From Antedon mediterranea (lineage: Eukaryota; Echinodermata; Crinoidea; Comatulida; Antedonidae), in contig NC_092670.1 of NCBI RefSeq assembly GCF_964355755.1, forward strand, positions 40,101,795-40,165,794: 64,000 nt of DNA. The letters are read 5' to 3'. A model generated the notes under the pieces. That model saw only the letters and a list, made by a program, of their open reading frames with translations, was not told the origin of the DNA and did not search any database. The position numbers and the translations under genes were made by a program. Of the stretch, positions 1 to 64,000 are shown in pieces (position 1 is the stretch's first letter; every line of letters begins with the position of its first letter).

Positions 1-313
1 CCGCCCATAGTTTTCTTTGTCTTAACGACTTTAAAGTGATTTCACGGAAGCTCTTTTCAAACCGGTAATTGCGCGTGTTATAATATTGAATAACATTATT
101 ATTATTCCGGATATCTACTATAATAGGGTCAGGGGCACAACCTTACGTTCAATTTATTCCAGATATAACATTTTATTCAGAAAAATGGTTTAAGAAAAGG
201 TACTTTGATACGCGCGCGTATATATTTTGTACGACGCGCGTGTCAATTTTGTCCCATCGTAGAAACGACGCACCATTTATTGCGCGCGTAATTTAAAAGT
301 TGAATAATCTCAC

Positions 314-1010
314 CTATATAAATTGCAGCATTGTCTTTACTGACATTGTCATCAAGGTAGGTAATGCCAAGCGTGAACAGAGGTGCCGCTGACATCCCTA
401 GCAACATCTGAGCCAGTAGAAACACGATTATTAATTCGGAATCGGTATTGTCACCTAAACAGCCATAGTAACCATCCTTATCGGCATTATTCGGGTCGAT
501 CATCCCTCCTGAATGTGTTCCACTAGACGAACTTACATTTGCAGATCCACAAAGTGGTTCTGCCGTGGTGGAGTTCTCTACCCCTGGTAGTTTGTACTCG
601 CCGCCAATGAGATGGGGTAAGGTGAATATAAAGGCCGAAAAGGCCATGAATATAGCCCCACATCCAACCCATTTAGGCCGACTACTGCCAGGCCGTCCTC
701 CATAAAAACTGACAAAAGCTACAACCAGTAAATTACCAATCTCGTAGCCACTGACAATTAGCCCTGCTTCGGTACTTTTGAGCTGAAAACGTCTTTCAAT
801 GGTTACTATCACACTACTTGTATACCCAACGATCATCATGCTCTCGGCTAAAGTTAATAAACACATAAAAAATAAGAACCCTCTTGGTGTGGCCCATCGT
901 TGGATCCACGACGGTCGCCACATTCCAAGTCCGCATTTTACTTCTGCAGTATCATCACTATCTTCATCATCGCCTACCTGGTGACTACGACGGTCGCGTT
1001 CAGACGACAT
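314..1010 (-). CDS. OATP/SLCO organic anion transporter, first coding exon (gene continues off the left edge)
   Basis: This exon encodes the N-terminal 232 residues of a 12-TM organic-anion transporting polypeptide, a sodium-independent plasma-membrane carrier of amphipathic organic anions. It starts at a true ATG (1010). An acidic cytosolic leader is followed by GMWRPSWIQRW, TM1, the conserved SIERRFQLKSTEAG-type stretch, and GGRPGSSRPKWVG with FTLPHLIGG after TM3. A Cys-containing extracellular loop with N-x-S/T sites follows, then FTLGITYLDDNV. The exon ends TATATAG and is followed by GTGAGA, a good donor leaving phase 1. The complete neighbouring paralogue (5819-20634) has its first intron at the same place and phase, after YI in YIG. 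The remaining exons would lie left of base 1. Family assignment is firm; the subfamily is not resolved. Confidence 0.9.
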
Positions 1011-3919
1011 TGCTTACGTAACACAAAGTATATTGACTACAACGAATATAAACACATAGTACTATCGCGTTCAGACGTATCACAAAATTACACTGGCAAT
1101 ATTTTCGATCACAAGCGCTTAAAATTCTCAAAATTTATGCCGTCTTTATCATTTAAAATTCTTGAAAGCTAGGCCAGCGCCATTCACGTTTTTCAAAGCA
1201 CATCCTGTCGGCTTGGATCGAGATTATTTGCATCTCAATGGATACAGATCACCTAACCGTGACTACTTCAGCATTCATAATTTCTATAGCAATCAATAAA
1301 TAAAAGTACTTGAGCTGTCACGGTTCACCGATTTTCGTCACAGGAAATTCTGCTACGGTAAGGTTTATTGCTATAGGTCTTTGTACCAAAAGTCATAACA
1401 ATCACAGAGATTTCCTCATAATAATTCATAAACCTGCAGGAAACAAAACATTCGAAACATTTTCCAATTAACACAGTGATTGTATTTCCTTATGCACAAT
1501 ATTATTGTATGTACTTGCGGTGCGCCTAGGCCTATTTCCTTTCGTTGCGTCTAAAGTAAGAAGTGCGTTTTAATAGGGAGCGTCTACAATACGATACCAC
1601 TTTAAGTCTGCGATCTAACTAGTCACAATAATATTCTTCTTTTTGGAATTATTTTCATTTTCAGCGGTTTTTATTTAATTTGTTTGTTTTTTTCAATTTT
1701 TTGGTTTGGTACACAATTTGGACAAGATCATTAAATAAGGGCGTTTATAGGTAAACAAAAGGCCTATCATGGACCTCTTTCCTCCTCATCCTCCTCCTAC
1801 AGTAGGCCTCCCTATCTACTCACCTTCTCTTTCCCCGCCGCCTATCTATTATTATAATATATTTATTTATAATTGCTTGATCATTCAAGATATAAAATCA
1901 ATTATTAACTAAATATGATTAATTGACGGACACTGATAGCATACATAATATATACTATTTTTCTTATTGTAGGCCTACTTGTATAGAGAAGGACTTACAG
2001 ATGTCTTCTACGGTCAGTATAAAATCATTGCAGCGATTCTCTCTGTACCAGCAGGGTACTATCCCCCGCCGGGCCTGCCGCTCTCATCGCCTGTCACTGG
2101 ATTACACAAACATAAACAAACCATACTCCCAGGCCTAGCAAAAGGCCAACATGGACTTATTCACTTCAAAGCCTAAAAACAGACTATATATACTTTGTAA
2201 AAAAAACAGTACTTACTACAATTTCGATGTGTTGACAGATTTCAGAGATATAAATTCGAAAAATCAATATTATTATCGTTGTGAAAGATGTTATCTTATA
2301 CACGGCGTACACAGAGAGAGAGAGATCAGGTTTCACTGTGTGCTGCCCTCTATAGTTATGATGATGTTACAACAACAACTAGCTCTGTGGTTGTTTCTGG
2401 TGCGCAGTATCTACGTATCATCCGTATTTACACGTGATATGTAACGTATCATCATCAGCAGCTTAAGAATTTCTCGGAAAAGGACATAATATACCGTAAT
2501 ATATATAGATACAAAAAAAACTTATGCAAAAATTAAATCCGTATATGAAATTGTAGACCAAATGTAATTAAACAGCGGTCTAAATTAAAACATTTTCACA
2601 ATAATAAATGTAAAACCTCTAGGTTCGGAAAAAGCGGAAATTAATTTTATTATAGGCCTACTTTTGCAACAAATATAGGCCTAGACTGTTGAATGAAAGT
2701 TTAAAATGTTAATATTATTATGAATTAGGGATCGGAATGTTGTAGGCCCTAAGTATAATGTGATTGTTGTTTGCATGTTTTTGAAATTGCCTCATTTTGA
2801 TTATATTAGGTATACAGTATCAACTATTTATACCTAGCCTACTAAGTTAGGCCTACAGACTCCCCATCATCACACGCATCACATAATCTAATACAATCAA
2901 AACAGAGAGCAGCAGAGTTCCTTTTATAAAAACGCTTGTATATATTTTATTAATTAGCCACGGATGATATTTTATCGAGTATATTTGCACATAAATCTAT
3001 TTTAACAAAACAAAATATTCCTTCTTTTCATATTCTATTCTACCATGACATAATTCGATCACCTTTAAACACAATTCAATACTGAATGTTAAATGTTCTT
3101 AATGTTAGGCAATTGGCCTATCAAAACTATATTTTACATACTTTTGCTTTTAAATTTATCTAGACCTATTCATCCTATTTCTGGATCATATTTTTTCCTT
3201 TTTCTTATCATAATCCATAGCCTAACACACACTATGTCTGAGTATAATAACACAATTAATTCAATTAAAACCTTTGTAACGTGTTTTGTTAACATAAAAC
3301 GCGTTACTCAATAACTGAACTCATTAGTATTCGTAAATCGAATATTCCCATTAGGTTTGTAGTATTTGTCAGTGAGTTTTTACGTCGTTCGTGTGATTTA
3401 TAATGATTGATGACGCTTTCTATCATGCATACGGCGAAAGAGGGCATTGGCCATCGGTGACGTCACACAAAATTAACATCGCGCATTTATTGCATATTTC
3501 TGAGCGCGAAAGTATTTTTTTACAATACTGTAGGCCTATATCTTAAAATGTCCTTTAAATAGCATAACTTACCGCTGTAAATCATAAATATGGCGAGCGT
3601 ATGTGTGGTTCTAGACCTAGGCTACCTAGGCCTATATATTATGCTTTGGATATCGATTGAGGATAGCGGCAAACAAAGTAGAGTATTGTAAAATAGTGTA
3701 ATCAATATGCGGTACTTTGGTACAGCGGTATAAATAAAATGAAATAGCAGACTACATTGATGATGCAACCGACTTTCGCTTGAGGCTTTTCAATGCACAT
3801 GATAATAATAAAGGCCTAGAATTTAACATATTTACTACATTAATTTAATATTCATAATAACAACTGCCGTTTTATTAATAAAAAATAAATAATAAAGCTT
3901 AAAGGTTGATTTCCACTCT

Positions 3920-4054
3920 AGCTCTGTTTACACTATCAAACTTTATGTGACAAAAAAATTATGATGTGTCCATAATAATATGGACACGATGCTGTCATAT
4001 TACTACCATAATTTGGGCACATCACATTTTTTTGTGATAGTGTAGACAGAGCTT
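3920..4054. mobile_element. MITE family B copy (TIR AAGCTCTGTCTACACTATCA)
   Basis: This is a short non-coding element whose two ends are inverted repeats: AGCTCTGTTTACACTATCA on the left and TGATAGTGTAGACAGAGCTT on the right. The core contains the family's diagnostic GATGTGTCCATA and TTTGGGCACATCACA boxes. Related copies occur at about 9774-11116 (interrupted), 14811-14948, 25101-25215, 34590-34684 and 52699-52816. Confidence 0.75.
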
Positions 4055-4164
4055 AAGCGCAAGAATTTGACCAACCACAAGCGATGAATTAACCGAACTA
4101 TCGCTTTTCATCGGTCGTATATCAACTCGCTTACGTTGTGACGTCCTAAATGGGAACGTAGTTT

Positions 4165-4314
4165 AAAGCGTGGTTCTCACTAGGACGCAACGCAAGGACA
4201 CATACGCGTAACGCAAGCGAGTTGACCAATAACAAGCTCTTTTCGAATAATCCATCGCTTGTGATTGGTCAAATCACGTACGTTGCGTTTCGTCGCTAGT
4301 GGGAACCAAGCTTT
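4165..4314. mobile_element. MITE family A copy (TIR AAGCGTGGTTCTCACTAG)
   Basis: This is a fold-back element with termini AAAGCGTGGTTCTCACTAGG and CTAGTGGGAACCAAGCTTTA. Inside these are arms rich in GACGCAACGCAAGGAC and GTACGTTGCG. The core carries ATTGGTCAA and TTGACCAAT, which form a CCAAT-like palindrome. A second, degraded copy sits immediately to the left (about 4060-4165). The family recurs at least six more times up to 19.7 kb. Confidence 0.7.
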
Positions 4315-5200
4315 AGAGACATAAGATTGCGTGTAATAATGTTGAAGAACCCAACAAAGTTATGTCGTCGTGGAGAATCACAACTTGACTCGTAAAAGCC
4401 CACACAAAGCGAAAGAAAATCGATCTCGTAATATTTTATTATTATGTTATTTTTATAATTTAAAATTGTCACTTTATGTCACGATTATTGCACATAAAAA
4501 CAACGAAAAAAATATTTAAAAAGGTTTATAGTGTTATTAAGTTCATCTTACAAATTAAAATTGCAGTGTACCGTAAGCAATACTCAATAAATATGTATTT
4601 TTTTAAAGTTAAATTGATTTTGCATTGATGTTATGAAATAGTTTATAACGAGCGAGATTATTTTTTGTATTCCATTTCCATCGCATACGCCGCGCAAAAT
4701 TACTTAGGCAATCTGCAAAAAAATTGACATAGATTATTATTATAAGAAATTAAATATTTCTACATATTTTCATATGGCGATTAACCTAATTGAAAGTAAG
4801 TCGGTGCTTACGTAACGTTCACTGATTTCAATTTGTTATATAATTTACATGTCGAATACCGAATATAAAGTCGTTTATCAGTTATGTTTATAAGAGAGTA
4901 AGAACAACTAATTAATAAACCTGTATCATGCTCCCTGAATGTTAATTTTGTTAGTATTATAGCATAAAACACAAATACAGTACTAGTATCTTACTAAAAT
5001 ACAGACATACACCTGTAATTGCTCAGTTTATGGTTGCAAAATCGACCAGCACGTTAGGACGCAAAACAAGTGCGTACGTACGCGTGCGACGCGACGCCAA
5101 GTAATCACAAGCGATGATTTGTGGGCATGGAGGCTCCATGGTTTGCGGAGTCCGGTTGTTCAGGGAGGGTGTGCAGATCATTCAAACTGCATACAATTTT

Positions 5201-5325
5201 TGTTAAAGCTTCGTTCCCACTTGGACGCAACCCAATCGGATGGATCATCATCTGAACTGTCGCTTTTGATTGGTCAACTCGTGGTAGTGCCTACGTCATT
5301 GCTTGCGTCCAAGTGGTAACCAACA
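5201..5325. mobile_element. MITE family A copy
   Basis: The copy begins with AAGCTTCGTTCCCACTTGGA and ends with GCGTCCAAGTGGTAACCAA. The core contains TCGCTTTTGATTGGTCAACT. It is inverted-repeat and non-coding, and lies upstream of a more degenerate copy. Confidence 0.6.
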
Positions 5326-5818
5326 TAAGTGCATTGTGCGTACGTACGCACGTCCTTGTATTACGGTTTCTCTTGGAAGAAAAGCTTTGGATGTCCCACA
5401 AAAGTTTATAGTTTGGACATTTTATGCCGTTTAAAACTATTAAAGTCTCCGGAAGAATTGCCGCCGCAGTCATAAAGAAAGGATCCCTCTCTCGCGAGGA
5501 TATGTGGGTAATTTAAAGCTCGTTTTACACTAGACCTTCGCGCGAATCAAACATTATTCCTGAGCTCTGTTTAATTGTTACGCAGTTTAATTTTTCGCAT
5601 CGCAAAACGAGATATCTATTATTAATACACATGTATAGGCCTGCATAAACGTACCAACGCGTATGATTCGCGCGCAAAATAAATTGGCCTAGTAAACAGG
5701 TTTTAGAAAGACCAGTACTAAAACAGACCGTGTCTAATGTTTTCCTCAACATTTACTGAAATCGGTGCTGCTACTCGAGATTCTCTCGAGTATTTTAGCT
5801 CTCTTTAAATTTAAAAAG

Positions 5819-8800
5819 TTAAATATTAGCATCAGCTGTCAATAGTTCTAGTCGAGGACGGGAATTGTTGTCAACCTCCATTTGAACTGGAACCTCTTGT
5901 AGATCCTCTAGATCATCCATCTCCTGTTGGTCTTCTTTCCTCTCTGGAAGCTTCACGTCTTGTGATAGTCTAGAGAAGTCACGATTAAGGCAGCATCGGC
6001 AGGTGTACCGGCAAGACAACCAACATAGCAGACCAAACACCACTGATATGGACTTCAACCCGATAGAAAGCCCGATATAGTTGGCGTGGACTTGACTTTT
6101 CTCGTATTCAAAGCAGGAGCCAACTCCTTCACACAATGTTTGCCATATCATGCATGACGAATCGATTGTCTTTCCATAATAGATTGGTGCTGGAATATAG
6201 GCTGTAAGAAAATATTTTCATAGTTATAGGCGGTCCACCGCGCAGCCCTGAGCTAACTGTAGGCCTACTCGTTAAACCGTCCACGATTGGACACCGTGTC
6301 CAAACACACGGAAGAATTAGTTTGTATTAAGGGAAGTATAGGCCTACCACTCACTATGACTACTATATCGCAGGAATTATTTTAACAGTTGGTAAAGGCA
6401 AGGTTACCATAATATGTCTACTGTATTTAGGAATTTGCCATGATACTACAGTATACAAATTATGATTATTGGTCTAGATGTACAGAAATAGAGAACCAAC
6501 TATATACTACTAGTTGAGAAATGAACTATGTAGTGTCTGCGCATGCTCTATGTTTCTGAGCGCACGCAGAATGACTGGATAGTTGAGTCTAGCCACAGAG
6601 CGTCATTAAATTAGATAAGTCCCTATTTTAATTGCCAAACACAGACACACTATTTTAATGTAATGTAAAAGTGGTTTGTTTTATAACATTAAGAAATAAT
6701 GTATCCATGGTTAGCTAATCAGCCATGACATTGAACATACTAACACATTAATGTATTTACCTAAAACACGGAGAAATACAAATTGAATGCCGAGAGCGAA
6801 TGGACGATCACACTGATACACAGACCTGCAAATAAACATCAATGTTTGATAGATTCATACGTAATTTTCGTCACAGGAATTCTACAGAAATACGACAGAT
6901 ATTTTTTACTGTGATTATCAACATTATCGGTACAATATCAGTTACAAAATTGGTCCAGTTAATATTTATTTACATTGCAGTTTGAACGGAATGGATGCAT
7001 AAAAAATGACAAGGATGTTGATGAAGAAGTTGATGGTTTGATGACGTTGTTGTTTTTGTTGATGACGAGGATGATGATGTTGATGATGACGGAGTTGATG
7101 ATATTGATGATGTTTTTGTTGATAAAGTTAGTGATGTCATAATGATGTTGGAAAGAAGATATAATGTGATTATACAATGGTGAATGATGAAAATAATTTA
7201 AAAGACGATGGTGACGAACATAAGATCTTTTACCTAAGTGTAGACATCAGAATAGGTATTTGACTTATAGCTGTCAAAAACACGACTACAATGACAAGTG
7301 ACATGAAGATTGGCAACTTGTCACATGACGAGTCACACTTGCCATCTACAGCGTCCCATGTGACGTCATCACCGCGAACGATACACAAACAATCAACGAA
7401 CACCTCCTAAAATCAAAGAAACGTTATGAAATATTGTTAATTTTATTTTTTTTTTAACGAAATTTTATTTTCCAATACATTTTAATTTGATAATAGTATA
7501 TGTAATAATCACTTACCTTATCGAATTCATTACTGTATCTATGGTTACCGCATCCTGCATGACACGCACTAAAATACGTCACATCATCGACGCCACAAAT
7601 TGGTTGATAGTCAGTGTCGTGACAATTACAGCTACCAAAACAGGAACTGATATTTGTTGAGCTAGATTAAAAAAATTAAAACGTTTTAATTCAAGACATT
7701 TTGAAATTAGTTTATCACAGGGAATAGTTGAATAGGCTGTAAAAAATTAATTATATGTAAACGCCGGCTCTTATTGCATCCAAAATCACTATCACCGAGG
7801 AGGTACTAATCCTACAGCTTTTCATGCTGTCATGTACTTAAGCTTATTATCTTAAAATATAAAATTACCTGTCTTTATTAAGACTAATATTTGCGAATTC
7901 CTGATTGTCGCATTTCACGAAGAAGAGTGTGAATAGAAACATCAGTGTGATGGTGCTCATTATAAATGCAAATCGTGTACATTTCTCTAATGTGAACTTA
8001 TAACGCCTGACTATAAAACCACCAAGGGCTATTCCTAAGGCTGCCGGTGGAATAATAGCACCTGTAAAGAATGAATAGAAAAACAATGTTACGGCAGTAA
8101 GTAATGTTGCAATCCTTCCTATTTATACATCCGTTTTGGTCGCTAAGCTGTCCCCTTTATAGGGTTCTAAATATTAGATCCCTTTATAATTGGCGGGAAT
8201 ACTTAAACCAGACGTTAAGAAATCGATTGTATTATTTAAACATAATGTGCAGATTAATATGCACAGCTTGCTGGCTAATAATAACAAATAAGATCTTTAT
8301 TTATCTGTAACAATGAATTTTAAGAATCAATAATATTTAGTACTAACGCATCAATTATGAACAAACACCTATAACAGAATAATAAAACACTAATAATATG
8401 CAATGATGCTCTGCGCGCCCGCCCCGACGGAGGCGGCGAGAACGGCTAGTTATTTGCTACAGGGTTGGGTAGGTTTGGCCAGTATGCGTACCTTTTTATG
8501 GCCAGCGGGCGTCCCGGATATTGCGCAATATGGCCAGCGGGCGTCCAATTATTGCGTAATATGTTTTCAATGGCAGCGTCCGCGCGCTCCATGCGTGTGA
8601 AAAATACGTACAATGCGACAGAGAGGGCGTTATATTTACATTTACAATGTTTTTTGATTGACATTATAATAGTTAAAACTATTAATAATTATTGTTATTA
8701 ATTAGGCCCTAAAATACAGTAGTATAATTTACTAAATCAGTTTAACTTAGGCTAGCCTGCTCTGAACATAGATTGGATTTTAGGGGCCTCAGTTCAGGCT

Positions 8801-11800
8801 TGCCCTACTTGCAAATTCTGTATATATCAAATTAATTATGTATATAGCGCCATCTGTCGCATTGTACGTATTTCACACGCACGGAGCGGACGCTGCCATT
8901 GAACAAAATATTGTGCAATAATTGGACGCCCCCGCTGGCCATATTGCGCAAATTCCGGGACGCCCGCTGGCCATAAAAAGGTACGCATACTGGCCAAACC
9001 TACCCAACCCGTATCGTTATTTGCGATGGCGCGCGCGACGCATATACAATTGTACGCGATTAGCATTAATTATTGTTGCGCGCGCATAATTGCACGCGCC
9101 GGCGCCCGATACATTTCTTGTTGTACTTGTATCAAGCGTAACTGTTTCAGTGTGCCAATCGCACTGTTGATTACAGCGCGATAAAATATCGTACTTTCTT
9201 ACGATTAGTAAATTTAATTATCTTTCTAATGTACCGAATGTTGTTATCCGTTCACTACTTTACTGAGGATTTATTTGTGACGTCATCAGCAAGCGCATTT
9301 TACTATTAACTTCGTTGTTGTTTACAATTTGCCGAGCTAGATTGATTACTTTTGTTATTATTGAGGCTGTATGATAATTATCATTACAAATAATATTACA
9401 TTTCTATTTGAACAGAACATAAACATAATGTTTGCTAAACCGTCTTTATTTTGTTCGTTTATTTCTGCACACTCGTCATCATTTATCGTCATCTTAAAGC
9501 CGGCTAAAAAGGGTAATGTTTAAGTTTGAATTGAGTGGTTAAAAAAAACATGTGGTCTTAAACAAGTAAAGACTAATAAAAGGCACGATTAGATTTCTCC
9601 GAATACTATTGATTACATTGTATTGATTAAATTGTATTGATTAATTGTATGAATTATAAGAGGAAATACTCTTCTAAGAATACAACAAACACAAATCTGA
9701 ACAATATTGGAAATATAGGAAGTATAGTAATGGTATTGATCATTATGTAAATAATTAAATAACAAGAGACTTTAAGCTCTGTGATATGCCCATATATGGA
9801 CATGATGATTTCATATCACTACTATATTTGGGTATATCACTACCATATTTGGGCACATCACACTTAGACCGGGCGCCCGGAAGATTTATTCATGTGAAAA
9901 GATACAAAAGGTTTGATGATGTAGTAAGGTGCGTATTAGGGCGAGATGCTATTATTTACTTTACTATTATGTTATGTTATGTTATGTTAAAAAATGTTGC
10001 AAATTTAGATTTCGTTGCCTTTTTTCATATATACATCACTAGTGTCTAGTGTGTAATTAAAACAATATTTAAATCGAGTTATAATAATAATGCACAATAA
10101 TCGGTACCGGTGTCGATCATTATGAGTGTAATTATTTAGTTTATCTGAAAAATATTCTTAAATTATATTATTTTGATATAATATTGATTGTTCAAAATGT
10201 TACCCTAAAATACAAATCTGCTGTTGGTTATTTTAAGTGTTTTTGTTGGTGTTATTTATTATTCCAAAATAAAGATATATTATTTAAATTATAAAATAAA
10301 AGTCACTCGTTATATCGTGAATGTATTTGTATTATCGACATTGTTGATCATGAATGGAGCCTCGGGTATTTGAGCTGCTGTTTACCGGATAAAGTGAAAA
10401 AAAAAAAACATTTTTTTTTTATGATTACATACTTCATGGATAAACCCATTTTGGGCGAGTTCCTAAGAGTTTGATGTTTGATGATTTGGTACAGGAAACA
10501 ACTGCTCTCTTTATTTATTGTTTTAGCATTCTAATGTGTATTTATTGTCAGTCCGAGTCCGTATCACGTATTTCTAACTCAGCTGAACGCCATAGGACGA
10601 CATACGCGCCGAGTATATAGCCGAAAAGGAGGAAACTGCGGACCTTTAGGGCTGCTGTCTGAGCTTATGTACAGGAGAAAGTTGCTGTCATTGGTGTTTT
10701 TGTCATCCCCAATATGTACTGCTGCCATTAAAAAAAGATTCAACCTTGTATCGCTTCACATGAATAAAAACCCATTTGGACGTGGCCCTAAAGTGTTGCT
10801 GTTTGGCGCCCCGTACAGGATAAAGTTGCTGTCATTGGTGATGTAATCATTAGTAGCCCACTACGAATGATATCCAAAAAAGTTTATCCTTGTATCGCTT
10901 CACATGAATAAATTCATTTTTACCCCACTATGTTATGATCCCCACAGGCCCCATGTACAGGCTGTGACCCGGCAGCAATGTCGAATATTGCATCTCGCCC
11001 TAATACGCACCTTACTACATCATCAAACCTTTTGTATCTTTTCACATGAATAAATCTTCCGGGCGCCCGGTCTAACTTGTTTTTATCAAACTAGTTTGAT
11101 AGTGTAGACAGAGCTTAATAAAAGGCACGAATATAATATCATTGATTACATTGTATTGATTAAATCGTATAAATAATATGAGGAAATAATCTTCTAAGAA
11201 TATAAAGAACACAAATGTGAATAATATTGGAAAAATAGAAAGTATTATTATTAAACCAGACGTATTGATCATTATGTAAATAATAGAAGTGGCTGTAACC
11301 CCGCCACAAAAGAAATAAAAATACATAAAAGGTGTGTCTACACAAAACTCTCAAATTGCGGAGAAAAATTATTGTTCTTAATTTTTGTTAACGGTTGTGT
11401 CAAAAATGTAACTATATTATTTTAAAAACAATGACCAAGCGTTGACATTACAAAGTGATTTGGCATATTAAATACTTCGATTTAACAAAGTAGAAATAGT
11501 ATTGAAAGTCATACAAAAACTTATTATAAACACTTGTTAAACACTTAGTATAAACACTTGTTATAAACACTTGTTATGTTATGTTTCTGAAAATGAGAAG
11601 AAATTACAATATAAAGGTGGGTCATTCACAATTACAAAGAAGCAAGTGCTTGTCAGTTTGGTAACCATAAGGTACAGAAAACATTCCAAAACAAAAAATG
11701 TACAAAATAACAACATGAAATATAAACAAAAAACAAAAATGATTATCACACCTGTCATGATGTTTGCCTTGGAAGACGTTGTACCATACTGAGTCTCCAG

Positions 11801-14800
11801 GAACTTGGGCATGAAATACACGAACCCAGTGACGATTGAAAGCTCCAGGGACGCCACGACATTTACAAGTAAATATGTCGGGTTAGTTAGAAGCCGTTTC
11901 AACGCTTGTAAAAATTCTGTCGAGAAAATATAAAGGTTATAGTGCTGTATAAAATGAAGATGACATACTAAGGCTTGGTTCCCACCTAGAGACGCAACGC
12001 AAGGAGGTAAAAGATCAATGTAAAGTTATTCGACCAGATTTCCTGATTTGACCAATCACAAGCGATTGATTATTCAAACTGTCGCTTGTCATTGGTCAAC
12101 CTGCTTTATTGTCGTTTCTGTTGGAACCACGCTTAAATGCTGAAACTTACTCTTCGCGCGCGCAAATACAGGTCATGTCAACATAAATGCAGATCTGAGA
12201 TTTAGCAATGCACGCGAGCTCCAGATTTAGTTACTTTATATAGAGTAAGCGGGGAAAGCCCCGGATTAATTCCTTTGCATGTCTTTCAATAACAAGAACT
12301 ATATGAAAAACACGTTCTATTCATTTATATACAATGAATATCTATGTTCCTTTACCGATAGTAGGCCTAGAACCCTTCATTCGAAACCACTTATTGAAAC
12401 CCGTTCTATTCATTATATACAATGAAGATCTAGTAGTTCCTTTTACCGATAGTAGGCCTATAAAGCCTTCATTCGAAACCAGTTAAGGAAACACGTTCAA
12501 ACGAGCAAGGAGAAATATGATTTTGAAACTACGGCAAACCCCTAGGCCTACTACATTTTTGGATCATAAAGGTGTCCCCGTAATAGGGGTTCTACTGTAT
12601 ATTACGTCTACAGTCATCCTTACTACAGTGTACATCGCTATATTAAGGGGACGTTTTTAGATTCCAAAAGTGTCCCCGTAATAGGGGTTCTCTGTATATC
12701 ATTCACGTCTACACAGTGTACATCCATATTAAGGGGACATTTTTAGATACCAAAGGTGTCCCCGTCATAGGGGTTCTACTGTATCACGTCTACAGTCATC
12801 TCTATTACGGAGACATTTTTAGATCCCAAAGGTGTCCCCGTAATATGATTTATACTGTATATCACACATATTATGTTTATAATGCATACGGTAATCTACT
12901 ATCTCGATTATTCAGATAAAATGTATTGTCATGTAAACTTAATGCAGCATTAAAGTATTGTGTTATATATTAGAAATAACATATTCTTGAGTAACGATGA
13001 CAAAGATTTAAAAGGGTTTATTGTAATTCATCAAACTTGATTTCAATTTCCAAATAATCTTTATTTAGCCATTAAGGGTCAATAACCGGTAATGTTTACA
13101 CAACGTTTTCTCAAGAATATTTACATATATAACAACAGCACTATAAATAATGTTACAAGCAAGAAGTTGTCACAATCCATCCATATCATTAATGATGATG
13201 GAACATATATTAATGTCGCAACGGACGTAAATTAGATGACATCAAATAGTTAACGCGTGCGTACGAATACATCATAATTTACACGCGGCGTCCAATTCAT
13301 GATATCACTGACGTAATCTGCGCGCCAGTTAATGCACAATACAGCGTATTTCGTTCGACGCGTACTTGGACTGTTGCATGCGAAAAATAAACCCGCAACA
13401 TTTTCATATCTTTTACTATCATAAATATCATAATGTATAATAATGTGTACATCTCTCTTGTATATTATATATAACGGCATGCGAGGGGGTACGTGCATGT
13501 ACCACAATCAGAATCAGTGTTGGCTCACTGATGTGAGGGGGTACGTGCATGCACCACAATCAGAATCAGTGTTGGCTCACCGATGTGAGGGGGTACGTGC
13601 ATGTACCACAATCAGAATCAGTGTTGGCTCACCGATGTGAGGGTACGTGCATGTACCACAATCAGAATCAGTGTTGGCTCACCGATGTGAGGGTACGTGC
13701 ATGTACCACAATCAGAATCAGTGTTGGCTCACCGATGTGAGCGGGTACATGCATGTACCACAATCAGAATCAGTGTTGGCTCACCGATGTGAGGGTACGT
13801 GCATGTACCACAATCAGAATCAGTGTTGGCTCACCGATGTGAGGGTACGTGCATGTACCACAATCAGAATCAGTGTTGGCTCACCGATGTGAGCGGGTAC
13901 GTGCATGTACCACAATCAGAATCAGTGTTGGCTCACCGATGTGAGGGTACGTGCATGTACCACCACAATCAGAATCAGTGTTGGCTCACCGATGTGAGGG
14001 GGTACGTGCATGTACCACCACCACAATCAGAATCAGTGTTGGCTCACCGATGTGAGCGGGTACGTGCATGTACCACAATCAGAATCAGTGTTGGCTCACC
14101 GATGTGAGCGGGTACGTGCATGTACCACCACAATCAGAATCAGTGTTGGCTCACCGATGTGAGGGGGTAGGTGCATGTACCACCACAATCAGAATCAGTG
14201 TTGGCTCACCGATGTGAGGGGGTACGTGCATGTACCACCACAATCAGAATCAGTGTTGGCTCACCGATGTGAGGGGGTACGTGCATGTACCACCACAATC
14301 AGAATCAGTGTTGGCTCACCGATGTGAGGGGGTACGTGCATGTACCACCACAATCAGAATCAGTGTTGGCTCACCGATGTGAGCGGGTACGTGCATGTAC
14401 CACCACAATCAGAATCAGTGTTGGCTCACCGATGTGAGGGGGTACGTGCATGTACCACAATCAGAATCAGTGTTGGCTCACCGATGTTCATCACATATTA
14501 TTGATTATTGATTATTATTGATGTGCTATTTTAAGAGAGAAACAACAACCATCCTTTTCATTCTAGAATATCGGCTTATTCTTTCATGAATATTCATGAA
14601 TATACATTTATGTATCAGGAACATGATGACTTAGACTAGTTATTAAACTAATCACTTTAGCGACGAGACTGAATGCATATGTGTGTATGCGGCGGCAACT
14701 TGTTTGTGTTTAAATAGAGAGAGATGGGATGATTTGACATTTAGCGAGATTCTACGCCATATTGGGTAATAAAATGTAATAGCAGCAATAGAAATGCAAC

Positions 14801-17800
14801 GATGTTTTTTAAGCTCCGTCTACACTATCAAAATTTATGTGACAAACAAATGTGATGTGCCCATATACGGACATGATAATGTCATATCACTACCATATTT
14901 GGACATATCACTACCATATTTGGGCATATCATTACTATATTTTGGCAAACTTGTGTACAGCAGGAGCCTGGTTCACATCAATATTATGTCGATTATTAAG
15001 ATTAACCGCTTCTGATATATTAATATTTACTGACTTCTTTCATCTTTAATTTCGCCAACACAATCTGCTGTATACGATGATGTATTATATTGTTTCATAT
15101 TCAATAAATGCGTCATCACTGAATAGTAACGCGTCATCAAAGAAAAGGCAAACGTTGTAATTCGTTAATGAACCTCATGAAGCAAAACATGAAATCATTA
15201 AATTATCTAATTCGTCTCATAGCATTTTAGCTTAAGAACATACTTAAATCACTTTGCTTTCACACTGACTGCATCGCCATTCTGTGCTGTTCTAATAGAC
15301 TGAAAACATCCCCTCTCTTATTTACATTTCCATTTTATTTGCATAGGCATACCCAGCACAAGATACCCACATCTTCTCGGGATTATACCTTCCTCCTTCT
15401 TCTTTTCTTTTGTCCATCCAACAATCATCAATATTTTACCTTATCATTTCTGTATTCTATTTTGTATTGCTTTGCTTTGGTAGCAAATAAATGTCTTTTG
15501 AAAACATATTTGCTTTGAATACAGTATTAGCATAATGTAAAATATAATGACGTATCACACACAATCCCACACTTCAACACGTTAAAATAATATGTCTCAA
15601 TAATACAACGTAACGTCACTATTGAGCAAACAAACGCGTTTGGAAGCATTCGTGTATCAATATTAAATCTTGATTATTAGTTAGTATGTGAACTTACCTC
15701 TACAGCTTGAGCAGTCAAACTGCATGTGAACCATTCTACTATCATCGTCCTCTCCTTCGGAAATTGATTTTGGTCGGTCATCGTCAGAATCTCGACTTCG
15801 TCTTAAAGTGCGAGGGTATGCGAGTATCGGCAGTGCAAACACAGCTATAAGCAGGCCACATATTAGGTAACCTATCCACCATGCTCCTACCCACTGTGGA
15901 TCACCCGGGGAAATAGCAATATCATTGGAAGAGACGGAGTCTAGATCCACGTAGTAACTGACACATAGACCGCCTAGTAAAAATCCAAGTGCCGGACCAA
16001 TAGCCGTGACGCAGTACACAATGCCTATTGAGAAAAAGAACGTCACATATGTAATTGAATTTCATTATTAAATTACTACTATGAAGTTGTTTTAATAAGC
16101 ATAATATCTTAGAATAACGATTAATAATTTAATTGATATTGAGTAATGTCATTAGCGAATAGCAATTGCTCAATACTGCTGCTTTACGCAATCGATGGTT
16201 CTCAATTGGAAGGAAACATACGACGCCATTGTGTTGGCCATTGGAGTAGACTCACTAGCACTTAACCATTACCGGTATGTGTTATATAATATAACAACGT
16301 AACACTTTTCGATTTTTCGATTTCAAACACAAGACTGATTTTTTTTTTGTACGTGTCCGATTAGCTTGGTTTCTCCAAATCGGACGTTGTGTTGCGCTTA
16401 CGTACATTTTCGTTACGTCATGGGAACCAAACTTTAATTGGACGCAACGCAAGGACGTAATCACGCTGCAAGTAATTTGACCAATCACGACACGATTGGT
16501 CATTCGATAAGTCGCTTGTGATTGGTCAAGTCACTGGTTTTGCGCGTGTACGCCATTGCGTTGCGTCTTATGAGAACTAAGCTAGCTTTATTCTAATGTT
16601 GACAAATAAACAAGTTGGGAAGATACTTCAACGTAACCGGTTGCACAATTACATTCATATTACGTGACATCCATGTCATATGACATACAACATTTCAAAT
16701 AAAAACTATATACTTATTCTATTATTTCCGTTTTAATTGTCTTATTCATAGTTTCTGTTTCTATTACAAATGAGCTTATTCCATCGACATCAACTACAGT
16801 ATATTTTTTTTTAATAAGAGGCTTATGTTCGAAAATGAATTTACAGATTCCCTTCAAGAATAAATTGCTTTCTCAGAAAATTAATCATTGTTTCTTCGAG
16901 GCACTATTAATAAAGTATTAACTGAAATGCTAGTATAAATTAATTGCTTATTCTCTGCAGAGTGTCCATAAAACATTCGCTGGTTTATCTACGCATTATT
17001 TAAAAAAAAGTTATTAGGCTCGGAAGTATAATACGATTGTGCGGTACAGTATTATATTATTGTTCAGGGCTATTAGTATTAAAAGAACAGATTTTAAAAA
17101 CCCTAATTGATTCCGGTCTTTCCGTTTTCAAGGGTCTGTTGTTTTTTTTTTGTGTTGACAAATTCTACGAAACAGATTTTATAAAAAAAAAAAACGCGTT
17201 GTCAAAATTGCTCCAGAAACTTTTCTCCATATCAGTATTTGTATAGCGAACTCATACGGACATTACGCCTTATGTAAAAAGAAAGTAAATGAATTTGTTT
17301 TGAAAGATTATTGGTGGTACGACGATTGACCTATACTGTCACCTATTGAATAGTATTCTGGACATGCCTACTTAGGTATTCTTTCTTTTTGTGAAGACCT
17401 CGTGGTTGAACAATGACAGGGCCAACTCAACAGAGAAGTTACAAAAGAATTACATTGAATTCGGTCATCAAGGACGGTTCAGCTTAAACCCAGAGATCTC
17501 ATCATCCGTTGGTGGTCGTCGCAGAAAAAAATAAAAGCGTAGACCAACAATGTTTGTGTAATACCTAAAGCTTGGTTCCCACTAGAGACGCAACACAAGG
17601 ACGTAACGCAACGTATGTTAATGACAAGCGATGGATTATTCAAACTGACGCTTGTCATTGGTCAACACGCTTGCATTACGTTTACGTCCTTGCGTTACGT
17701 CTAAAGCTTGGTTCCCACTAGAACGTAACGCAAGGACGTAAACGCAAAGCGTTTTAACCAATGACAAGCGAAGTTATAGACAGTTAGCAATCACAAGCGA

Positions 17801-20634
17801 ATAAGCCATCGCTTGTGATTGGTCAATTCACTTGCGATGCGTTACGTCCTTGCGTTGCGTCGCCAGTGGGAACCACGCTTTAGTGGGAACCAAGCATCTA
17901 TAATTTGCATCATCCGGATAACATCGGCGCGTTTTCATTCGTATTCGTATTCATGTTTCCATCTTCCAAATCCCTCTCTCTCTAAGCATGCCTATAACCT
18001 GACGCTTCGATTCTATCGAACAAATTCGCCTAGTGAATGTAGATCCGGGTTTTAATTTCATTCCATTCATGTAAATAACACGAATAAGACTTAGCCTATT
18101 TTTCACGACTCGTTCACGAAAAATAATGGGATTATTACTACAGTAATGTTATTGCAACAAGGGTTTATATTTTATAATAAACAACAGGAACTTAATACCC
18201 CCGGAGCTACCCTTTAAGCTGATTTGGATTTAATGTATACATTATTATAAATATAGTAGAATAATACGAGGATTAGTAACATTATACCGTAGCCTCCTCT
18301 GAGACAGCTTATAGGCTTCATGCAGACTGTAAGCCTACATATGCTTAGTAACATGCACTGAGTAACAAAAGAGTAGCATTCTCCTCTTTTCATAAGATTT
18401 AGCTTTCAGATTGGTTAAAAAGATCAGTTTTTAAAAGATCCCGAAAACAGCTCTAAAGTGTAGTTCCCACTAGAACGCAACGCAAAGTGACGTATTGGCA
18501 CAAATGGCTGTGTATATTGCGTAATCACAAGTGAGAGAACCGACAACTCACAGTGCTGCAAACATCGCAGGTTTGATTTCATGCAGGCGGAGGGGCAAAC
18601 ACAAATATTGGAAGGGCATTTCGTTGCGTTGGTTTTGTTACTAGCTGCTTCTCTAGTGGGAACCGAGCTTTAGTACACTGCACTTTTCGATCAGTTACCA
18701 TACTTTTTGTAAAAACATCAATGAAAGGGGATCGCATGGCATAAATCACACAATGTTTCAAAATATTTCCACACGACTATCTCAACATAATTTGATCCGA
18801 AGAAGCGTGACGAACCTACTGAAGCGTCACGGACCCACTGAAGCGTAACATAATCAACAATAATCAACAATACATAATACTGTACACAGAAACCGAAAGC
18901 AATACAAAACGTGTTTTAAAAAGTCTAGAAAACATTCAGGATTTAATACTAGTAACTTTACCAATGCGAGACTTGTTTTGTTTACGTTTTTGTAACTCTA
19001 ATTATGTCAAATTGTAGCAATGTATGAAGGCCACTAAATAAACAAATTTGACGACAGAATTGTTTTTCAATAAAAATAAAACCAGATAATCTTAATTTAT
19101 TAATTTATGTTGAGGTCGTCAGTAATCCTGTGTTAAAAAGACGGATTACATGTTCCATTGTTTGACGCTCCGGTAATTTTGGAGGATGTAGGCAATTGTT
19201 TTAGAGACAATCACAACATGAATTCTGTTTCCGATCTCGGATGTAGGCCTATTGTTTCCATTATTTAACGCGATAACATAATAATAATATACTGGTACCA
19301 TTTTGTAACTTTTGTTTATTATGTAATTGTTTATTATTCTATAGATAGAAGTCCGGATTAAAACGAAATGAAATTAAGTTTCCGTTATTCTAATTTGTTA
19401 CAAGCTTTGTTTCACTATAGGGACGCAACACAAGCGCACAACGCAAATAATTTGACCAATCAGATCATCAAGACATGATGGATCATCTGAACTTGCTTGT
19501 GATTGGTAAACTCACTGCGTTGCGCGTACACTAAACCATTGTACGTGACGCTACAAGGAAGTAACGCAGGTGGTACTTGGCCATTTCACAAGCGACAGCG
19601 TTAATCCATCATTTATAATTGGTCACATTATTTGTGTTGCGCGCGCGTACTACGCTCTTACTTGCGTCCCCAGCGAAAACCAACTTTTATAAAAGAGCAA
19701 TTTTACTTGTTTCTGGCTCATTAACAACAGCTGTGTCCTTTCTATTTCGTAAAGCACAGGTTGTTTTAATTGCGAGGGGAAACTAACGGAAATCAAAATC
19801 AAACAAAACATAGTGGTCTTTACATAAAGAACAATAATAATAAACATTTTTGAAAATTTTGGGAAATTAAAAAGTAACTAAAGTGAAGACGCAAATAGCC
19901 TCAAGGTATGGTAGGCCCTTAATATCATTTATCATGTTTGGGGGCATTAAAAATTACTTACCAATATAAGATGCGGATTCGGTTGCTCCAATATTATCAT
20001 CTACATAGGTCACACCTAAGGTAAACATCGGGGCAGCCCCCATACCAAGCAACAGTTGGGCAATCACGAAGAAAAACAGATAATCAGAAGGGTCTCCGTC
20101 ACTTTCCATACAATCATAGTAAACCGTGACATCCATTAGATCTGGGTCCACGATGTGGTTATCCGATTGTTCTGGCTGTTGACTTGCAATAGACTCAGCA
20201 GTGTAATTTCTACAGATGGAAACGTCAGTCTCATTTTCGGAGGTAACTCTACCGGGGATGTAGTTATCCCCTATTAGATGAGGCAAGGTAAAGATCAAGG
20301 CAGCTACCGACATAATAAAAGCACCAAAACCGACCCATTTTGGTCGGTGACTGCCGGGACGGCCTCCGAGATAACTTACAAAAGCAACGACTAAGAAGTT
20401 ACCAACTTCGTACGCGCTGACGATCAGTCCAGCCTCTGCGCTTTTGATTTGGAATCTGCGTTCAATAGATGTTAACACACTGCTCGTGTATCCGATCAAC
20501 ATCATACTCTCTACTAATGTTAACACACACATAAATAATACAAATTTCTTGGCTGTAGCAAACCGTTGCATCCACCGCGGCCTCCATCCTCGGAATCCGA
20601 TATCAGACGCTTCGCTAACAGTAGATAACTCCAT
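5819..20634 (-). CDS. OATP/SLCO organic anion transporter, complete 8-exon gene (707 aa)
   Basis: Exons on the minus strand, 5' to 3': 20634-19962, 16024-15698, 11916-11752, 8061-7869, 7661-7517, 7406-7234, 6825-6761, 6201-5819. Every junction has GT/AG and matching phase, and the sum is 2124 nt (708 codons with stop). Residues 1-224 hold the N-terminus, TM1-3 and GGRPGSHRPKWVG. Residues 266-278 are the OATP signature DPQWVGAWWIGYL, with Q where R is usual. Residues about 455-500 are the Cys-rich Kazal-like loop (CNCHDTDYQPICG, FSACHAGC). RSVYQCDRPFALGIQF and AYIPAPIYYG cover TM11-12. The C-terminus is an acidic cytosolic tail. The ATG at 20634 is the first in frame; an in-frame stop lies upstream at about 20707-20709. 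The protein should be a plasma-membrane organic anion carrier. It is a tandem paralogue of the gene starting at 1010. Confidence 0.93.
7000..7165. repeat. GATGATGTT-type trinucleotide-rich tract in an OATP intron
   Basis: This is an imperfect GAT/GTT trinucleotide repeat in the small intron between the exons ending at 7234 and starting at 6825. The minus-strand ORF across it is rich in N and I only because of the repeat. Confidence 0.6.
8459..9012. mobile_element. Palindromic non-autonomous DNA transposon with roughly 170-bp arms
   Basis: The left arm (8459-8645) and right arm (8840-9012) are near-perfect inverted copies. Both contain GGGTTGGGTAGGTTTGGCCA, TATGGCCAGCGGGCGTCC, GGCAGCGTCCGC and ACGTACAATGCGACAGA. 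About 190 bp of unique AT-rich spacer separates them. No transposase is encoded. It lies in the 3.7-kb intron of the complete OATP gene. Looser GC-rich similarity may extend to about 8400 and 9070. Confidence 0.8.
9576..9763. repeat. Direct repeat, left copy (about 180 bp) flanking a nested transposon
   Basis: This sequence starts AATAAAAGGCACGA and ends ATTGATCATTATGTAAATAA. It is repeated in the same orientation at 11115-11284, on the other side of the MITE B/TIR composite element. The copies differ by substitutions and a small insertion. Confidence 0.75.
9774..11116. mobile_element. MITE family B copy interrupted by a second TIR element
   Basis: The outer sequence matches MITE B. GATATGCCCATATATGGACA and TTTGGGCACATCACACTTA lie on the left, and CAAACTAGTTTGATAGTGTAGACAGAGCTT on the right. 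It is split by the element at 9867-11072. The left TIR is truncated (AGCTCTGTGATATG). Confidence 0.7.
9867..11072. mobile_element. 1.2-kb non-autonomous DNA transposon with about 85-bp TIRs
   Basis: The left end GACCGGGCGCCCGGAAGATT continues through GAATTTATTC-like, AAAAGGTTTGATGATGTAGT and GTGCGTATTAGGGCGAGATG. The right end (10989-11072) is its reverse complement. The bases flanking both ends are TA, consistent with a TA target-site duplication. The interior contains three similar segments built on ACAGGATAAAGTTGCTGTCA and CTTCACATGAATAAA, and no transposase ORF. Confidence 0.8.
11115..11284. repeat. Direct repeat, right copy
   Basis: This is the same-orientation partner of 9576-9763. It shares AATAAAAGGCACGA, GATTACATTGTATTGATTAA, CTTCTAAGAATA and ATTGATCATTATGTAAATAA. 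Confidence 0.75.
11971..12135. mobile_element. MITE family A copy
   Basis: The copy starts AGGCTTGGTTCCCACCTAGA and ends TGGAACCACGCTTAAA. Its core ACCAATCACAAGCGATTGAT is followed by the inverted CGCTTGTCATTGGTCAA. It lies in the second-to-third exon intron of the OATP gene, about 55 bp upstream of the third exon on the minus strand. Confidence 0.7.
12552..12860. repeat. Four-unit repeat with GGGGACA/TGTCCCC hairpins
   Basis: Roughly 90-100-bp units repeat with the elements GGTGTCCCCGTAATAGGGGT, TCTACTGTATATCACGTCTA and AAGGGGACATTTTTAGAT. The GGGGACA and TGTCCCC segments form potential hairpins around TTTTTAGATCCCAAA. It may be a tandem array of a degenerate MITE. Confidence 0.65.
13482..14487. 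repeat. Minisatellite, about 20 units of 48-55 bp
   Basis: Tandem units contain GGGTACGTGCATGTACCACA, ATCAGAATCAGTGTTGGCTC and ACCGATGTGAG. Adjacent units differ only in the number of CCA triplets (one to three) and in the GGGG/GCGGG junction. GTACGTGCATGTAC is a near-palindrome, and one unit has the perfect GTACATGCATGTAC. Plus-strand ORFs through the array are products of repetition. It sits in the 3.8-kb intron of the OATP gene. Confidence 0.95.
14811..14948. mobile_element. MITE family B copy, 3' end truncated
   Basis: The left TIR AAGCTCCGTCTACACTATCA is intact. It is followed by GATGTGCCCATATACGGACA and three copies of CACTACCATATTTGG. The expected right TIR is missing. Confidence 0.65.
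16355..16590. mobile_element. MITE family A, two overlapping or partial copies
   Basis: A copy tail ending TCATGGGAACCAAACTTTA is followed directly by GGACGCAACGCAAGGACGTAA. The core is TTGACCAATCAC/GTGATTGGTCAA, and the right arm ends GCGTCTTATGAGAACTAAGC. Confidence 0.6.
17567..17895. mobile_element. MITE family A, two head-to-tail copies
   Basis: Two adjacent fold-back units each begin AAAGCTTGGTTCCCACTAGA. Each carries the CGCTTGTCATTGGTCAA or CGCTTGTGATTGGTCAA core. The array ends CCAGTGGGAACCACGCTTTA plus a duplicate terminal GTGGGAACCAAGC. This is the clearest example of the family in the window. Confidence 0.75.
17925..18055. mobile_element. MITE family C remnant
   Basis: The segment containing CATCTTCCAAATCC and CGAACAAATTCGCCTAGTG matches the inverted-repeat element at 23265-23402. 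The left arm here is degraded. Confidence 0.4.
18454..18673. mobile_element. MITE family A copy
   Basis: The terminal motifs TAAAGTGTAGTTCCCACTAG and CTAGTGGGAACCGAGCTTTA flank a partly degraded interior containing GAACGCAACGCAAAG. Confidence 0.6.
19402..19688. mobile_element. MITE family A, composite copy
   Basis: The left side is AAGCTTTGTTTCACTATAGG followed by GACGCAACACAAGCG. The middle holds two CCAAT/ATTGG cores, and the right side is TTGCGTCCCCAGCGAAAACC. It appears to be two merged copies in the first intron of the OATP gene. Confidence 0.55.
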
Positions 20635-22244
20635 CGTGGATACAGACTTGCGGCTAAATAGTCGTACGTCGTAATATGAACGTAAAGACACAGAGATGTG
20701 TAACCTTCAAAAACAAATACACATGAACAAAAGACGGATCTCAAAATACTGTGTGAACAATAGAGAAACTCACTCAGGTGTGGACACGTCGTATCACACG
20801 ACTTGCACTACAAACGAACAAGCAGATCCATGTTGCTAATTTTAAGCCTAAGCTTTGTGCTTCAAAATCCAGTTGAATATGCATATGGAACGTGATCGTC
20901 ATCACAACATACATGCATCGCATTTATATTATAATGTGATGATAACGATGAGCTCAGCTATTTGTCGTGTGTGTCTCCAGTGAGTTGACTTAAATACATC
21001 GCGTTTATATTGATTGGGTTGTCATTGAAAGAGAACAAGGACGTGAAGAGGGCGTCTGGCTGTATGTACAGATAACCATGGATAAATATCTCCATGGTAT
21101 AACTTATAGTATACACAGGTGAATCATCTTAATTTTACACACAAATGTAATATTCCTGGAAACTAAAAATATTCACATAAAAACAAAGATGCAATTTGTG
21201 AAATTGATAGAATTATACCGGTTGTACATAATATTACACTTGCATTGTGATACATTTTCAAGTGTTATTTAGATTTGTTAAAATTCAATGTCATTGTCCG
21301 TACGTTCATACAATATTCAACGAATCGTAATGATGACACATTACATACGTACACTCGATGTCATTGCGTATCTAATATTTAATAATAATGATGATGGTTT
21401 GTTTGTGAAAATGATGAAAATTGGAACCAAGAGACATGAAAACAAGGCAAAATAATGGCCCCGCATATTTAAATAAGGCTGATTTTCAATAGCTCAGTTT
21501 TAGTAGTAGAAGCTGATGGTACCACCGTAGGCCTACACATAAACAAGGAAGAAAACATTAGAAAACAAAATATTTTATGGAATTCAAACAAGTGTTAATT
21601 TTATTTCATAATTTGTTTTCCATTCTGGCAAAACACACGTTTGCCTTTGTAAATATTTCAATGAAGTATATACTGTAATAAAACATTTACACTTATTATC
21701 GCACAAAACAAAGAGAGAAAAGAGAATTAAGTATCTGAGCTGTGCGAATCAAAAGCGTCAGTTTGTACGCGCCACGCAGGCGTATTCAGATTGATTCGTA
21801 CGTGGATGATTCGTACGTGGATAAATTACAAATTTCTTTTGCAACTACAATGATTGGAAGTCTTAAGTTTAATTGTTATTAAGTTCTTATTATAATTGTG
21901 CTTATCAGTCAGCCAGACGACAGGTCGAACCTTTCCAGGTTGTCTGCTCGCCTCCTGTCTGTGTTGCATTAAACATATAATAATCTTTATTGTCTTTCTT
22001 TCTTGTTTGTTCTTTTTCACATACATAAAATCAAAACTAAAGACAAAAGACCAAAAAAAAAAGCTTTCGCTTATCGAGTTTTGGCCTTTAAAAATAAATA
22101 AAACTTAAACTAGAACGTATATCATAAGAAAATTAATTACATAAATGAAAATGAATAACTCACTGGCATTATCAATATGAATATGAAATAAGTAATAGAA
22201 GAATAGTATACACATTTTTTGTTTGTTTTTAAATAGAAAAAACT

Positions 22245-22400
22245 AGAAAAAAACTAAGCATCATATAAGGTTATTAAATGTTCTTTGACTTTGATGGCAA
22301 ATTGTGTTTTAAATGAAATTGACTTAATATTTACTGGGAGTTTATTCCAGAGTTTGGGACCTTGGTATGTTATATTGGTTTGAGATAGAGTCGTACGGCA
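22245..22400 (-). mobile_element. LINE (non-LTR retrotransposon) 3' coding relic
   Basis: Read on the minus strand the segment translates as TLSQTNITYQGPKLWNKLPV, followed by a Lys-rich FKTQF-type tail. GPKLWNxLP is the standard C-terminal motif of CR1/Jockey-like LINE reverse transcriptase ORFs. No full element is present. The adjacent (TTA)n tract is on the 5' side of this strand. Confidence 0.6.
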
Positions 22401-23264
22401 AAATGTCTTTTAGGCCTATGTCTTTTACATTTTGGACGAAATAAGCATATTATTATTATTATTATTATTATAAATTAAGTTAGATATATTTAGTAACGAG
22501 AAATAATTAAACAGGTGATTATTGTAAAATTAGATTCAGATTCGAAACGTAGATTAATTTAATTACGGTTGCCACAAGGGTAATATCGCTGTGCTACTAC
22601 CTCACTGATTTACATTCATAATGCACTTAATTACAAAGGGCTGGCCACTAATCACTAAGGCAACATTCTACTTATTGATTGTAAACTACCTCGTCTTAGA
22701 GAATCCTGTTACACTTATGAAGATAAGTATATATTATTATACACTTTATAAAAGTACAGCTGCGCTCGGCGCAAGAGTTCAACTTTTAGTATTGAGTATT
22801 AGGACCAATTAATTAGGTTCTTTAAACAGTCCTGGCTTTGTTTGTATAAAACCTGTTAGTGGTGGTAATTATCGCTGTTGGTTTCGATTGAATAAAATAA
22901 AATGAAAATTCTCAATTGTAACTTCTAGTCTGTACCATTTGTTCATTTTATCATAATTATAAAGCATCCCCTCTAATCTACAGAATCAATGTAGGCCTAA
23001 TTGTTGTTTACAATAAAGGATAAATGTATACGGTTTACGAATGTTGTTATTGCAAACAAATCTTCAAAACCGTAACAATGAAACTAATGTTAAAATAAAG
23101 AATCGGAAGTAGGCCTATCCGACCACATTCAATAGATTTAGAGGTTCTCACCTTGTACGTATGTCACATAAGATAAAGTATATTCTATCTACGAAGATCC
23201 GTAAGTACTGAAATGTATTGCACACAAAAAGTATTTTCCTATTCACTCACTAAAGCCTATTTTC

Positions 23265-23402
23265 CACTAGGCGAATTTGTTCGCACGAATCGAAAGCGCA
23301 AGCTCATACGCATGCGTATTCATCTTCCAAATCCTTCTCTACGCATGCGTATAAGGTGACGCATTCGATATATTCGCGCGAACAAATTCGTCAGGTGGAA
23401 AC
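23265..23402. mobile_element. MITE family C, inverted-repeat element
   Basis: The left end CCACTAGGCGAATTTGTTCG and the right end CGAACAAATTCGTCAGGTGG are inverted copies. GCATGCGTA motifs lie inside each arm. A degraded relative is at about 17925-18055. Confidence 0.65.
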
Positions 23403-23855
23403 GAATCGAAAGTGTTGACTAATGCGCATGCGTATTTTGTGACGTAAATACACGCAACCAATCACAATTTTCGATTTTCGTGAATGAGTTTACTTGCGCA
23501 TCTAATGTTTTGGTACGTCGCTTAAAAGCAACAAATGCTTTATAGCGCATACCACCGACAACCAGAAACAACTACCTGGATTACAAAATTATAAGATTAC
23601 GGCTTCAGAAGAGGCAACGAGTTTTAAACTCACTGCCTCTTTAATATCACTAAAGCTAAGCAGGTAAGCAGCTTGCACACATGTTTATTATCTTAATATT
23701 GCAGTACCGTAATGGGCGTGACATGCATACCATCAAAAAATATCTAGTTAGGCCTTTTTAGTAAGTAGGCCTATTGTTTTTAGCACGTAACTCGTGACGA
23801 AATGACTGACACATACTACAGAGCTGCAGTTTGTTCTTCGCGGCTATCGACGCTC

Positions 23856-23861
23856 TTTATT
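23856..23861 (-). terminator. Poly(A) signal AATAAA of the methyltransferase-like gene
   Basis: On the minus strand AATAAA begins only about seven bases after the TGA stop at 23869-23871. This predicts a very short 3' UTR. Confidence 0.5.
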
Positions 23862-23868
23862 GAAGTCA

Positions 23869-24894
23869 TCATCTTCGAAATATGTTATTTTGTTGCGGTG
23901 TTTTACGATTACCTTGCATATGCTTTTGAATATCTGGAGTAACTGCTAAACTGTATCTTAAATCAGACAATCCCGCTGGATAAGGCCTTAGATCTGAAGT
24001 ACCATATCTTTGTATGTTGGGATAGCTATCATTCCCGTATGGACGTGACACGGTTACGAACATCAGACGATCAAAAAACTCCACCTGATCGCCTTGATAC
24101 TTGAACATGCCTTCTGTCAATTCTCTAACTCCTGTCATGATTTCAAAAGTACTAATTATTTCCATTTGTGGTGGAAACTTTTGATTCAGCATCGCCAACC
24201 ACTTCACCTTTGGCATGACGATTGGTAGAACCTCAACATCCCATTTCACGTCAACTCTCTGAGATTGTAAGCATCGTAAAATCTTCAGATACGGGTCATT
24301 ACTATCCTCTTTAACGAATCGTTTATTTGCTTCAGTAAAAAAAGGTAAAGTGCTCATTGGTGCTGGTCTGTGAATAATCAACAATTTGCCTTCTTTTGTC
24401 AAAGTCTTCATGATATGTCTAAACGTCTCCTTTGGGTTTGTAAAGTGTTCAAATGCACCGTGTAGGATTATCTTATCAAATGGCGGTTCTTTGTCTTCTG
24501 TCAATCCCTCAGAAAGTTCCCGAAAGTATTGCTCCGCGCCAATATGGTCTATTTTAAATGGAAGTAATCTCTGGTTTGAAGTCTCTTCGTAGAATATAAC
24601 TCCGGGGAATATATTTGCTATTGGTTGTAAAAGACAAAACTTCTCTTTGATTTTTTCGGCATAAGAACCTTTACTACATCCAACATACGCAAATCTATCG
24701 TGCGTGTCTAGTTCAAGATGTTTGTGAATCTGTTTAAAAAGATTCTCGTCATAGATTGACCCAAAGCTGAACAGATCATCGTCTGCCTTTTCCGTGACAT
24801 TTAGTTGACCTTGCCAATGCTCTGAGATCACAGAGAAAGGTTGTGGATACTTGGGAAGAACAAGTTGCTTATCAACAGACTGTGATGTCATCAT
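23869..24894 (-). CDS. Intronless class I SAM-dependent methyltransferase-like protein (341 aa)
   Basis: A single open exon from ATG (24894, followed by a second ATG) to TGA. The central part has a Rossmann methyltransferase pattern. Residues 68-77 FAYVGCSKGS stand where the SAM-binding motif I would be, with GCSKG instead of GxGxG. Residues 140-151 DKIILHGAFEHF resemble motif IV with the H-x-x-x-H/E pattern of Methyltransf_11/25 proteins. LLIIHRP at 171-177 is the following beta strand. The expected acidic residue after strand 2 (near FYEET, 101-105) is recognisable. No signal peptide or membrane segment is seen, and the C-terminus is polar and probably disordered. The substrate is unknown and I do not recognise a named orthologue. 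It sits between the OATP cluster and the PHF20-like gene, and lack of introns could mean retroposition. Confidence 0.8.
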   Translation of the reverse strand: MMTSQSVDKQLVLPKYPQPFSVISEHWQGQLNVTEKADDDLFSFGSIYDENLFKQIHKHLELDTHDRFAYVGCSKGSYAEKIKEKFCLLQPIANIFPGVIFYEETSNQRLLPFKIDHIGAEQYFRELSEGLTEDKEPPFDKIILHGAFEHFTNPKETFRHIMKTLTKEGKLLIIHRPAPMSTLPFFTEANKRFVKEDSNDPYLKILRCLQSQRVDVKWDVEVLPIVMPKVKWLAMLNQKFPPQMEIISTFEIMTGVRELTEGMFKYQGDQVEFFDRLMFVTVSRPYGNDSYPNIQRYGTSDLRPYPAGLSDLRYSLAVTPDIQKHMQGNRKTPQQNNIFRR

Positions 24895-25100
24895 GCAGAC
24901 GATTTGTCAGAACACTACAAAAGGATAACAAAAAATACAATATATGAATTTAGGATTAGGTTAAAAATCTTAACTTTGTACACCTGATCTATACTAAACT
25001 ATTAACGTAAAAAAGATATTATATAATAAAGTTTGTAATATTAGGCCTAACAAAGCATATTAGGTAGAATTGTAACCAGCTGTAATGTTACTAAATTAAA

Positions 25101-25215
25101 GTTCTGATGTGCCCATGGACACGATGATGTCATATCACTACCATATTTAGGCATATCACTACCATATTTGAGCACATCACACTTTTTTGTCAAACTAGTT
25201 TGATAGTGTAGACAG
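25101..25215. mobile_element. MITE family B copy
   Basis: The right half is well conserved: TTGGGCACATCACA-like, TTTTTTGTCAAACTAGTTTG and ATAGTGTAGACAGCT. The left TIR is reduced to TTCTGATGTGCCCATGGACA. Confidence 0.65.
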
Positions 25216-25459
25216 CTACGTTCACACTTAAAGTAAACGGTGCCGTACAATTCTGTATGATTTCCCATTGAATTGTTTCCGTTTTGTTTTATATCTCGTT
25301 CTGCTTTTTGTTTCGTAATTTCAAACGTGTTCTCTCCATTTCTGGTGGCTTATTGAAATTAAATAAATTTAATTATCTAACAAAGGGTGCCGTCATCCGT
25401 TCCGTGAATCGGAACAAGTCTGAATGTTGTTTCGTTATAGATATTTTTAACTATCAACA

Positions 25460-25614
25460 TAGGCCTACTTGAGGATCGTAATTTCGATATTTGTTTTTTC
25501 CAGGTTTGTCTGTCTAGTACATTTAGAGCGTCAAACCCAAAGGTCATTGTCATGGCAATGTATGCTGCCACCAGGAAGTTTGCAGGGTTCAAATTCAATA
25601 TTTTATTGACTTCA
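25460..25614 (-). pseudogene. Possible isolated TAF1B/Rrn7-like exon
   Basis: On the minus strand, after a possible acceptor (ATTTAG at 25615-25620), an open segment reads VNKILNLNPANFLVAAYIAM followed by TMTFGFDALNVLD. This resembles the second cyclin-fold of the RNA polymerase I factor TAF1B/Rrn7, where a hydrophobic helix runs into KLLFxLDD. A weak donor (CAAGTAGGC) follows. No neighbouring exon of such a gene was found, so it may be a fragment or a pseudogene. The match is short and made from memory of the family only. Confidence 0.25.
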
Positions 25615-26747
25615 CTAAATTATCGAAAATTATCATGGTATAATATTCCATATTAACTTATATTAAACAGTCTATGGAAGAACTTATATGGTTGATCCGT
25701 TATTTTGGTAAGTTTCGTAGATCTATATATTCTTATGGAGTTATATTTCACAAATGGTCCTTAAATAGCCACCATATTCACTAAACACGCTCTACCAAGA
25801 ACTAAAGTAGGCCTTACTTCTTGAACTTAATAATGATAAAACGTAATAAAAAGCATTAAAGCATCATTTATAATTGAACTTTTGATATTTTTTACAACTT
25901 ACCCGTTACAATCGAACCACGTCTTTCCTTTTGGTGTATGTCTGCTGTTTTGTTAAGCACGTTTTATAGGGTGAGTGTACATGCTCACTTAAGAGACAAT
26001 GCACACAAAAGTCGCTTATTCGTTGTCTATCATGATCGATAACTGCAAGTATTGTTTACCCCGTTGCTAAGCACCCTCTGTTAGCTTTAGTTTTACAATA
26101 TTCCTTTACAGATAGTGGTATAGGAACGTCACGTTTGTCAATAGATACAATATAAAAGATCGCATTATTGACATATGAGCCCAATTTTATTGACGTCATA
26201 AAAACCGATAATTTAAATTAATTAAATGTCAACCATGAATACTAGAAATAATTTCTATGGCAACATACAATTGTGTGTGCACAATGGAAAACCTAAATTG
26301 AAATCTTGCAATTACATTTTAATTTACGATGATTTTAATCAATCCATTGTTATGCAATATTTATAGCAATAACCTTGCAAGTTTAATTTATTTTGACATC
26401 TATCAACGCAATATGCGTACTTTTTGTGGTTAAATTTCTACTTAATAGTTATGTCATGTTAATTTATAAACTAGATGTGTTTGATAACTGGACATAATGA
26501 CGAATTCACATGCAGGGCTGTTATGTGTATTATGAAGAGAATCGATTGTAGTGGACTGGACATTGAGTTGAGTATTAATGGTACCGTCAAAAACGGTATA
26601 AATAGAAATAAAAAGAACAATGAAAAGGTTATATACACATGAGTTGGTGTTTAATGTTCAGAAAGGTCTAAAAGAAGGCTACAAATCAAATACCATAACA
26701 TTTCAACTGAATAATTATTAATATGAAATATAACTTTACGTTTACAG

Positions 26748-26878
26748 GTTAAACAAGGAAACCTTCAAGTATGTCGTTGAGGAACTAAGGCCATATATTG
26801 AGAAATCTAGTAACAACAATGGTCCCACATTCTCTGCAGAATGGAGAGTTGCCATGACACTTTACAGATTATCATCAG
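26748..26878 (+). mobile_element. Relic exon of a PIF/Harbinger (HARBI1-type) transposase or domesticated derivative
   Basis: An acceptor TTTACAG and a donor GTATTT frame 43 codons. They include ETFKYVVEELRPYIEK and FSAEWRVAMTLYRLSSG. This is the N-terminal helical segment of HARBI1-like proteins, where FxxLxxxLxPxI is followed by a PxISxExRxAxTLxxLAxG motif. I found no DDE catalytic exon nearby on the plus strand. It is either a dead element or one exon of an incomplete gene. Confidence 0.6.
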
Positions 26879-27139
26879 GTATTTTTAAACTATATTCAAT
26901 CTATAAATTGGATATTTACATTTACAAAGGTAACTCGAAATAGGTATTATTATAACAAACTGCAAATATTAAAGCATACACTTAATTTTGTGTTGGTTGA
27001 CAATGTTTGGCTATACATTATATACAAACTGAGTATTTATCATATAGCTGTAAAAACAGTAAATGTACAAAAACAAAATGTTCATCCGTCTTTAAGATTT
27101 TATAAGAAAAAACAAATTTATATTTAAACACCTATGTCA

Positions 27140-27560
27140 AAAACTTCTGATTCATGTTAAACTTCTGATAGATGTTGGCTCTCTGACTGGTGTTTGACTA
27201 CTGATCAGTGTTACACTACTAAGAGGTGTTTAAATTCTGATTTGTGAAACACTTCTGATCAGTGTTTGACTTCAGATCAGTGTTACACTATTAAGGTGTT
27301 TAAACTTCTGATTGGTGCTAAACTTATGATCAGTGTTTGACTTCAGATCAGTGTTACACTATTAAGGTGTTTAAACTTCTGATTAGTGCTAAACTTGTGA
27401 TCACTGTTTGACTTCAGATCAGTGTTACACTATTAAGGTGTTTAAACTTCTGATTAGTGCTAAACTTGTGATCAGTGTTTGACTTCAGATCGAACTACTA
27501 ATAGGTGTTTTGCTACTAATAGTCTGTGATAAACTTCTGAACGATGTTAAACTTCTCATC
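27140..27560. repeat. Tandem repeat, 71-bp unit, about four to five copies plus degenerate ones
   Basis: Units contain ACTTCAGATCAGTGTTACAC, TATTAAGGTGTTTAAACTTC and TGATTAGTGCTAAACTTGTG, with frequent TGATCA palindromes. The array becomes degenerate at its left end. It lies immediately downstream of the stop codon of the long PHF20-like isoform, so part may be transcribed in the 3' UTR. Confidence 0.8.
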
Positions 27561-27644
27561 AGTAATTGTACTATCTGGTTCCAGTTATCATACCAGGTGC
27601 ATCAATGAGACGACATAATCACAAATAAATGAAATGAAGTACAC

Positions 27645-27742
27645 TCAAGTGGTCACAATCTCAGCAACTTTTTTAAGATCCGACATCAACATTTTTAGAC
27701 ATCGCTTAGCCAACGGCATGTCATCAAACGAAGTTTTGCTAC
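27645..27742 (-). CDS. PHF20: PHF20-like last exon
   Basis: The exon reads GSKTSFDDMPLAKRCLKMLM then SDLKKVAEIVTT and a TGA. It resembles the C-terminal amphipathic helix of PHF20 after the coiled coil. The acceptor (TAAACCAG) is in phase with the exon ending at 28880. The total length of all exons becoming an exact multiple of three supports it. Confidence 0.75.
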
Positions 27743-30700
27743 CTGGTTTAGGCTGTGGTATCAAATAAACTGATTCTAAGGCTGAGAAAGAAATACAAGA
27801 GGAAACCAATTGAGATTCGTTTACAGCTCATGTAAGTGTAGTACCAGTGCCTGATATTTACTTTTGGTACCAACTGAAAGGTCGAATTATAATGCATGTC
27901 TATGCGCAAAACAAAGTCAAAAGAGAAAGAAGAAAAACAGGAACAGCAAACTAGTATTTTAACCAGAAGACGTGGTTACTCTATTACCACATGAAACTGA
28001 AGAAGAAAGATTGAAAGAAAAATGGCAAAGAATTGAAGAGATTGAAAGAAAAATGGCAAAGAATTGAAGAGATTGAAAGAAAAATGGCAAAGAATTGAAG
28101 AGATTAAAAGAAAAATGGCAAAGAAATAAAGTGATAAAAAGAAAAATGGCAAAGAATTGAAGAGATTGAAAGAAAAATGGCTAAGAATTGAAGAGATTGA
28201 AAGAAAAATGGCGAAGAATTGAAGAGATTGAAAGAAAAATGGCTAAGAATTGAAGAGATTGAAAGAAAAATGGCAAAGAATTGAAGAGATTGGAAGAAAA
28301 ATGGCTAAGAATTGAAGAGATTGGAAGAAAAATGGCTAAGAATTGAAGAGATTGGAAGAAAAATGGCTAAGAATTGAAGAGATTGGAAGAAAAATGGCTA
28401 AGAATTGAAGAGATTGGAAGAAAAATGGCTAAGAATTGAAGAGATTGAAAGAAAAATGGCTAAGAATTGAAGAGATTGAAAGAAAAATGGCTAAGAATTG
28501 AAGAGATTGGAAGAAAAATGGCTAAGAATTGAAGAGATTGGAAGAAAAATGGCTAAGAATTCAAGAGATTGGAAGAAAAATGGCTAAGAATTGAAGAGAT
28601 TGGAAGAAAAATGATGAAGAATTGAAGAGATTGAAAGAAAGATGTCAAATTAATGAAGTGATAAAAAGAAAAATGGCGAAGAACCAAAGAAGAAGACTGG
28701 GATGGCAGCAAGAGAGGAGGATCAAAGAAAACCAGAAAGGAACGATTGATGTGGAAAAAAATGATTTCACTGTCTGAAGCGGCAGCAGGGAAGGAGGGTA
28801 TGGTATGGCATGGTAGGGAGTAAGATTGGTGTTGAACCAAAGAAAAAGATTGAACCAAAGTATGACATGCAACAAATACCTGTGACTTGTTCTTCTATCA
28901 ATGCTAGTCTTTCTTCAAGATCATCTTGTGCTCCTGTCACATGTTCAAGTAGGTTTAGCTGGCAATCCAACATGTTGGTCTTCTCAGCTTCTACTCTCAC
29001 ATCAACAGTACTTATCATTGGTATATCAGGAATGTCACGCGATGTTGATGGAATGTCACAACTCTGATGATGACAAAATTAAATTAATTTAAACTAAGCA
29101 GTTTAATAGATAGCAACTATTAATTATTTTTGAGGAGTTTAAATGGTTAAATGTAAAATAAAGTGTCCAATCACATTTATGCAAGACCATTATATATATT
29201 TATATCTATTATTTCTTAAACCAATAACTAAATAAAGAATTATCACTTATAGTAAAATGTTTAAATTTTAAGCGTAAAAATGTCTTTAAGCTTCAGTCTA
29301 ACAAAACATTTGTTGTGCACAGGAGTCACTTGTGATTGATTTACTAAATACATTTACCTGGATTGGAGTTTCCATTGAACTATCTTGTCGCCTTGCTGCT
29401 GGTTTCTCGATTTCTAACTTGTTATCTGCTTTTAAACGACCTTCGCCACTTGTTGATGGTATTTCTTCATTATCAAGAGAAGCGTCTTGCAAAATGGAAT
29501 CATTTTTGATAATTGTTTGTTCTTGGGGGGACTCTTTTGGGAAATCTTTCGCAAGTTTCTCTTTGTTATCAGAAGGTGAAGCAGTATCTTTGTCTTTTCT
29601 TTTCTGTTCAACTTCTTTTTTAATTTCTTCTTTTTTCATTTCTTCTGTTTCCAGTTTCTTTCTAGATTCCTTGCTGATATCTGCTGATGATTTCTCAGAA
29701 AGAAAAGTCTCTGAAGCTTCTTCATCTGAACTTCTTTTCCATTTTTCCTTCAGAATTGACAAAGGTTCATCATCTTCGTCACTGTCCACGACATCAATTT
29801 CCATCTCCTCCTCCTCTTCTGTGTCTTCTTTCAAGTTGTCTTTTGAAAGAACCGTGGTGTCTTCTGAAGAAATAAGTTTGGATTTTTCTAAAGAAGTTGC
29901 TGTGTTGTCTTCTGAAGAGATTGGTATGGTGTCGTCTGAAGGAATGAGCATGGTGTCTTCTGATGGAATGAACTGTTTTTTCTCTGAAGAGATTGTTGTG
30001 TTGTCTTCTGAAGAGATTGGTATGGTGTCGTCTGAAGGAATGGACTGGTTTTTTCCTGAAGAGGTTGCCATGCTGTCTTCTGAAGAGATTGGCATAGTTT
30101 TGTCTACATTTTTAGAAAATTCTTTTGGTGCTTCTTGTGGTCTTTCAATTGAAGGTTCCTCAATTTCAGTACTCGTGGAAGGTTCTTTTCTTTCTGCCAA
30201 ATCCACAACATTATCACCACTGACTTCACTTTTGCTCATTATTGATGCGCTTGTGGAAACAATATCATCTTCGTTAGATGGGACAACTTCTGATATGTTA
30301 GTTGGTGTTTGTTGATCAGTTATCTGAGGACCTTCTGGTTTGGCTGTGGATTTTTCATGAACACTCAAATCTAAACTTGGATCTACCTCCTCACTCAGTT
30401 CCACTCCAGTGGATATTACTCTGAATTGTTCAAATTCCTCTTTGTAAACTCTACCCCACATCTTCAATTCTTCTTTTAACTCATCAGGCGACCTAAAAAA
30501 AAGTATATGTGAACTAGAAATTTTAAGAAATTTCCACTCAAATAAGAGTTTTAGAAAAGTGGAGAGAAGTGGTGTATAGAATTGATTTTTTTAATAGACT
30601 GCATTACAATGTAAATCCATATAAAAACTTACTGAAGAATCTTCAGCTTTTGTCGCAGACCTTGCAACATTTCATTAACACCATGAATATCGCTCCCGAG

Positions 30701-33700
30701 TTTGTGAGCTGCTAGCATCATCGTTGGAGACTCGTTGTCTCGACTACGATTACTGCTTAATGGAAACTGAGGGAGCTCTCCTGTCTTGAACCATTCTTGA
30801 TTGTGTTGATACTTCGCATTGGTTCGTTCACCTGGTGATATATTCAAATATAATTAATTAATCTTTAAATTCAATTTAGCATTGTAGTGGTTTAGTAATG
30901 ATGCCTGTATGTATATATATATATATATATATAAACATCACAGGCAAAGAATAATAATAATTACTGTATATATACTGTACCAATCTAAAGTTTTTTCAGA
31001 TCAAATCCTGTCTAAATTAAAGTTTTCTTTTCTTAAATTAAATCAACTTTACTAAGACTTTTGTTATGTAGAGTATCTAAAGACACTTTCCTTGACAACT
31101 AAAACAGCGCTTGCTTCCCCCAAATTTTCCAAAAATAATAAAAATAACTAACCTGAAGGATTTTGGCAGAAACAGCAGATATATTTCTTGGGAACTGAAA
31201 TCTGATTCAACCCAACACACATGCTATGTTGCCAACAGAAACATGAGTCACACTTTAAAAACAGAATAACAGAAATGTTTAAATATTATCATGAGTCCAC
31301 TGCTTAAGAGCCAAGTAAAGTAATACGCTATAGATGTCAAAAGTAAATGTTCACAAGTCCACTGTTTAAGCGTCAAGTAAAGTAACATGCGATAGGTGTA
31401 AAAAGTAAATGTTCTTAAGTCCACTGTTTAAGCGCCAAGTAAAAATAATATGTTATAGATGTCAAAAGTAAACTTGTTCCTAATTCCACTGCTTAAACAG
31501 CAAGTAAAGTATTATGCTACAGATGTCAATAAGTAAATGTTCACAAGGGTGATATGCTATACGAATATTAAGCCAGATCGCCATCTAAACCCGGGCTACA
31601 TGTAGGTGATATGCTACATCAAAAATACAGTCCAGTGCTTAAGTGGATACCTGTGGTATGTGCAGTAAAAGTACAACTGCTTGTAAAATGTTGTGCTTCT
31701 TGAACATATTGTATACTGACCCAAGCAATTTAGAAACCAAGCAACTCAGTACATTCTTAACATCACAAGCATTTATCAAGTAACAATCATAGAATTTATT
31801 TTAATCTAAACAATTTAAGTTTGGAATTTTGGCATTAATACCATATACAAAAATGGATTAACAGTGAAGTTTAATAAGAAAATGTAAAACATTTATGTGA
31901 GATTCGAAATCAATATTTTTAAAACCAGAAAAGAGTAATAAACAAAACGAGGGAAGGCAACTGATGATGTACTTAAAATACTTTGAACATTTTAACATGA
32001 TTGGATTCTGTAGAAGATACTGGTTGAGTACAAACTGATCTTCTCTGTTTACGGAGTTTATAGAAAATACTCAAATACACAAATATTATCACACATGTGG
32101 TAAATATAAGAGAAACATAAAATAAGAAAGATGCTATGCAAATCCTTCTAACACTATACAGTAAAAAATACTACTATCTCCACCTTTTACAATTGGTATT
32201 TCTGGATTGATGAGTAGCCCAACAGGCCACATGCTAACTATCACAATGTATGTATGCTTTTCTTTATATTTATTCTTAAACCAGTGAGGTTTAAATATCG
32301 CTAAGTAACGTTCAATAGATAAGAAAGCTAAGTTAAATGAAGAAATTTCAGCTATCATCATTATCACACTTAGCATAACGCAGAAGACATCTAAATTATG
32401 AAGTACTAAAAATTGGATCAAAAAAGTTAAACATCAAAGTGAGTCAGCCACTGATTGGTTGAATATGAGTAATCGGGTGCTCTTGTGAAGAGACAACAAT
32501 TTAGGAATTACACAAAGAACAACAACATTAACAATAGCCCAACAGAAGAAATACCACAACCAACACCCATCACAATCCAAGTCTGCTCTGAAATATTAAA
32601 ATCCATTTTAGCTCTAGTGTCTTGTGTGGTTTAGTTGAACATACAGACTGTAAGACTACCCAAATGGAAAATGAGAAAAAGAGCCTGTTGTATGTACACT
32701 ATCTTGCTTATAATACTTGTATTAGATATGATCACTTAATGTAGAAATTAGCACAACAAATTGCTTTTCAATTTAGATAAATACCTAACCTAATGACTTG
32801 AATTGTTTGGTGACAAAATTGTTTAAGCTGTTTAACAGCTTTTTAACAGTAATTGGATTTTAAAAATCCAATTACCTTTATCTTTGAAAACTTAGGAATA
32901 GAAAAGAAACATTTGGTCTTGACAATGCTATGGACCAATTCAGTTTAAATTACATAATCACAAGAAAGCTAACAAGCCTCTTTCATAGGCTTTGCATAAA
33001 ATACTAGTTACTAGTCAACTTTAGGAAACAGGTCATTGTTCTACTGCAGTTACTGCAGTAACTACACATTATTTAGCAAGCTTTTTAAGTAATCATACAC
33101 CATTGCAGTGACTGCCTCATAAACTTCTAAATTGTACAAACTAAACTAAAACATAATAGTTAGTGCAGTTTTGACATGATCACTTTGTGAATACATACTT
33201 AGGTAAATATTAAATTCTCCATTTCAAATTAATCTGAACAGTTTACGCAAGTGGAGAAGGAACTGTGGCATAAATATCAGATAAAGAAAAGGATTAACGG
33301 TGAAACTGGTGAGGAAAAAGATCAAACATAAAACAACTACTTGAAAACCAAAATCATTGCTCGTGCAACGATATATCACAAAAAGGACAAAAAAAGGAAA
33401 CCAATTAATGATATAAACAGAACTTATAACAAAAAATACTTTGAGAGTTTTAAGATGAAGAGATGGTGTGGTAGAAGATGCCAGTTGAGTTGAAACTAAT
33501 CTTTGCTGCTTACGGAGTTTGTAGAAAATACTCAAACATACAAATATTATGGTACATGTGGTAAATAAAAATACCAGGAAAGAAAGCGGTAAGCTTATGT
33601 ATGATAGCACTTCATAACCTTCTTTTGTTCCACAGTAAAAAGCAAATAGATCTCCTTCTTTCAAAAATATCATTTGTGGATGAACACATATTCCGACAGG

Positions 33701-36700
33701 CCACATGCAAAATATTACAATGTAAGCATGTTTCTCTTTATATTTATTCTTAAACCAGTGAGGTTTAAATATCGCTAAGTAACGTTCTATTGATATGACT
33801 GCTAAGTTAAATGAAGAAATTTCAGCTATCATCAGTAACACGCTTAACATAACGCAGAACAAATCTAAATTGATATCAAATAGTAAAAAAATAATAAAAA
33901 AAGTTAAACATCCAAGTGAGTCAGCCACCGATTGGTTAAATACGAGTAATCGTGTGCTCTTGCGAAGAGACGACAATTTAAGAATTACGCAAAGAACAAC
34001 AACGTTAGCAATCAGGCCAATTGCAGCAACACCACATCCAATTTTGTACAAAATCCATGTTTCTTCAGTAATATTTAAACCCATTTTCAGTTTGCTAAAT
34101 GTTTCCGTTTCTTAAGTTTGGATAACTGATTGTTGCTGTAAACTTAGATTTCTAAGACTGGTAGATACTGAAGCTGGAAATGATATATGAATATAAGTGG
34201 TGCTAAAAACACACTTAATGGGATTCAATTAGACAATTTGTTGTGTATTTAAAGTAGTTACAGTATTAATTTAAGCATTGCCATCATATCTATAATTGGC
34301 ATAACAAGTAAATTAAGAAAATTACTCAATTGCTTTTACCATTCAAATTTTAAAAACAACATTATGAAACACTAGACCTTGTCTTTTTTCAATTTCATTA
34401 TTATTGAGTTAACAAAGTTAAAGTCTTTCGCAAGTAAATATCTTCAAATTGTGTTGTTGAAGTAAAGTTGGCAGATTAAGCATTTAAATCTAACTTCTAA
34501 AAAAAGATACATTTCTTGATAAAGGATATAATTTATCTGAGGATAGTACTTTAGATATTGATGACCTATAGTAAGGGCATCAACTAGTCTTACATACATG
34601 GACATGATGATGTCATATCACTACCATATTTGGGCACATCTCACTTTTTTTCTCAAACTAGTTTTATAGGTGTAGACAGAGCTTTACTCCACTAAAATAC
34701 TATAGACTTATTATAAGAACTACACTGGCAACACAATCAAACTAAAACAGTTCCACCATAGAGATGGACCAGTACCACAAGCAGCCATTTTTGTTCTCTC
34801 AAAACTAGTACCAGATAAGGTATAGTTATGACATGGCATGTAAGAGCCAAGATGTTTTCCTTTTAAAATATTAAGCCAAATCCGTCTAGTAAGCTAGGCT
34901 ACATTAAGTGACACCAACTTGGCATACAGTATACCAGTGTGTCTTCTGACCTGTTGTACAGACTATTATCTTATGAAACACACGCACCTGTATTAGAAAT
35001 GATGACTTAATGTGGAACTTATTCGCATAACAAATTGCTTTTCCATTTAGATAAATGCATAATTACTTAAATTGATTTGTTGACAAAATATTTTAAGCTG
35101 GTAAAATCTAATTACCTCCATCTTGGAGATCTACATTTTAGAATACAAAAGAAATCTTGAATTATATTTATTCTCAACCAATTCAAAAGAAAGTCAACAA
35201 GTACCGTTCATTGGCCATGGAGAAAAGAGGATCACTAATAGGGACCATGACAACATTATTCTACTGCAGTTTACTGCAGTAACTACATGTTGCTTTACTC
35301 AACCTGTTATACAATTATTTAGCACTATTTTGTACTAACTTGACTAAAATTATACATTATTGCAAAAAAACATAGAATACTGCATCAACTGCAGTAGGAT
35401 AATTAATAGACGTGATCACTTTAGTATATCATAGATATAGGTATGTGAGTAATGCATCCTGGGAATATATTAATTTACACAAAAATTAAGTGAATACATA
35501 TTTAGTAGATAAATATTAAATTCTACATTTCAAATTAATTTGCACAAAAAAGTTTACGCAAGTGGATGACTTAATGTGGAACTTATTAGCACAACAAATT
35601 GCTTTTCAATTTAGATAAATGCATTATGACTTAAATTGATTTGTTGACAAAATATTTTAAGCTGGTAAAATCTAATTACCTCCATCTTGGAGATCTACAT
35701 TTTAGAATACAAAAGAAATCTTGAATTATATTTATTCTCAACCAATTCAAAAGAAAGTCAACAAGTATCGTTCATTGGCCATGGAGAAAAGATAATCAAT
35801 ATTAGGGACTATGTCAAAATTATTCTACTGCAGTTTACTGCAGTAACTACATGTTGCTTTACTCAACCTATTATACAATTATTTAGCAAGCTTTTTTTGA
35901 CTAACTTGACTAAAATCATACATTATTGCAACAAAACATAGAATACTGCATCAACTGCAGTAGGATAATTAATAGACGTGATCACTTTAGTATATCATAG
36001 ATATAGGTATGTGAGTAATGCATCCTGGGAATGCATTAATTTACAAAAAATTCAGTGAATACATATTTAGTAGTTGAATATAAAATTCTACATTTCAAAT
36101 TAATTTGCACAAAAAAGTTTACGCAAGTGGAGAAGGAACTGTGGCATAAATATCGTATAAAGAAAAGGATTAACAATGAAACTGGAAATGAGAAAGATCA
36201 AAGAGAAAACAACAACTTGAAAATCAAAATCATTGCTTGTGAAATGATATATCAGAACAATGACAAAAAAAGGAAACCAATTGATGATATAAGCAGAACT
36301 TATAGCAAAAAATACTTTGAGAGTTTTAAGATGAAGAGATGGTGTGGTAGATGATGCCGGTTGAGTTGAAACTAATCTTCGCTGTTTACGGAGTTTGTAG
36401 AAAATACTTGAATATACAAAAAATATGGTACAAATGGTAAATGAAAATACCAAGAAAGAAAGCAGTACGTTAATGTATGGAAAGATTTTATAACCTTCTT
36501 TTGTTCCACAGCAAACAGCAAATTGATCTCCTTCTTTAAAAAATAGCTTATCTGGATGAACAAATATTCCGACAGGCCACATGCAAAATATCACTATACA
36601 TGCATGTTTCTCTTTATATTTATTCTTAAACCAGTGAGGTTTAAATATCGCTAAGTAACGTTCTATCGATATCACTGCTAAGTTAAATGAAGAAATTTCA

Positions 36701-39700
36701 GCAAACATCAACAACACGCTTAACATAACGCAGAACAAATCTAAATTGATATCAAATAGTAAACACTGAATCAAAAAAGTGAAACATCCAAGTGAGTCAG
36801 TCACCGATTGGTTGAATATGAGTAATCGTGTGCTCTTGTGAAAAGACGACAATTTAAGAATTACGCAAAGAACAACAACGTTAGCGATCAGGCCAATTGT
36901 AGCAACACCACATCCAATTTTGTACAAAATCCATGTTTCTTCAGTAATATTTAAACCCATTTTTAGTTTCTTAAGTTTGGATAAACGATTGTTGCTGTAG
37001 ACTTAGATTTCTAAGACTGGTAGAAATTGCAGCAGAGATCTGCTATATGAATACAAGTGGGCTAAAAATACACTGGAATTTAATTAGCAGTGCTGTACTT
37101 TAATTAGTTGTGCTGTATTTAAAGTAGTTTTATAAAAGCTGTTTCTATCATATATTTCTACAATTGGTATAATAAGTAAACTAAAGAAAATTACTCAATT
37201 GCTTTCACCATTGAAATTGAGAACAACATCATTAGGAAACACTAGACCTTCAATTTCATTATTATAAATAAATGATATCAATTTGATAACCTATTACCAG
37301 TTGAAACTTGTAAGGGTGTGTGGGACAGTGTGTTGAACATTTAACTACTGATCGTAGATAGAGTAGGGGATCATCTCACGGTGTACCGCCCAATTCACCA
37401 GAAGGACCCCACCTGAAACAAGTCTGTGGACTTGGTGGGTTATCCTTGGTGTGCAACGCCCAAAAAAGCTGTGGCTTAGTGGTTATGATTGCCGGCTACC
37501 AATCCAAGGGTCTTTAGTTCGAGTTCTGTCATAGTACTCTTGACAAATTCCACAAAGACTTGTATTTAAATTCAAGAAAATAATGGGGGAAAAAACGGTA
37601 ATATAGAAAGAGAAATAATAACGAACAACTATAATATGTATTTGTGATATATGACTTAACGAATACAAGTTTTCTTGTAGTACACTATACTACAAAAGAG
37701 AGAAAAAAAAAACAAAATAAAGACTTTGTTAATGTAGATCATCTTGTGTATAATATTTTACTGTGAATAATAGTGAATTAATTCGCCTATGGTTATGCTT
37801 GGCAATTTGTCTGAAATTTAGAGAATAGAAAAAAGGAAAAATACAAACCTGTATCATAAAACCATCTTCCTCATTCATCTTACAGACACAGTGAACAACT
37901 TCATCTCCATATGGTTCTTCAGTCTGCATACCTTCTTCACATGTTTTCATTTCCAGCCTCTGTTCACGTGTCAACTCACGAACGTAAATTTCCTCAGTTT
38001 GTGAGATGTAACTACTGGATTCCTTTCTGTGATGCCTCTCTTCTATTGATAAAAAAAATGACTAGGAATTTAATCCCCTTTAAAATGTTTTGGAAAAATT
38101 TTAATTGTGCAGCATGAAAAAGATTTGAGTATGAATTCATTTCAACTCAAAAAACTCCCAAAATAATATTCCTTTTTAACATGCAAAGATATAGGTAAGG
38201 TTGAGAATATTTTGACATCACAGTTGTTGTACAACCATCTTTTTGAGAAAAATCATTGTACAAAACTGAAATGTTGAGCTTATTCTTTTTTTAAAGGAAT
38301 GGCGTTTCTTTCAAAATCATTATTCTTGTTATAATAACACTGTGGTCCTGTCTTAATCAAAATATACAAGAAAACAGAGAGCTACACAGCTTTTGTTTTC
38401 AAAGCTGTTTCTAATATTAACACAAATGCATATCAGTAAGGTATACACAAGAGATGGAATATACCAACCTTTCCTACTATACTTGTAGGAACCATCACTG
38501 TCTCTATCTCGATGTCTATGTGATTTGTGACTTTTCTTATGTTTTTCATGATGGTGCCTAGATGACCTATGCTCAGAACGATCTGTTGAGCGCCCTCTAT
38601 CAGATGATGATGAAGACCGATATTTATCGTTGCTTTTACTCTTCTCTCCTTTAATTCTTTCATACTCTTTTGATCTATCTTTTTCATGTTTTTCTGTTGA
38701 CTTCTTTCGATCCTCAATTTTGTCAGAACTTTTTTTATCTGGAAGTTTCAAGTGCTCTTCCTTACCACTAGTACGTCTGGTTTTCAATATATCTGAACTT
38801 TTTGTGATTTCACCAGTGAGTGCTTTCCCGAAGTCAGATATGTCTTTCGAACCGTCAATGGTTTTTTTTGTAAAATTAATTGTCTTTCCTTTTGAGTTAT
38901 CAACCGTTTTTCCTTTTGAACTATCAACTGTTTTTCCTTTTGAACTATCAACTGTTTTTCCTTTTGAACTATCAACTGTTTTTCCTTTTGAACTATCGAT
39001 CGTTTTTCCTTTTAAACCATCGATCGTTTTTCCTTTTGAACTATCGATTGATTCTCCTTTTGAAACATCGACTGCTTTTTCTTTAGAACCATCCACTGAT
39101 TTGCTTTTCTCAATTGTTTTTTCGTGAACCCCGGTCTTTCCAATCTCAGATGACTTTTCAATTTGATTCTTTACACCCTGGGCTTTTAACCTTTCAGATA
39201 CTTTGGCAGGTGAGGGCGAAGATGATGATGATGATAGCCGACGTGATGAAGAAACAGCTGACTTTCCAAATAGATTGGATTTATTGGTTTGAGCATTTTT
39301 AGCAGATTTTGAAGTTATTGCTGCTGGAGCAGATGATCTTAACTTCTGTACCTTGGCTGGTTGAGTTGGATTTGATTTTTTTGTACCTGTTACAACTCCC
39401 GCTGTAAGATAAAAATAAAGATGATGATGGTATTAAAGAAATTCATCTAATTCCAAACCAAAACAAAATTGAAATATCTTATTGATGTTTCGTCAACGCA
39501 CCAGTTGTGGACTTCTTCAAATTAACGTAGAGCATCTTAAAGATTTTTCAGAACAGTGTTTAAGTGGTAACAATTCAATACTTACGTGTAGACAATCTCT
39601 TTCTACTGCGACTTAATGCTTTACTCGCTGCTGAAGCATAAGATGAGGGCTTCGCTCCAATGTGGTAATATTTTTTATGATAATCCAAAAGAGAACCCTT

Positions 39701-42700
39701 TCGGTACGCTTTATCGCATCCAGGAATATCACACTTGTATTTGTTATGATCTAAATCTATGACCATCTCCTTTGGAGCAAGCTCTGTTAAAAATAAAATA
39801 AATTATAAATAAACTCCACTTATTTTTAATTTCAGTAAGATTAATTTTCTTACACAGTGTGTTTTTGTGTTTTTTAATTATTAATGATACATTTATTCCA
39901 AATCTTTTGACTCCTCTAGCACTGACCTGCACTTTTCCTTTTCTACATATTTTAGCTTCTATTTTAGTTGTTTTTTTAATTATTAATGGTTCCTGATTCG
40001 AATACATATTTTACAGTTTGTTTTGATTAATTAATGACATTTGGAAGGCATTAGCCAGTAGCAATGTTTCTAGATTTGTTATTCAAACTGCTTTTAAATG
40101 TACATATTATCTTCAAATAAAAACAGTACATCTACGACTCTTTTACTGTTTACGAGTAATGTTTAAACGCATAGCAATGAACCAACCAAGAGTTCTACAT
40201 TCATTTAATGCTATAATACTTACTTCTGTTAGGATCTCTGAGAAGACCAACTTCTTTGTCCGTTATTACTAAAAATAACAATTTAATATATATCCTTTAG
40301 TCAATTCAATATATTTTTATTCCTTCAATTAAAAACAAAAGTAACAACAAAAATTTAAAACATGCTGAAGGTCCCAGATGAAAAACATTTTATTAATGAA
40401 CTTTAAACCTTGTACTCGTACCATTTGTGCATATATATATAAATTATATTTTTGAAAATGGTTGGTAATCGGCGCTACATGATGTTGATATTTTAAACTT
40501 ACGTGGCTCCCTACTTTTCTTGGCAAGTTGAGACAGTAATGGCGTTATAGGGCTCCCTAAGCTGCTGGAAATAGAGGTGTTCGAACTTGCTGCATGGAAA
40601 AGGATTGGATAGATTGGATAAATAATATTGGATTTATAAACAAATAAAAAGTAAATCATAATAAAACAATCCAAACAAAGTGAAATAGGGACTGGCATGG
40701 TGTAAGTAATAGTGTAAATAAAAATAGGGACTGGCATGGTGTAAGTAATAGTGTAAATAAAAATAGGGACTGGCATGGTGTAAGTAATAGTGTAAATAAA
40801 AATAGGGACTGGCATGGTGTAATAGTGTAAATAAAAATAGGGACTGGCATGGTGTAATAGTGTAAATAAAAATAGGGACTGGCATGGTGTAATAGTGTAA
40901 ATAAAAATAGGGACTGGCATGGTGTAATAGTGTAAATAAAAATAGGGACTGGCATGGTGTAATAGTGTAAATAAAAATAGGGACTGGCATGGTGTAATAG
41001 TGTAAATAAAACAGATGAAAAAAAACCAAACATCTTGTAAATTGATCAATAAAATTGAAAAAAAAAATGTTTTTCTGATAAAATCATAATTAAGAGAATA
41101 AAAAAATAGAAGCTTATAGACTAGAATTTAATGGGTTTTAAGTTAATTTTAACTGTATATTTTTTTTTTGTATAAGCTAAATCATTTTTTTTTTCTTTTT
41201 AGCAAAGTGATTACTTTATTAAAATTACAAAATAGCCTATTCAAAGTTCTTCAATAAATTGTGTAGAATGATTTATACTGTTATGATGTTTAATACTTCA
41301 ATTGAAGAGTTTCAGGTTTTAAATGAATTTGACAAATTTATTACAAAGACAAAACAATGATTATAAAAACTCTTTATTCAAATCTTTCAATTACATATAT
41401 ATTTACAGAAGTTATGGAAACTATAAAGAATTACAGTTACTGGTTTGTATATTAGGGTCCACAAATAAGTTTTAAATATGATAATATAAAAACAAATTAA
41501 AAAAGTGAGGCAGCACACTGTGATTCAATATTATTTTTAATTTATTTGTTCAACTTCAGGAACAAAACATAAAAATAAAGTTTGAAATATTGAATCACAA
41601 TGGCCTGCATCACATTTATTGGGGTTTGTTTAAAAGTTTATTGTAAGTTCATTCATACAAAAATCTGACTTAAGATTGGCCTGGCTCCAAATTTGCATTA
41701 GCAAACTGCTATAAATAGATTTAACATGTTAGTTGAACATTTCAAAACTAGCTAACATTTGCTTTGCAATTCAAAACAACAAAATCTTTTTAATCTTTAT
41801 CTCTGTAAAATTCAAACTTTTTTTGTAGAATCAATTATTATATTGTATTATAGCAATATATTTGTTTGTTTGCTAAAGAAGGTTGGATGCTAAAATAATG
41901 TTATGTACTTTATGTTGTTGACATTTTCAATGGCAAGAAATTAAATTTGTAATCCTGTTTTTTTCTTTTTTAATCTTCACATGCACATCTGTACTGCATT
42001 TATGTTACTTTAACATAGAGCAATTCAGTCAAAATATATTGTACCCATGAAAAAAACATTTTTAAAAAAATATTTTTGTTGAATATGCCATTTTAAATAA
42101 TAGTTATAAACAATTATTTACCTGAAAAAATGCAATTTAAAGCACAAAACAGTCAAATTGGCTGGAAGTCAATGGGTTTTTCATTGAACAAAACCATTTA
42201 TTTCACTTTGGCAGTGACAACATTTTTGTTAGATATTTTTTTCTACGAAAGTGATTAACTTGATTAAAACTGCGAAATTGCCTATTCTTTTTTTCATGTA
42301 AAAATTTTCTTTTTTCAAAACTAAATTTTTTACTGCAATAACAAATGATTTTAGTTTGTATAAATGTAGAAGTTTATATTCTTACTATTAAAAAGCTTGC
42401 TAAATAATTGCAAAATGTAGTTAATGTAGAACAATTTTGACATGGTTCGTTACAATGAATAAAAAATTAGTCTTTATATGTATGTCGACACTTTCCATTT
42501 ATACTTTCCCTAATGTACGACATATCTCTATAAACATCTCCAAACAAAGCCTCAGCTTCTGCTAAAATTGGTTTCAGTCTAACTGGATCAAGAGTCTTCT
42601 TAATCTTGATAACCCCATTGCTACTACGCCGTGGACCTCCCACAAAGCTAGAATTTTGTAACTCTTGCTTCGTAAAAAGATACCCCATCATCTTCAAAAT

Positions 42701-45700
42701 GAATGTCTGTCCTGGTTTTGGTCGAGGCTTGCTTGATGAATAACAAGCCAAATACTTTGATTTTGCTACTTCAATACACGCCACATTTTCATTACCAATC
42801 ACAATAAACTCTCCAGGTGAAGACATCTTTTCTCTCACACGTTGCTCTGCTTGTTTCAATTTTGTCTCTTTCAACTGTTTTAACTGTTCCTGAAGTTGTG
42901 GAATTGTCAGATGAGAAGAGGTTCCTGCTATCTGACCACGACCACTAATATGTTCTGTTATAGTAGAAATGTCATTTTCAATTTGATTTCTTCCAGAAGA
43001 TGAATGTGAAAGATCGTTTTCATCCATTCTTGATTCTGTTGACGAGTAGAAAAAAGGTCCGCTTACATATTTAGCTTTAAAATTGTTCTTGTGTTCATTT
43101 GTTCCGTCATTTGGCAAAACTTCATTCCCTCTGCTATCTGATAATTTTGAAATAAACATGGGTACAGGTCGAAGTTCAACATCATCCTCCAGAACTGAAT
43201 CATTTCCAGATGGATTTAAACACTGTATACTACTATCATCTTTATCCAGACAGACATCATTCTCAAGAACTCCCGGATCTGGTTTTACTGGCGTTTCTTC
43301 AGGAATCAAAATATAAGCATTTGAAGAACCTGGATGTTCATTAGCTGGAGAACCTGTTGACCTGCTGCAAGATGTGTGAACAGATTGTTTAGTATTGTTC
43401 CAATTTACTTCCTGCTGACCTGACATGTCACCTTTAATACTGTTGAAATTAGAGTTGTTTTGAGGTAATCGATTCCAGGTATCTGTGCTTCCTTCGGTTG
43501 GGTCAAAATCTTGAGTTATATCAATTTGCGCATGGTCTAATATTGAGTTTACTGGCAGATTAGTTAATTGAGATTGCTGAGATGGTTGATTCCAGATTGC
43601 ACTTTCTTCAATTTCTTGATTGGTGTGCTGTTGGAGAATCATTTCATTGTCTTTAATCGATGTGTTTGAAGGATTACACTTTGATACTAAAGCAGTCATT
43701 GTTTTTAACATCTTCTGAAAGTTAGAAAACATCTTTTGTTGGTTCAGTTCAATTCTGCCAAGTCTTCTGTTAACAGTGTCTAATTTCAGAAGTTGACGTT
43801 GAATAAGGTGTTGTCTTCGTTCAATGTTAGCCACACTTGTACCTAGCATATGAACAGATGACAGCGTTCTTTCAACTGTTGTTTCAAAATCATTTTCAAA
43901 ATCAGCGAGAGGAGAGCAACGCAATCTGGAATCTTCATCACTGGTGGTATCAGTATCTTGTTCACAGCCTTTTTGTGTCCTCAAACGATTTGATCTTTTG
44001 TCTTCTTTATCATTGCTTCTACAAGAAGTGGCCAATAAATTTGCAAATGATTCATTTCCATCCTCAAGAGAGCATTTATAATAATTTCCAAAAATGTTGG
44101 AAGAAGGTTCTCCATCAAAGGCGGAAGAAGTTTTCTTGAATTGTGTGTCCTTCTTCTTCCTCTTTCTGCAGTTGTCATCGTCATCATAAACATCAATCAC
44201 AGGATTTATGTCTGTGCAGAAAGAGAGCGAATATCAAATGTTAGAGAGCAGTTTATTGTTGAGTTTTCGTATTAGTCTGGTGATCGTCATGCAGAACATT
44301 GATGAATCCATCTCAAATTAAGTCTTCAAAATGCCATGGATGATTCTCCTTTATTAGCCATGTGGATGTTTATTCCATTTCAATTTCCATTTCAACATCA
44401 TCTCCATCTCAAATGCCATTCACGGTTCAAAACGATTTAATTTTCTAGAAAAGTACTGTTTCAGCTATTTTTAAATTTTGTTTGTGCTTTTATGCTTTTG
44501 TTTCTGTTCAAGGGGAAGGGGGATGTAGATAGAGGTGCTTGCCACCTGTTCATCCCTTTCTTTTCGCTATGTTGTGCTATGTGCTTTTTTTATTTGTATA
44601 TCTGTTTGCAGAGTATAATAAATAATAATGTTTTCAATTTCTATTTTATGTAATAAGTGCTACATGTTTTAATGTGATCTATTTTGAATTGACTAGTTGT
44701 ATATATGTGTACATTTTAAAACAATATTAAAGTTAGTTAAAGATGTATTGTCCCTTTGACTAATTCCAAAAAAATGTATAAAAAAAGATTTCGGAAAAAG
44801 CGGGTCATTTTGAAGTATCATAATATTTATTAACTTTCACCAAAAATTAGTCGAAAAAAAAATCATTTAACTGAAATACAGACATTTCTTTTTTCAAAAA
44901 ATAACTGACTTCCAGTCAAAGTTTTCGATCAAAACATATCTCATAATGCAACGCGCTTGTTTGGCTCATATGTATGCATAATCATTTAATTTCTTTGCGA
45001 TCTGTTTAAAACACCTTCTCAACCGTGAGGAGTTGTAAACAATCCTAATTAGCATCATGCATAATGCATACTCATGGTTTGAAATCTTTGTTTACTTTTG
45101 CTCGCGACAATTTTTCAGACGAAATGTAATCAAATTAATTTACCTGTTAATTATGTAAACTTCTTGTTTTTGGCTCGAATTTTCGACTTAAAGTGAATAA
45201 CTTTAATATTACTTTGATATGGCCAATTTAAATTTAGAATATTTTGACCTTCATTTTTTGTGTTTCAAGTGATAATTCATCTTTAAGTTAAATACTAGTG
45301 ATTGACACTATATATAGAAAACATCTATGGATGGACAATGTATGATACAGTATTTATTAAAGATACACTGTCTCTAAAGTCTGTCAATTTTGTAAAAAAT
45401 GAATGGATGGAATTACATAGTAATGTATTGTAAGTTTTTTCAGTAAAAATATGATACATATTTTTAATATTTTATTTTTTTTTGGTAAATAATTATTTAC
45501 AAAAATATACATTTTCTTCTTTAGACCCAATAAACTTTATTTTTTTTATAAATGATGACAACAACAAAGATGTTTTGCTAATTCTGCATACTAGGTCTAG
45601 TATACTAGCAATGTCAGTCAATGTAACATTAATTAAAATGTTTTTGTTCAAGTTCATTAAACAAATTTTCCAAATTTTTCACAATATTGGAAAAACAATG

Positions 45701-48700
45701 TTAAATAAAATATTTAGTAAAAAAATAATGAAATAAGGAATAAAGAAACGCATTAAAAAGAATAAAAAGATGGAAAAATAATTATTATTTAGGAAAATCG
45801 GTTCCTGATCACCATAGTGTGGCTAAAACATTATTTTTACAACAACAAACTGAAATACATACCTGGGCTTGAAGTATGTGACCTAGGAGAGATTGATTGA
45901 CCCTACAAAAGAAAAAAACAAACATTTTTTAATACTACACTTATAATGTATAATCAAATCCATGTGACCAACAATCGTCCAATCAAATGACAGGAATTTA
46001 TTCAGGTGTTAAATAATAATGGATAATCAATGGATTAAACAGTGAACAGTAGCTTTATTTATTTGAAGCTTTCAATTTGCGATGACCTAGTACTGTATCT
46101 TCAATAAAATCCTAGTTTTTTCGCAAAAACAAAAGCTTCTTACTTTTAAGAGAGTTGAACGACAGTTAAAATTGTAATAATCTAAAAAGAAGTTAAAATT
46201 GTCTTATTTATTAATAAATGTTAGCTTCTCTTTGCATGTGCGATCACCTTTTTTACTTTTGGTACTTAATTCAGTTACCTTCATAAAACCTTGTCATTTA
46301 TCCGATTTCTGTGCATATTTAGTTTTATTTTAAAATATTTATTATTTAAATATTCTGTATTGTTTAATTGATTAACTTTTACTACCTAAATAATAAATTG
46401 ATCATTTTATATTTAAAATAACAATATAATGCTTATTTTATGTGCGATGCTCTACAATGGCTCTGTCTTTTACTTTCTGTCTTCTGTACCACGATATTTG
46501 TTTGGCAAAAAGTATCAATATAAAATGTTGAAAGGTCATTTTTTAACTATTCTTTTGATAGCCTCTTTGTTGTGATGTGCAATTTCTAAGTTGCAACATA
46601 TGATAATCATCATCACGACTGACAAAACATTGATTGACCTGATCTAGGTTGGTCACCGCTCGTCGCAAACCGAAACCTCCCTAACATTGTTTTGTACTTT
46701 TTGCTGTTGTCAAGAATTTCTTATAGTAATTTAACCTGCATTTACTAAAGTCCTAAAAATGACAATAAAATACATACACTGGGTTTATAGCATCAACTTT
46801 ATTTATTAAAGCAAATTCAAAGATTTTTAAAAATATATAGTTTTCCAAACAAATATAATTGTCATGCAAAAAAATGCTCTATTTATAACACAATTCTTTC
46901 TGTGAAAGACTGATGTTTTGTAAATTAATAATTAAACAAAAGATAAACTCTCAATAGAGCATTTATACAGTTGAAACTAATTACATGTATGACACTTCTG
47001 CTCTTGAAATGAAACAAAGAAATGGACTAATAATGTATTATCTTTATAAAAAACATGTGAAACAGAAACTACATTCAAGCATTATGAGACTAACAATTCA
47101 GCTTTAAAACAAAAATCAAACTACAAGTTTCGATCTCTAATTGTCTGAGAAAGTGAAATAACAGGTTTAAATTGTTTGCTTCGACACAACGATAAATATT
47201 AATATTATACTAATAAAAGTAATTACGTGTTCTAAAGTGAAAACAGAAATACTTCAAAGTCAAAAAAGCTTTAACAGACCTTGTAATAGTTTTTACACAG
47301 ACTATAAGAGCTTAGTGAAATTTTTTAAAAGATCATCCAACGGTGTAATAATTACTAATATAAAACAACATTAGTTAGGTCTATAGTATTTTTTTAAGCG
47401 TTATTTTTATATTATGTAATTAATAATAATATAAGAAATGTTAAACATTGAATTTATAACCTATACACTATTGCTCTACCTCTGTATCGAGCACTCTTAT
47501 TCATGATCTGGATCAAGTCTACCATGCAGATTAACCTATACACTATTGCTCTACCTATGTATCGAGCACTCTTATTCATGATCTGGATCAAGTCTACAAC
47601 GCAGATTAACCTATACACTATACATTTATTATATTTTTCTATGAACATTGAGTATGGTTTTAATACTGTACTTGACTACCACTAAACAGTAGAATGAAGT
47701 TTACTAGAATTATTCAAATCTGGGGCGGATCCAGTTTTATTCAATATTAATTTCTATAAATTTATTAGGAAAAGGAAAATAAGAATTCCAATGTAAAAAT
47801 AATTATACTGTACATATTTTATGTTTATGTTAAAATTCAATAAACAATATCTGGCTTAATAATACTAAATGTTTTTAGAAGGTCACCATTCTGTAACGGC
47901 GTCGGACCCCTACCTAGGTGCAAATTAGCAAATGTTAGGTTAAACTCTACGTTCACCACTGATAATCTCTTGCAGAATATCATCAGTAAGTAGATCACCG
48001 TCAAAACTGGGAAACTCCTTCTTTGCTTGCAACATTATGACCTTCAAACGGAACGGATCTAAAGCATTTTTAACAGTTTGCCTTTGAGACTTCCACAAAT
48101 CGTCTCCACTTCCTGATAACTCATCGTTTATGAATAAGATTGATAGAAGTCTTTTGATAAAGAAGGTTACAGACTTGCTCTTACTCTGTATGTCTTGATA
48201 AATGTTCTTTGGAATCTCCATTTTGTAAGGATGACTGCCAATGACAACTGTATGACCTTTTCTTTGTTCTGATGATTCTTTAGAAGTTGTTCCTAAATTA
48301 TAAGCTTCCTGATTGTAAGCACCTCGCATCTGATGTTTGTTGGACACACGTGGTGTGACTGTGCATCTGGTTTCTGTTAGCTTTCTTTGTTTGGAGTTCG
48401 ATTCATTTTGACTTTGTTCTTTCAAAGAGCTAATCCTCTTCCTCCATGTTGCCTCCGTTGGAAGAACATTCATTCCTATCCTGTTGGAATTGGTTCGATT
48501 GAGGTTGTCGCAATTTTTTGAAGATGGAATGGCAAGTTCTTTCTTTCCATCCTTCTTACTAAGATGGCTCCTTGATTGAGATTCATTATTTCTCTGCTCG
48601 GTAGAAGCATTTGAACGATTCTTCTTTGGTTCCTCTTCATCATCAGACATTTCAAGCTGAATGTCCATTTCAGTGTCTTTCATTTTTGAAGACACATGAC

Positions 48701-51700
48701 CAGTACATGAGGTTTTCTTTTTTGATACTGACGACGTGACAGTTTGCAACTCACTCAATCTTTTATCAGTAACGATTGGAAGTTTATTCAGAGACACTAT
48801 GGGCATTTTTGAAAGCCTAGGTAAGAGAAGCACATCTGGTTGGTGTTCAGGCAGTTTAGAAGACCCTGAGGGAAGTTTAATTCTTGATTTAATGAAGTTT
48901 ATATTTTCTCTAGCTTGTGAATTTTTCTGGTATGGGCCAAGTTTGTAAGATGTTCTCTTGGATTGTTTTTTACCAGTGACGATTAACCTACCAGTAGAAA
49001 CACAATTGCTTTTATTATAAGATGAAGAACGCCTTAGTTGTACCAATTTGGAAGTAACTTTAGAAGGATGACCTGACATGACCTGACCTTGTCTTAGAGA
49101 ATTTTGTGGAGCAACAGAATTGACCAATGACACATCAGATTTTCTTGCTTCAGATTGCCAGCTTGAAGGAGGTCTTAAAACGGCAGCAATGACATCTCTG
49201 CTTTCTTTTTTAATGGCTTCCTTAACCTCATCCACCATCGATGTAATTTTGTCAACAACAACTGCATTACTATCAAATTGTTCCAGTTGTTTTTGTGTTT
49301 TTTCCAATACATCATCACAAATAGATTGTATGTCACTCTTGATATCCAACCGAATCTCATGTCGAAGTTTCCTTAACTGGGTTTCAATTGAGCGGAACTT
49401 GGTGTCGACATACTGATGAAGGCATTTGCAACAGGTATTGTGTCGTTGAGAAGGAATGGGTCGTCTAATTGGTGGACCTCCCAAACTGGAAGGGTATAAA
49501 AGTCGATGATCTGGAGAATTTGTCCGTGTATCAGAAATATCTGTAGAAGTTTTTGGAAAATTGTTTCTCTTAGTCTGGTGTAGATCATCCCTCAATTTTG
49601 AATGTGAAAATACCGCTGCGTTCTTGTCACTGTTTTGGCCGTTTCTTGTAGTAGGGACGGAGTAACTATTTTTCACATGACTATTGTCTTTCTCCAAAGT
49701 GGAAATTGACTTATGATTGTAATATGACCTGATTCTTGAACTTTGACCTGGAATCCTCAACATTACATCTGTTGCCGATTTGGTTCCCGAGTTAAGAGTT
49801 CTGTCAAAATGCTTTTTGTTTCCATCAGTTGAATTCTTATGCATTAATCTGTAACTTGGTTTCCGTGAAATGTAATACATTAAATCCTCTTCATTATAAT
49901 GATGCCATCTAAGATTATGACCACGAATTTGAGAAGTATTAAACGACATCAACTGAATATCACTTTGAAAAGATGTTGCATGACTGGGTAATGAATTTGA
50001 TTGAGAAGCTTTGTCAGAGTCATTATCAGAAGTTCTACAAGAAGTTTGAGGTTTTTGACTGTTGCTCGAATCATTATCGTCAGAGTCTTCCAAATCTAAA
50101 TTTATAGGCATCATAAAATCGTCATCTAGTTCACTATCTTGGTCAGTGATGTCCGAATATAGTCCTCTATTGCGGTCATCACTGTTGGACGAGCAACCAT
50201 CCCAATATGCCTGCACGTCCGCTCTCTCCTACAAGTTGAAGAAATTCGAAGAGTGAGAGTGCAGGCTTGAGATTTTTTTTTTTTAAGCAAAAGCATGAAT
50301 TTCTATAGGCTGTATATATAATGTCTGCAAAAGAAAATCATCTGCAAAAAAAATGTTGCTAAACTAAAAAAATACAAGCTGCATAAATGAAAAAAAAAAA
50401 TTTCCAAATTGCTGATAATCAATGATATATGTACGAATGATATGATATTAACATGATTTTAATCCATGGTGTAAAAGTAAAAGAGATGCAATAAAAACAA
50501 AAAGCAATCCGAGCGGCATCCAGAATCGTGAAACAAGATTCTGTAAATAAAACTTGATATCTATATGTACATACCCTGCGTGTTGCATGTGCAAAGAAAT
50601 GTGTGCTTGCTGCTGTACTCTATTATTTTACCTATACCGTAGTTCCCCGGGTATAATCCCACCCTCCTTGTACGTGAAATTTGCCCGAATTTGGGAGGTG
50701 GGACTATACCCGGGGATTTCCCACTGCATGAATTGAAAATGACGATATTTCTTCTAGCTACGATCTAAAGCTATATTCCGATGCATGTAGGCTAGGCCTA
50801 GCAATTAGACGGCCAGGCCATCTAGACCTAGGCGGCCTAATTGGTCTTACCTGTGCTATGCCTACCGTTATAGATTTTCCCCAGATTTCTACTTAAAAAA
50901 TACCCTAAAATGTGATCTAGGCCTAGCTTCCTAAATCGACATGAACTCGATCATACGAGTTCTCCGTCTCCCGGCGGTTCACCCACGCTCGAGCTCAGTG
51001 TAAATCGCATGTTGTTGCATGTGACACAAACTACTGCACAAGCCGGTCGGTATAGAGGGCGGTGTTTTTTTTACGGTAATCAAGCATGCAGTAGTGTAAA
51101 CAACAAGAAAGAATGTACACGGCGAAAGGATGTACAGAACGCGACGATCGGGGCATGCTAGCCTTAAGGTTGTATTCAACTTAACAATGTTTGATGAGTT
51201 TTAAGTCAGCCAAATTCAGAGAAATTACTCTATTCTTTGGTGAGAATTTCTTTAAAAATATTGACGTCGGCCTAGCTAGCTACAGTAGGCCTAGGCCCAC
51301 CTCTGGCCTTATATTAAATTATACACTGGGACTTTGCTCGGGGATATGCTTGCGTGCGAAGGTAATCGTAAAGTCGGGGGTGGGATTATACCCGAGGTGG
51401 GATTATACCCGAGGAACTACGGTATATATATATTTTTCTCTACAATTTAGTTTGATTCAATGCATTCTATTCATACATGACATGACATGAGTTAGCATTA
51501 TATATTTGGTTATTTAGGCTTTTCATATCAAATTTTTATACATTTTTTTAAAAAATATATATATTTTTTTTACATTTTGTTTTTGTTCTGTGTTTTATTT
51601 GTTTTCTATGTGTTATATGACAATACTGATACGGTGAGAGTCAATACGGTGAGAGTCAATGACAATACTGTAACATACTGTGAGAGTCAATACGGTGAGA

Positions 51701-54700
51701 GTCAATGACAATACTGTAACATACGGTGAGAGTCAATACGGTGAGAGTCAATACGGTGAGAGTCAATACGGTGAGAGTCAATAAAGAATTATATTCTATG
51801 CACTATTATGTAAATCTAAAGAAAAAATATAGCAACTAATGTAAATAATTTAGATAATTGTTTTAATTATTAAACTCATGCAACTGACCTTTAACCTTGG
51901 TGACATACTTTCATGTCGGATGCGCTTTGATTGGATCGGTGTTGAACTGTTTCCAGATAAACGTCTTTTTGGTGCTGATGGGCCATCGCCTAAAAAAAAA
52001 TAATTGATGGGTAAATACTTATAGAAAGAATAACAATTTTCCAATAATATTAATACAATAAAACGTCTAAAATATACCCAAGAAATCAAGAGGTATTTTT
52101 GTAAATTGACAAACTTGTAAATTGTGAACGTAATTTTTATCTTTTTGTTGTATGATAGCAAAGTACTCTACAATACTACACTTCAGGTTCAATCTAGGCA
52201 TTGGAGATCATCAATAAACAACCTAACAACCCAACGAAAGTACCAGTGTGAGTCAATGAAGTTTGCACCAATGTTTTTACTAAATTGTGAAATATTATAT
52301 ATACATTTACATTTTACCAAAATGAACTAAAAACATATGTAGCCAGTAAACCTCCATGAACTAGCAACTAAGGATTCTTGTTGTAAAGTGACATGTAGTT
52401 TCAGGCACCTTTTTCTATGCTGCTAAGTCCAATGTGTACAATTTCCCAAAAAAATACCAGTAATACATTTTGAGCTACAACATTTAACTGTCAGTGTGGA
52501 ATAGGTGGTTTTAGTGTGGAACAATCAAAATGATAGTTACTTTCAAGCGATTGACTTCGTTCCACTTTTCGGCGGCCATGACTCTTAGACCAGTCTTTGT
52601 CGTACAAGCCTTCACTCGTCTTTTTTGAAAAAATAATAGTAGAAGAAGTTCTTGATATTTTTACTGTATGTCAAACTCTCTTATGTATATAAAGTATTGA
52701 TATACCCAAATATGGTAGTGATATGCCCAAATATGGTAGTGATATGACATCATCATGTCTATATATGGGCACATCATTTTTTTGTCACATAAAATTTGAT
52801 AGTGTAGAGAGAGCTTTAGTTTCTTACCTTATCCTGTTGGAGGGACGGAGGTAAATCACGAATGTTAATAGCTTGCACAGTTTTCTTTATACCGTCGTAG
52901 AAAAGAACTTGATAAGAACCGCTACTATTCGCTGAAATGATTTCTGCCGGATAAAAACGACAGTCGGTCCATCGTGCTAACACATGCTCACCGGATCTCT
53001 ACAATATTTTAAAATAAATAAACATTATTTTAACTGTAATTTCTAAAACTATGTTTAAATGTAAATTTTGTAAAATGAAATGAACTGAATTCACTACAAA
53101 GTGAAGTGCAGTAAAACCTCTCAATAAAATTAACTAACTGTACACATAAATATTTAAGGGGAAGTATAATGTATTTTTTAATTTATACAAAAACAGGAAG
53201 TTCCCACATACAGCACACGGGCGAAAATGTAATAAAGATCAAAATATAAAATGTACAAAAAAAAGAAAATATATATATTTTTTTTAACATTTTGTTTTTG
53301 TTATATGTGTTTTATTTGTTTTCTTTGTGTTATATGCCAATACTGTAACATACGGTGAGAGTCAATAAAGAATTGTAATCTATGCACTATTAGGCCAAAA
53401 AAAAAAAATAGTTTGTTTGCTGTCATCCGCCGCCCCTAATTTCGCCAAAAATTTGGGGCGGAAATAAGAAAAAGTTTTTTTTTTACGTTGAGGGCGCTTT
53501 AAAATTTTTTTTTTTTTAATGATTTTTTTTGGCCGAAAAGGTGTAAAAATCGAGTGTGCGAGGATGAAACAATAAAAATAATAACGTAGCGTATATTTCG
53601 TTGTATAATCGCACTTTTGACACGCAAATTTAACCTCTAAATTAAGGGTGCGTCTTATACACCGAACATAAATGCCTCAACACACAGATATCGCCACCTC
53701 GTTGGCTAGGCCTGGGCTTTTTAACCGATTCACCACGATAAGCGCTTAAAGCGCTCAAAAGGTTAAAAGTCAAGGTCATTGTAAACAAATTTTCAACAAA
53801 AAAAAAGTAAATCGAATTTACATGCGCAGTTTGCTGTGCATGAATCGTAACAACAAATTATACAAAATACTCACAACTTTTTTTTTAAAAATATGCTTCT
53901 AAATATATAAAAACAATTGTTGAAGTTAGTTTGAAAATAAAATTCGAAAATATAACCGTTTTTCGAAGCACGCTGTTCGAAACGCGACAGGCGCGTTGAA
54001 TGAATCTAGGCCTAGACATACAACGTAAAATCGTCTAAAATCCATCTTTATTTCTAATAATCACTATTTTGAAGCTTGTATACAATAAATGTATAATAAA
54101 TAAAGATTATGTATCAGTTACAGTGTCTAAATCGTCATATTTCCATGTAAAAATGTGATTTTTCTACCGGAGAAAAGTCGTGAAGATGTCCTCACAAGGG
54201 CCGCGCCATATTGTTTACCTTTGATTGTAATATGAACCCTGACATGTCAGATGCATTATGGGCATGAAATATTTGTTCAAACTCTGCGCAAAGGTCAGTT
54301 TATTGAAGCATAACTTTTGACAAACATTTTGATACCAAACTTGTTTTAATTTCATAAGTTTTCGACGCATTTTCGTCAAATTTTCTGCAAGCTACACGTC
54401 TAAAACAGCGGACTAAGCTCCCGAGGGATGCCGGTGCGCGTGGGAATCGCGAATTCCAAGTCGCTTTCGGGATGTTTTTTTTAACATTCCCGGTGAACAA
54501 ACAGCGGCGAGGACGCTCTCGGGGCGGCTCCCGATAGGCCTAGGCCCCATATGGTCATCGTCGGATGAGTCAGTCTACTAATTTCTTCATAATTTCGAAA
54601 CCGGTCATTCATAATGGTCAAGTTTGGTCTTATTTTGAAGAGAAGAAATAGGTTCTGATGAAGAGATGAGTTTTATTATGAAATATTTATTAATTTTTGT

Positions 54701-55793
54701 GCATTTGGTAGTCAAAGATAAATTACAAATTTTTAATAATTTTCCTAAAATATTTCTAAAATTTGCATAATCCATACTCCGCCAAAATAAGTTGTAACAC
54801 AAATTTGATAACATATTTGGAAATAAAATGTCCTTTGCATTATTTTTGTTTTTAATTTTTTTAATGTCTGTGTTTAGAAAAAAAGTTAGGGTTAATTATA
54901 TGACATATGCTTTTTGGGTCCCAGGGGAGCAAAATAAACTTAGGGGTCAATGGGTTAAGGTAAGGCCTATTAGTATTACTAAAGTCTAAAGAGTTGCCTA
55001 GCCTAGCTACAGTGTACTAGCGTAACAGCAACCTGCTAGTTTTCAAGGCATTTTAGCGTGATTTTTTCATTATGGAGCTGTTTTTTAGGCGCTCCGATAA
55101 AATTTCATTTGAAAACGACGTTTACGATTGGAATAGTATTATAGTTATACGCACGACCGTCGTACCCCCAGCGCGAGCGAGCCCTTCTTGGCAACCACAT
55201 TGTTTACACAGTATTCGACTAGTATATTCTCCAGTTGATTATAGCATAGACCTCCTAGCGTACACACTTCAGGATACATAGATACTAATCGAATACGATT
55301 GTCCGTGAAAACGTACGTGCGCCTCTCGATAAAAGGATCGAGCGAGGCTAGCCCACACACACGTGCGGTCATGCACTCGATGTTGCGGGTGCGAAACTCA
55401 TTCATAACAAGTTAGAAAGAACTGACGGAATGGGGGACTTCCCTTCTTGTTGAGGCTAATGGGCGCGGCCGTCTTATACATCGACGATATACAAAATACC
55501 GATATTTTACTCTCAGTTAGGGGTCGGGTGCGTCTTATTATACACAGGTGCGACTTATACACCGAAATATATGGTACACTAACTTCTAAAAATTAAAATA
55601 TTTAATTAGGCCTGCTAACAACGACCTACTGTGTAGTAGTAGGCCTAGCCTAGGCTAGTTTAGACACGGGGCCTAACGTGCCCAAAACAGAATTAAAGTG
55701 TGAAACAAATTATGAATAGATGTTTGAGCTCGTTGTTTTATTCAGTGTGTTTTGTTACTCTCAAATTCGCGAGCAATTAACAGAGAAATTAAC

Positions 55794-55833
<40 letters not shown>

Positions 55834-57742
55834 TTTTTCCACCCGCCCCCCCTACCAAAAAAAAAAACTTGACAGCAAACAAACAATTTTTTTTTTTAGG
55901 CCTTATATGTAAATCTAAAGAAAAAATAAAGCAACTAACATAAATAATTTAGATAATTGACTGAAGGCAAATGACTGAAAAAATGACAATGCTGTCTATA
56001 TATATATAGAAATAAATGATAAAGACGCTAGTAAATTACCAACTGAACATTTTGTTGCACTACAGGCTGTTTCATGAGTATGAATGAAATCTTCAGGTGC
56101 TTGGCTCTCAATGATTAGATTAAACAAAGTTTTCTATTATATACCCAATATCATTTTAGCATTGTTATTATCTTACCCGTAACGAACCATCACTGCAACT
56201 GTCTCTGCGATTCGAGTGTCTTGGTGCTGGGCGTAGGCGCTCACTTTGGAAATCAACCCATTCATCATAACGTGCATTCCACCCTTCAAAGTGTATCTGC
56301 ACTTCTTCTGCATCCCAGTCAACTCGTACGATCTTAGCAGGATACCTAGAAGGCAATGTCAAGGTCAGGTCAAACATATAAACAGTAAATTAAACAACAA
56401 ACATGATTTGCTTGGGTTTTATTAATAGCATGCAAGGTTGTATTTGACTGTAAATAAGGTATGAAAGGTGAAACAATTTTGTTCCCATTGTTTTTACAAC
56501 CAATCTAGCAATAGGTGATGAAAATTAAAGACTAACAAATTTATTACTGCACAGTTAGGCTGTGGCTGTCATCGTCCAAAAAATATACTGATAACCACAT
56601 AAAACTCACTATAAAGTAGGAAGCCTTATTCTGCCATTTTTTCCTTACTGTACAATGTATTTATTATTACAATTATTATTACACTTTACACATACCACTG
56701 TACATAGGTAGAGCATTTACTATAAAATTCCCAGAATGGCCGACGAAAAAAAAAACCAGCTGTCAGTTTAAAGGATGCTAACTAAGTTTGTTACACATCA
56801 GTAAATATAAGAAATGTCTTACCAATTGTTTAGGTAATCCATGGCTTCAACCTTAAAACCTGGTTCAAAAGAAAATCCTGTTCGCACATTTCGAGTCTTT
56901 GGCTTAGTACCAATATGACCAGCGTCTCCTTGTTCAAGCATCTTGCTTGGATCTTTAACCTTTGACCTCCCTAATTGTTCACTACTTGTTTCAGAGCATT
57001 CACTTGGAGCAGCACTCTCTTGTTTTTCTTCATCTTTATTTGTTTCTATGCTGATTTCCTCTTTATTCTTGTTAGATTCAGTCACAGTATTGACAGCAAC
57101 AATTCTATTATCAGAGGAGTCTTTTCCTTGGGGTTGCTCTTGGTGTTTCTCTTGAGGTTGCTCTTGAGGTTGTACTTGAGGTTGCTCTTGAGGTTGCTTT
57201 TGAGGTTGCTCTTGAGGTTGCTCTTGAGGTTGTATGTGAGGTTGTATGTGAGGTTGTATGTGAGGTTGTATGTGAGGTTGCTCTTGAGGTTGTACGTGAG
57301 GTTGCTCTTGAGGTTTCTTTTGAGTAGCCTCAATGTCCATGGCTGCAGTCTCTTTCGACATTACTGCAATTGTCGCATCTTCCTTTTTGATTGTCACATT
57401 ATCAACATCTTGTTGTTCTTCCCTCAAAGCAATTTGTCTGGAAATTTTGCTGCTGGACAATTTTAAAGGAATACGACTTGATACCTCACCTCTACCAGTC
57501 ATTATGGACGATGGATCCACTAACTTGGAACCCACAGACTGGAGATCCTTTAAGGAAGAGGATGGTAGAATAGGAGAAGGATCCACAGAGGATGGCTCTG
57601 AAGCACTAATAGAAACAGGTTTTTTTTCAATTTTTCCAACTTCTGGTTGTTGGTTGATCTCTCCAGACAACTTGATCTGTACAACATTGGCCTCAGTTGG
57701 AGGTGGAACCGATGCTGTGTTGTCTTCTTTTGTCTCCTCCAT
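27645..57742 (-). CDS. PHF20: PHF20/PHF20L1-like chromatin reader, 16-exon long isoform (1550 aa)
   Basis: Exons, minus strand: 57742-56823, 56345-56177, 52998-52828, 52619-52541, 51989-51889, 45902-45863, 40589-40503, 40268-40224, 39783-39586, 39401-38469, 38042-37849, 31252-31153, 30831-30633, 30492-29358, 29063-28880, 27742-27645. All junctions are GT/AG and in phase; the sum is 4653 nt. Domains: Q/P-rich and S/T-rich leader; Tudor 1 (about 289-343, split at W307); Tudor 2 (365-415); C2H2 finger C555/C560/H573/H578; Lys/Ser repeat region; PHD finger C966, C968, C980, C983, H988, C991, C1005, C1008; an acidic S/T-rich stretch; coiled coil (about 1475-1518); and a C-terminal helix. PHF20 proteins bind methyl-lysine marks in the nucleus and belong to the NSL/MOF histone acetyltransferase complex. 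The gene also has two alternative BEN terminal exons and hosts nested GPCR genes. Confidence 0.9.
28009..28690. repeat. 31-bp minisatellite, about 22 units
   Basis: Unit AAGAATTGAAGAGATTGAAA plus GAAAAATGGCT repeats with few changes in the last intron of the PHF20-like gene. Because 31 is not a multiple of three, the frame rotates. The minus-strand ORFs rich in Phe, Leu and Ser across it are artefacts. Confidence 0.92.
30907..30933. repeat. (TA)n microsatellite
   Basis: A short TA dinucleotide run after GTATG lies in the intron between the PHF20-like exons at 30831 and 31153. Confidence 0.8.
31153..31252 (-). CDS. PHF20: PHF20-like exon: second half of the PHD finger
   Basis: CDSCFCWQHSMCVGLNQISV then PKKYICCFCQNPSG completes the PHD begun by VVHCVCKMNEEDGFMIQ at 37849. 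The invariant Trp two residues before the zinc-binding His is present. The intron between the two halves (31253-37848) contains the GPCR cluster. Confidence 0.92.
31290..31545. repeat. About 62-bp tandem repeat, four units
   Basis: Units contain TCCACTGTTTAAGCGTCAAG, TAAAGTAACATGCGATAG and AAAAGTAAATGTTCACAAG with mutations. It is located just inside the PHD-splitting intron, near its 3' splice site. Confidence 0.8.
31816..32606 (-). pseudogene. Class A GPCR pseudogene, third member of the nested cluster
   Basis: The copy begins at ATG 32606 with MDFNISEQTWIVMGVGCG, then loses frame in TM1. It regains homology at LHKSTRLLIFNQSVADS before a stop. It is open again through IERYLAIFKPHWFKNKYKEK and TM4-ECL2 to a stop at 32134, and ends with NPFLYMVLMPKFQT and a stop near 31816. 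The two intact neighbours keep all these segments in one frame, so this one is broken by at least one frameshift and two stops. It does not encode a full receptor. Confidence 0.85.
33224..34084 (-). CDS. Intronless class A (rhodopsin-type) GPCR, 286 aa, nested in the PHF20-like intron
   Basis: A single exon from ATG (34084) to stop. Seven hydrophobic segments are visible. N-linked site NIT at residue 4; TM1 with Asn in GLIANVVVL; TM2 with NQSVADSLG (Asp present); TM3 ending IERYLAIFKPHWF (ERY in place of DRY); TM4 with CMWPVG; TM6 INWFPF; TM7 NPFLY, the NPxxY variant; a very short basic C-tail. Cys residues in TM3 and ECL2 allow the usual disulfide. The ligand is unknown. The compact size, lack of introns and tandem copies resemble species-specific chemoreceptor or orphan-amine families of echinoderms. 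It lies on the same strand as its host gene. Confidence 0.9.
   Translation of the reverse strand: MGLNITEETWILYKIGCGVAAIGLIANVVVLCVILKLSSLRKSTRLLVFNQSVADSLGCLTFFIIFLLFDINLDLFCVMLSVLLMIAEISSFNLAVISIERYLAIFKPHWFKNKYKEKHAYIVIFCMWPVGICVHPQMIFLKEGDLFAFYCGTKEGYEVLSYISLPLSFLVFLFTTCTIIFVCLSIFYKLRKQQRLVSTQLASSTTPSLHLKTLKVFFVISSVYIINWFPFFVLFVIYRCTSNDFGFQVVVLCLIFFLTSFTVNPFLYLIFMPQFLLHLRKLFRLI
34590..34684. mobile_element. MITE family B copy between the GPCR genes
   Basis: The copy contains GGACATGATGATGTCATATC, ACTACCATATTTGGGCACAT and the right TIR TATAGGTGTAGACAGAGCTT. Confidence 0.6.
34999..36110. repeat. 564-bp local tandem duplication between GPCR genes
   Basis: The segment starting near 34999 (GATGACTTAATGTGGAACTT) is repeated from about 35565 with an offset of 564 bp. 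Shared blocks include ATCTTGGAGATCTACATTTT, TCAACAAGTA and GTTTACTGCAGTAACTACAT. The short ORFs at 35123 and 35687 are the two copies of the same non-gene sequence. The duplicated block includes the 3' flank of the 36100-36960 receptor, so it probably arose in the duplication that made the cluster. Confidence 0.8.
36100..36960 (-). CDS. Intronless class A GPCR, 286 aa, tandem paralogue
   Basis: This has the same length and architecture as the receptor at 33224-34084. It is about 80-90% identical by eye, including MGLNITEETWILYKIGCGVA and IERYLAIFKPHWFKNKYKEK. Differences cluster in TM2 (FLIQCLLF), ECL2 (KEGDQFAVCC) and TM5, which could change ligand selection. All rhodopsin hallmarks (D in TM2, ERY, CMWPVG, NWFPF, NPFLY) are kept. 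The paralogue start sites are 2876 bp apart, giving the size of the duplicated unit. Confidence 0.9.
   Translation of the reverse strand: MGLNITEETWILYKIGCGVATIGLIANVVVLCVILKLSSFHKSTRLLIFNQSVTDSLGCFTFLIQCLLFDINLDLFCVMLSVLLMFAEISSFNLAVISIERYLAIFKPHWFKNKYKEKHACIVIFCMWPVGIFVHPDKLFFKEGDQFAVCCGTKEGYKIFPYINVLLSFLVFSFTICTIFFVYSSIFYKLRKQRRLVSTQPASSTTPSLHLKTLKVFFAISSAYIINWFPFFVIVLIYHFTSNDFDFQVVVFSLIFLISSFIVNPFLYTIFMPQFLLHLRKLFCAN
37468..37530 (+). repeat. tRNA-like fragment, probable SINE head
   Basis: GCTGTGGCTTAGTGGTTATG resembles a Pol III A box. GGTCTTTAGTTCGAGTTC resembles a B box (GGTTCGAnTCC). The spacing is right, but I could not fold a sound acceptor stem. It is more likely a tRNA-derived SINE or tRNA pseudogene than a working tRNA. 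Confidence 0.45.
38469..39401 (-). CDS. PHF20: PHF20-like exon with SSKGKTVD coding repeat and Arg/Ser/His-rich tail
   Basis: The exon starts at phase 1 (PGVVTGTKKSNPTQPAK). It contains about eight to nine near-identical SSKGKTVD octapeptides, encoded by a 24-bp minisatellite at about 38870-39070. It then becomes a charged region rich in KS, RS and HH. The whole exon is low-complexity and probably disordered. Phase 1 out, donor AAAGGTTGGT. Confidence 0.8.
39586..39783 (-). CDS. PHF20: PHF20-like exon with C2H2 zinc finger
   Basis: YKCDIPGCDKAYRKGSLLDY then HKKYYH is a classical C2H2 finger, C-x4-C-x12-H-x4-H. It matches the single finger of PHF20/PHF20L1, usually xxC(4)CxKxFRKAxLLxYHxKxxH. 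A short Ser/Arg-rich basic tail follows. Phase 1 on both sides. Confidence 0.88.
40684..41010. repeat. 35/39-bp minisatellite
   Basis: Units TGGTGTAATAGTGTAAATAA plus AAATAGGGACTGGCA are repeated. The left copies carry an extra AGTA (39 bp) and the right copies lack it (35 bp). The repetitive minus-strand ORFs (FIYTITPCQSL-type) across it are artefacts. It lies in the intron right after BEN exon H. Confidence 0.9.
42197..42202 (-). terminator. AATAAA poly(A) signal downstream of BEN exon H
   Basis: AATAAA on the minus strand lies about 265 nt after the exon H stop. It is consistent with 3' processing before the downstream PHF20 exons. Confidence 0.4.
42467..44211 (-). CDS. Alternative terminal exon H of the PHF20-like gene: coiled coil plus BEN-like domain
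   Basis: A 1745-nt exon opens after acceptor TCTGCACAG in phase 1, matching the 40-nt exon at 45863-45902, and ends at a TAA. With the upstream exons it gives 1074 residues. Its first in-frame residues (DINPVIDVYDDDD) lack ATG. Contents: an acidic, basic and Ser-rich start; a coiled coil around ERRQHLIQRQLLKLDTVNRR; a long polar region; and a C-terminal BEN-like domain with GQTFILKMMGYLFTKQELQN, SSFVGGPRR, KKTLDPVRLKPILAEAEALF and MSYIRESING. Architecture parallels exon F, so the two are probably duplicates. AATAAA lies at 42197-42202. The proposed role is Tudor-guided DNA or repressor recruitment, which is inference. Confidence 0.75.
45863..45902 (-). CDS. PHF20: PHF20-like 40-nt exon that branches to BEN exon H or to the long isoform
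   Basis: This tiny exon encodes GQSISPRSHTSSP and leaves phase 1. Its acceptor (CTTTTGTAG) is in phase with the exon ending at 51889. Both the BEN exon starting at 44211 and the exon starting at 40589 accept phase 1, so it can feed either the short Tudor-BEN transcript or the PHD-containing transcript. It is supported only by splice signals and phase. Confidence 0.7.
47462..47622. repeat. Two-copy direct repeat, about 79 bp
   Basis: ACACTATTGCTCTACCT, GTATCGAGCACTCTTATTCA and TGATCTGGATCAAGTCTAC occur twice in tandem, downstream of BEN exon F. Confidence 0.75.
47736..47766 (-). terminator. Two AATAAA poly(A) signals downstream of BEN exon F
   Basis: On the minus strand AATAAA occurs at 47766-47761 and again at 47741-47736, about 175-200 nt after the stop of exon F. 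This supports use of the exon as a 3' terminal exon. Confidence 0.5.
47940..50228 (-). CDS. Alternative terminal exon F of the PHF20-like gene: coiled coil plus BEN-like domain
   Basis: A 2289-nt exon opens after acceptor TTCAACTTGTAG, in phase 0 with the exon ending at 51889, and runs to a TAA stop. Joined to the first five exons it gives 1242 residues. There is no ATG at its start (GAG AGA GCG GAC GTG CAG), which argues against a free-standing gene. Contents: an acidic start; a Ser-rich basic stretch; a helical coiled-coil block around FRSIETQLRKLRHEIRLDIK; and a C-terminal BEN-like domain with FFIKRLLSILFINDELSGSG, NALDPFRLKVIMLQAKKEFP and DILQEIISGE. BEN domains bind DNA or proteins in transcriptional repressors. 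AATAAA signals follow at 47761-47766 and 47736-47741. A separate gene with an unseen promoter remains possible. Confidence 0.75.
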   Translation of the reverse strand, partial: ERADVQAYWDGCSSNSDDRNRGLYSDITDQDSELDDDFMMPINLDLEDSDDNDSSNSQKPQTSCRTSDNDSDKASQSNSLPSHATSFQSDIQLMSFNTSQIRGHNLRWHHYNEEDLMYYISRKPSYRLMHKNSTDGNKKHFDRTLNSGTKSATDVMLRIPGQSSRIRSYYNHKSISTLEKDNSHVKNSYSVPTTRNGQNSDKNAAVFSHSKLRDDLHQTKRNNFPKTSTDISDTRTNSPDHRLLYPSSLGGPPIRRPIPSQRHNTCCKCLHQYVDTKFRSIETQLRKLRHEIRLDIKSDIQSICDDVLEKTQKQLEQFDSNAVVVDKITSMVDEVKEAIKKESRDVIAAVLRPPSSWQSEARKSDVSLVNSVAPQNSLRQGQVMSGHPSKVTSKLVQLRRSSSYNKSNCVSTGRLIVTGKKQSKRTSYKLGPYQKNSQARENINFIKSRIKLPSGSSKLPEHQPDVLLLPRLSKMPIVSLNKLPIVTDKRLSELQTVTSSVSKKKTSCTGHVSSKMKDTEMDIQLEMSDDEEEPKKNRSNASTEQRNNESQSRSHLSKKDGKKELAIPSSKNCDNLNRTNSNRIGMNVLPTEATWRKRISSLKEQSQNESNSKQRKLTETRCTVTPRVSNKHQMRGAYNQEAYNLGTTSKESSEQRKGHTVVIGSHPYKMEIPKNIYQDIQSKSKSVTFFIKRLLSILFINDELSGSGDDLWKSQRQTVKNALDPFRLKVIMLQAKKEFPSFDGDLLTDDILQEIISGERRV
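50634..51426. mobile_element. Non-autonomous TIR transposon just upstream of BEN exon F
   Basis: The left end ACCGTAGTTCCCCGGGTATA and the right end TATACCCGAGGAACTACGGT are inverted repeats, and TA lies at both flanks. The subterminal GGGTATAATCCCACC motif is duplicated in inverted form near each end, giving nested hairpins. No ORF for a transposase is present. It sits in the intron between the fifth exon (51889) and exon F (50228). Confidence 0.75.
51628..51785. repeat. Short tandem repeats of TACGGTGAGAGTCAA
   Basis: About eight copies of the 15-bp TACGGTGAGAGTCAA/TGACAATACTGTAAC pattern are seen. A related single copy at 53350-53370 and the surrounding T-rich sequence show that the 51540-51860 and 53260-53392 regions are paralogous. 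Confidence 0.75.
52699..52816. mobile_element. MITE family B copy next to the Tudor 2 exon
   Basis: Two copies of ATATGCCCAAATATGGTAGT are followed by GACATCATCATG, ATGGGCACATCA and the TIR AAAATTTGATAGTGTAGAGA-GAGCTT. The element ends 12 bp from the exon 3 donor. Confidence 0.7.
52828..52998 (-). CDS. PHF20: PHF20-like exon 3: Tudor 2
   Basis: RSGEHVLARWTDCRFYPAEI, SGSYQVLFYDGIKKTVQ and INIRDLPP form a canonical Tudor barrel. It is homologous to the PHF20 second Tudor, which binds dimethyl-lysine; W, Y and F/Y cage positions are visible. Exon borders are phase 0. A MITE B copy lies 12 bp beyond its donor site. Confidence 0.92.
53393..55902. mobile_element. 2.5-kb non-autonomous transposon with TTA target duplication
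   Basis: The left TIR is GGCCAAAAAAAA followed by AGTTTGTTTGCTGTCA. The right end is its inverse, TGACAGCAAACAAACAATTT...TTAGGCC. TTA flanks each side. The interrupted host sequence continues as TATGTAAATCTAAAGAAAAA on the far side, and the uninterrupted paralogue is present at 51795-51830. TTA duplications are typical of PIF/Harbinger elements. The interior holds no transposase that I can recognise. It also contains a poly-A tract (about 55798-55830). Confidence 0.75.
56177..56345 (-). CDS. PHF20: PHF20-like exon 2: body of Tudor 1
   Basis: The sequence YPAKIVRVDWDAEEVQIHFE then GWNARYDEWVDFQSERLRP completes the Tudor/MBT-like fold typical of PHF20, where WNxRYDEW is nearly invariant. Phase enters at 2 and leaves at 0 with donor CGGGTAAGA. 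Confidence 0.9.
56823..57742 (-). CDS. PHF20: PHF20-like exon 1: disordered Q/P repeat leader and start of Tudor 1
   Basis: This exon starts at ATG (57742) and ends AACAATTG before GTAAGA, in phase 2. Residues about 150-205 are a QPHIQPHIQPQEQPQ-type repeat made of CAACCTCA-like units on the coding strand, an in-frame coding minisatellite. The end, RTGFSFEPGFKVEAMDYLNN, begins the first Tudor domain. A possible 3' acceptor of a 5' UTR intron (TTTTTCAAAG) lies at about 57781. A possible upstream non-coding exon with donor AAGGTAAGC ends at about 58082. Confidence 0.85.
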
Positions 57743-60700
57743 CAGTGAGTTTATTGAGTGTTACTTGCAAATGGGTTTCCTTTGAAAAAGATAAATATTT
57801 ACAACCAATTTTGCCTCAAATTACAATTTACTGATTTGTTTAACAATGCTACATACAGGCCAGCAGATGTGTGTATTATTATTAGTAAGTTCTTCTTTAC
57901 CATATTTTATACACAGAAGAGCTGGAACAATAAACAAAATTGTCTCTTTTTTTATGTGTGGATGATTATTGATGAATATACAATCAATATTAGGTCCAAT
58001 ATTACAGTTACACGACTTTTAAACATTAAAGATAACCACATGTGATAAAAAGTTAGGCCTAGGCCTACCTATGTTGCTTACCTTATCATCAGGCTGTCAG
58101 CCACTCATATCAGTATGGAATGGCGGTCAGAAAGGTAGGCTAGAGTCCTACCCTTACGACAAATAAAAAGTGTGGTGCACAGACTGGAAATTTACATCAT
58201 AAATACAGATTTTTACGGATGTGACTTGTTTAGAAACCTTATGATAATCATATAATTAGTTTTGATAGTACATCACGGTTATCAAAGATATATTATAAGT
58301 GATTTAAACTTACATGTACAGTTTCAGTTCTTGTTTCGTTCTTTGTCGTCCATTTTTTCTCAATTGCATGTTGCTGCATGCGCTGAAATTAAGTATGGAA
58401 CGCCATTTGTGCAAATTTGGATCTGTACACCTAGCTTCTTTCTTGATGTAGTATATACATATATATTTTTATCGGGATTTCTATTTCTACAAAATGGTCT
58501 ACCGCATTAAATCAAGGAGTAAAGTACTCCATGGTTAAATTTAACACTCAATAGTTTCTCCATTCTTCATACACATTCCAGTTAAATTAGTAGGCTAACC
58601 AAGTTAAGTTTAAATAAAATCGTTACGACCAAACTCCCCTAAATGTTCTTTGAATATCAGAAAAATATGGTAGTATAATACATGAATAACATTTATACAA
58701 TCATATGACAAATTATATAAATTAAACAGTTATGACAGTAGGCCTACTATTTAAAAAAAAAAATACATTTTTCTGCGTTATATATTATTATTATAGGAAA
58801 CATATCGACTGTAAAAATTATAATGTAACAACAACAATCAATCAACATTTTAAAACTAGTCAAGGACGGTCCTACAAGCGACACGAATAATCCATCGCTT
58901 TATGATTGAAAACTACTTCGATCACCAGGTCATTTGAACCAGCCAATGGCTAAATTTACAATTACAGTACCATACTAATTACCCATGCAATCACAAGTAT
59001 ACACAAATATAAAAAATATATGGACATAACATTTCATGTATAATATAATACATCTAAAATATAAAGAAAACCATTGATAGAAACTATAAATACACAGAAA
59101 AAGATACTTGGAAAAAGTTAGGCTACAAATGGCCTATTATTGCTGTTAAGAAGTTAAAGGCCAGGTGCGGGCAAAAAATTTCTATTGATCATACATTCCA
59201 ATAATTATCGATCTATAGTTTCCCCTATGTTTCATAATTTTTGGAATTTTCTTTGTGTTACAAGACCTTGTTGAAAATAAGCACTTTCTTATCAGTGGGG
59301 GATAGTTCAAATTACACAGTAAAATCTCTATTCTTTTGTACACAAATTTTGTAAATAGAGCGGCATTTTAAAAAGCTATGAAAAATAAACGGTGTGGTAA
59401 AAAATGTTATCAGATGACTAAATATAGGTAATATAACTTGAATATTACATTTCTGGTATTTTTATTCAAGTTCAGATTTTTATTTTCATGCTATAACAAA
59501 AATTATCCACCGTATATCCACCATCTTTTTTCACCTGCTAGGGAGTCACCAGACATGTTGTTACATTATGTTAACTACCTAACTACTGAAAAAAAGTCTT
59601 CCTGGTTTTTATGGAAGAATTTTGCAAAATTTTGTATTTGACCATATCAAGGGGGAAATTCATGTTTATTCATCTTGATTTCTGTTACAAATATTTGATT
59701 TATGTACAATTAACCAAATATTATATTTAAAATTCATGCCTGTACCTGAGCTTTAAGGTAGAAAGGTTTTATTCGAGAAGGTGGACGTAGGGGTTACTCC
59801 AAATGATGTTCTATGGGGTGGGGTGTTTATTCGAGGGGCCTTTTATTTAAAGCGGGGCGTTTATTCGAATAAATACGGTGCGAGTTCTTACGATTTTAGC
59901 TTTAACCATACAAGAGAGTTCACAGTCGTAAATGTGATAGCGCGGTAAACAGACTTAGCACGTAGGAAGTGAATATACCACTGGACCATTATCTTTAGTT
60001 TAGTTGAGTTTAGTTTCAGATTTTATTTCACACCACAAAATATAACACAATAAATACATTTTTTTTTTTTTATATAAATGATAAAAAATGTGTGTGGAGA
60101 TTGCATTAAGCCAATTTGGCTTTAGGTCTGAACCTTCAAATGAAACAAATATATACATGTAAAAATAGTAATGACTGAAATAAGCAAGATACAATATATG
60201 TGCACTTATAAAAAGTTCTTTTAGTAGTGCAAAAAGAAGAGGAAAAAAACTAAAGTGCATAACTATGATGATAATAATAATAAAAACTTTATTTAATCAC
60301 GGTAACACTTGTTCACCTCAATGGTGTTTTTTGACAAGGCTGTAAGACATACACAAAACAATTAAACAATTAACAACAACAGTTTATCTTAATTTACACT
60401 TAAATTAGAATTTTACAATAGATTGTAAAAGTCAAATTTACAAAAGAATAAACATCAAAATGAACAAAGCATAGTCTATTTTTACTTAAATAATTAAACT
60501 TAATACTATTAAGATATTAAATAAATTATTAATAAGAATTTAACTAAAAACTGAAAATCTTAATTTACACATCTACATTAAGATTTATTTACAGTAAAAT
60601 AGAATTTTTAAATTTGTAAAATCCAAATCATACAAAAGAGTGAACACCAAAATTAACATTAAAAATAATTAGGCCTACTTACAAATAAATGCTCCTGCAT

Positions 60701-61516
60701 ATTAACCTTATTGAATTGAACACCTTTAATAATTGTTTATATTTTTTTAAAGAAGCTAAAGTATTTGACAATTTAAGATTAAAAGGCATAGTATTCCATA
60801 AATATGGTCCATAAGATGTCCTACGTAATAAAATAGAAAACCTTTCATAAAATGATATTTTTTGAAGTCGAAGACCTAGTATTATAAGAATGCAATTGAC
60901 AAAAATATGAAAATCTTTAAAAGTCATCTTGAAATCAATCTATTCGTAAAAAATAAGCTTTACTACGTACTAATACCACTGCAACCAACCTTGTTGAATT
61001 GAATGAAAATATAATTATTTTATTAGGCTACTGACGGTTTGTTGGGTGATGATTCGAAATGATTTGAAAACAAACCAATTTTAGATCAGCCTATTTCAAT
61101 ACCACAATTTCAATCGACATAAAATAATACATTAAACTTAGGCTTTCAAATGTATTTAATACATCATGTAAATGAAGCAAAAACATACAATACAATATTA
61201 AAAATAGGTTAAATCTCTTTTAGAATTTAGAATTTCACTTTGAGAGTCCGCCCTCATTCGGCTACCAAAGATCGAAATGGGGATTCCCCTTCTCGTACCA
61301 GGTTGATGATGATTGGTGAAATATGATCACGTGGTCAAGTTTTTCTAACGTGGCGGGAACATGAATCGTTCGCGAACTTTCTATTTAGTATCTGTCAAGA
61401 AGTGTCAAGAAGAGAAGAAGAGGATCGCGTATAGACAACAACTGCATAAAATACTGTTATAAAATATATTGTCTGTTGTTAATTTATTATAGTTATATTG
61501 TGTAATAATTCTGAAG
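57743..61516. other. Intergenic region between the PHF20-like and FAN1-like genes
   Basis: This should hold the PHF20-like promoter and 5' UTR (about 57.75-58.4 kb; a candidate 5' UTR exon ends at 58082). It also holds a remnant of a TIR element (about 59755-59881, TTTATTCGAATAAATACGGT) and LINE remains at 60000-60950. The FAN1-like promoter region at 61250-61500 contains ATTGG boxes but no clear TATA. No other gene is supported. Confidence 0.5.
60262..60950 (-). mobile_element. LINE 3' end: reverse-transcriptase C-terminal relic and tail
   Basis: On the minus strand, about 60927 down to 60700, the translation contains ILLRRTSYGPYLWNTMPFNL then KLSNTLASLKKYKQLLK. This is the typical C-terminal motif of CR1/Jockey-type ORF2. 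The 3' tail reads into TAAATAAAGTTTTTATTATT at about 60275-60300, a microsatellite-like end. A second, similar 3' tail lies at about 59995-60130. No intact ORF. Confidence 0.65.
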
Positions 61517-62539
61517 ATGGCCAAGAGAGAATATGAAGCACATTCAGGTGATAATTTATACAAAAAGCTAAAAAGCAATGACGACGATATCGACCTAGGC
61601 CTACTAGGCCTACTAGGCGTAGGCCTAGGCCACCACCGGTCAGATGTTGTAGAGCTGACGCCGCAGAAGCCGAGTGATAAAATAGAATGCGGAGAGTGTG
61701 TTACTACTTTGGAAATCAAGTATGAGGTGGATGAGAATACAAAGATATTAAATATTACGATTACGAAATGCAAGGCACACGCTCTTGGTTATATCCTACA
61801 GCTGTTGGATGATGTACTGCGAGAAGATCCAGACATCTTGTTGGACAAAAAGGGAGTGTCACTGTCAGCAGACAAGAAGAAAGTTGTTGAAGACTTTAAA
61901 AGGTTACCCCCAGATGGCAAGAAATTATTTGCAAGACTTTACACGAGGAAGCAGGGATGGATTAAGGTTGATGAACTACATTACAACGAAATTATTGACC
62001 TGGCTGATGCTATTCAGAAGTTAGCTGCATCTGGATTCATTGATGATGACCTGCAAAACCCTGAACAGATTTTGAAACTATTAACCCTAAAAGAACTGAA
62101 AGCATTTGCAAATGAGAAGAAGATAAAGCTGAAAGGTACAAAGAAGGAGGAACTAGTACAGCAAATGCTGGTAAACAGATTCCAAACAGAAATATTCAAC
62201 AAAGCGAAGGAAAATATTGGTAGGTGCATTCAACTTGGATCGAATCAAAGAGAAGTGTTCCGTGAATTACTGGATAGATACGGCTGGAAAGAATTGAACA
62301 GTCGAGGAATTTACAAACACAAAGATTGTCCGGTGAAAATGATGTTTGCATATTATAAGCCTAATCATCATGAGAATTTTTATCAAACCACCACCAAAGA
62401 AATAACCACTACTACCAGCGCAGCTGCCCACAGCTTGTCTTGTCCAGAGTGTCGTACAAAAATAATGGTTTCTGTGATACTGGGAAATGACGATGAGCTG
62501 ACCAATCAACAGGAGGCTGGTGGTGGGGACAAGTGCTGA
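61517..62539 (+). CDS. Intronless FAN1-like protein: SAP/helical region without nuclease domain (340 aa)
   Basis: ATG at 61517 to TGA at 62539, one exon. Residues about 88-253 match the central part of FAN1, the Fanconi-associated structure-specific nuclease. HALGYILQLLDDVL aligns with the YLxxFLxVLxxVL helix, LPPDGKKLFARLYTRKQGWI with LSxxGQKLYVRLFQRKxxWI, and the 183-218 block EQILKLLTLKELKAFANEKK with the SAP-type DNA-binding helices. CIQLGSNQREVFRELL corresponds to CVRxxxxPRAVFxRxLLLF. After that FAN1 similarity ends; the tail has a SCPECR CxxC pair. The UBZ finger, TPR and VRR-NUC catalytic domain of FAN1 are absent. It could bind branched DNA without cutting, or compete with FAN1. Likely a truncated retrocopy. 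Confidence 0.75.
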   Translation: MAKREYEAHSGDNLYKKLKSNDDDIDLGLLGLLGVGLGHHRSDVVELTPQKPSDKIECGECVTTLEIKYEVDENTKILNITITKCKAHALGYILQLLDDVLREDPDILLDKKGVSLSADKKKVVEDFKRLPPDGKKLFARLYTRKQGWIKVDELHYNEIIDLADAIQKLAASGFIDDDLQNPEQILKLLTLKELKAFANEKKIKLKGTKKEELVQQMLVNRFQTEIFNKAKENIGRCIQLGSNQREVFRELLDRYGWKELNSRGIYKHKDCPVKMMFAYYKPNHHENFYQTTTKEITTTTSAAAHSLSCPECRTKIMVSVILGNDDELTNQQEAGGGDKC

Positions 62540-62686
62540 ATTAAAATGCTTTTTTTTTTCTGGTAAAGGAAAAGACTCTTTTTGCTGTTTAGGGTAGGAT
62601 GCTTGCTTAGTTTGTTGTGTTAATGTAGAAATTAATTATTCCTATTTTATCAAATACTGAGTACAGGTATCAGTTTATTTAAATGA

Positions 62687-62692
62687 AATAAA
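62687..62692 (+). terminator. AATAAA poly(A) signal of the FAN1-like gene
   Basis: AATAAA lies in AAATGAAATAAAAACA about 150 nt after the stop codon. It supports a transcribed gene with a short 3' UTR. Confidence 0.55.
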
Positions 62693-62856
62693 AACATTTT
62701 TTAAAGATCTTTAAAAACACAAGTTGTATAGCACAGTAGTGCACTATCGGAATCCTAATATAAATTAGATGATATAGTACAGGTACTTAAGTAATAATAT
62801 TTGAATATGAATTAGTTGATCTCTTGGAATGTTCTCTTTTTATGTAACTTTGATTA

Positions 62857-63217
62857 TACCGTATTTATTTGAATAAACGCCCGGGGCCTATACTTATTTC
62901 CTCGAATAAACGCCCCGCCATATTAATATACACAATATTGTATTACAACACATTTCTTTTTGTAGTAGAATTCATTGACTGACATGACCCTACAATTTAC
63001 CAAGCATTTTGATACACTTTTTACTGTGTGTTATCACGTTTCTATATTAATTGTGTTAATCTTTTTCAAATCTATGGCCTATTTAATTGATTGTACAAGG
63101 TACCGTAACATACACCCAAAAAAATTAACGGCTCCCCTGTATAAACAGCTTCCTCAAACAAACGATCCCCACCACATCCACCCACCCCTGGAGCATTTAT
63201 TCGAATGAATACGGGTA
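62857..63217. mobile_element. 361-bp TIR element (TACCGTATTTATTTGAATAA)
   Basis: The left end TACCGTATTTATTTGAATAA then ACGCCC, and the right end GCATTTATTCGAATGAATAC then GGGTA, are inverted repeats. Short GC-rich subterminal sequence (CGAATAAACGCCCCGCC) follows. A remnant of the same family lies at 59755-59881. It is non-coding. Confidence 0.7.
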
Positions 63218-64000
63218 CTTTAAATACAACTTTTAATTTTGACCTTGTGATTACCTTAAAAGGTATTTTCATTCATGAAATTGAATAAAGTTTTAGTTCA
63301 GTAACATTGTTTCAATTTTCATTTTTTAATTAGAACAAATGTTTATTGCTAATCTATGGTTGTAAAAAATACACAAGGGAATGAATGAATGCAAGTATCA
63401 TATAGTTAACACTATGACATGTTGCACAACTTTGATTGCATCTGGATTATACATGTCAAAGCAAAGCGTTCCGGAACAATAGCGAAAATTTGAAACACAT
63501 GAAGCGGTAATGTACAATGCGGAACCAAGTGTAATTTACACTACACATAGATGCAAAAGAACTTCCGTGGACTGCAACATACACATTCGGATTTAAAGTG
63601 CGGTAACGGCTAAGAGTGCTCACCGAAACCCAGGGGGCGAAGAGTTTAAGCGGGGACATTCAGACCGTCTATTATTATTATTAATGAAACCAGTTTCCAG
63701 TCTACATTCATAATTTAAAATATATAATACGGTAATTAAATGCATTTAAGTTCACTATTAAAAAAATAAAAAACAAGTGTACAATATTTTCTGTACAGAG
63801 TGTTTAAAAATGTCCATCTTTAATTTAAGCTATAAATCAACCATCAATTGACAATTATCAAAGTTACTGGAATAAAAATATCCAGCTACCATCTTAAAGT
63901 TGTTGAGCAGCGGGACCTTTACTTGAGTAAAAACTTCACTTGATGTTAGAGACAGATGTACTTGGAGTTGCAATGAGACGGACCTGCTTGAAGTTTAAGT

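Follow-up and report, generated by a model that had tools for sequence, protein, structure and literature searches.

The window, a 64,000-nucleotide stretch of contig NC_092670.1 of the crinoid Antedon mediterranea, carries on its minus strand one PHF20/PHF20L1-like gene that runs from 57742 to 27645. The gene was modeled with 16 coding exons and GT-AG junctions, and its open product of 1563 amino acid residues possesses two Tudor domains, a PHD finger and a probable C2H2 zinc finger. Two very long exons, BENa and BENb, lie in introns 5 and 6, respectively. In the order of transcription, the features of the gene are:

E1, 56823-57742, minus strand: first coding exon, with the ATG at 57742
E2, 56177-56345, minus strand: Tudor 1, of MBT/Tudor-knot type, with cage residues F326 and W329
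E3, 52828-52998, minus strand: Tudor 2, with cage residues W373, Y379 and F396
E4, 52541-52619, minus strand: coding exon
E5, 51889-51989, minus strand: last exon common to all modeled products, with an in-frame ATG as codon 475
Element, 50633-51426: about 0.8 kb in intron 5, with 31-nt terminal inverted repeats (97%); holds the sole intron-5 candidate of the first-exon scan
BENa, 47940-50228, minus strand: putative terminal exon of 762 codons plus stop, with a C-terminal BEN domain
E6, 45863-45902, minus strand: 40 nt, common to the full-length and BENb products
BENb, 42467-44211, minus strand: putative terminal exon of 580 full codons plus stop, with a C-terminal BEN domain
E7, 40503-40589, minus strand: first exon unique to the full-length product
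E8, 40224-40268, minus strand: coding exon
E9, 39586-39783, minus strand: C2H2 zinc finger, with a Pfam match under the cut-off
E10, 38469-39401, minus strand: charged, low-complexity exon
E11, 37849-38042, minus strand: first part of the PHD finger
E12, 31153-31252, minus strand: second part of the PHD finger
E13, 30633-30831, minus strand: C-terminal region
E14, 29358-30492, minus strand: C-terminal region
E15, 28880-29063, minus strand: C-terminal region
E16, 27645-27781, minus strand: last coding exon, with the stop

The best matches of the Tudor exons among PDB structures were the Tudor domains of PHF20L1 (E = 5e-16), and the next named family was the Tudor domains of PHF20 (E = 6e-13). 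Together with the clear PHD finger of the full-length form (PHD_5, E = 7.4e-21), these matches bear out the PHF20 identity that the first-pass annotation had given to the gene. Similar to PHF20 and PHF20L1, the gene encodes tandem Tudor domains in which all five cage residues named in PMC8867114 are kept. These are F47 and W50 of Tudor 1 and W97, Y103 and F120 of Tudor 2, as found in gapless alignments to PHF20L1 on which the published residue numbers were placed by counting. The C2H2 region was below the Pfam cut-off (zf-C2H2, E = 0.047), and its C-x4-C-x12-H-x4-H spacing is visible. A search of the 354-Mb genome with the Tudor exons identified no further close copy, and the next match had an E-value of 0.003. 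A search of the assembly for COX1, as a check on the species, had no match.

Other genes were also observed in and near this gene. The intron between E11 and E12, which splits the PHD finger, contains two rhodopsin-type GPCR open reading frames that look complete and share the strand of the host gene (36100-37002 and 33224-34111, minus), as well as a third copy near 32600-31800 that appears broken by eye. In addition, an open reading frame with a FAN1 HTH domain is found on the opposite strand (61493-62539, plus), about 3.8 kb from the start codon of the PHF20-like gene.

The two long minus-strand exons were present as the first-pass annotation had described them, and their in-phase acceptors, in-frame stops and openings without an ATG were all confirmed. 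The acceptor of BENa (TTCAACTTGTAG followed by GAGAGA) is in phase with E5 and that of BENb (CTTTCTGCACAG followed by ACATAA) with E6; by chance, both would match the phase of the host exon directly upstream in 1 case in 9. BENb is out of phase with E5, to which a direct join runs into a stop after 481 residues. When the splicing was rebuilt, E1-E5 plus BENa gave a product of 1242 residues and E1-E6 plus BENb one of 1074 residues, both of which agree with the earlier annotation, while its figure of 1550 residues for the full-length product is replaced by that of the 16-exon model. With a generic splice matrix, the BENa acceptor ranked among the best 1.5% of the 547 intronic AGs and above 12 of the 15 other acceptors of the gene. 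The BENb acceptor scored above all 547 intronic AGs and all 15 other acceptors.

The frames of both exons are open well before any methionine. With stops at the intron rate of 0.0655 per codon, open frames as long as those of BENa (762 codons) and BENb (580 codons) would arise by chance with probabilities of about 4e-23 and 8e-18, respectively. The first in-frame methionine follows 38 codons after the acceptor in BENa and 120 codons in BENb, so that an upstream coding exon is needed for this in-frame coding sequence. At the same stop rate, the pre-methionine stretches would be open by chance with probabilities of 0.076 for BENa, which is weak as an argument alone, and 0.0003 for BENb. Moreover, codon-use scoring trained on the other exons of the PHF20-like gene gave these stretches (38 and 122 codons) 0.291 for BENa and 0.156 for BENb in the right frame and no more than 0.024 in the other frames, whereas the highest scores among 3000 length-matched random draws from introns were 0.257 and 0.121, respectively. 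Thus, given that these stretches are open and coding-like in the right frame only, each BEN exon is in all likelihood joined by splicing to a coding exon upstream of it. The AATAAA signals that had been reported downstream are indeed present, 174 nt past the stop of BENa and 265 nt past that of BENb. As evidence they do not stand, because such hexamers are frequent in this AT-rich DNA; 14 and 12 AATAAA or ATTAAA hexamers were found in the two gaps, for which 9.0 and 8.6 were expected. Poly(A) signals were consequently rejected as support for terminal exons.

The BEN-like C-termini noted in the first-pass annotation fared differently against Pfam BEN (PF10523). BENb matched marginally, with 21.7 bits for the whole exon (E = 2.3e-4) and, once trimmed, 23.3 bits (E = 7.6e-5) relative to a cut-off of 23.2. 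For BENa, the whole exon gave no BEN match in Pfam, and the trimmed sequence gave 12.3 bits (E = 0.2), which is under the cut-off and behind DUF2701 (E = 0.09). A genome-wide Pfam BEN search at E-values of 0.001 or better identified 12 places, and neither BENa nor BENb was among them. Both exons nevertheless matched other BEN domains. BENa was aligned to a profile of seven other BEN domains of the genome, from which BENb had been left out, with an hhalign E-value of 4.8e-10, and 0 of 100 shuffles scored as well. The domains aligned were from 7 of the 12 Pfam BEN places (L001, L002 and L004-L008), leaving aside L003, which has internal stops, one further place and three copies nearly identical to L008. 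A profile of eight BEN domains of the genome, with BENb included, matched the solved structures of BANP, BEND3, BEND6, NACC1, RE55538p (which we take to be Insensitive) and Bsg25A, with E-values from 1e-11 to 0.011.

The PDB was also searched with single sequences and with a model. A phmmer search with the BENa C-terminus found no BEN match, and that with the BENb C-terminus placed sulfotransferase chains (E = 0.01) ahead of BANP (E = 0.14), a result taken as chance. An AlphaFold model of BENa, built from two sequences, was of modest quality (pLDDT 62, pTM 0.52). With this model, Foldseek placed BEN domains at ranks 1 to 4, but every match had an E-value above 1. In VIA-align, the ten best of 17 rows were all BEN domains, with Z-scores from 7.1 to 4.4, and a Z-score below 8 is weak on its own. 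BENa is called BEN-like by profile comparison, and not a Pfam member, because it misses the Pfam cut-off; at the level of sequence its BEN homology is clear from that comparison, with the modest fold model in support.

BEN domains read DNA via helix 5, and the BANP Arg316 site, which CpG binders conserve, is described as central to the selection of CpG (PMC11472053). The helix-5 arginine in the column matched to BANP Arg316 is invariant in all nine BEN domains of the alignment, among them BENa and BENb. BENa, however, ends one residue past the arginine, while BENb continues for five residues. DNA binding by BENa is therefore doubtful, as the rest of helix 5 is missing after the arginine and the domain may bind DNA poorly.

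Genome searches with BENa and with BENb identified no close copies of either exon. Neither exon was listed by the search with the other, so weak relatives may have been missed. BENb is nearest to BENa by sequence, with an identity of 31% compared with 15-27% for the other aligned BEN domains, and the two are 26% identical over 189 residues in a pairwise alignment (E = 2e-7, as a single comparison). The BEN tree does not settle their relationship: BENa is on a very long branch, and the pair was grouped in just 10% of 200 bootstrap trees, which leaves an origin of BENa and BENb by tandem duplication unsupported.

Which upstream exon is joined to the BEN exons was addressed with a dedicated first-exon scan, which counted ATG exons with a fair, phase-matched donor at a threshold of 4.76 and took its expectation from dinucleotide shuffles. 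For BENa the scan covered intron 5, where 1 candidate was found compared with 1.97 expected, and for BENb it found 0 candidates in intron 6 compared with 0.61 expected. The wider stretch between the BENa stop and BENb (47937-44212) contained, as a raw count, three candidates with donors of 7.5-8.1. As controls, two other BEN ORFs of the genome, L001 and L002, gave 7 candidates compared with 1.85 expected and 32 compared with 2.48, respectively. These control exons are themselves putative. With a donor score of 5.3, the likely exon at L001 drops out at a threshold of 6, and many of the 32 candidates of L002, which were counted for phase 0 as the best of three phases, are ATGs nested in one repetitive stretch; at a threshold of 6, L002 gave 5 compared with 1.23. 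The scan and the phases favor the host exons as donors to BENa and BENb, with first exons at a greater distance a less probable source.

These results bear directly on a rival reading, in which BENa and BENb belong to two separate nested BEN genes that start from promoters and short ATG first exons of their own and are not spliced to the Tudor exons. Such genes are plausible because the other BEN genes of the genome seem free-standing, one of them, L001, with a short putative ATG exon, and putative 5' exons are found just upstream of the BEN ORFs at both L001 and L002. The GPCR genes nested in the E11-E12 intron and the three fair-donor candidates between the BENa stop and E6 point the same way. 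Phase-matched ATG exons, however, occur at no more than chance in introns 5 and 6, and the acceptors of both exons match the phase of the host exon before them, which makes independent nested genes unlikely. An internal promoter upstream of E5 could also give BEN-only isoforms that lack the Tudor domains, with translation that starts at the ATG of E5 (MSPRLK) and runs on into BENa or, by way of E6, into BENb. E5 does have an ATG in frame, codon 475 of the product, six codons ahead of the junction, and a BEN-solo family of proteins is known (PMC5043383); we nevertheless consider such isoforms rather improbable. Finally, the divergence of BENa and its long branch might suggest that the introns captured BEN genes and that BENa and BENb are what is left of them, decaying or unused. 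Remnants would hardly retain open frames of such length, coding-like codon use and good acceptors, and this explanation is very improbable. Thus, the locus is probably a single PHF20-like gene that has, besides its full-length form, two alternative 3' terminal exons with BEN domains.

If the PHF20-like gene uses its BEN exons in this way, splicing from E5 to BENa or from E6 to BENb, followed by intronic polyadenylation, would end the protein early. The short products would keep both Tudor domains, including the Tudor 2 cage of W373, Y379 and F396, and would lose everything past E5 or E6. Their zinc finger, PHD finger and NSL-binding C-terminus would be swapped for a long linker, which by eye has an acidic start and a heptad-like stretch, and a C-terminal BEN domain. 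The C-terminus of PHF20 and PHF20L1 is stated to be required for NSL and Tudor 2 for chromatin (PMC8867114). The BEN forms would accordingly be NSL-free readers bound to chromatin, with an extra DNA or protein contact. Both the use of the junctions and DNA binding by the BEN domains are predicted from sequence. The Tudor-BEN forms may share chromatin targets with the full-length protein and bring no acetyltransferase complex, so that their effect would be opposite to, or apart from, NSL/MOF recruitment; repression by them is suggested by analogy with other BEN proteins. It is possible, and we propose it tentatively, that one promoter gives two antagonistic sets of chromatin proteins. The full-length Tudor-PHD reader would recruit the NSL/MOF acetyltransferase, and the Tudor-BEN proteins would bind to the same methyl-lysine sites and, in addition, to specific DNA that perhaps contains CpG. 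Because the latter would share the methyl-lysine sites yet be unable to recruit NSL, intronic polyadenylation might act as an activator/repressor switch.

Truncation after the Tudor domains has precedent, as the b and c forms of PHF20L1 are described with the MBT/Tudor region and without the PHD (PMC3961655). Different from PHF20 and PHF20L1, the crinoid gene appears to have two early terminal exons that each add a BEN domain. Among the titles on BEN with PHF20 or with a Tudor domain, including those on echinoderms, and in a glossary entry of PMC4641500, no such fusion was found. The partner domains of BEN named in PMC5043383 are BTB/POZ, coiled coils, C4DM and C2H2 fingers, a list that ends with "etc". 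The closest parallel is Mod(mdg4) of Drosophila, in which a common N-terminal chromatin module is combined with BEN in one specific isoform (PMC5094011). In the crinoid gene, in contrast, the partner module is Tudor instead of BTB, and both of its BEN exons lie on the host strand. Mod(mdg4) is further characterized by trans-splicing and by many 3' exons. Since a Mod(mdg4) isoform uses BEN, chromatin proteins with BEN in a specific isoform are already known, and it is the PHF20 version, the combination of Tudor and BEN on a PHF20 gene, that looks new; the gene annotations of other animals may already show such a combination. Similarities to NACC1 (BTB-BEN), BANP and BEND3 include the BEN-like fold suggested by the modest BENa model and the helix-5 arginine in BENa and BENb, whereas the partner domains of these proteins are different. 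NACC1 has no Tudor domain, and BANP and BEND3 are not known to carry one.

If the junctions are used, the gene of an NSL-complex reader would have gained a built-in alternative that may bind DNA, with a natural split between mark reading and acetyltransferase recruitment. Next to Mod(mdg4), it would provide another example of BEN as the isoform-specific end of a chromatin protein, and would suggest that BEN exons are easily swapped between genes as parts.

Free-standing genes of a related layout were also found in the genome. They encode a small N-terminal domain, called TL here, and similar to the products modeled for the PHF20-like gene, a same-strand BEN domain lies downstream of this short domain in all five loci examined (L018, L021, L028, L029 and L030, on C2, C4, C1, C4 and C2 of genome G000, respectively). 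The five are from nine places (10 rows); two places with stops and two further ones were excluded from the TL alignment. The BEN domains of L018 and L021 were already in the alignment of the BEN model itself, and at L030 the BEN domain is split over two frames. Different from the PHF20-like gene, the N-terminal domain of these genes is weakly Tudor/Agenet-like at best and is not a PHF20 Tudor. TL gave no Pfam match above the cut-off and only chance-level matches to the PDB, and in comparisons with the two Tudor domains 2 of 60 and 3 of 60 shuffles scored as well, so that a relation of TL to Tudor is unsupported by these searches. Because this resemblance is weak, a general Tudor-BEN link is a lead suggested by sequence and not a result.

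Two further observations concern BEN ORFs elsewhere in the genome. At L017 (G000 C5:1313500-1323499, minus), a BEN ORF lies just 3' of what by eye is a phospholipid-scramblase-like gene, with a very short putative ATG exon ahead of it. A scramblase-BEN fusion considered at L001 was dropped, as a typical last scramblase exon, recognized by its motif, was found downstream of the donor. Finally, four BEN ORFs (G000 C3:17494147, C4:12839581, C5:15001719 and C11:13688433) are near-identical, as if they were borne by a mobile element or recently duplicated.
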